30,882 nucleotides of DNA from a virus: IMG/VR virus record IMGVR_UViG_3300022074_000229, positions 1-30,882 of that record. One strand, written 5' to 3'. The translations under genes were made by a program, and so were the position numbers. Shown one piece after another: positions 1 to 30,882 of this stretch; position 1 is the first letter of the stretch, and each line of letters opens with the position of its first letter. The notes below the pieces were generated by a model. It was given only the letters and a program-made list of their open reading frames with translations. It had not been told where the DNA came from and did not search any database.

Positions 1-318
1 ACCCCCTTACCCCCATAGTTATAGGTATTGTCAAGCGTCTGTCAATAAGTTACGTTACGTCACATTAAATATGTTTTACATATAGTGTCCTTAACTAAGG
101 ATAGTGGTTAATTAGGTGCAAAAAACCCCGTGTGTGTAACTGTACATATACGTATAACGTAGACCCCTACCATGGCCCATGCCCCTCCCCTTTAGCAATC
201 TTGTTAAGTCATTGAAATTACTACATATTTATTAATGGTTAACTCAAAAGAAATATTTTATTCTAGTTTTAGCCATATAAAACACTAATAAGGCATTGTT
301 ATTGCTACACTTTTCTAC

Positions 319-327
319 TGATATACT
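319..327 (+). promoter_or_regulatory. Candidate extended -10 promoter
   Basis: TG-N-TATACT matches the extended -10 element of sigma70 promoters, with TG at 319-320 and TATACT at 322-327. No good -35 lies at 17 bases, which is tolerated for extended -10 promoters. Transcription would start near 334, immediately before the first GTGATCAC palindrome, so those palindromes would be well placed to repress it. This is an inference from motif and spacing only. Confidence 0.35.
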
Positions 328-342
328 TTCAATGGATAGTAT

Positions 343-427
343 GTGATCACAAAAAAGCATACCCCTATGGATGTGATCACGAATTACACCTATACGATGC
401 ACATACACACATACAGTTTGTGATCAC
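343..427. promoter_or_regulatory. Three GTGATCAC palindromes (candidate operators or iterons)
   Basis: The perfect 8-bp palindrome GTGATCAC occurs at 343-350, 373-380 and 420-427. The first two also share the flanking AT on the left. Start-to-start spacing is 30 and 47 bases. Three identical palindromes in 85 bases of gene-free DNA fit cooperative repressor sites or an origin-binding protein. Each contains GATC, so adenine methylation could affect binding. No protein in the window can be assigned to them. The HTH protein at 5742 is one candidate. Confidence 0.55.
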
Positions 428-443
428 AAATATAGTAGAACAA

Positions 444-495
444 AATAAGAACAACCTAGATTTCCAGTACATAATAAGAACAAACAAATTTGTTT
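444..495. repeat. Direct repeat pair and 14-bp perfect palindrome
   Basis: An 11-base direct repeat, AATAAGAACAA, occurs at 444-454 and 473-483. The second copy runs into the perfect 14-bp palindrome AAACAAATTTGTTT at 482-495. The palindrome is AT-only at its centre and lies just upstream of a run of A and T (496-530). It could be a regulator site or an easily melted origin element. The function is unknown. Confidence 0.5.
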
Positions 496-522
496 TTGTT
501 TAAATTCAATAACTTATAAAAT
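496..522 (+). promoter_or_regulatory. Weak candidate promoter upstream of the structured RNA
   Basis: TTGTTT at 496-501 and TAAAAT at 517-522 resemble -35 and -10 boxes, with a short 15-base spacer. Transcription would begin near 530, directly before the hairpin-rich segment that starts at about 540. The surrounding DNA is so AT-rich that chance matches are likely. Confidence 0.2.
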
Positions 523-953
523 AATTTAAAAAACCTATTGCAATTCAAAAGATGTTCGGGTTAATGTAGATACATCGAAAGCGACAAGAAACAAAACGCA
601 AGCGATGTATATCCTTCAAAGTGTTTCAGCGTCCTTAAGACGGATACGGTGAAATGCCCTATCAAAACAGACTAACAAGACTAAACACATTACAGACTAA
701 CAAACGACTACAACTTAGAAAGAAACACAGACAACAGAATAACAGATATATAAGAAACAAACTTAAGACAGCTAGTATGCCTGATAGTATACTCATGATG
801 AACGTATGTTGCCGATTTCTCTTAATTGAGTGGGCTAACCTGTAAGGCCAGGACTGGTATATTTATGCCTGGCTATAGGGTGCTCTTAAAGGGTGGATAC
901 TATGCACAGTACATAGATGTGCACATGTTTGAGCTAACAGATTGTGACTATTC

Positions 954-1022
954 GGTTACACCCTGAGCTAAAATGAGCCAACTCATTCTTGCGCTATTGA
1001 CGCATGGGCTTAGGGTGTGACT
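954..1022 (+). promoter_or_regulatory. Three-way-junction RNA element
   Basis: The closing stem pairs 954-968 with 1008-1022. It is about 15 bp long with a few G-U pairs, and the core is ACACCCTGAGC against GCTTAGGGTGT. Inside are two hairpins: AATGAG-CCAA-CTCATT (972-987) and TGCG-CTATTGA-CGCA (990-1004). This compact geometry resembles regulatory or ligand-binding RNA elements. No known consensus is recognised. Confidence 0.55.
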
Positions 1023-1045
1023 TACTAAAGACAGTTGCTTTTTGT

Positions 1046-1079
1046 GGGTGCATCTGAAACCTCCCAAGTAGATGTACCC
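1046..1079 (+). promoter_or_regulatory. 10-bp hairpin upstream of the first early gene
   Basis: GGGTGCATCT (1046-1055) pairs with AGATGTACCC (1070-1079) with one G-U pair and a 14-base loop. There is no U-tract after it, so it is not an intrinsic terminator. It ends about 20 bases before the ribosome binding site of the gene at 1110 and could protect or regulate that message. Confidence 0.5.
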
Positions 1080-1109
1080 TCATGAAGTAACACAAACGGA
1101 GGAAAGACA

Positions 1110-1265
1110 ATGAACGTATACAAGACAAGTGATGGTTATACATTTTATCAACAATCAAGTGGTGTACTTACTGATACACCTGACATAAACGATTGCGATA
1201 TGATGTACCCCGATTTACGAACTTTAATGTTTGTTGATCCAGATACAGAAAAACAGGAGGTTTAA
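1110..1265 (+). CDS. Small unknown early phage protein, 51 aa
   Basis: Starts at ATG 1110 with a strong GGAGGA site 7 bases upstream and reads MNVYKTSDGY... to a stop at 1265. The protein is acidic, with several aromatic residues and a C-terminal EKQEV. Its last codons overlap the AGGAGG ribosome site of the next gene, which is typical of tightly packed phage operons. It is the first gene after the structured leader and therefore probably among the earliest expressed. No family is recognised. The strong start signal is the main reason to accept so short a gene. Confidence 0.7.
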   Translation: MNVYKTSDGYTFYQQSSGVLTDTPDINDCDMMYPDLRTLMFVDPDTEKQEV

Positions 1266-1267
1266 AC

Positions 1268-1465
1268 ATGGATGAAGAACGAGGAGCAGCGACAATAAAA
1301 GTGTACCTACTCAATGGTGCAATAACAGTACTGCATGGTGATACTGGAAAAGTATTACTAGAACGTGAAGCATCCAAAGGTGATTGGAACAGAATATGGG
1401 CAGCACTAGAAGGTGAATTACCCAGTGCAGATCCGTATCGTGCAGCATATTATGGAGAGGTGTAA
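1268..1465 (+). CDS. Unknown early protein, 65 aa
   Basis: Starts at ATG 1268 with AGGAGG about 7 bases upstream and ends 2 bases before the next gene. It is acidic. The sequence shows a short beta-like stretch (TIKVYLL and AITVLHG), then a helix with WNRIWAALEGEL. No catalytic motif or membrane segment is visible. Its place in the same closely spaced row of early genes suggests co-transcription with 1110 and 1468. The function is unknown. Confidence 0.75.
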   Translation: MDEERGAATIKVYLLNGAITVLHGDTGKVLLEREASKGDWNRIWAALEGELPSADPYRAAYYGEV

Positions 1466-1467
1466 AC

Positions 1468-2184
1468 ATGACATACAAACTATTAGGCGTAGGAACAAAC
1501 GCCAAGACAATCAAAGGTGATGGTAGTGAATACCTTACAGCTATACTTTACATGACACCGTGGAAAGTTATGGTTGATGGTAAAGCTTTCAACTCTTGCC
1601 CTATGGCAGAGCAAGCAAACTGTATTGACGCTTGTTTGTATACAGCAGGACGTGGTGCATTTAATAATGTGCAAGCTGCACGAATGCGTAAGACTGAATG
1701 GTATTACAAAGATCGTGAAAGCTTTATGCGTCAACTACATAAAGACGTTACCAAGTTTCAAGCTTATTGTGACAAGCGTGGCATACAGCCATGCGTTAGG
1801 TTGAACGGCACAACAGACATACGTTGGGAGACAGTCAAGCTAGATGGTCAAAATATCTTTGAGCTATTCCCATCTGTGCAATTCTACGACTACACCAAGA
1901 TTTCTAACAGAAAGACTAAGGACATATTCAACTATCACTTAACGTGGTCATACTCAGGTGCGAATATCCAGTATGCCGACAAGCTACAAGATGCACTCGA
2001 CAATGGTATGAATGCAGCGGTGGTATTTCGTAAAGAATACAAGCTACCCGAATGGCGTGGCATAAATGTGACAGACGGTGACAAAGATGATTTACGCTTT
2101 CTTGATCCTTGCAATTCAATTGTGGCGTTGTACGCTAAGGGCAAGGCTAAGAAAGATACAACAGGATTTGTAGTAGACATATAA
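1468..2184 (+). CDS. Conserved phage protein with Cys triad (DUF7227-like)
   Basis: A 238-aa protein preceded by GGAGAGG. From memory it resembles a phage family of unknown function (I believe DUF7227) with the pattern 'YLTAILYMTP...CPMA...C...CLYTAGRG...RMRKT...VRLNGT.D..WE'. Visible here are C44, C52 and C56 in a C-x7-C-x3-C arrangement, a conserved RMRKTEWYY helix, and VRLNGTTDIRWE near residues 110-121. The Cys triad followed by TAGRG could bind a metal or an iron-sulfur cluster, but that is inference. The length seems full and the frame is intact. It is the largest protein of the first early block. No activity can be assigned. Confidence 0.8.
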   Translation: MTYKLLGVGTNAKTIKGDGSEYLTAILYMTPWKVMVDGKAFNSCPMAEQANCIDACLYTAGRGAFNNVQAARMRKTEWYYKDRESFMRQLHKDVTKFQAYCDKRGIQPCVRLNGTTDIRWETVKLDGQNIFELFPSVQFYDYTKISNRKTKDIFNYHLTWSYSGANIQYADKLQDALDNGMNAAVVFRKEYKLPEWRGINVTDGDKDDLRFLDPCNSIVALYAKGKAKKDTTGFVVDI

Positions 2185-2197
2185 GGAGGAATTACAA

Positions 2198-2407
2198 ATG
2201 ATTACCAAAGATTCAATAGAAGCTTACAACAAACAATTTAAACAACTAATAGGATCAAATATACTGGACTTTAAAATGGTGCAATGTGAGTTTGATCCAC
2301 ATCAGTATTGGCCTACGTTCAAGATGCGATTGGGTGACCAAAGATACAAGCTTGTCTTGTCGCAAGATACAGAGGGCAATGGTGGTGGATTTGCTTTCAT
2401 AGAATAG
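2198..2407 (+). CDS. Unknown protein, 69 aa
   Basis: Starts at ATG 2198 behind AAGGAGGA, a near-perfect ribosome site. The sequence has an N-terminal helix and then a beta-rich half with the aromatic pattern HQYWPTFKMRLGDQRYKLVLSQ. It has no membrane segment and no recognised domain. It lies between two well-supported genes in the same operon and has no unusual composition. Confidence 0.75.
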   Translation: MITKDSIEAYNKQFKQLIGSNILDFKMVQCEFDPHQYWPTFKMRLGDQRYKLVLSQDTEGNGGGFAFIE

Positions 2408-2423
2408 AAACAGGAGAAAAAAT

Positions 2424-3323
2424 ATGACTATTAAAATATCATTAGAAACTATATCACCTCAGTATGCAGATACGCTACTAGAGACACACAACACAGACAA
2501 CTACAGGAAAGTAAAAGAAAAACAGGTAGATCTATACGCTAGTGTTATGGAGCGTGGCGAGTGGTTACCTGAAGCAAGTACTATTGTAATTGATAACAAT
2601 GGTGTACTGACTAATGGACAGCATAGACTGTTGGCTATACTCAGATCAGGCACAGCTATAGATATGATTATTGTACGCAATGCAGACCCAAGAAGTAGGT
2701 ATGTCATTGATGATCATATGCCTAGAAAAATGATGGATCATGTAGGGTGTGAGCAATACCATGTGTCTATGGTTAACACTTATCTAAGATCCAAAGGTAC
2801 TAATGTAGTGAGAGAATACAAAAAGAATGTAGACTTTTTCACATCCTTAATTGAGGGTGAGATGGGTAGACTAACTACAAAATTGAATGATCTACATGGG
2901 AGTTACAGAGATACCTTTACTAGCTACGGAATGAGGGCAGCACTGATACTTTCTGTACTTAGTGGTGAGATACTTGAGGAAGAAGCTATAGAGTTATTTC
3001 ATAAGCTAATAAGTTTTAGAAAAGCTAGAGATAAAAAGACAGGAGAGCTTAAGTATATTATGAATGCTAGTGTAAGAGCAGAAGCACAGAGAAATATGAC
3101 ACCTCTCATGTCTAAACTTATAGATATACTAGATGCAAATAATATACCAGTATACGATGGTAAGTTAAACAAGTGGGTTATTGATAAGTGGAGTGCGATT
3201 TGCCACCCATCGCCTAAGCTAATGTATGCAGCGTATCAAGCACTACACAGTGATACACGAGACAACACAGAGTTTAGTGGCTTCTTTGACCCAACAATAA
3301 CTAAAGTATTAGGATTGAACTAA
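2424..3323 (+). CDS. ParB/sulfiredoxin-fold-like phage protein
   Basis: A 299-aa protein behind CAGGAG. Residues about 25-95 carry the pattern seen in ParB-like N-terminal domains: a helix with predicted target positions, GEWLPEASTIVID, then GVLTNGQHRLLAILRSG (60-76). The core 'G.L.NGQHRL.A' corresponds to the ParB box with its nucleotide-binding Arg. The C-terminal half is helical with no recognised domain and lacks an obvious HTH. ParB-fold proteins in phages may be CTP-binding DNA proteins, nucleases or modification enzymes, and I cannot choose between these. The next gene starts on the last base of the stop codon, so the two are translationally coupled. Confidence 0.7.
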   Translation: MTIKISLETISPQYADTLLETHNTDNYRKVKEKQVDLYASVMERGEWLPEASTIVIDNNGVLTNGQHRLLAILRSGTAIDMIIVRNADPRSRYVIDDHMPRKMMDHVGCEQYHVSMVNTYLRSKGTNVVREYKKNVDFFTSLIEGEMGRLTTKLNDLHGSYRDTFTSYGMRAALILSVLSGEILEEEAIELFHKLISFRKARDKKTGELKYIMNASVRAEAQRNMTPLMSKLIDILDANNIPVYDGKLNKWVIDKWSAICHPSPKLMYAAYQALHSDTRDNTEFSGFFDPTITKVLGLN

Positions 3324-3544
3324 TGAAAGAATATAACTTCACATTAGCTAATGCTGTTGAGATTTGTGAACAGTCAGTGATGTCTGACATCGATGAAGAG
3401 ACAGCAGCATGGCAATATCTGATTGACACAGGTGTTGCGTGGCAATTGCAAGGGTGGTTTGGACGTACAGCTAAACGACTAATTGATGAGGGTTACTGTA
3501 CATATAAGGAGGAAGAACAATGCTTGAACAAGAGACATACATAA
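3323..3544 (+). CDS. Conserved small phage protein, 73 aa (DUF7417-like)
   Basis: The start codon overlaps the stop of the ParB-like gene (TAATG). The centre reads 'LIDTGVAWQLQGWFGRTAKRLIDEGYC', a pattern I recall from a recurrent phage family of unknown function, possibly DUF7417. It looks like two short helices around a GWFGR turn. The 3' end overlaps a further small gene by 25 bases. The function is unknown. The family assignment is from memory and tentative. Confidence 0.75.
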   Translation: MKEYNFTLANAVEICEQSVMSDIDEETAAWQYLIDTGVAWQLQGWFGRTAKRLIDEGYCTYKEEEQCLNKRHT

Positions 3545-3645
3545 TGACTGAACAAGAGATGGAAAACTTAATCAATGATGCATTCGGTGCAACGTTCTGG
3601 AAATACCTAGCGTTTGTATGGTCTGGATTAGAGGAGGACTATTAA
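3520..3645 (+). CDS. Very small protein, 41 aa
   Basis: ATG 3520 follows an excellent AAGGAGGA site (3507-3514) located inside the end of the upstream gene, and the frame runs to a TAA just before the next ATG at 3647. The peptide is acidic (MLEQETYIMTEQEMEN...) with an aromatic tail containing FWKYLAFVW. The tail is too short for a confident membrane helix. The strong ribosome site and exact fit between neighbours support it. The function is unknown. Confidence 0.6.
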   Translation: MLEQETYIMTEQEMENLINDAFGATFWKYLAFVWSGLEEDY

Positions 3646-3646
3646 A

Positions 3647-3925
3647 ATGGCTAACAAGAAACTAAAACTAAAACTAAATCGTGATGAAGTACTGGAACTA
3701 CTAGATGCGTACAACATCATGGATCAAATATGTACAGACTTTAGAGAGATGTTTGATACTGATCTTAGTAAGGTGCGTAAGTTGGAAAGCATGTCTATAA
3801 AACTAAAAGACATGTTTGACTTTAGACCCATAACAGATAGTGAGGGAGATCCTAATCATTGGCGTTCATACGTAATGCCTGATGATGATAGGGCATGGTA
3901 TCACACACCAAAGAAGGACAAATGA
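3647..3925 (+). CDS. Unknown charged protein, 92 aa
   Basis: Starts at ATG 3647 after GAGGAGG. The N-terminus is very lysine-rich (KKLKLKLNRDEV), followed by two amphipathic helices with LELLDAYNIMDQI and LSKVRKLESMSIKLKDMF, then a polar tail with HWRSYVMPDDDRAWYH. It is probably a small helical, possibly oligomeric protein. No domain is recognised. It ends 1 base before the next start. Confidence 0.7.
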   Translation: MANKKLKLKLNRDEVLELLDAYNIMDQICTDFREMFDTDLSKVRKLESMSIKLKDMFDFRPITDSEGDPNHWRSYVMPDDDRAWYHTPKKDK

Positions 3926-3926
3926 T

Positions 3927-4112
3927 ATGCAACTACAAGATTTATTCTTTAACAGACAGAAGATAGTTAACGTGGCACTTAGCTTCAAACAACTGGAAGT
4001 AGATGCAGTCTCTCCGTTTAACACTGAGGAGGAGAGACACTTAGCAGTAGATAAAATCTGTAAAGGCAATGTGATTATCAATCAACTAGAGGAGATACTG
4101 GATGCAGTATAG
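3927..4112 (+). CDS. Unknown helical protein, 61 aa
   Basis: The frame is open from 3882, but ATG 3927 is the better start because it follows AAGAAGGA and lies immediately after the previous stop. The protein is MQLQDLFFNRQKI..., mostly helical and amphipathic, ending in IINQLEEILDAV. It overlaps the next gene by 11 bases. No family is recognised. Confidence 0.65.
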   Translation: MQLQDLFFNRQKIVNVALSFKQLEVDAVSPFNTEEERHLAVDKICKGNVIINQLEEILDAV

Positions 4113-4275
4113 AAATATAGTGATAGCAGCGGAAGACTTTGGGTGTGATGAAATAGACACAATAGCAAAGATAATAGAGAATTACATTGAAGAGCTAGGA
4201 TTATCAGACTACGATAAACTATCAGGTTTTAGATGGAGGATAGATGTAAGTATGAGGTACGACAATGAAAGTTAG
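4102..4275 (+). CDS. Unknown acidic protein, 57 aa
   Basis: ATG 4102 follows GAGGAGA and overlaps the end of the previous gene. It reads MQYRNIVIAAEDFG... and stops with TAG at 4275, overlapping the next gene by 11 bases. The protein is acidic with a helix DTIAKIIENYIEELG. The paired overlaps on both sides and the good ribosome site support a real gene. No function can be assigned. Confidence 0.6.
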   Translation: MQYRNIVIAAEDFGCDEIDTIAKIIENYIEELGLSDYDKLSGFRWRIDVSMRYDNES

Positions 4276-4477
4276 GACATACCATAAGAACGGTAAAGCT
4301 GTACAGTTTTTAGGCTACAGTGACATCGATGCATCCAATGCAGCTAAGGTTGTCATGGGTGAGGTAGGAGATGTCGGATACTTCAAGCCAAGACTAGGCA
4401 CAGATGAATGGATATACGATTGGATATACAAAAAAGAAATAACGGATGAAGACTTACAGAGGGTGCTAGGCAGATGA
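4265..4477 (+). CDS. Unknown protein, 70 aa
   Basis: ATG 4265 lies within the end of the previous gene and follows GAGGTACGAC, a weak ribosome site, so translational coupling is likely. The protein reads MKVRTYHKNGKAVQFLGYSD..., a probable small alpha/beta fold with IYDWIYKKE and a C-terminal helix. Its stop overlaps the HNH gene start by 4 bases (ATGA). No family is recognised. Confidence 0.65.
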   Translation: MKVRTYHKNGKAVQFLGYSDIDASNAAKVVMGEVGDVGYFKPRLGTDEWIYDWIYKKEITDEDLQRVLGR

Positions 4478-5187
4478 AGACGTGCACTAAATGCGGAGAG
4501 GCTAAAGAGTTTAGTGAGTTTCATAAAGCTAATAAATTACCTGATGGCTATCAATACAACTGTAAGAGTTGCAAAAAATCTATGGCTGAAGATTGGTACT
4601 ATAACAAAGGAGGTAAACAAAAAAATAAAATAAGTGGTCAAAAGTATAAAGCTAGTAACAGAAAAAAAGTTAATGATAAAGCTAGGAAACAATATAAAAA
4701 ACATAGAATAAAAATACTTGAAAGATTAAAAATAAAAAGACAAGAAAACCCTGAGTGGAGGGAAGAATTATACGAAAAGACTAAATCATGGAGAGAAAAA
4801 AATAAAGAATATTTTAAAGAGTATATGAAAAAATATCATTCCAAACATTACCAAGACAATAAAGAAAAGTATTATGAAAGTTCAGTACAAAGAAAGGCTG
4901 TGAAATTAAATGCTATACCTAGTTATTTAAAAGATTGTAAAGTTGAAAAAAGAAGAATGCTAAACACTTACAAGTTAAGTATATCTATAACTAAAGCGAC
5001 AGGAACACAACATCATGTAGATCATATGTGGCCTTTAGCTGATGGAGGGCCGCATTGGAGTGGTAACTTACAGATCATAACGGCTGAAGAAAACTTGAGG
5101 AAACACGCTACAGTAGATCCTACTGTGAAGACAACGATACAAGATATGTTAATTGAAGAAGAGCAGATGCGTTATGCACAATATTAA
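4474..5187 (+). CDS. HNH endonuclease with N-terminal zinc ribbon
   Basis: A 237-aa protein. The N-terminus has a CxxC...CxxC zinc ribbon (C4, C7, C30, C33). Residues 45-145 form a lysine-rich, probably helical DNA-binding linker. The C-terminal HNH core reads HHVDHMWPL (180-188), then GGPH (191-194), NLQ (198-200) and N207. This is the usual pattern for phage HNH and homing-type nucleases that nick or cut DNA. Coding sequence is visibly richer in A than its neighbours (many AAA codons), so the gene may be a recent mobile insertion. It nevertheless overlaps the upstream gene by 4 bases. It could be a free-standing homing endonuclease or a host-genome-degrading enzyme. Confidence 0.85.
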   Translation: MKTCTKCGEAKEFSEFHKANKLPDGYQYNCKSCKKSMAEDWYYNKGGKQKNKISGQKYKASNRKKVNDKARKQYKKHRIKILERLKIKRQENPEWREELYEKTKSWREKNKEYFKEYMKKYHSKHYQDNKEKYYESSVQRKAVKLNAIPSYLKDCKVEKRRMLNTYKLSISITKATGTQHHVDHMWPLADGGPHWSGNLQIITAEENLRKHATVDPTVKTTIQDMLIEEEQMRYAQY

Positions 5188-5199
5188 GGAGACTACAAA

Positions 5200-5526
5200 A
5201 TGAGACTATACATGAACAAGCAAGGCGAGTGGGTAGGCACTCAGGCTGAGGCTAAGAAGATTAGTGCATCTATGGTTGATGTACCTGTGGACAAGCCTAA
5301 CCTACTCAAGTGGCTGAACACATTTACTGGTGCAATAGATGATGCAGCTAAGGAAGTAATGCAAGACAAGCCTAAACCTGGACGTGTGACACAAAAAGCA
5401 CACGCATGGGATACTATTATGCAGTGCGCTAAAAATGCTAGTATAAATGATTTAACTATGGCATTGATCGTGTACATGGATAGAGTGCAAGACATTGCAG
5501 ACAAACAGAAGGAGACACAGCAATGA
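5200..5526 (+). CDS. Unknown protein, 108 aa
   Basis: Starts at ATG 5200 after AAGGAGA. The N-terminus reads MRLYMNKQGEWVGTQAEAKK, followed by a helical C-terminal half. The N-terminal pattern, where a residue string about the product itself ends in 'GTQAEAKK', is reminiscent of small phage proteins that start with a beta-hairpin. No domain is recognised. The base composition is more GC-balanced than the HNH gene before it. It overlaps the next gene by 4 bases. Confidence 0.75.
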   Translation: MRLYMNKQGEWVGTQAEAKKISASMVDVPVDKPNLLKWLNTFTGAIDDAAKEVMQDKPKPGRVTQKAHAWDTIMQCAKNASINDLTMALIVYMDRVQDIADKQKETQQ

Positions 5527-5738
5527 ACTACAAGACATCACAAGGTGTAGAACTAGCAGACGATGGGTACACCAAGGTAACACAAAAGAAAAGTTTAGGG
5601 TACGGATGGGAAGCTACGTTGTACAACAATGACCGACTCGTACTCACACAAGATGCTACAGGAGAGACACTGAGCATACCACCAGAGTCTACGCAAACAC
5701 TGCGAGACATATTTAAATCTATTAATGAGGAGACATAG
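5523..5738 (+). CDS. Unknown protein, 71 aa
   Basis: Starts within the stop of the previous gene (ATGA overlap) behind AGGAGA. The sequence looks like a small all-beta domain (YTKVTQKK, WEATLYNNDRLVLTQD) followed by a short helix (TQTLRDIFKSI). It has no Cys and no membrane segment. It ends 3 bases before the HTH gene. The function is unknown. Confidence 0.7.
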   Translation: MNYKTSQGVELADDGYTKVTQKKSLGYGWEATLYNNDRLVLTQDATGETLSIPPESTQTLRDIFKSINEET

Positions 5739-5741
5739 ACA

Positions 5742-5957
5742 ATGGCTAACAATCAACTTAACACAATTATAAAACACCTTGAGACAGTAGGTAGTATATC
5801 AACTCTAGAGGCTATCATACAGTACAACATCATGGCGTTACCTAGACGTATCAAAGACCTTAAGGAGAAAGGGTATAACTTCAACAGCATACGCAAGTCA
5901 CACCCAGTGACAGGTCAACGCTACACACGTTATGTATTAGCAGAGGAAGCAGCGTAA
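5742..5957 (+). CDS. Small HTH DNA-binding protein
   Basis: A 71-aa protein with a winged-helix-like pattern. A first helix (NTIIKHLETVG) is followed by the HTH SISTLEAIIQYNIMALPRRI, then LKEKGYNF and a wing ending RYTRYVLAEE. This matches the small phage HTH domain I know as HTH_39. It probably binds DNA as an early regulator. The GTGATCAC repeats near the left end and the operator-like repeat at 19150 are possible targets, but nothing in the sequence links them. The next gene starts on the last base of its stop codon. Confidence 0.75.
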   Translation: MANNQLNTIIKHLETVGSISTLEAIIQYNIMALPRRIKDLKEKGYNFNSIRKSHPVTGQRYTRYVLAEEAA

Positions 5958-6130
5958 TGGTTTGGGCATTAGTATGGATGCAGTTACTAATCACATCGCA
6001 GACAGTGAAATACTTTCACGTTGATACATTTGATAGTAAAGAAGAATGCGTTGCAGCTATGAGCCAAGCTGCTGTGTTAGTATCAAACAAGAGTGAGACA
6101 CTAGCATGTCTAGAGCTACAAGTAGAGTAG
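5957..6130 (+). CDS. Small exported or membrane-anchored protein, 57 aa
   Basis: ATG 5957 overlaps the preceding stop (TAATG). The N-terminus is a short hydrophobic segment (MVWALVWMQLLI) that may act as a signal or anchor. It is followed by a soluble part with TFDSKEECVAAM and a second Cys in LACLEL. The same layout, a hydrophobic start, then an acidic-Cys helix, then a late Cys, recurs in the protein at 19368, so the two may be distant paralogues with a disulfide. The function is unknown. An envelope location would be consistent with a superinfection or host-modifying role, but that is inference. Confidence 0.6.
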   Translation: MVWALVWMQLLITSQTVKYFHVDTFDSKEECVAAMSQAAVLVSNKSETLACLELQVE

Positions 6131-6135
6131 TTATC

Positions 6136-6246
6136 ATGCAGCGCAAGAAGAAATGGGTAGCGTATGATGAGGATGGCTATGTTCTTGTCATATGCAGAAA
6201 CAAAAGAATAGTAGAGAACTTTGTTAAAAAGAGGAGGAAGAAATGA
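6136..6246 (+). CDS. Very small basic peptide, 36 aa
   Basis: An open frame from ATG 6136 reads MQRKKKWVAYDEDGYVLVIC... and ends RRKK, overlapping the next start by 4 bases (ATGA). An in-frame upstream ATG at 6106 would give 46 aa but has no good ribosome site. The peptide has a basic-beta-basic pattern. The fit between its neighbours supports it, but its size and weak ribosome site leave doubt. Confidence 0.45.
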   Translation: MQRKKKWVAYDEDGYVLVICRNKRIVENFVKKRRKK

Positions 6247-7028
6247 AAGTCATAGCGTGGTGGAGTGCAGGTGTAACAAGTGCAGTAGCTACTAAGTTAG
6301 CCATTGATGAATACGGTATAGATAATGTTGAACCTATATACTTTGCCATTGATAGTGCTCATGACGATAATAAAAGATTCAAAGAACAGTGTGAAGATTG
6401 GTATGGGAAGGAGATAAGAGTAGACAGAGCACCTAAACACAAAGATCAGTTCGAGGTTATACTAAAAGATAAGTATGTAAATGGTCCTGGCGGTGCAAGA
6501 TGTACACTTGTTCTAAAGAAGATGGTAAGGCAAAGGATAGAAAGAAACGAAGAGTACAGTGCTCAAGTGTTTGGCTTTGAGTATACAAAAAAGGAAGTAA
6601 ACAGAGCTATACGTTTTCAAGAGCAGTACCCTGATGCAAAACCTATCTTCCCTTTGATAGAACAAAGGATGGATAAACCTGCCTCTCTATACTACCTTGA
6701 GAAGCAAGGAATAAGAAGACCTAAAATGTATGAGCTAGGTTATGGTAACAATAATTGCATTGGCTGTGTCAAAGGTGGCATGGGATACTGGAACAAGATA
6801 AGAATAGATTTTCCTGAGTCATTTGATAAGATGGCTAGGGCAGAAAGAGAGGTGGGTAATAGCTGTATCAGAGGAATATTCTTGGATGAACTAGATCCAA
6901 ACGCAGGACGCAAACAAAAGATGATCATGCCTGATTGTGGTAACTTTTGTGACATAGAGTTTGGAGAAGTATTACATCCTAGATTAGATGAAGTATATAA
7001 AGAACCAGTACAACTTAAATTATTATAG
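6243..7028 (+). CDS. PAPS-reductase-like PP-loop phage enzyme
   Basis: A 261-aa protein behind GAGGAGG. The N-terminus has a PP-loop (WWSAGVTSAVATKLA, residues 6-20), the ATP-binding signature of the adenine nucleotide alpha-hydrolase superfamily. The family pattern continues with GGARCTLVLKK (C87), VFGFEYT, NNNCIGCVKGGMGYWNKIR (C172, C175), IFLDELDP, and C232/C236 near the end. From memory it belongs to the common phage 'PAPS reductase family' whose substrate is unknown. The four C-terminal Cys could bind a metal or iron-sulfur cluster. Real PAPS reductases use an ECGLH motif, absent here, so a role in sulfur assimilation is doubtful. Sulfur transfer, thiolation or nucleotide modification is more likely, but unproven. 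Confidence 0.8.
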   Translation: MKVIAWWSAGVTSAVATKLAIDEYGIDNVEPIYFAIDSAHDDNKRFKEQCEDWYGKEIRVDRAPKHKDQFEVILKDKYVNGPGGARCTLVLKKMVRQRIERNEEYSAQVFGFEYTKKEVNRAIRFQEQYPDAKPIFPLIEQRMDKPASLYYLEKQGIRRPKMYELGYGNNNCIGCVKGGMGYWNKIRIDFPESFDKMARAEREVGNSCIRGIFLDELDPNAGRKQKMIMPDCGNFCDIEFGEVLHPRLDEVYKEPVQLKLL

Positions 7029-7038
7029 AGGAGGTAGT

Positions 7039-7248
7039 ATGTATTACGCACTAGACATATACAGTAAGACAACAAAGAAGATGTTTGCTTATCATTCAAG
7101 CGACAGCCGTAAGGATATATTGCATTTAAAAAAGATGTATGATACGAATGAGTTTGTTTACATCAAGGAGTGTTTTGGAGAGACAGATGAAGACAAAGAA
7201 ATATACAGAGAGTCTTCCAAATATGGAGGAACCACAGTTGCCAGTTAG
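7039..7248 (+). CDS. Unknown protein, 69 aa
   Basis: The frame is open from 6988, but ATG 7039 follows a strong GAGGAGG and lies after the previous stop, so it is the likely start. The protein is polar, with YHSSDSRKDILHLKKMYDTNEFVYIKE and an acidic stretch. Such short 'alpha/beta with aromatic strand' proteins are common in phage early regions. The 3' end overlaps the next gene by about 60 bases. No family is recognised. Confidence 0.6.
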   Translation: MYYALDIYSKTTKKMFAYHSSDSRKDILHLKKMYDTNEFVYIKECFGETDEDKEIYRESSKYGGTTVAS

Positions 7249-7393
7249 TATGCTACAACATATGGAGCAGATGGGTTTACTGCCTGTCTCCCATGATGAT
7301 GATGGAGTAAACAATATAGATTTACCCTGGAGAAGTAACACAAATTATTTCAGGAGAGATGTATTGGATGAGAGAGGAGAGCCATTGTTCTAA
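7187..7393 (+). CDS. Unknown protein, 68 aa
   Basis: The frame runs from 7139, but ATG 7187 has GGAG 7 bases upstream and gives MKTKKYTESLPN.... A later ATG at 7223 is also possible. The C-terminal half is polar with DDDGVNNIDLPW and RRDVLDERGEPLF, an extended tail typical of small phage proteins. The next gene begins on its stop codon. Start position uncertain, function unknown. Confidence 0.5.
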   Translation: MKTKKYTESLPNMEEPQLPVSMLQHMEQMGLLPVSHDDDGVNNIDLPWRSNTNYFRRDVLDERGEPLF

Positions 7394-7500
7394 TGTATAA
7401 GATACCTATAGTAATAATCGTAGTTTACCTACTCGCATTCGTGTGGTTCGTGTATGACACGTACAAAGGTGAAGACGATGGAAGGAACAGAAGAAGATGA
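7393..7500 (+). CDS. Single-pass membrane peptide, 35 aa
   Basis: ATG 7393 overlaps the preceding stop (TAATG). Residues 4-21 (IPIVIIVVYLLAFVWFVY) form one clear transmembrane helix, followed by a charged tail ending GRNRRR. The positive tail predicts a cytoplasmic C-terminus. Small membrane peptides of this kind are frequent in phage early regions and may act on host membrane proteins. No family can be named. Confidence 0.6.
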   Translation: MYKIPIVIIVVYLLAFVWFVYDTYKGEDDGRNRRR

Positions 7501-7503
7501 CAC

Positions 7504-7770
7504 ATGATAATGATGAGGCACATGAGAAAGACGATCCCCATGATGACATTACTGACAGTCTTGGGAATCTACCTAAAGAGAATACTGACAGCAATGAGTG
7601 TCCTGATAAACGTGATACTAGGAGGACAAAACAATCAGACGTTCAGCGCAAGGAATCACCAGTGGCAGAAAGAGGGAAAGCCTAACGTAGTTTATTTCAT
7701 TGACATGCTTATTGGCAAAGGTCATTGTGTAGAAGCGTGGGTATATTGGAAAGTGAGGAGAAAATGGTAG
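7504..7770 (+). CDS. Conserved phage membrane-associated protein, 88 aa
   Basis: The frame gives a short hydrophobic segment (MMTLLTVLGIYLKRIL and SVLINVILGG) followed by NQTFSARNHQWQKEGKPNVVYFIDMLIGKGHCVEAWVYW. From memory, similar proteins with '...LGG..NQTLSAR..' and a Cys-Trp end are common in phages, and their function is unknown. Several ATGs (7504, 7510, 7513, 7522) could be the start and none has a strong ribosome site. The end overlaps the integrase start by 7 bases. A competing frame (7497-7685) is low-complexity and less convincing. Confidence 0.65.
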   Translation: MIMMRHMRKTIPMMTLLTVLGIYLKRILTAMSVLINVILGGQNNQTFSARNHQWQKEGKPNVVYFIDMLIGKGHCVEAWVYWKVRRKW

Positions 7771-8681
7771 ACATACCTAAACATACATCGAAGCTATCAG
7801 CTATTGTAGACTTTTATCTGCACAGTAGTAGCTTCTGTAGTCTAAGTCCTAAGTCTCAGAAAGACTATGAGACACACCTGGATGTAATACTAAAGACTAA
7901 AGTAGAAGGTAGACTCTTAGGTAACTACACAGTGCGTAGCATCAAAGCTAGACACACTAACCTAGCGTATGAGAAGTGGCTTGTGTCTGGTGTACGTACT
8001 GCTAACTATCGTAAGGCTATCTTGTCTGCTGCATGGAAGTACAGCTTGAGGTTAGACGTAATGGATAATGACCCAGTACGTTTGATCAAGACGAAGAGCA
8101 CTAAGCCACGCAAGGTCAAGTGGACTCGTGAACAAGTGTTACTGTTTCTTGATACAGCATATGGTAACTTCAGGTGGCGTAGCATTGGGTTGATTGTACA
8201 TATGGCATATGAGTGGGCGCAGCGTGTTGGAGACATGCGTACCTTGACTTGGGACAACATTAACTTCAGCGCACAACGTATTGATTTAACACAAAGTAAA
8301 CGTGGTGCTGATGTGCACCTACCTATACCTGATGATCTACTATCTATGCTTAGACAACAGAGCCAGGACTTTGGATTCCAAAACTACGTAGCACCTAAGA
8401 CTACACCAGTAGCAGGGGCGTATGTACCTTACGCAATTGACCACATCGATGATGCAATCAACGAAGTCAAAGAGGCTGCAGGACTACCAAAGAAACTAAC
8501 AGCTATGGATCTACGTAGGACAGCAATCACTGAGATGGTAGAGGCAGGTGTTGAGACTCTTGAGTTGATGCAAGTGACAGGTCACAGGAATCCTGAGTCA
8601 GTCAAGCCATATCTGGTCAACACATTTAGTGGTGCAAGTAATGCGTTAAGCAAACGGAGGAGCAAAGATGACCAACATTAA
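7764..8681 (+). CDS. int: Tyrosine recombinase (phage integrase)
   Basis: The best start is ATG 7764, behind GTGAGGAG, giving 305 aa. It has an N-terminal SAM-like DNA-binding domain (about 1-110) and a C-terminal catalytic domain. Catalytic residues that can be placed are R154 (AQRVGDMRTL), K179 (TQSKRG), R251 (MDLRRT), H274 (TGHRNPES) and the nucleophile Y283 (KPYL). The first position of the usual HxxR box is Met (M248), so one of the canonical residues is replaced. The enzyme should insert the phage into the host chromosome and probably excise it. Being embedded between an early membrane gene and the primase, it is transcribed with the replication genes. No attP or tRNA fragment was recognised near it. 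Confidence 0.9.
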   Translation: MVDIPKHTSKLSAIVDFYLHSSSFCSLSPKSQKDYETHLDVILKTKVEGRLLGNYTVRSIKARHTNLAYEKWLVSGVRTANYRKAILSAAWKYSLRLDVMDNDPVRLIKTKSTKPRKVKWTREQVLLFLDTAYGNFRWRSIGLIVHMAYEWAQRVGDMRTLTWDNINFSAQRIDLTQSKRGADVHLPIPDDLLSMLRQQSQDFGFQNYVAPKTTPVAGAYVPYAIDHIDDAINEVKEAAGLPKKLTAMDLRRTAITEMVEAGVETLELMQVTGHRNPESVKPYLVNTFSGASNALSKRRSKDDQH

Positions 8682-9456
8682 GAACTACTTGGAGTCGCTT
8701 GATTTAAAAGAAGAATACAAACACAGAGGTGACTGCCCTAAGTGCAAAGGCAAGAACACATTCACTGCTATACGAGATGGTAGTGCGCTGTTGTACAACT
8801 GTTATAAGCTTGACTGTAATACCAAAGGTGTAGTGTCATCAGGCATGACAGCAAGAGAGATACAGCGTAAGCTCAAAGGGTATGAAGAACCTGAATCTGA
8901 GCACGAGACATTCACTTGGCCTGAGTATGTAGTGACACCTACTGCAGAACACAGAGATCACGAAAGGTTTATAGGTAGGTGGGGCTTGTATGGTGAAGAC
9001 TTGATGTACGATGTAATGGATGGACGTGTAGTGTTTCCTATCTATGACAGAGGCAGATTAGTAGGAGCTATAGGTAGATGTACATCCTATACAGGACAGG
9101 TTAAGTGGAGGCGTTACGATAGGACACCTACTGTATTCACTCGTGTCGTTGGTAAACCTAGTGGTGTCGTAATGATAGTAGAAGATGTCATCAGTGCAAC
9201 TGTAGCAGCTAAACTATTTCCAGGCTTAACAGGTCTAGCTATACTGGGTACATCATTCAGTGTATCTAATATGCAACACTTAGATAATTTTTACAAAGTT
9301 ATAGTAGCATTAGATCCTGACGCTGCATATAAAACACTAGAGTACAAGAGAGAGATAGAGGCTTACACAGGGTTAGAGACTATAGCGTTGAGACTCTATG
9401 ATGATATTAAATATAAAGTAGAAGCAGACATTAAAAAACTAGAGGAGATAGTTTAA
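8668..9456 (+). CDS. DNA primase with zinc finger and Toprim domain
   Basis: A 262-aa protein resembling the primase half of T7 gp4. The N-terminal zinc finger uses C23, C26, C45 and C50 (CPKC...CYKLDC). The Toprim fold has E172 (VMIVEDVIS) and D216/D218 (VALDPDAA), the acid residues that hold catalytic metal. It lacks the helicase part, which is supplied separately by the gene at 10188. It makes RNA primers at the replication fork. It overlaps the integrase by 14 bases and is followed at once by a small membrane-protein gene. Confidence 0.9.
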   Translation: MTNIKNYLESLDLKEEYKHRGDCPKCKGKNTFTAIRDGSALLYNCYKLDCNTKGVVSSGMTAREIQRKLKGYEEPESEHETFTWPEYVVTPTAEHRDHERFIGRWGLYGEDLMYDVMDGRVVFPIYDRGRLVGAIGRCTSYTGQVKWRRYDRTPTVFTRVVGKPSGVVMIVEDVISATVAAKLFPGLTGLAILGTSFSVSNMQHLDNFYKVIVALDPDAAYKTLEYKREIEAYTGLETIALRLYDDIKYKVEADIKKLEEIV

Positions 9457-9650
9457 TGACACCAAGTGAAGAAGCAGAGTTAGAAGCAAAGCTAACATAC
9501 GAAGCGTTTATCAAGTGGGTAAAGGTTACCTTCTACTGGATAATGGCAATGTTATTAGTACTAGCGTACTTTAACTTTGGAGTAGATAACAAAACAGGTA
9601 GTCAGTACAACGGTGCAGTATACGCACCCAAGAATGTAGGAGACAAGTAA
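9456..9650 (+). CDS. Small single-pass membrane protein, 64 aa
   Basis: Starts on the last base of the primase stop codon, behind GAGGAG. An acidic N-terminal helix (EEAELEAKLTYEAFIKW) precedes one transmembrane segment (about 24-42, FYWIMAMLLVLAYFNFGV), then a polar tail. The placement among replication genes suggests a role in anchoring or host takeover, but no family is recognised. It abuts the next gene at 9650. Confidence 0.65.
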   Translation: MTPSEEAELEAKLTYEAFIKWVKVTFYWIMAMLLVLAYFNFGVDNKTGSQYNGAVYAPKNVGDK

Positions 9651-9865
9651 TGCAACCAAAGAATGTACCATGCCATATCCGTATCAAGGTAGAGCCGACA
9701 CAGCAGCAGAAAGGTAGAGCCTGTCGATTACACGGTAAAGACTTCAAGAGTATAGCTGATGCAGCTAGGCACTGGAATGTGAACTACTCGTGGGCAGCAG
9801 AACAAGTTAGTAAAGGGTGGAACAAAGAAGGTTTCCCTCAAAAGTATAGGAAGAGTTATGTCTGA
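9650..9865 (+). CDS. Small basic protein with HTH-like motif, 71 aa
   Basis: Starts at the end of the preceding gene. The middle reads HGKDFKSIADAARHWNV and then SWAAEQVSKGW, a helix-turn-helix-like arrangement similar to NUMOD1-type DNA-binding modules of phage nucleases. The protein is basic with two N-terminal Cys. It probably binds DNA without a catalytic domain. It overlaps the next gene by 8 bases. Assignment is from pattern only. Confidence 0.6.
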   Translation: MQPKNVPCHIRIKVEPTQQQKGRACRLHGKDFKSIADAARHWNVNYSWAAEQVSKGWNKEGFPQKYRKSYV

Positions 9866-10007
9866 ACAATACTGTACAACAAAAGGTTTAGGGTGGGCAT
9901 TCTTAACGTGTGCATTTCTTATAGTGGGTGTGCCTGTACTGATGTGGTTAGCCTTAGAGGGTAGCAGTTGGTACGAAACATTTAGTATGATGAATCCAAT
10001 GTGGTGA
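9858..10007 (+). CDS. Small membrane peptide, 49 aa
   Basis: ATG 9858 overlaps the preceding gene and follows AGGAAGAG, a fair ribosome site. Residues 12-33 (GWAFLTCAFLIVGVPVLMWLAL) form one transmembrane helix, followed by a short aromatic polar tail. It is one of several tiny membrane peptides in this rightward block. The function is unknown. Confidence 0.55.
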   Translation: MSEQYCTTKGLGWAFLTCAFLIVGVPVLMWLALEGSSWYETFSMMNPMW

Positions 10008-10011
10008 TGAT

Positions 10012-10173
10012 ATGAAGAAGACAACAATAATAGATGAACGTGTACCACTAGGTAAAGTTTACGTTGACTTGACAGTAGATGAAGTGTTAGAGGCATGTAA
10101 GAGGTATGCTTCAGATAAAGCTTTTGATGAAGAGTTAGCTAGGGTATACAACAAGGAGACAAGTTTTGATTGA
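10012..10173 (+). CDS. Unknown protein, 53 aa
   Basis: ATG 10012 follows GGTGATGATAT, a weak ribosome site, directly after the membrane peptide. The protein is MKKTTIIDERVPLGK..., with a strand-helix pattern and the helix VDEVLEACKRYASDKAFDEE. The TGA at 10171-10173 lies just before the helicase ribosome site. No family is recognised. The weak start lowers confidence. Confidence 0.5.
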   Translation: MKKTTIIDERVPLGKVYVDLTVDEVLEACKRYASDKAFDEELARVYNKETSFD

Positions 10174-10187
10174 GAGAGGAGATACAC

Positions 10188-11417
10188 ATGATGGAACTAG
10201 CATTAATCCGTACTATGTTGGACAAAGAGTTCTACGATAACCACAAGGGTATACGTTGTCCAGATAAGATATTCAGTAAGGATGCACGTAAGATTAAGCA
10301 GACGCTTGACTACGCTATGGATACATACGGTAAAAACATTACACCCACAGAGTTAGAGTCTCTGTTCTTTGTTAACAATACCAGTATGACTACAGCTAAC
10401 AAGCTAGTCTTTAGTGATTTGTTTCAAAAGGTTGCACGAGAGAAACCACTATCTACAGAGATAGCTGATGATGTATTGTCTAAGTTATTTCAACAGGTAG
10501 TAGGTGAAGAGATTGCTAACCTTGGTTTTGATTACGTCAATGGATCACAGTCTAGCTTAGAGCCTTTGAGAAACATACTGAGTAACTATCAAGATGATTT
10601 CCTACCCAACCTCAAGGTAGAGTGGGATGATACAAGTATTGATACACTACTAAAAGCCAACGACATACAATCACAATGGAAGTGGAACATACCTACGCTT
10701 AGACGTAAGACAGAAGGTATCAGCGCAGGACACCTAGTTGTTGTAGGTGCTAGACCTAACACAGGTAAGACTAGCTTTCATGCTAGTACAATAGCTGCGC
10801 CTGATGGCTTTGCTTCACAGGGTGCTAAGTGTATGGTGCTGTGTAATGAAGAAAGCTATGAACGTGTAGGTGCAAGATACCTTAGTGCCGCTACAAGTAT
10901 GAGCATGGATGAAGTTAAGACTAACATGGCGGTGGCTGCATTACGTTACGATCCAATAGAGAAGAACGTCTTTATCAAAGACAGCACAGGTAAAGACATG
11001 GCATGGGTTGAGGCTATCATCAAAGCATACGAGCCTGACATTGTAGTGCTTGATATGGGTGACAAGTTTGCATCGAAGACAAGTGATAAGTCGGACATCT
11101 ATCTTAAGGAAGCAGCCATACATGCACGTAACATATCTAAGGAACACAAGTGTGCAATCATATGGATGTCACAGTTGAGTGCAGCAGCAGAAGGTTTGGT
11201 ACATCCTGATCAGTCAATGCTTGAAGGTAGCCGTACTGGTAAAGCAGCCGAAGCTGACTTGATGATTCTTATTTCAAAGAACAAGGTGGTTGAAGGACAA
11301 GATGAAGAAGAAAGCAGTCAAAGACATCTTTGTATAGCCAAGAACAAACTCAAGGGTGGATGGCATGGTACTATTCACTGTGAGTTAGATGGTGATAGGA
11401 GTCAGTACTTAGCATGA
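10188..11417 (+). CDS. Replicative DNA helicase, DnaB/gp4-helicase type
   Basis: A TTG at 10170 would also be in frame, but ATG 10188 has GAGAGGAG at ideal distance and gives 409 aa. The N-terminal ~165 residues look like a helical interaction domain. The RecA-like core has Walker A GARPNTGKTS (187-196), a Walker B DIVVLDMGD, then SQLSAAAEG and GSRTGKAAEAD typical of the DnaB family (H3/H4 region). It should form a hexamer that unwinds DNA on the lagging strand and recruit the separate primase at 8668. The polymerase starts within its stop (ATGA overlap), so both are made together. No bacterial DnaB loader gene is seen. Confidence 0.9.
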   Translation: MMELALIRTMLDKEFYDNHKGIRCPDKIFSKDARKIKQTLDYAMDTYGKNITPTELESLFFVNNTSMTTANKLVFSDLFQKVAREKPLSTEIADDVLSKLFQQVVGEEIANLGFDYVNGSQSSLEPLRNILSNYQDDFLPNLKVEWDDTSIDTLLKANDIQSQWKWNIPTLRRKTEGISAGHLVVVGARPNTGKTSFHASTIAAPDGFASQGAKCMVLCNEESYERVGARYLSAATSMSMDEVKTNMAVAALRYDPIEKNVFIKDSTGKDMAWVEAIIKAYEPDIVVLDMGDKFASKTSDKSDIYLKEAAIHARNISKEHKCAIIWMSQLSAAAEGLVHPDQSMLEGSRTGKAAEADLMILISKNKVVEGQDEEESSQRHLCIAKNKLKGGWHGTIHCELDGDRSQYLA

Positions 11418-13462
11418 GACTTGTAGTTGATGTAGAAAACACAATCACCAAACGAGAGAAGAAGAACATCCTTGATCCGTTTGAACCTGGACTTGAGCTT
11501 GTACAAGTAGGTATGCAGAATGTAGACAACCCTGATGAGACATACCTGTTCACGCTTAATCATAAAGAAGATCAAGATGTTGGTGGCTCAAGGGCTATGA
11601 ACATTCAGCTTATACTGGATAACACAACGCTCTTGATCATGCACAATGCACAGCATGACTTGATGTGGCTGTGGGAATCAGGCTTCAAGTATGACGGTGA
11701 CATCTATGACACGATGTTAGCTGAGTATTTGTTACAGCGTGGGCAGAAAGAACCTATAAGCTTAGAAGTTTGCGCTGAACGTAGGAATTTAAACTATCAG
11801 AAGCAAGACACTCTCAAGGAGTATTACAAGAAAGGATACAACACCAATGAGATACCTTTACAAGAGCTTCTTTTTTATCTTAGGAGTGACCTCGACATTA
11901 CTCGTGAGTTGTACTTTGCCTTGGAACAAGACTACGCACAGCCAGAAGCAGAGTCCTTACATAGAGTTAAAGACATTACCTTCCGCACCTGTAAAGCCCT
12001 CACCAGAATGTATATGTCAGGAATCCGTGTGGACAGAACCGCCCTTCAGCAGGTCCGACTAGAGTTTGAGAAAGAGAAAGCTGAGATAGAGGACAGGCTA
12101 CAACGTAAGACTCGTAAGCTTATGGGTGACACACCAGTTAATCTCAATAGCCCTGAGCAAGTATCTCAAGTTATCTTTAGCAGACGTGTGCACAACAAAA
12201 AAGAATGGGCTGACTTGTTTGACTACACTGAGACACAGCAAGAGTTTAGAGAAGCTATAGAAGCAAACAGTACTATCGTTAGAAAAACTAAAGCTAGTAC
12301 TTGCCCTGATTGTAATGGGCGTGGCTTAGTACACAAGCTGCGTAAGGATGGTACACTTTACAAGCTACCAACTAAATGTAAGCCATGTGACAGTAGAGGT
12401 TATCTACTAACTAAAACTAAAGAGGTGGCAGGTTTATGTTTCTCTGCACCAAGTAAGAAATGGATAAGTGCAAATGGTTTTAGTACTAGTAAGGGCAACC
12501 TTGAAAGTCTTATGGCTACCGCTACAAGCAACGGCATGGAGTCTGCTCTTGATTTCCTTACTGACCTTAAGCGTCTGTCTGCTATTAGCAGTTACCTTAG
12601 TAGCTTCGTGGATGGTATCGACATATATACCAAGCCAGACGGATTCTTACACGTTAACCTTACCCAAAGTGTTACCAGTACAGGTAGATTTTCTGGACGC
12701 AATCCCAACATGCAAAACATGCCAAGAGGAGGAACATTCCCAGTGAAGCGTGTGTTCATATCACGATGGGAGGGTGGACAGATAATGGAATGTGACTTTG
12801 CTCAATTGGAGTTCAGAGTTGCTGCATTCCTCTCACAGGACAGCACAGCCATGCAGGAGATAGATACAGGGTTTGATGTGCACTCCTACACTGCAAAGGT
12901 TATCAGTGATGCAGGACAGCCTACAGCCAGGCAAGCAGCAAAGGAACATACCTTCGCCCCACTCTTCGGAGCTACAGGGTATGGTAGATCAAAGGCTGTA
13001 GCTGCATACTACAAGCACTTCAATGAGAAGTACAAAGGTGTAGCTAAGTGGCACAAGAAGTTAGGTGATGAAGCCATGAGGTTTCTTAAGATAACTAACG
13101 TGAGTGGTAGACAGTATGCGTTTCCTGATGTGACTCGTAGGAGTAATGGTAACGTATCACACTTCACTATGATAAAGAACTACCCTGTCCAAGGATTTGC
13201 TACAGGTGACATCGTGCCTGTTGTACTACTAGAGTTCGAGCGATTGCTTGAGCCTTTACATTCATGCCTAGTCAATACGGTACACGATTCAATGGTGATA
13301 GATGTACACCCTGATGAAGTAAAAAAAGTTTTGACTATAGTGGATACTATTAACTCTAATCTAAACTGTGTTATAAAAGACGCATACGATGTAGAAATGA
13401 ATGTGCCTTTATTATTAGAAGCTAAAATAGGAAAGAATTGGCTTGACACAGTTGACGTTTAG
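11414..13462 (+). CDS. polA: DNA polymerase A with inserted DnaJ-like zinc finger
   Basis: A 682-aa family-A DNA polymerase. Exonuclease motifs: DVE (D6, E8), HNAQHD (D82), and YLRSD (Y155, D159), the DEDDy arrangement. Polymerase motif A is CDFAQLEFR (D461), B is AAKEHTFAPLFGATGYG (K510-G524), C is VHDSM (H624, D625). Between exo and pol, residues about 297-329 carry C297-x2-C300-x-G-x-G and C322-x2-C325-x-x-x-G, two halves of a DnaJ central-domain zinc finger. A similar insertion was, as I recall, reported in the HMO-2011 phage polymerase. It should copy both strands with proofreading. No thioredoxin-binding loop of the T7 kind was recognised. Confidence 0.93.
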   Translation: MRLVVDVENTITKREKKNILDPFEPGLELVQVGMQNVDNPDETYLFTLNHKEDQDVGGSRAMNIQLILDNTTLLIMHNAQHDLMWLWESGFKYDGDIYDTMLAEYLLQRGQKEPISLEVCAERRNLNYQKQDTLKEYYKKGYNTNEIPLQELLFYLRSDLDITRELYFALEQDYAQPEAESLHRVKDITFRTCKALTRMYMSGIRVDRTALQQVRLEFEKEKAEIEDRLQRKTRKLMGDTPVNLNSPEQVSQVIFSRRVHNKKEWADLFDYTETQQEFREAIEANSTIVRKTKASTCPDCNGRGLVHKLRKDGTLYKLPTKCKPCDSRGYLLTKTKEVAGLCFSAPSKKWISANGFSTSKGNLESLMATATSNGMESALDFLTDLKRLSAISSYLSSFVDGIDIYTKPDGFLHVNLTQSVTSTGRFSGRNPNMQNMPRGGTFPVKRVFISRWEGGQIMECDFAQLEFRVAAFLSQDSTAMQEIDTGFDVHSYTAKVISDAGQPTARQAAKEHTFAPLFGATGYGRSKAVAAYYKHFNEKYKGVAKWHKKLGDEAMRFLKITNVSGRQYAFPDVTRRSNGNVSHFTMIKNYPVQGFATGDIVPVVLLEFERLLEPLHSCLVNTVHDSMVIDVHPDEVKKVLTIVDTINSNLNCVIKDAYDVEMNVPLLLEAKIGKNWLDTVDV

Positions 13463-13470
13463 GGTATAAC
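13443..13470 (+). promoter_or_regulatory. Strong sigma70-like promoter before the 13507 gene
   Basis: TTGACA at 13443-13448 is a perfect -35 box and TATAAC at 13465-13470 is a near-perfect -10, separated by 16 bases. The -35 lies inside the last codons of the polymerase gene. Transcription would start near 13477 and pass AAAGGAAG before ATG 13507. Extra transcription here fits the need for much ssDNA-binding protein, if the next gene is one. Confidence 0.55.
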
Positions 13471-13506
13471 TAACCATCTTTAACTTTAAAAGGAAGTAAG
13501 TAAAAC

Positions 13507-14376
13507 ATGAATACAGAACTAGCTATACAAAACGATTTAGGTATGTCTCTTGCAGAGGCAGTAGGTGTAACTCCTCAAAGCGGTGGCGAAAGAAAGACGG
13601 CTGCTTTACCTAGAGTAAACCTCATGCACACTGGTATCATGGGTGAGATTGATGTTAACGGAAAGTCTATTAAGACTGAGGTTGTACCGTCAGGATCATA
13701 CAAGATTACAAGAGGTGAGGATGATGTTGTCTACGCAACTAGTCCTACTGTACGTATCTTTGCAATCAGACAGCAGTGGTCTAAGTGGGATGCCAAAGAA
13801 GAGATGATGATGAAGACAGTCATGTCTAGTGATCTAAAGGGTGACCTTAAAGATAACGTTGGTACATTTAATCTAGGTAGACCATCAGGCTACATTGAAG
13901 ATTGGGATAGTGTACCTGAAAAGACTAAGGATCTGATTCGTAGTATCAAGCGTAAGAAGATTCTCTTTGGTGAGCTATCCGCAACAGGTGTCACTGATGA
14001 AGCAGGTGATCCAGTAGATGATATAACTAATATGCCTTTCTCTTTTGAAGTACCACCTTCAAGTATTAAGTCATTGGACTTTGCAGTAAATGCATTAGGG
14101 CGTAAGAACATACTACCTATACAGTGTACACTTAATCTTGGTGCTAATTTAGTTAACTCAAATACAGGTAATAGCTTTGCCGTTATGACTTTAGATACGG
14201 GTGATAAGGTAGAGTTAAAACCAGAGGATCAGGAAACTCTACATAACTTCTTAGCGTACATCACTACTCAAAACGAATACATTTTAAATGAGTGGGCTGA
14301 GAAGAACAAGGACACTATCTCTGATGATGATGCTGCAATAGTGGCAGAGTTTGTTAACGTAGAAGAGGCAGACTAA
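13507..14376 (+). CDS. Probable ssDNA-binding or recombination protein, 289 aa
   Basis: The gene is preceded by a 44-base gap with its own promoter and an AAAGGAAG ribosome site. It contains no enzyme motif. The N-terminal ~40 residues are flexible, the middle is a mixed alpha/beta domain with GSYKITRGEDDVVYATS and IFAIRQQWSKWD, and the C-terminus is strongly acidic (DTISDDDAAIVAEFVNVEEAD). Acidic tails and a place between polymerase and nucleases are typical of phage ssDNA-binding proteins, and such proteins (for example T7 gp2.5) are otherwise missing here. This is inference from context. A recombinase mediator is the main alternative. Confidence 0.55.
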   Translation: MNTELAIQNDLGMSLAEAVGVTPQSGGERKTAALPRVNLMHTGIMGEIDVNGKSIKTEVVPSGSYKITRGEDDVVYATSPTVRIFAIRQQWSKWDAKEEMMMKTVMSSDLKGDLKDNVGTFNLGRPSGYIEDWDSVPEKTKDLIRSIKRKKILFGELSATGVTDEAGDPVDDITNMPFSFEVPPSSIKSLDFAVNALGRKNILPIQCTLNLGANLVNSNTGNSFAVMTLDTGDKVELKPEDQETLHNFLAYITTQNEYILNEWAEKNKDTISDDDAAIVAEFVNVEEAD

Positions 14377-15245
14377 TGAATCACCCTGCTGAACTAGCTG
14401 TCTTTCAATACCTTGGCAAAGCTGTCAAGGGTGAGACAGATATGGCTGAAGACATACGTAAGCAAGTTGCTTCTGATGTTGAGGCTGCACTAGAGAAGCA
14501 GTTCAGTGGTGGGCCTCGTGACAAGTTTAGATTAAGGATGTCCAACATTGGGCGTCCTACTTGTCAGCTATGGTTTGATAAGAATGACCCTGAAGATAAG
14601 ACACCATTACCTCCACACTTCTTGATTAACATGATCATAGGGGATATTGTGGAAGCAGTGTTCAAGGGGCTTCTTCGTGCTGCTGAGGTAGACTTCAAAG
14701 ATAATGATAGTGTAACCCTTAAGTTAAAGGATGGAACAGAGATAAAAGGTGAGTACGACATGGTACTTGATGGTAAGGTAGATGACGTTAAGTCAGCATC
14801 ACCTTGGTCATACAAGAACAAGTTCAATACTTTTGAAACACTATCTAATAGTGATAGCTTTGGTTATGTGTCACAACTAGTAGGGTATGCCGAAGCTGCA
14901 GGTTTAGACGTTGGTGGTTGGTGGGTAGTCAACAAAGCAAACGGTGAGTTTAAATATGTTGATGCAAGCTCTGTAGATAAAGATGCAGTAATAGAAAACA
15001 TAGAAGATACAGTAGGTTACATCAATGAGGATAAACCTTTTAAGCGTTGCTTTGAGGCTATACCTGAGACACACTTTCGTAAGCAAACTGGTAATCTAAA
15101 GCTTGGCTCTGAGTGTGGTTTCTGTTCATTCAAACATAAGTGTTGGCCTAATCTACAAACTCGTACTGCTGTAATGTCTAAAGCAAAGACACCACCAATG
15201 GTAGACTACGTACTGTTGAGTCCTGAGTATGCGGAAGCACATTAA
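14376..15245 (+). CDS. Cas4/RecB-like PD-(D/E)XK nuclease with Fe-S cysteines
   Basis: A 289-aa protein that starts on the last base of the previous stop. Nuclease residues: D128 (GEYDMVLDG), D137-V-K139 (VDDVKSAS) and Q167...Y171 (SQLVGY), the QxxxY helix of RecB/Cas4. Cysteines C63, and C247, C250, C256 near the C-terminus, are arranged as in Cas4/AddB 4Fe-4S nucleases. It probably is a 5'-3' exonuclease for DNA recombination or host DNA breakdown. No other Cas gene or repeat array is present, so it is not a CRISPR component. It overlaps the endonuclease I gene by 17 bases. Confidence 0.85.
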   Translation: MNHPAELAVFQYLGKAVKGETDMAEDIRKQVASDVEAALEKQFSGGPRDKFRLRMSNIGRPTCQLWFDKNDPEDKTPLPPHFLINMIIGDIVEAVFKGLLRAAEVDFKDNDSVTLKLKDGTEIKGEYDMVLDGKVDDVKSASPWSYKNKFNTFETLSNSDSFGYVSQLVGYAEAAGLDVGGWWVVNKANGEFKYVDASSVDKDAVIENIEDTVGYINEDKPFKRCFEAIPETHFRKQTGNLKLGSECGFCSFKHKCWPNLQTRTAVMSKAKTPPMVDYVLLSPEYAEAH

Positions 15246-15660
15246 AGGTAGGTATCGCAGTGGCCTGGAGAAAGAGGTTGCTGCGTACTTACGTAAGACA
15301 CAAAAGAAAGTCAGGTATGAGGTACTGAAAGTAGAGTGGGAAGATCTACGCTACCGCACCTACACACCAGACTTCGTGTTAGACAATGGTATTATCATTG
15401 AGACTAAAGGTATCTTTGATAGTGACGATAGACGTAAGCATCGTGAGATACAGAGACAGCACCCTGAGTTAGACATACGGTTTGTATTTAGTAATGCAAA
15501 AGCTAAGTTGTATAAGGGTGCTAAGTCTAGATATTTTGATTGGTGTGAGCAACATAAGTTTCAGTGGGCGCATCGTGTGATACCTGAAGAATGGCTAAAA
15601 GAAAAAGGTAAAGAGATTACAGTTAAGAAGATAGAATTAAAAACAAAAAGGAAATGCTGA
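15229..15660 (+). CDS. Endonuclease I, Holliday-junction resolvase (T7 gp3-like)
   Basis: A 143-aa protein with the T7 endonuclease I pattern: RSGLEKEV (E14), TYTPDF (D48), IIIETKG (E58, K60), then RRKHREIQRQHPELDIRFVF. These acids and Lys match the T7 catalytic set E20, D55, E65, K67. It resolves branched DNA formed during replication and helps degrade host DNA. T7 gp3 is about 149 aa, so this is full length. The start overlaps the nuclease before it and has only a weak ribosome site, so coupling is likely. Confidence 0.92.
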   Translation: MRKHIKGRYRSGLEKEVAAYLRKTQKKVRYEVLKVEWEDLRYRTYTPDFVLDNGIIIETKGIFDSDDRRKHREIQRQHPELDIRFVFSNAKAKLYKGAKSRYFDWCEQHKFQWAHRVIPEEWLKEKGKEITVKKIELKTKRKC

Positions 15661-15998
15661 TGGGTCATAGTTTAGATAATGATGAAATAGCAATAGTTAT
15701 AAGTCCAGTAGACTACACAGACGATGGTAATTGGGATGGGGATACAAATGTGTCAATAGCAATATCACCTGAGCACAACTTACCTGAACCTATTATTAAT
15801 GGAATAGTAGATGTAGCAACTATGATGTCAGCGTTCTTAGATATAGCAAATGAACACCCTGACATATACGAATTAGTAAGAGATCACAGAAATTATTTAA
15901 TGACTTTGGAAGATGATGAAGAAGATAAACCTGTTGTAACTAAAGACGGTAACGTGTATACACTTAACAAGTGGTCAAAAACAAAAGGGAGTGCATGA
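15660..15998 (+). CDS. Unknown acidic protein, 112 aa
   Basis: ATG 15660 is preferred over ATG 15654 because AAGGA then sits 7 bases upstream. It overlaps the endonuclease stop by one base. The protein is acidic, with DYTDDGNWDGDTNVSIAIS near the start, a helical middle, and a C-terminal beta pair ending YTLNKWSKTKGSA. It lies between DNA-processing genes and DUF3310/MazG, so a nucleotide or replication-associated role is possible. The family is not recognised. Confidence 0.7.
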   Translation: MGHSLDNDEIAIVISPVDYTDDGNWDGDTNVSIAISPEHNLPEPIINGIVDVATMMSAFLDIANEHPDIYELVRDHRNYLMTLEDDEEDKPVVTKDGNVYTLNKWSKTKGSA

Positions 15999-16265
15999 AT
16001 GGAATCAACAATAACATTAACTGGTGATACAACTTTGAGTCACGATCAAGTAAACAATCCAGTACACTACAATCATAGCGGCATAGAATGTATTGAAGCT
16101 ATAGAAGCAATGACAGAGAACATGGCAGGATCTACAGCGCCACACGCTGCTAACGTACTTAAGTATTTGTGGAGACATGAATACAAGAATGGCTTAGAAG
16201 ATATTAACAAAGCTATTTGGTATCTCAACAGGCTAAAGGATCGTTACAAGGAGCTACATAAATGA
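15999..16265 (+). CDS. DUF3310 protein
   Basis: An 88-aa protein with the DUF3310 signature: VNNPVHYNHSGIECIEAIEAM (about 18-38) and NVLKYLWRHEYKNGLEDINKAIWYLNRL (about 52-79). The family is a common phage protein, often found near MazG, with a likely role in nucleotide metabolism or as a kinase-like module, but this is not firmly established. It directly follows the previous gene and overlaps MazG by 4 bases, so the two are probably made together. The length is normal for a stand-alone DUF3310. Confidence 0.88.
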   Translation: MESTITLTGDTTLSHDQVNNPVHYNHSGIECIEAIEAMTENMAGSTAPHAANVLKYLWRHEYKNGLEDINKAIWYLNRLKDRYKELHK

Positions 16266-16618
16266 TAACAGCAGAAGATATAAATGCATGGAAAGACATG
16301 TATGAAATGACATTCGGTGACTATCAGATAGAAGCAAGAAAGACTGCTATCTATCCTGAAGAACACAAGATAGTTTACCCTGCGTTAGGACTAGCAGGTG
16401 AAGCAGGTGAAGTATCCAACAAAGTAAAGAAGATGTTAAGGGATGGTAAGTTTGACAGAGAAGATGTAGCTGCAGAAATAGGTGACTGCCTGTGGTACAT
16501 ATCAGCTTTGTGCCGTGACTTAAACTTCGACATGGGATATATAGCTAGGTGTAATTTAGATAAGCTTCACAGTCGTATGGAGAGAGGAACCATTAAAGGC
16601 AGTGGCGATAAGAGATGA
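16262..16618 (+). CDS. mazG: MazG-like nucleotide pyrophosphohydrolase
   Basis: A 118-aa protein with the MazG metal-binding pattern E47xxE50 (GEAGEV) and E72xxD75 (AEIGDCLWY). It should hydrolyse (d)NTPs to NMPs plus pyrophosphate. In marine phages MazG has been proposed to change the host's ppGpp or nucleotide pool, but the substrate cannot be told here. It ends 4 bases inside the next gene. It sits just before the RNR operon segment, in keeping with nucleotide metabolism. Confidence 0.88.
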   Translation: MITAEDINAWKDMYEMTFGDYQIEARKTAIYPEEHKIVYPALGLAGEAGEVSNKVKKMLRDGKFDREDVAAEIGDCLWYISALCRDLNFDMGYIARCNLDKLHSRMERGTIKGSGDKR

Positions 16619-16779
16619 AGTTCAACATTAAACTAACAATTGAGATAGACGAGGAAGAACGAATACTACCTATAGTAGCAGACATGCACGAGGAGGCAGT
16701 TACTGAGTTATTCCAAGATATTATTTATGATATTGATGGTGCAGTAATTAGAAAGATAGAGGTTAAAAAATATGAATAA
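16615..16779 (+). CDS. Unknown protein, 54 aa
   Basis: ATG 16615 overlaps the MazG stop and the stop overlaps the RNR start by 8 bases. It reads MKFNIKLTIEIDEEERILP..., a strand followed by a helix (EEAVTELFQDIIYDI) and a strand with IRKIEVKKYE, i.e. a small alpha/beta fold with acidic N- and basic C-ends. It bridges MazG and the reductase in the same operon. No family recognised. Confidence 0.6.
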   Translation: MKFNIKLTIEIDEEERILPIVADMHEEAVTELFQDIIYDIDGAVIRKIEVKKYE

Positions 16780-18670
16780 CTACTTACCAACAGACTACCA
16801 AAGTTTTATACACAAGTCACGTTACGCTAAATACATTGATGGCAAAGGCAGAGAGTCTTGGTCTGAGACAGTTGATCGCTACATAGAAAACGTTGTAGGA
16901 AATAAAGTAGACGCAGATACTAAAGATGAAATAATGTTTGCTATACTTAACTTAGAGATCATGCCTAGCATGAGAGCTATGATGACATCTGGTATAGCTT
17001 TAGATAGAGATAACACAGCAGGTTATAACTGTAGTTACTTACCTATAGATGACCCAAAGTCCTTCGATGAGGCTATGTTCATCCTTCTCTGTGGTACTGG
17101 TGTTGGCTTCAGTGTCGAGAGACAGTTCATTAGCAAGCTTCCCGAAGTGCCTGAACTGTTCGAGAGTGATACTACCGTTGTGGTAAAGGACAGCAAGGAG
17201 GGGTGGGCTAAGGCGTTTAGACAAGTGTTGGCTCTCTTGTGGGCAGGTGAGATTCCTCAGTGGGATGTTAGCAGAATACGCCCTGCAGGTGCAAGACTAA
17301 TAACGTTTGGTGGTAGAGCTAGTGGCCCTGCTCCTTTGGTTGAGTTGTTTAACTTTACAGTTAAAACATTCAAGGATGCCCAAGGACGTAGGTTATCTAG
17401 TTTAGAGTGCCATGACCTAATGTGTTTCATTGGTCAGATAGTTGTAGTAGGTGGTGTTAGACGTAGTGCTATGATTAGTTTGTCTAACCTTAGTGATGAT
17501 CGTATGCGTCACGCTAAGTCAGGACAGTGGTGGAACGAAGCTGCACACAGAGCGTTAGCTAATAACTCAGTATGTTATTCAGAGAAGCCAGACTCAGAAA
17601 CGTTTATGCGTGAATGGTTGTCATTAGTAGAAAGTAAATCAGGAGAGAGAGGTATATTCAATCGTGAAGCATCTAAGAAACAAGCTGCGAAGTATGGTAG
17701 ACGTGATCCTAACTTTGAGTTCGGAACTAATCCTTGTAGTGAAATTATTCTTAGGCCGTATCAGTTCTGTAATCTTACGGAAGTTGTGGTACGAGCCACG
17801 GACACGGTGGAAGACTTGGCTAGAAAAGTCAGACTCGCCACAATACTTGGCACGATCCAAAGCATGTTCACAAAGTTCCCATACCTCAGAAAAGTCTGGA
17901 CAACAAACACAGAAGAAGAAAGATTACTGGGAGTCAGTTTAACTGGACTCATGGACAACCCTCTTATGACATCAAAAAACAAAGGATTGGAGAAAACTCT
18001 TGAACATTTACGAGAAGTTGCTGTTCATACTAATACTACTTGGGCTGACCGCCTTGGCATTCCACACTCAGCAGCAATTGGGGCCATAAAACCAAGCGGA
18101 ACTGTATCACAATTAGTTGACTCAGCATCAGGTATACATGCACGTCATAATGACTATTACATCAGGACAGTCAGAGGTGATAACAAAGATCCACTAACAC
18201 AGATGATGCAAGATCAAGGAATACCTAATGAGCCGTGTGTTATGAAACCAGATAGCACCACAGTATTTAGCTTCCCAATGAAGTCACCAGATAAAGCTGT
18301 AACTCGCAACGACATGACAGCCATTGAACAACTGGAGACATGGTTAACCTATCAACGGCATTTCTGCTGTCATAAACCAAGTATAACCTGTACTGTGAAG
18401 CCTGATGAATGGATGGAGGTAGGTGCATTTGTTTATAAACACTTTGATGAAATGAGTGGTGTGTCTTTTCTGCCACACTCTGATCATACTTATCAGCAAG
18501 CACCCTATCAGGATTGCACTAAAGAAGAGTATGAAGAATTACTAGCTAAGATGCCAAAAAGTATTGACTGGTCTAAGCTTAGTGAGTATGAACAAGAAGA
18601 TAACACAGTTGGTATGCAAACTATGGCTTGTACTGGTGATGTGTGTGAAGTAGTAGATATAGGAGCATAA
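16772..18670 (+). CDS. Class II (B12-dependent) ribonucleotide reductase
   Basis: A 632-aa single-chain reductase of the Lactobacillus leichmannii RTPR type. It makes deoxyribonucleotides from ribonucleotides using adenosylcobalamin. Active-site residues: C87 (YNCSY), N320 and C322 with E324 (NPCSE), C333 (QFCNL). C322 is the expected thiyl radical site, and C87/C333 the redox pair. C620 and C625 in the tail (MACTGDVCEV) should re-reduce the active site. Class II enzymes need no oxygen and no R2 subunit, so one gene suffices, but they depend on host vitamin B12. No B12 riboswitch precedes it. The start overlaps the preceding gene. Confidence 0.93.
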   Translation: MNNYLPTDYQSFIHKSRYAKYIDGKGRESWSETVDRYIENVVGNKVDADTKDEIMFAILNLEIMPSMRAMMTSGIALDRDNTAGYNCSYLPIDDPKSFDEAMFILLCGTGVGFSVERQFISKLPEVPELFESDTTVVVKDSKEGWAKAFRQVLALLWAGEIPQWDVSRIRPAGARLITFGGRASGPAPLVELFNFTVKTFKDAQGRRLSSLECHDLMCFIGQIVVVGGVRRSAMISLSNLSDDRMRHAKSGQWWNEAAHRALANNSVCYSEKPDSETFMREWLSLVESKSGERGIFNREASKKQAAKYGRRDPNFEFGTNPCSEIILRPYQFCNLTEVVVRATDTVEDLARKVRLATILGTIQSMFTKFPYLRKVWTTNTEEERLLGVSLTGLMDNPLMTSKNKGLEKTLEHLREVAVHTNTTWADRLGIPHSAAIGAIKPSGTVSQLVDSASGIHARHNDYYIRTVRGDNKDPLTQMMQDQGIPNEPCVMKPDSTTVFSFPMKSPDKAVTRNDMTAIEQLETWLTYQRHFCCHKPSITCTVKPDEWMEVGAFVYKHFDEMSGVSFLPHSDHTYQQAPYQDCTKEEYEELLAKMPKSIDWSKLSEYEQEDNTVGMQTMACTGDVCEVVDIGA

Positions 18671-18673
18671 TGA

Positions 18674-19159
18674 ATGCAAACAGCTAAACAAAAATACACT
18701 AATTCTTTTCAATTCGGAACCGAAACAGAACAAGAGTTTATAAATTTAAGAGGTAATAATTTTATAAGAGAGGCTTCTCGTAGTGAGAATATGAATGAGC
18801 ACTGGGATGTAGAAGATAAGGAGTTTGGTAAAGTTGATATAAAAGCACCCAAAAGAAAAAATCGTAACGGCCCTATTAATTATGATATTCATTGGTGGGA
18901 ATTTACAAATGTAAATGGTAAACCAGGTTGGGGTACACCAAATGGTATAAAAAGATTTATTGCTTTACGTTTAAAAGATAAATTTATTTTAGTTGATCCA
19001 GAGAAAGTTAATCCTTTACTAAAAGATAAATGTACATCTCATTATAAAGGTTTGTGGGGTTTAAATACTAGACGTACAAGAAGTGACTTAGCTGCAATGG
19101 TTCCTGTAGAATTTTTTATAGAACACGCTGATCACACTATAGAAGTAGACACAGTTTAA
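18674..19159 (+). CDS. Candidate PD-(D/E)XK nuclease, possibly homing type
   Basis: ATG 18674 is 8 bases after AGGAG, giving 161 aa. The pattern HWDVEDKEFGKVDIKAPKR has D45, D55 and K57 spaced as in PD-(D/E)XK nucleases, and E17/E21 near GTETEQEF could supply the helix acid. The C-terminal half is basic with RRTRSDLAAMVP. From memory, similar short proteins in marine phages are candidate homing or restriction-like nucleases. The sequence is A/T-richer than RNR before it, which suggests a mobile insertion. The end overlaps the promoter of the next cassette. Assignment is tentative. Confidence 0.55.
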   Translation: MQTAKQKYTNSFQFGTETEQEFINLRGNNFIREASRSENMNEHWDVEDKEFGKVDIKAPKRKNRNGPINYDIHWWEFTNVNGKPGWGTPNGIKRFIALRLKDKFILVDPEKVNPLLKDKCTSHYKGLWGLNTRRTRSDLAAMVPVEFFIEHADHTIEVDTV

Positions 19160-19174
19160 ATACTGTGCTACAAT
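19146..19174 (+). promoter_or_regulatory. Promoter with embedded operator for the 19201-19772 cassette
   Basis: TAGACA (19146-19151) and TACAAT (19169-19174) each match the sigma70 boxes in 5 of 6 positions with exactly 17 bases between them. The inverted repeat CACAGT-N6-ACTGTG (19150-19167) fills the spacer, so a dimeric repressor bound there would block RNA polymerase. Transcription would start near 19181, leaving a 20-base leader with AAAGGAG. The -35 overlaps the end of the previous gene. Confidence 0.6.
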
Positions 19175-19200
19175 TACAACAACAATAAAAGGAGTTAATT

Positions 19201-19368
19201 ATGTTGTTATTTAATATTTTAGTACCTATCGTTTTTCTTTTAACCGCCTACGGTTCTTACAATGATGTAGTTAAACCTGCAGCTAAGGCATCCTGGGAAA
19301 CAGGTGTAGTTGTTTACGAAAAAAGTGTAGACATTATCCAAGATGTAACTACTGAAGAGACAGAATAA
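19201..19368 (+). CDS. Small membrane-anchored protein, 55 aa
   Basis: ATG 19201 follows AAAGGAG. The N-terminus is hydrophobic (MLLFNILVPIVFLLTAYG), a signal anchor or uncleaved signal. The rest is a polar helix with VVKPAAKASWETG and an acidic end. It is the first gene of a three-gene cassette that has its own promoter and terminator. The stop overlaps the next start (TAATG). The function is unknown. Confidence 0.65.
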   Translation: MLLFNILVPIVFLLTAYGSYNDVVKPAAKASWETGVVVYEKSVDIIQDVTTEETE

Positions 19369-19559
19369 TGTATGTCTTAGTGCTCATACTTTCTATTGGG
19401 AGTGGCTATGTCCAAGTACAGGCAGTCAATACAGTCTACCCTACTATTGAAGATTGTAAACGAAGTGCAGTAAATATTCGCAATGAACTTATGAGTACTA
19501 AGCCATCACCTAACTCTAATGTGTTTGCTTACTGCACAGAGATACCACAGGAGGTATAA
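19368..19559 (+). CDS. Small exported protein with two cysteines, 63 aa
   Basis: Begins on the stop of the preceding gene. A hydrophobic N-terminus (MYVLVLILSIGSGYV) could be a signal peptide, followed by a mature part with YPTIEDCKRSAVNIRNEL and a second Cys (AYCTEI). The pattern of signal, 'D/E-E/D-C' helix and late Cys is the same as at 5957, although identity is low. The two Cys may form a disulfide in the periplasm. No known family. Confidence 0.65.
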   Translation: MYVLVLILSIGSGYVQVQAVNTVYPTIEDCKRSAVNIRNELMSTKPSPNSNVFAYCTEIPQEV

Positions 19560-19565
19560 CCAAGT

Positions 19566-19772
19566 ATGAGCCTAGAAAAAGAAGCGAAAGACTTTGTATC
19601 TAGGAGACACGATCATTTCAAAGAAGGTGTACAGGAACGTATAGAAGCATTAGATAAGTTTATGACTGACAATTTGTATCACACTACTGAAACAAGGGAA
19701 GCTATAAAACATCTGATGATAGTACAAATGTGGGCAGAGCGTAGCTCAAGACTCAACGGTGTAAAAAAGTAA
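19566..19772 (+). CDS. Short helical protein (possible Acb2-like)
   Basis: A 68-aa protein; no strong ribosome site is visible, but AGGAGG lies 14 bases upstream. It is almost wholly helical, with ETREAIKHLMIVQMWAERSS near its end. The shape 'RE...AI.HL....MWA' recalls, from memory, small phage proteins with the Acb2/Tad1 hairpin, some of which sponge cyclic nucleotides of CBASS and Thoeris defence. The match is weak and not proven. It is the last gene of the cassette and its stop abuts the terminator. Confidence 0.5.
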   Translation: MSLEKEAKDFVSRRHDHFKEGVQERIEALDKFMTDNLYHTTETREAIKHLMIVQMWAERSSRLNGVKK

Positions 19773-19797
19773 GGGCGCTAACTGCGCCCCTTCTTAT
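19773..19797 (+). terminator. Bidirectional intrinsic terminator between convergent operons
   Basis: GGGCGC (19773-19778) and GCGCCC (19784-19789) form a perfect 6-bp GC stem with a 5-base loop. To the right, a run of CTTCTTATTT follows; to the left, the opposite strand gives TTACTTTTTT. It lies between the stop codons at 19772 and 19794 of two convergent operons and can end both. Confidence 0.8.
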
Positions 19798-22700
19798 TTG
19801 TAATACTCTCTCAGATAATCTACGTAGTCCATGAAGTAATGTAATTCTGTGATTGTCATATCACGTATACCTCCTTCAAACCCATATCTTTCTTTCATTG
19901 ATTTCATAGCCTTGCTACGTAACTCTTTGTTGCCATGCTCTGTAGCTTTAGCTCTCATTGCACCTAGCTTAGTCTCACTAGTGCCATACTTCTTTAGTAC
20001 CTTACGTAAGTCTTTCTTTACATCAGATACAACAGACTTGAGCATAGCACGTTTACCTACAAGGTCAGCGTTTATAAACTTCTTATCTCTTAGTAAGTTA
20101 TCCGTAGCTCTTTCTAGCTCAGGAGCTACAGTCTCATTGAATATTGTGTCGTAAGCTGCCATGCTTGTTCGTTCACTAGCTGTCCAATCTTGCATGTTAG
20201 CCATAGAGTAGGCTTGTTCTGTAGATGTACGTGCAGGTTTAACTGTTATACCAAAGATCCTAGCCATAGGATTTGCATCCTGTATCTTACCTTTTCTAGA
20301 TGCAACCCTTAGTTCTTCACCCGAAACTGTTTCTGCTTTATCTGTGATAGCTTCTATGACGTTATCAAAGTATCTTGTTGCACCCTGTGTAAACATCTGA
20401 CCACCTGTCTCAGCTTGCCTTATATCCCTAGCTGCATCTGTTCCTGTGACATAGCCAGTGAGTTTGTTTACTGCATCAAGTGGTCTAGTAAAACCTGCAG
20501 CATAGTTACCAGTAAACTTACCTATCTCTTTGAAAGAAGCTTGTGCTAAGTCTGCATCCTGGTTTATCAATGTATCCATTATTCTAGTTACATCATTACC
20601 AAACTGTAAGTCTGTAGCAAGTTGTCCTACAGCTACCTGCTCACCAAACTTAATCATCATTTCTTTTGGTACAGTTTCACCATCTGCTCTGAGTCTACCT
20701 ATACGTCCTGCAGCTAACCATAGAGAGAATGGGAATGTGTTACGAGCATCTATGATAGCACCACCAGTACCCTCAATCTCAAATACATCTAAACCTTTTT
20801 CACTTCTTTCTCTGTCATAATTCATTGCTAGACTAATTGCTGTTACACCTACTACGCTACGTGCTGCAGCTTCTAAAGTTTCTACATTACGCTTCTCTGA
20901 CTTAGCTATAGCAGACATAAGTTGTACACCACCACCTACAGACCATTGGTAAGATGTAGCTACAACGTTGTTAAAGAATCTACCGAAAGGAAGTATTGTA
21001 CCAAACAACGGTATGTTAGATATACTTTCAGTTAACTTAGCTGCACCTCTTAGAAGCTGATCATCTGTTGTGTAATCTTTTGAGAATACAGACTTGAGTG
21101 TAGTATCTATAGCACCACCGACTACACTGTCATCTATTAGATCAATATCTCCTGAGTTAAGCACATCTGTTAAGGTTCTATCTTTATGCTTTAGTCGTAA
21201 CCGTTTGTCTAGCTCAGTCATAAACATCTGAGACTTAGTAAACGTATCTTGTACACGTACACCTGTCAGACGATTAGCACCATTAGCTACAGCTTCTACG
21301 CCTTTGAACCATTTAGCATCAGGATCAATATCAAAACGTTTACCTGATCTTTCAATACCACCAGTCACACTTTCAAATAAAACTTTCTCTATGTCTCTGT
21401 GCTGAGATAGAAAGTCCATATAGGAATCATGTGTAGTGTATGGGTCCATCAAGTTACGCATCTTTTGTGCTTGTATCTGATGAAACACTTTACCTTTACG
21501 TATTAGTTCTGAACCTGTCTTAGTAAACTTACCACCTGTAGCTAAACCACCAAGCATATAGGTACTACCTGTAACTACATCAGCTAATGTAGAACCTACA
21601 TAAAACTGTGAGAAACCTGCAATGTTTAAACCTGTTGTAGCAGGTGAGGAGATAAGCAATCTACGCCACACACTTTGAGTATATGCTCCTAGCTTAGGAC
21701 GTTTGATTTGCCCAGTAGCCTTGAGTACCTCTTCTTCCATCTGTTCTTTAAGCTGTGGGTTACGAACTAGATTAGTCATTGCATTATGTCCTGCAATAAG
21801 ACCTGAATCAATTGTGCTTCTTACTTGAGACATCACTGCACCGTAAGTCATACCTCTACTAACATTGGATGCTATGTAGTCACCTATTTCCTGTGCTATC
21901 TCTGTAGTATCTCCAAGAGTATACCCAACTAGAGGCTGCATACGTTTAGCTATCGCTTGTAAATCATCTTCAGGCATTTGTCTTAGGGTGTTAGTCATTA
22001 CATCTGTAACACGTACATTCTTAGGTATAGGTTTTCCTACCTCATCACGATATAGTTTTGCAACACCACCCTTACCATCTTCTCCTACCATAATAGTCTT
22101 TAGAAAGTCAGAGGGCATTACACCTGTTTGAAACATGTTGTCACCACGATTACGTTTTTTCTCCCAAGAATCTAGCGCATCATTTAACTCAGTGGTGTAC
22201 TTCTCAATTCTTTCTTTTGATAGAGGTACTAATAGTTTACCTTCAATATCAGCCTCTAGCTCTGCCTTACGTTTACCTGCAACAAGCTTACCTTTAGTGT
22301 CTTTGAGTCCACTTACACCTTTTAGTTTACCACCTACAAGTTGAGCACCACCGCCAACAAGACCTAGTGCAGAACTAAATCCTGTCTGTAACAAGCTGTA
22401 CTCTTCCTGTGCACCTGCATCTAGCATGACATTCTGTATCATGTTGTCGTGCAGCATAGCTAATGATCCATCGATACCTGTGGTAGCTAACAGTGAACCA
22501 CGCACACCTTTCTTAGCTCTTTCATCTAAGAACTCTTTCTGTGCTTTCTTTTTGGCGTTATATATAAAGTTACGCTGCTCTTGCAGGGCTACACGTTCTT
22601 GTAACTTCTTAGCTGCAGGGCCTTTTATACCTTTTTCTACTATGCGTTGGGCTACTCGTTCTGCTGCTTCATCTGCAGCTTTCTTAGCACCCTGTGTTGT

Positions 22701-23303
22701 TGCACCAGACTTCGCTGCTCTTTGTCCTGCTTCTATAGCGGCACGTTTAACTAATTCTTTACCACCTTTTGTTATACCTAGAGATGCAGTTTTACCTAAA
22801 CCGCCAGTAAGTAGACCAATATAGTTAGAAGGATCTGTAGCTGCAGCTTGGATATAGTCAAACACACCATCTACTGCACCATAGAAACCATCGTTTACAA
22901 ACACACTACCTAGCTGATCATATAGTTTGTAGGCATCACCTGCCAATGCTTTATCTTGCTGACTAGCATTTGTGATGTGTCTTACTTCGCCACCTGTGTT
23001 TATGATGTTGGTGTTGAAGCTACGCATATGATCCACAAAGTCTTCTACAACATCTTCTTCAGTCTTATCATTGTACTGTATGCCTCTTCGAGACACCATA
23101 TACCTACGAATAGTGCGTAAATTAGAAGCTTCGTACAAGTCTTTCTTCTTTAGCTTACCACCTTTATCAACAAGCTCACTCTCACTGCTTACAGGAGTAG
23201 GATCTATCTGCTCTACGCTTGGCGGCTCAATACGTTTAGGTGCAAGAATGTCATCCTTTGTAACGCTATACTGATCCATTAAGTCTAGGAAGGAATCACT
23301 CAT
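19794..23303 (-). CDS. Large putative internal virion or ejection protein, 1169 aa
   Basis: The longest gene in the window, the last of the leftward late operon. The N-terminus (MSDSFLDLMDQYSVTKDDI) is soluble and acidic. Residues about 140-230 contain FVNDGFYGAVDGVFDYIQAAA and a Gly/Ala-rich segment (YIGLLTGGLGKTASLGITKGG), followed by Lys- and Ala-rich helices typical of coiled coils (KKAADEAAERVAQRIVEKG). The rest is mixed helical, with further hydrophobic stretches in the middle (SSPATTGLNIAGFSQFYVG...). Large, helix-rich proteins at the end of a podovirus late operon are usually ejected into the host. No lytic or enzymatic motif is recognised. Confidence 0.65.
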   Translation of the reverse strand: MSDSFLDLMDQYSVTKDDILAPKRIEPPSVEQIDPTPVSSESELVDKGGKLKKKDLYEASNLRTIRRYMVSRRGIQYNDKTEEDVVEDFVDHMRSFNTNIINTGGEVRHITNASQQDKALAGDAYKLYDQLGSVFVNDGFYGAVDGVFDYIQAAATDPSNYIGLLTGGLGKTASLGITKGGKELVKRAAIEAGQRAAKSGATTQGAKKAADEAAERVAQRIVEKGIKGPAAKKLQERVALQEQRNFIYNAKKKAQKEFLDERAKKGVRGSLLATTGIDGSLAMLHDNMIQNVMLDAGAQEEYSLLQTGFSSALGLVGGGAQLVGGKLKGVSGLKDTKGKLVAGKRKAELEADIEGKLLVPLSKERIEKYTTELNDALDSWEKKRNRGDNMFQTGVMPSDFLKTIMVGEDGKGGVAKLYRDEVGKPIPKNVRVTDVMTNTLRQMPEDDLQAIAKRMQPLVGYTLGDTTEIAQEIGDYIASNVSRGMTYGAVMSQVRSTIDSGLIAGHNAMTNLVRNPQLKEQMEEEVLKATGQIKRPKLGAYTQSVWRRLLISSPATTGLNIAGFSQFYVGSTLADVVTGSTYMLGGLATGGKFTKTGSELIRKGKVFHQIQAQKMRNLMDPYTTHDSYMDFLSQHRDIEKVLFESVTGGIERSGKRFDIDPDAKWFKGVEAVANGANRLTGVRVQDTFTKSQMFMTELDKRLRLKHKDRTLTDVLNSGDIDLIDDSVVGGAIDTTLKSVFSKDYTTDDQLLRGAAKLTESISNIPLFGTILPFGRFFNNVVATSYQWSVGGGVQLMSAIAKSEKRNVETLEAAARSVVGVTAISLAMNYDRERSEKGLDVFEIEGTGGAIIDARNTFPFSLWLAAGRIGRLRADGETVPKEMMIKFGEQVAVGQLATDLQFGNDVTRIMDTLINQDADLAQASFKEIGKFTGNYAAGFTRPLDAVNKLTGYVTGTDAARDIRQAETGGQMFTQGATRYFDNVIEAITDKAETVSGEELRVASRKGKIQDANPMARIFGITVKPARTSTEQAYSMANMQDWTASERTSMAAYDTIFNETVAPELERATDNLLRDKKFINADLVGKRAMLKSVVSDVKKDLRKVLKKYGTSETKLGAMRAKATEHGNKELRSKAMKSMKERYGFEGGIRDMTITELHYFMDYVDYLREYYK

Positions 23304-23312
23304 ATTAATACT

Positions 23313-25214
23313 CTACCTTCTAAATGCTTTTTGAAATTGTAAAGTTAAGAAGCCCATGTTGTATGGTAGTCTCTTGTTGTTTGCATCTGCCCACTCACTT
23401 AGTGATCTCATAATATCAAAGGCTTCTGAGTTTTCATCTAGACCTTGCTCTTGCATGTACTTAAATATATCTTCACCAGAGTCACTTAGTACAGAAAGAT
23501 CTAGTTCTGTAATAGATCCTGTGTCCATACCTTCTTGTATCTCTTCATCAGTAGCACCAAATAGTTGCTTAGTCTTATCTCGTAAGCTTCTTATCTCATC
23601 GCCAGGCTCTAGCTCTGCCATACGTGCAGCAATAGTTTCACGCTTTACTTTACCTTGAGGTAACTCTATGAAGCCATTCTCTACAGCATTCTGTGCACCA
23701 ACCTTAGTTGTAGGTAGGCCAAGTAGCTTCCTAGCGTTTGGCCCCATCTCATCCCACTCTTCAAAGGTAACTCTGTCTCTGTCCATAAAGTTAGCAGCTT
23801 TACGTATACCCATTTCTTCTGCAGTTTCTGGTACTTCCTCTACTTTCCTAGTAGTCTTAGGAGGCTCTAGCTCTACCTTTTTCTCTACAGGATCTTCTGT
23901 TTTAGGTTCACTAATTACTACATTCTCTGTAGTGTCTATCTCTTCTAAGTTTAATCTTTTGAGAGCTTGTTCTTCTACTGGACCTACAGGTGTTTCTTTA
24001 CTTTCTAAGTGTTGTACTAGTACATCCCACCCTTCACTCTCTGGTGTGTAAGTATTACCACCATCTGTTTTTACCTCAGTAGGATTACCATCATCTCCTG
24101 TTTTTGTCACAGTAAAGTTAATATCTTTAAACAATTTCTTAGGCTCTGTAGGTACTTCTCCTAGTGCTTCAATAGTTGCTGCATCAACAGCACTACCTGT
24201 ACCAAGAGCTTCACTACTTTGTTTTATTGTAGGAGATAACAATTCACGTAGGTCTTGTACATACTCTTCACCTACGTTGGCTAACATACTAGTCTCTAAA
24301 TCTTCAAATGCAGCTAGTCCATATGTATCTATAGCATCATCGTATACCATTTGATACAGAGGCATCTCTACAGACTTTACTTTAGCTTGGGCCGCATTAT
24401 ATGCAGCTATTTGTGTTTTGATATTCTCATTGTCAGGACTTGTCTTTAAATCATTTTCGAGTTGAGTTAACCCACCCCTTTCATCAAATGCCTTTAATGT
24501 ATCTAAAGCAGTCTCGTAATCAGTATCTAACTCTTCTCTATCTTTTTTCAAAGTTACAATACTATCAAGTACAAACTTCTTAGCTTTTAGATCAAAGCGT
24601 TTCATGTCTGCTATCACTGCGTAAGTAGATGGTTGTAATGCTTCATACTCTTGCTGTCTAGCTAACATATTTATATCTTCAGCAGTATATCCATCATAGA
24701 TAACATCACTACCAAGTTTGTATTTAGATCTCATCATAGCTGCTTCACCAGTAAGTCTATCAAAGAAACCTATGTCTGGTTTTTCTGTAGTAGCACCTTT
24801 TGTTTCTAAGCCAAGGCCATACGTATTTCTTACGTACTGATCCATGTCCATGTCAAGAGCCTTAAAACCCTCTGGTAATTTTATGATCATGTCTACTTCA
24901 GTATCACTGAGCTTTCTACCGCCATTAGCCTCAACTGCTGTTTTAACTTTAGTAGACAAGTCTTGTATAGCTTGAGGTCCACTTGCTATTGCAGCTTGCA
25001 TCTGTGCGGTACTTACACCCTGATCCTCTAAATAGTTAGTAAGACCTAGCACCTCATTGACTACAGAGTTACGTCTAGAGATCTTCATAATGTTATCTTT
25101 AGCTAACTGCTCTTGCTCTAATCTGTACTTACGAGCTTCTTTACCTTTTTCTTTTATGTTCGCTGCTGCTGTTGTAGCAAACCCTTCAGCGAAGGCTCTC
25201 CAATCAAATCCCAT
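23313..25214 (-). CDS. Putative virion protein, 633 aa
   Basis: Lies just upstream of the 1169-aa gene in the leftward operon, with 9 bases between them. The N-terminus is FDWRAFAEGFATTAAANIKEKG, followed by a Lys/Arg-Glu-rich helix (ARKYRLEQEQLAKDNI). The middle is highly acidic and Thr-rich with low complexity (GNPTEVKTDGGNTYTPESEG, EPPKTTRKVEEVPETAEE), which suggests an extended linker. The C-terminus is folded and ends LTLQFQKAFRR. It probably is a second internal virion or ejection-related protein that works with the 1169-aa one. No domain can be named. Confidence 0.65.
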   Translation of the reverse strand: MGFDWRAFAEGFATTAAANIKEKGKEARKYRLEQEQLAKDNIMKISRRNSVVNEVLGLTNYLEDQGVSTAQMQAAIASGPQAIQDLSTKVKTAVEANGGRKLSDTEVDMIIKLPEGFKALDMDMDQYVRNTYGLGLETKGATTEKPDIGFFDRLTGEAAMMRSKYKLGSDVIYDGYTAEDINMLARQQEYEALQPSTYAVIADMKRFDLKAKKFVLDSIVTLKKDREELDTDYETALDTLKAFDERGGLTQLENDLKTSPDNENIKTQIAAYNAAQAKVKSVEMPLYQMVYDDAIDTYGLAAFEDLETSMLANVGEEYVQDLRELLSPTIKQSSEALGTGSAVDAATIEALGEVPTEPKKLFKDINFTVTKTGDDGNPTEVKTDGGNTYTPESEGWDVLVQHLESKETPVGPVEEQALKRLNLEEIDTTENVVISEPKTEDPVEKKVELEPPKTTRKVEEVPETAEEMGIRKAANFMDRDRVTFEEWDEMGPNARKLLGLPTTKVGAQNAVENGFIELPQGKVKRETIAARMAELEPGDEIRSLRDKTKQLFGATDEEIQEGMDTGSITELDLSVLSDSGEDIFKYMQEQGLDENSEAFDIMRSLSEWADANNKRLPYNMGFLTLQFQKAFRR

Positions 25215-25217
25215 ATT

Positions 25218-25772
25218 CTAAGCTCCTCTTGCCATCAAGCCTTGGGGTTCAGCCATTTCGCTTACTTCCATTTCATCTTCTTGAGGTACTTCATCTGTCT
25301 CTTCTTCCAGAGTACCTTGTACTGTTTTCAATAAGTCTAAACCTGGATCACCCTCTTTACCTTTAGCATCTGCTACAGCTAACTCTATGGCTAGTGATAA
25401 ACGCTTTCTCTCACGCTCTTTGAGTTTCTCTTCAGGGTCTTCTATGTCATCTCTTACTTCTATGCCATACGTAGTCATTGATGCTTTGATGAACTCATGT
25501 ATCACAGGAGACACAATCAGACTTACATCTACACTATGTAACCCATTCATAACACCTGTAGTCAACAGCGTCTTAACAAACGGAGCTACAGGCATATCAC
25601 CACCAAATAGTACGGACAGGTCATCCATTACTTCTTCATCAGCTAACCTGTTGATGTAATATTTAGTTACCTCATCAGGGTCAGCCATCTCAGGTGGATT
25701 CTCCCAAGGCCAGTTCTTAGGTTGATCAGTTAATGACTGACCTGGTATTGGTGCTTCAAGAAATGATGCCAT
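25218..25772 (-). CDS. Putative virion protein, 184 aa
   Basis: Starts at 25772 after a TAGGATAT-like ribosome site and reads MASFLEAPIPGQSLTDQPKN. The middle is helical with HEFIKASMTTYGIEVRDD. The tail is acidic (LEEETDEVPQEDEMEVSEM) and ends PQGLMARGA. The start and end patterns recur in marine podoviruses, as I recall, but the function is unknown. The C-terminal QGLM(A/G)R motif also occurs in the 468-aa protein. It is followed closely by the 633-aa gene. Confidence 0.7.
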   Translation of the reverse strand: MASFLEAPIPGQSLTDQPKNWPWENPPEMADPDEVTKYYINRLADEEVMDDLSVLFGGDMPVAPFVKTLLTTGVMNGLHSVDVSLIVSPVIHEFIKASMTTYGIEVRDDIEDPEEKLKERERKRLSLAIELAVADAKGKEGDPGLDLLKTVQGTLEEETDEVPQEDEMEVSEMAEPQGLMARGA

Positions 25773-25783
25773 GTTATAATATC

Positions 25784-26227
25784 CTATTTAGTAAATCCTG
25801 CGCCAAAGTATAGTCCTACTATGGCTGATACAATGTGTGTGTCTAGTGGTGTGATTACAAAACCTTGTGCCATCTTCCACTGTATAGCTTCGTCTGGTCC
25901 AAACAACCAGTTCATAAAACCACCAGTTGCTTCAGTATATCCTACATATACACTTACTTCAGGATACCATACAGCGACTAGCTTTGGCAATACAATAATA
26001 GAGAACACAGCAGATAAAGCTATAAGCCTACGTGTCCATGCAAAGTGTGAATCATTCTTACCTGCGTCACGAGCATCCTTAACTGCAGACTTCCTGAAGT
26101 TAGCACGTTCCATGAGCATCTCATTCTGTGCTTGCTTAGACTTTATTGATTGACCCCATATAGACATTACCCCACCTAGTATGGTAGAGAAAAGCATGGT
26201 GATTAGTTCTAGTGGTAATCCAAACAT
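25784..26227 (-). CDS. Three-helix membrane protein (holin candidate), 147 aa
   Basis: Three hydrophobic segments: residues 5-24 (PLELITMLFSTILGGVMSIW), about 67-86 (RLIALSAVFSIIVLPKLVAV) and about 124-145 (VITPLDTHIVSAIVGLYFGA). A charged amphipathic stretch (KSKQAQNEMLMERANFRKS) lies between the first two. The size, segments and neighbour gene with a lysozyme domain suggest a holin, but no family pattern is certain and it may be a virion membrane protein. Its start lies right after the lysozyme gene stop without a clear ribosome site, so translation is probably coupled. Confidence 0.6.
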   Translation of the reverse strand: MFGLPLELITMLFSTILGGVMSIWGQSIKSKQAQNEMLMERANFRKSAVKDARDAGKNDSHFAWTRRLIALSAVFSIIVLPKLVAVWYPEVSVYVGYTEATGGFMNWLFGPDEAIQWKMAQGFVITPLDTHIVSAIVGLYFGAGFTK

Positions 26228-26228
26228 T

Positions 26229-27635
26229 TTATAAAATTATCTCTTCATCTAAGGTATCTGTTTGATTGGGTTTTTCAGTTATATTTCCAGAATGTAAGCT
26301 TCTATCTGAAGTATAAGTTTCTACAATCTCACCTGACTCTGTTTGCCATTCAAATGTAGGACTAGCTCTAGTTCCTGAAACTACTACTTTATATATAGGA
26401 GTCCAATCATCTAGGTTTTCACCTATCATGTTAGCTTCTTTAGCTCTTCTCATTGAGAGTCCAGAAGAAGAATTACCTTGTGTGTGTATAGCGTCTTTCA
26501 TTTCAGCTATAAATTCTTCCATTTCGTTTTCTTTTAGAGCCTCTTTCTGCCTTGGTCCAAATTCTCCTGTATTCCACAAGTAGCTCATTAAAGCTATATG
26601 ATGCTTTTCGTCTACAGCAGAAAATATTTCCCTATTAGCATCTTTCTTTTCTTTTACATACTTATCTGAAAATGCAATAGCAAAATCTTCCATAGTGTCA
26701 AACTGAGAAGGTTCTAAATTATATTCATCTGCCTTTTCTTCTGTAATTCCATAACTATAAGTAGGAATACCAGTTAAAGTATCACCTTCTAGACCCTCTA
26801 AAACTCTTAAATCATCTACTAACTTTTTATTGAATGCAGCATTATATTTTTTAGCTTCATCAATAGGACTAAAACTTGATTCTCTTACAGGACTACCTAG
26901 ACCACCTTCGGGTATATCTGTAGGCTGCTGCACCTCAACAGCACCAAGAGACTTATCAACAAGACTAGTAATTTCTTCATCTGACATCCCCTGCTCTTTT
27001 AGTACTTTCTTAACTTCACTCTGTACACCCTCTTCAGTCAAGCTTCCTGTAATGCCAATGGCGTTGAGGAATGCAGGACTAAGTATTTTACTATCTACGG
27101 TTACATCTTCTGTTGGTACAGCTTCGTCTGCCATTGAGGGTGGCTCAGTTCTGTCTACTTGTGTCTCTCCAGATGGCCTACCCATCAAGCCTTGTGATTC
27201 TGTCTGTCCTATCTCAAGTGTTTCGCTTTCACTGTCTACACTAGGTTGATTCTCTAGTGTTACAAAGTCTGTGTCCATTGCTGTATATATATCTTCTACT
27301 TTATTAGGAGAATCACCTAACGTAGAAACTTTCTTCATGGCATCTTGAATAGAGTCACTCTTTATTAGCTCAACATATTCATCTAGAACTTTGTCTTTGA
27401 TTGTAGTTGTATTGTCTTCGCTAGGTTGTTCTGGTTCGTATCCATTGTCTCTGAATAACTGAGCTATACCTTTTAGAAAATTAGAGTCTAACTCTGTCTC
27501 TTCTGTTTCAGGTTTTGTACCTATACCACGATTCTTTCTAGCTACATCCTCTAGAGTTTGTTTACTCCTAGTAACAGAGTCAGTAAACCCACCAATGTCT
27601 AAGTCTAAACCATCTAATGTTTTATAGTTTGCCAT
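26229..27635 (-). CDS. Virion protein with GH24-like lysozyme domain, 468 aa
   Basis: The N-terminal ~250 residues are acidic and low-complexity, with QGLMGRPSGETQ at 148-158. Residues about 262-405 resemble phage lysozymes of the GH24 fold: LRVLEGLEGDTLTG (candidate catalytic E280), YSYGIT (293-298), HHIALMSYLWNTGEFG and GLSMRRAKEANMI, which matches the GLxxRRxxE end of the fold. The catalytic Asp position seen in T4 lysozyme is not clear, so activity is uncertain. The likely role is local peptidoglycan cleavage, at DNA entry or at lysis. It ends within two bases of the membrane-protein gene. Confidence 0.75.
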   Translation of the reverse strand: MANYKTLDGLDLDIGGFTDSVTRSKQTLEDVARKNRGIGTKPETEETELDSNFLKGIAQLFRDNGYEPEQPSEDNTTTIKDKVLDEYVELIKSDSIQDAMKKVSTLGDSPNKVEDIYTAMDTDFVTLENQPSVDSESETLEIGQTESQGLMGRPSGETQVDRTEPPSMADEAVPTEDVTVDSKILSPAFLNAIGITGSLTEEGVQSEVKKVLKEQGMSDEEITSLVDKSLGAVEVQQPTDIPEGGLGSPVRESSFSPIDEAKKYNAAFNKKLVDDLRVLEGLEGDTLTGIPTYSYGITEEKADEYNLEPSQFDTMEDFAIAFSDKYVKEKKDANREIFSAVDEKHHIALMSYLWNTGEFGPRQKEALKENEMEEFIAEMKDAIHTQGNSSSGLSMRRAKEANMIGENLDDWTPIYKVVVSGTRASPTFEWQTESGEIVETYTSDRSLHSGNITEKPNQTDTLDEEIIL

Positions 27636-30600
27636 TATTTTGGACCTGTTATTATTGCTCCTACGACAGAGCCTATAGCGTTAGCAAATGACCCACTTCT
27701 ACTTGCTGCTGCAGTACTTGCTGCTGCTTCGTTAGCTAGTTCTTGTACTGCAATAGTTGTAGCACGATCAGCATTATTGTTTTCTAACTGGAATGCAAAG
27801 CTCATAAGGTCACGCTCACGTTGCCATATCTGATCCATGTTAGATGCAGTAAGTCCATTTATAATTTTAGCAAAGTCCATGTTGCTTTCGTTCTGTGTAG
27901 CTGTATTGATTGTAGCTATACTTTGTCTCCATGCAGCATTAGACTGTGCTATTACTAAACCATTTTGTGCATTGAACAAGTCACGCTGTTGTTGTATCTG
28001 AGAGTTAAACTCACGCAATGCATTCACACTGTTGACGTTAAACTGGTCCATAGCATTCTGTTGTGTAGAATTAAACTGTGAGGTTTGGTTAGCTAAGTTA
28101 GCAAAGAATTGATTTACTTGGTTCTCACTAGAAGCATTAAACTGCTCATTAGCATTCTCAGCAGCTTGGTCTGTAAACAAAGCCTGTATGTTTTGCTGTG
28201 TCTTGAACATAGATGTCTGTTGTTCGTTAGACAAGTTAGCCATGTCCATCTGTAAGAAGTTAGAAGCTTGCTGTACAGCAGCCTGTTGTCTATTAGATAA
28301 GTTAGCCATATCGAGTTGTGATAATGCAGCAGCCTCAGCCATCACCATAGCTTGTCTGTTAGACAGATTGGATAGCTCCATAGTGTTAGCTGCACGAGAA
28401 TCTTCTAAGGCTATTTGTTGTTCAGCCGTGAAGTTCATGTTAGCAATGTCACCTATACGTGCAGAGTTAGCTACACGAGCTTGGAATGCTTGGTCAAACT
28501 CCATGCCCATAAATGTAGCACGTTGCTGTGCAGCAAGAATTTGTCTTTGCTGTCTGTTAGACAAGTTCTGTGCTTCAAACTGTGCTATAGTAGCCGCATC
28601 CATCTGAGCGATAGGTAGTGCAGCTTCCATTGCAGCTTGTATGACAGCTTGACCTGCAAGACTAGACGCACCAAGACCACGAGCAGAGAGTGTAGCCATT
28701 GCGGTACGCATAGATCCTGCAGCCCAAGCAGGTGTCTCACCACCCTCAAAGTCAGCCATCAATGTTTCTAGCTGACCTGCAACTGTTGCCTGTTTAGTTG
28801 GTGTAGCTTCTGCAGCTTGTATTGCTTCAGTAAATGTAGCAGCTTTGGTAGCATCTGCTTCACCAGATATTATCTCACCGTCTTTTATTTCTCTAGGATC
28901 AGGTGCATCAACTTTTATAGCATCTCCTAGTGCTGCTTCCATGCCTTTTATGGAAGTGTCAAATTGCTGTTGTGCGACAACATCTTTTGTAGGTGTGCCT
29001 GTAGATGCTTTTAATGCTCCTGTTTGTAATTTTACCTGTGGTGTAACAGTAGTAACATCTGCCTCTACAGGTTTAGAAGCTGTAGGTTTTACAGCTTGTT
29101 GTACAGTACCTACTGTAGCAGCTTCAGCAAAGGGAGCTATCGGTACAGTCATACCTGCATCTACTGGAATAAACTCACCTGCAGTAGGTTGTATCATAGC
29201 TGTTGTAGGTTGCATTGGCTGCATTGTTTGTCTTACAGCACTAGCTTGCATTTGAGCTAGTTGATCTGTAGTAAGACCACCTTCTTGATAACCTTGTACT
29301 GCACCGCCTTGATTAAACTTCTGTATGTATCCACCTATAGCCAAGCCTTTAGCTTTTGCAGCAGGGTTAGCTTCTTCAAACTTAGAGTGGCCTTCTCGTG
29401 TCTTAGGACCATTGTAACCCATCTTGCGAAAGATACGGTCTTTACCTTCTAGAGACATGGTATCCATCAAGCCACCTTCTGCAGCAGCTACAGTTTCTGT
29501 AGTGTCTACTGTCTGCTGTGCACCTTCCTGATTACCTACTGCACTAGCTGCATCTTGTGTTTTTTGAGTGACCTCACTTAAACGTTTAAATCCTGGTGGT
29601 ACATATGTAGTAGGCTGACCATTGAACTCAGTGATCATTATTTGCTGACCTAAGTCATTACCATATGGCACAGTCTGATAGCCTTGATACACTGCAGGAT
29701 AAGCAGCCCCTGTTCCTGGCTGAGTCGTTACAAGTGTTTGTGGTACTGCACCTTGTGTACCTGCATACTGTGTTTTGTAAGATACTTGTCCTGGTACTGC
29801 AGATAGCCCACCCGTTTGTGTTGTTGTTGCTACTGTGCCTGGACCAGATCCTGCTGTTGGTACTACATCCTGATATGTCACTGGTGATACTTGCTGCATT
29901 ACTGTTTGAGATACATTAGGGTCAATTGTAGCTACATCACCTGCTTTTACTTGTTGTACAGTTGTGGGAGGAGTCACAGATGTAAAGTCACCACCTGCTA
30001 CACTGGAGTCTACAGTCTGCATGTAGTCACCTGCTGTTAATCCTGTTGTACCTGTTGTATCATCAGTATCGTCAGTACCATCTGTTATATCATCATCATC
30101 TGTATCATCATCGTCATCTACAACAGTTATGGCAGACTTGTTTATGTTTATAATTTCATCCGCTAAAGTTTTAACTCTACTTATTTCTTCAGATGTTTTA
30201 CCTTGTGTGCTTGAAATAGTCGCTATACTATTTCCCGAAGCATCGGTTAAGTTTACAGAAGAAGCCTTGTCTCTTTGAAGAAAACCTCCTCCACCAGATG
30301 TTACATTAGCATCCGTATATCCTATAGCTTCTGTGGTACTTGCAGCAGCTTCTGCAGCCTGTTTAAAACCTGCAAATTCTTGATTAACTTTAAATATGTT
30401 TCTATTTATTTTAGTCGAAGTGCTTTTCTTTTTATCTATACCTTTAGTTTTATTAAAAAGCAATGATTCTACTGTTTTTGTACCGTCTTCATTAGTAGTT
30501 ACTTTAACAACACCATTACCCATATGGCTTGCTCTAGCTTCATATACCGTTCCATCTGGAGCAGTAAATGAATCCACCACAGAAACATTATTTGAATACA

Positions 30601-30643
30601 CACCTTCAGTGTCAATGTATGCTAAATCATTTACTTTTGCCAT
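27635..30643 (-). CDS. Large repetitive virion protein, 1002 aa
   Basis: The N-terminal ~170 residues form a small beta-rich domain (FTAPDGTVYEARASHMGNG). Residues about 175-195 are an Asp/Thr repeat (DDDDTDDDDITDGTDDTDD). A Gln-, Thr-, Val-, Pro-rich linker follows to about 440, including GGLM and a GG-rich stretch (AIGGYIQKFNQGG, YQEGGLTTDQL). From 500 to 690 it is Ala/Thr-rich. Residues 693-824 carry 22-residue repeats with NLSNRQQ, and 834-910 carry seven 11-residue repeats, all Asn/Gln-rich and predicted helical. The C-terminus ends SGSFANAIGSVVGAIITGPK, weakly hydrophobic. A long helical rod in a tail or ejection assembly is the best guess. No known family is recognised. Confidence 0.7.
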   Translation of the reverse strand: MAKVNDLAYIDTEGVYSNNVSVVDSFTAPDGTVYEARASHMGNGVVKVTTNEDGTKTVESLLFNKTKGIDKKKSTSTKINRNIFKVNQEFAGFKQAAEAAASTTEAIGYTDANVTSGGGGFLQRDKASSVNLTDASGNSIATISSTQGKTSEEISRVKTLADEIININKSAITVVDDDDDTDDDDITDGTDDTDDTTGTTGLTAGDYMQTVDSSVAGGDFTSVTPPTTVQQVKAGDVATIDPNVSQTVMQQVSPVTYQDVVPTAGSGPGTVATTTQTGGLSAVPGQVSYKTQYAGTQGAVPQTLVTTQPGTGAAYPAVYQGYQTVPYGNDLGQQIMITEFNGQPTTYVPPGFKRLSEVTQKTQDAASAVGNQEGAQQTVDTTETVAAAEGGLMDTMSLEGKDRIFRKMGYNGPKTREGHSKFEEANPAAKAKGLAIGGYIQKFNQGGAVQGYQEGGLTTDQLAQMQASAVRQTMQPMQPTTAMIQPTAGEFIPVDAGMTVPIAPFAEAATVGTVQQAVKPTASKPVEADVTTVTPQVKLQTGALKASTGTPTKDVVAQQQFDTSIKGMEAALGDAIKVDAPDPREIKDGEIISGEADATKAATFTEAIQAAEATPTKQATVAGQLETLMADFEGGETPAWAAGSMRTAMATLSARGLGASSLAGQAVIQAAMEAALPIAQMDAATIAQFEAQNLSNRQQRQILAAQQRATFMGMEFDQAFQARVANSARIGDIANMNFTAEQQIALEDSRAANTMELSNLSNRQAMVMAEAAALSQLDMANLSNRQQAAVQQASNFLQMDMANLSNEQQTSMFKTQQNIQALFTDQAAENANEQFNASSENQVNQFFANLANQTSQFNSTQQNAMDQFNVNSVNALREFNSQIQQQRDLFNAQNGLVIAQSNAAWRQSIATINTATQNESNMDFAKIINGLTASNMDQIWQRERDLMSFAFQLENNNADRATTIAVQELANEAAASTAAASRSGSFANAIGSVVGAIITGPK
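27914..28144 (-). repeat. Seven tandem 11-residue repeats (hendecads)
   Basis: Residues 834-910 of the 1002-aa protein divide into seven 11-residue units that mostly start with Gln/Glu/Leu-Phe-Asn: QFN, QFF, QFN, QFN, EFN, LFN and QSN at 834, 845, 856, 867, 878, 889 and 900. Phe is in the same position in the first six. This fits a straight or right-handed coiled coil, not a heptad coil. Confidence 0.75.
28172..28567 (-). repeat. 22-residue coding repeat (NLSNRQQ units)
   Basis: Within the 1002-aa protein, N693, N737, N759, N781 and N803 begin NLSNRQQ, NFTAEQQ, NLSNRQA, NLSNRQQ and NLSNEQQ. All are spaced 22 or 44 residues. The missing unit at 715 is degenerate but keeps a hydrophobic residue at the second position (F716). 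A 22-residue period equals two 11-residue turns, i.e. a hendecad helix pattern. Confidence 0.7.
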
Positions 30644-30653
30644 ACTCTATTCC

Positions 30654-30869
30654 TTATTTACCCATTGTCATCCATACCGCACCTGCAATAAATGTCAGGA
30701 CTCCAACGGTAGATACTTTTACTAATGTTGACCATATTGATCTGCGTGTATCTCTCCACGCTTCTATTAAGTTACGCATCTCTAGTATATCTTTTTGTGC
30801 ATCATTATCAAGTAGCCCGATAGAACGCAGTGCCTCTTTAGCACCACGCCTAGCTGCGTTATCTAGCAT
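30654..30869 (-). CDS. Small protein with one membrane helix, 71 aa (DUF6127-like)
   Basis: Reads MLDNAARRGAKEALRSIGLLDNDAQKD..., an amphipathic helix followed by LRNLIEAWRDTRRS-like charged helix and one membrane segment (about 48-68, STVGVLTFIAGAVWMTM). I recall similar phage proteins with 'AARRGAEEALR.LGL...RDLIEAWRD' as DUF6127. The role is unknown and may involve membrane anchoring. The ATG lies only 13 bases from the window edge, so an upstream start cannot be excluded. It precedes the 1002-aa gene by 10 bases. Confidence 0.65.
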   Translation of the reverse strand: MLDNAARRGAKEALRSIGLLDNDAQKDILEMRNLIEAWRDTRRSIWSTLVKVSTVGVLTFIAGAVWMTMGK

Positions 30870-30882
30870 TGTCTCTATCTCT

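Follow-up and report, generated by a model that had tools for sequence, protein, structure and literature searches.

A conserved structured RNA predicted to lead the early operon of a phage near the HMO-2011-type marine phages

The IMG/VR record IMGVR_UViG_3300022074_000229, analyzed here over all of its 30,882 bases (hereafter, the window), carries a hairpin-rich segment (positions 540-1085) ahead of its early genes. The original prediction took this segment for an undescribed phage RNA, either a regulatory leader or an independent non-coding RNA. Is it conserved as an RNA, where does it begin and end, and what could it do at this position?

The early operon and its promoter

The window encodes a family A DNA polymerase with a DnaJ-like insert, a DnaB-like helicase, a ribonucleotide reductase and an integrase, and shows local similarity to the roseophages CRP-2 and CRP-603. 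Judging from this gene set and the similarity to the CRP phages, we place it, as a phage fragment, near the HMO-2011-type marine phages, which count among the dominant viral groups in the sea and whose definition includes two CXXCXGXG motifs (PMC9038755). One CXXCXGXG and one further CXXC were found in the window, and the Pfam DnaJ_CXXCXGXG profile matches the DNA polymerase insert at 291-333 with a score under the cut-off.

The early genes occupy the plus strand from 1110 to about 19,772, forming an operon of ~18.6 kb, and the genes beyond 19,772 are on the minus strand, so that the segment indeed lies immediately before the early operon. The first cistron (1098-1265, plus strand) comprises a Shine-Dalgarno sequence GGAGG (1098-1102) and an ORF (1110-1265) with its ATG at 1110. 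Where the two gene groups converge, a GC-rich hairpin flanked on either side by a T-tail (19773-19791) is probably a bidirectional terminator, the only strong one detected in 400-20000; no strong intrinsic terminator was found in the early operon upstream of 19773. The minus strand (19794-30643) encodes large proteins of 1169, 633 and 1002 aa that match neither PHROGs nor Pfam and are probably virion proteins.

A sigma70-like early promoter is predicted on the plus strand (538-567), with the -35 box TTGCAA (538-543), an 18-base spacer and a -10-like TAATGT (562-567). The position profile of 72 homologues contains the -35 TTGCAA, TG at -15/-14, A at -11 and T at -7 relative to ATCG, and a start-like TACATCG aligns ahead of the 5' element (see below) across these homologues. 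The predicted transcript should begin at about 572-574. The start of the segment thus moves to about 572, position 540 being within the -35 box.

The conserved AT-rich stretch upstream of the promoter includes CAATAACTTA (507-516, plus strand; WATCAANNNNTTR type), which we take to be an IHF-like site of putative function and which is kept in many relatives 66-81 bases before ATCG. Also upstream of the promoter are three operator-like TGTGATCAC palindromes (342-351, 372-380 and 417-430), possibly sites for a phage repressor; the one at 417-430 is a perfect TTTGTGATCACAAA, and a similar TTTGTGATCACAAA occurs in the same region of CRP-2. In other loci (L091, L087, L111, L117, L118, L136 and L151), TTGACA recurs ahead of the early genes with a palindrome (GGTAGGC...GCCTACTCTCTGG) behind it and a spacer of varying length; this arrangement may represent a promoter with a built-in operator or an RNA hairpin.

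The gene-free leader and its covarying elements

The plus strand of 540-1085 folds at -142.6 compared to -124.7 +/- 6.0 for dinucleotide shuffles (z = -3.0), none of the 100 being as good, whereas the minus strand is within the shuffle range (z = -1.2), which bears out the hairpin-rich character of the segment. For its parts, assessed with mononucleotide shuffles, z was -3.1 (570-665), -0.8 (766-950), -5.0 (930-1040) and -3.5 (1040-1085), and no structure was found in the A-rich linker (666-765). A coding origin of the segment was rejected because the sole notable ORF (654-845) is not kept in relatives: its ATG is replaced with ACG or AAG in L005, L008 and L237, and the frame stops at once in L158. 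The segment thus remains without a supported gene, as initially described. The first ribosome-bound ORF of the relatives usually lies 250-540 nt past the 5' element. Overall, ~572-1085 is predicted, from sequence comparison, to be the gene-free leader of the early operon.

Homologues were collected through the protein of ORF 1468-2184 (Pfam GP88), which yielded 80 viral loci with two blocks recurring upstream, and through pattern scans of the viral collection, which yielded 84, 56 and 39 loci. Covariation, the check suggested together with the original prediction, was found in the homologues of both elements.

The downstream element (model R1; 955-1021, plus strand) is a 3-way junction composed of P1 (955-968/1008-1021), P2 (972-977/982-987) and P3 (991-993/1001-1003), with the junction and loop letters UAA (J1/2), CCAA (L2), CUU (J2/3), UUGA (within L3) and AUGG (J3/1). 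The same plan, with a 14-bp P1, a 6-bp P2 and a P3 of 2-3 bp, is common to 46 distinct sequences, a set selected by the loop letters and by the formation of 14 or more of the 20 P1 and P2 pairs. UAA, CCAA, CUU and UUGA are invariant, AUGG nearly so, and the stems are variable. In this set, 98.5% of the cells pair, compared to 72.9% after shuffling and 28-48% with slid partners; double changes are seen in 23 of the 24 pairs, and there are 236 compensatory cells versus 55 in shuffled sequences. The G-U pairs noticed earlier in the stems are real, accounting for 125 of 1050 cells (12% of paired cells), on the plus strand only; because such pairs become A-C mismatches on the other strand, the structure belongs to the plus-strand RNA. 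R1 matches 52 loci at E ~1e-18 or better, and the sources searched yielded no other match at E of 1 or below; divergent members were later found at 24-46 bits. In relatives, the junction is closed by an outer stem, P0 (933-1036, plus strand), which is weak and imperfect in the window; in a swap test, the helices of own pairs were longer than those of swapped ones (0 of 2000 permutations).

The suggestion that repeated AGGGTG (877, 890 and 1012) competes for a single CACCCT (959), so that the RNA could switch folds, fared differently in its two parts. The motifs are present, and CACCCT at 959 pairs with AGGGTG at 1012 inside the conserved 14-bp P1. The switch itself is not supported, as in 42 homologues the P1 strands are no more complementary to the sequence upstream than in shuffles (5.6 vs 5.7 and 8.0 vs 7.9).

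The 5' element (model R2; 574-664, plus strand, 91 nt) combines a long irregular hairpin (579-636), consisting of the AAGCGAC/GUCCUU closing stem, P2 and the arm AAG-C-GAU-GUAU-AUC-CUU, with the covariation-supported hairpin H4, GAUA-CGGUGAAAUGCCC-UAUC (~644-664). In the main survey, R2 matches 81 distinct loci; further ones were found outside it. The arm within P2 is of at least three types. Among the 17 sequences of the window's arm type, 96.5% of the cells are paired, and double changes occur in 11 of 25 pairs. Double changes were found in 23 of 25 pairs in the fitted alignment A4 (52 distinct sequences), a count favorable to the fold because an alignment fitted with a covariance model leans toward structure. 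For type-B arms, the support comes only via A4, MAFFT having misplaced the stems and RNAalifold having detected no covariation. The leaders of the closest relatives (L005, L008, L158, L237 and L213) are similar to that of the window except for the arm, which is of another type; this points to arm exchange.

Two other folds of the 5' region were discarded: the lowest-energy hairpin ATACATCG/CGATGTAT is not conserved, the relatives supporting the other fold, and the small hairpins UCG-AAAG-CGA and GUC...GAC were superseded by the long-range stem found with RNAalifold. A second, partial match to the 5' element, scoring 26.5 bits (E 0.008), was detected in L267 (4755-4802 and 5429-5522) and L274 (3502-3549 and 4176-4269), ~670 bases downstream of the first one and on the same strand.

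The 5' element is followed on the plus strand by an unstructured, G-poor linker (665-770) that is 56% A and contains GACTAA-like repeats (48% A and 15% G in relatives), and by a central domain (771-950) that is specific to the window's group and has few homologues. This domain includes the stem GCCAGG/CCUGGC (848-873 region) and a hairpin (~902-927) that has a different stem in L005. It also contains the boxA-like UGCUCUUAAA (881-890, plus strand); such letters were found in 5 of 64 leaders versus 0.2 expected, all five from the window's own group, a confinement that speaks against boxA/Nus as a general explanation. Past the junction, a terminal hairpin of 10-11 bp (1044-1082, plus strand) exposes the loop ACCUCCCAA, which is complementary to GGAGG at 1098-1102; in all six close relatives, the stem changes retain pairing and the loop is invariant.

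Distribution and comparison with known RNAs

Both elements are present in 32 loci of the main survey, in constant order and on the same strand, separated by 86-375 nt (median 266). Among 12 larger records, 10 contain exactly one 5' element and 6 exactly one 3-way junction, none having two, and genomes of 48-57 kb carry at most one copy of each element. Across 43 loci, the first start codon follows P1 at a median distance of 31 nt, with 32 of them falling in the range of 22-35 nt; in the window, 88 nt separate the two. The first genes after the junction in the 43 loci fall into 20 clusters without mutual similarity, indicating that the RNA belongs to the operon start rather than to one gene.

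In Paracoccus phage ParMal1, a member of Autographiviridae that encodes an RNA polymerase of its own, the 5' element was also identified, occupying the gap ahead of the early genes (39.6 bits, E 1.8e-6); the element heads the early region there, so the shared feature would be an early region that the host polymerase must read. A blastn search of the leaders against phage records produced no credible match outside Paracoccus phages. Neither R1 nor R2 matches the cultured relative CRP-2, and the 5' element was not found in bacterial genomes. Ten matches to the 3-way junction pattern in bacterial genomes were dismissed: none had a significant model score and most were in coding frames, six of them HsdM-like. 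In L017, L176, L179, L199 and L206, the 5' element is absent or cut down and a short ORF lies directly behind the same promoter, so the element is dispensable in some phages; some of these loci retain the 3-way junction further downstream.

Searches against Rfam 15, at gathering and permissive thresholds, yielded no match in the window, and none in 480-1120 at E up to 5, which, together with the strong covariation in homologues, upholds the view of an undescribed phage RNA. A match of L028 to an lncRNA family (14 bits) was set aside as due to chance. No description of such an RNA was encountered in the open-access literature, nor anything on transcription control in the literature on HMO-2011-type phages found here; the words noncoding, intergenic, promoter and RNA polymerase are absent from PMC9038755. 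The RNA is likely novel, within the incomplete coverage of this literature search.

Several known RNAs invite comparison. The leader resembles GOLLD and ROOL in being multi-domain, non-coding and phage-borne, but it is part of an operon leader, and a large RNA of this kind, proposed earlier as one option, is excluded at the level of Rfam, which gave no match in the window. The 3-way junction shares the P1-P2-P3 layout and a possible L2-L3 contact with purine-type riboswitches, but its junction letters (UAA/CUU/AUGG) and loops are unlike theirs, it is not tied to one gene, and it lacks an Rfam match; the conserved junction nucleotides of the purine riboswitch are replaced here by different invariant letters. 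With the nut sites of phage lambda (boxA-boxB), the common features are the position in the early leader and, in the window's group, UGCUCUUAAA, although boxA-like letters are found here in only the 5 of 64 leaders noted above.

The closest parallel is with the put RNA of phage HK022. The putL RNA, ~70 nt with two stem-loops just downstream of PL, exerts its effect over 10 kb via the zinc-binding domain of the polymerase (PMC9378689). Here, too, two adjacent hairpins (579-636 and ~644-664; ~70-90 nt in the comparison) directly follow a predicted early promoter read by the host polymerase. HK022, however, has two copies, whereas the window has one, inside a 500-nt multi-domain leader. The likeness is one of position and gross shape.

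Possible roles of the leader and competing explanations

That ~572-1085 is a conserved structured RNA is, in our assessment, nearly certain. The opposite possibility, that the hairpins arose by chance in an AT-rich intergenic region, could draw on the folding energy, which alone is only moderately unusual (z -3), but is refuted by the covariation over 46 (3-way junction) and 52 (5' element) distinct sequences and by the covariance models, which match a single site per locus at E-values between 1e-18 and 1e-23. It is also highly improbable that the conserved blocks are DNA-level signals, with TTGAC in L3 serving as a -35 box, the letters past P1 as a -10 box, and the palindromes as operators. 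TTGAC[AG] is present in most 3-way junctions, and related leaders have TTGACA followed by a palindrome; however, three helices covary while the loops stay fixed, G-U pairs make up their 12% share on the plus strand only, and the -10-like letters are weak, with a spacing of 18-19 or worse.

The RNA would arise by transcription from the host-type sigma70 promoter and lead the single early operon. Sequence comparison shows it to be modular, consisting of the 5' element (a long irregular hairpin with an exchangeable arm, then a second hairpin), an unstructured linker, a group-specific central domain and the 3-way junction. We consider it probable that this early leader is produced and works in cis, presumably at the onset of infection: both elements covary, with G-U pairs on the plus strand; their order and strand are constant, and their spacing similar, in 32 loci; and the conserved promoter ends just before the 5' element. 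The carriers share the start of an early region, not a gene product, which favors a cis role at the operon level. A free non-coding RNA of ~450-500 nt, cut from the mRNA or ending before it and targeting a host factor in trans during early infection, appears unlikely. Such an RNA would fit with the many domains, the 5' end set by its own promoter, the absence of a tie to one gene, and the long irregular P0-P1 helix, which ends about 20-30 nt before the start codon; the 3' end would then be marked or made by the 3-way junction and P0, which could, for instance, provide a site for processing. Yet no intrinsic terminator follows and the structure runs to the ribosome binding site, so that, of the two options left by the original prediction, the regulatory leader fits better, and the tight spacing between junction and start codon (the median of 31 nt) suggests a role in cis. 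Similarly, we doubt that the junction is a ligand- or protein-binding switch for the first cistron, in which a contact between L2 CAA and L3 UUG may form. The invariant UAA, CCAA, CUU and UUGA and the nearly invariant AUGG amid variable stems, the proximity to the start codon, and the complementarity between loop and Shine-Dalgarno sequence in the window's group are compatible with a switch, but the 20 unrelated clusters of first genes, the lack of an Rfam match and the absence of alternative P1 pairing beyond chance argue against it.

Within the cis-acting leader, the 5' element may bind the host RNA polymerase during elongation, or a host factor associated with it, and render the polymerase resistant to pausing and termination across the ~18.6-kb early operon, as put RNA does in HK022, where no protein factors are needed and the beta' zinc-binding domain is involved. 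By analogy, such action is a tentative possibility that we hold to be somewhat doubtful. Because no strong intrinsic terminator precedes 19773, Rho or pauses would need to be the targets of antitermination. Against it stand the single copy here, compared to two in HK022, and the dispensability of the element in L017, L176, L179, L199 and L206, as well as its absence in CRP-2. Downstream, the 3-way junction might set ribosome access to the first cistron or its processing; in the window, the CCUCC loop of the terminal hairpin could pair with the Shine-Dalgarno GGAGG and help to set this access or processing, the invariance of the loop making translation control also plausible. For the favored proposal as a whole, a sigma70-made, cis-acting leader with a put-like 5' element and downstream elements for translation or processing, we regard the evidence as evenly balanced.

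In any case, two or more covarying RNA motifs absent from Rfam head early operons, one of them shared with a cultured Paracoccus phage of Autographiviridae. These motifs offer an entry to early gene control in HMO-2011-type phages, and other viromes can already be annotated with the covariance models. A broader reading, in which modular leaders with exchangeable arms in unrelated phage families of marine alphaproteobacteria reprogram the host polymerase on their own where the early operon begins, and constitute a second, independently evolved class of protein-free RNA antiterminators besides put, is speculative and rather unlikely at present.

Some leaders contain additional pieces. That of L163 ends in a hairpin resembling an intrinsic terminator (GGGCG...CGCCCTTTTT) just before the first gene, a feature that the others lack. 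In L016, L087, L091, L138, L179, L196 and L254-L288, a third conserved piece, ACGGUGACUUGAAUCA-GCCCGUC (also written CGGUGACUUGAAUCA-CCCGUC), is located between the 5' element and the first gene, and lies between the two elements in other phages. It shows a compensatory change in L196, and its letters resemble hairpin H4 of the 5' element, so that it is perhaps a duplicated site.
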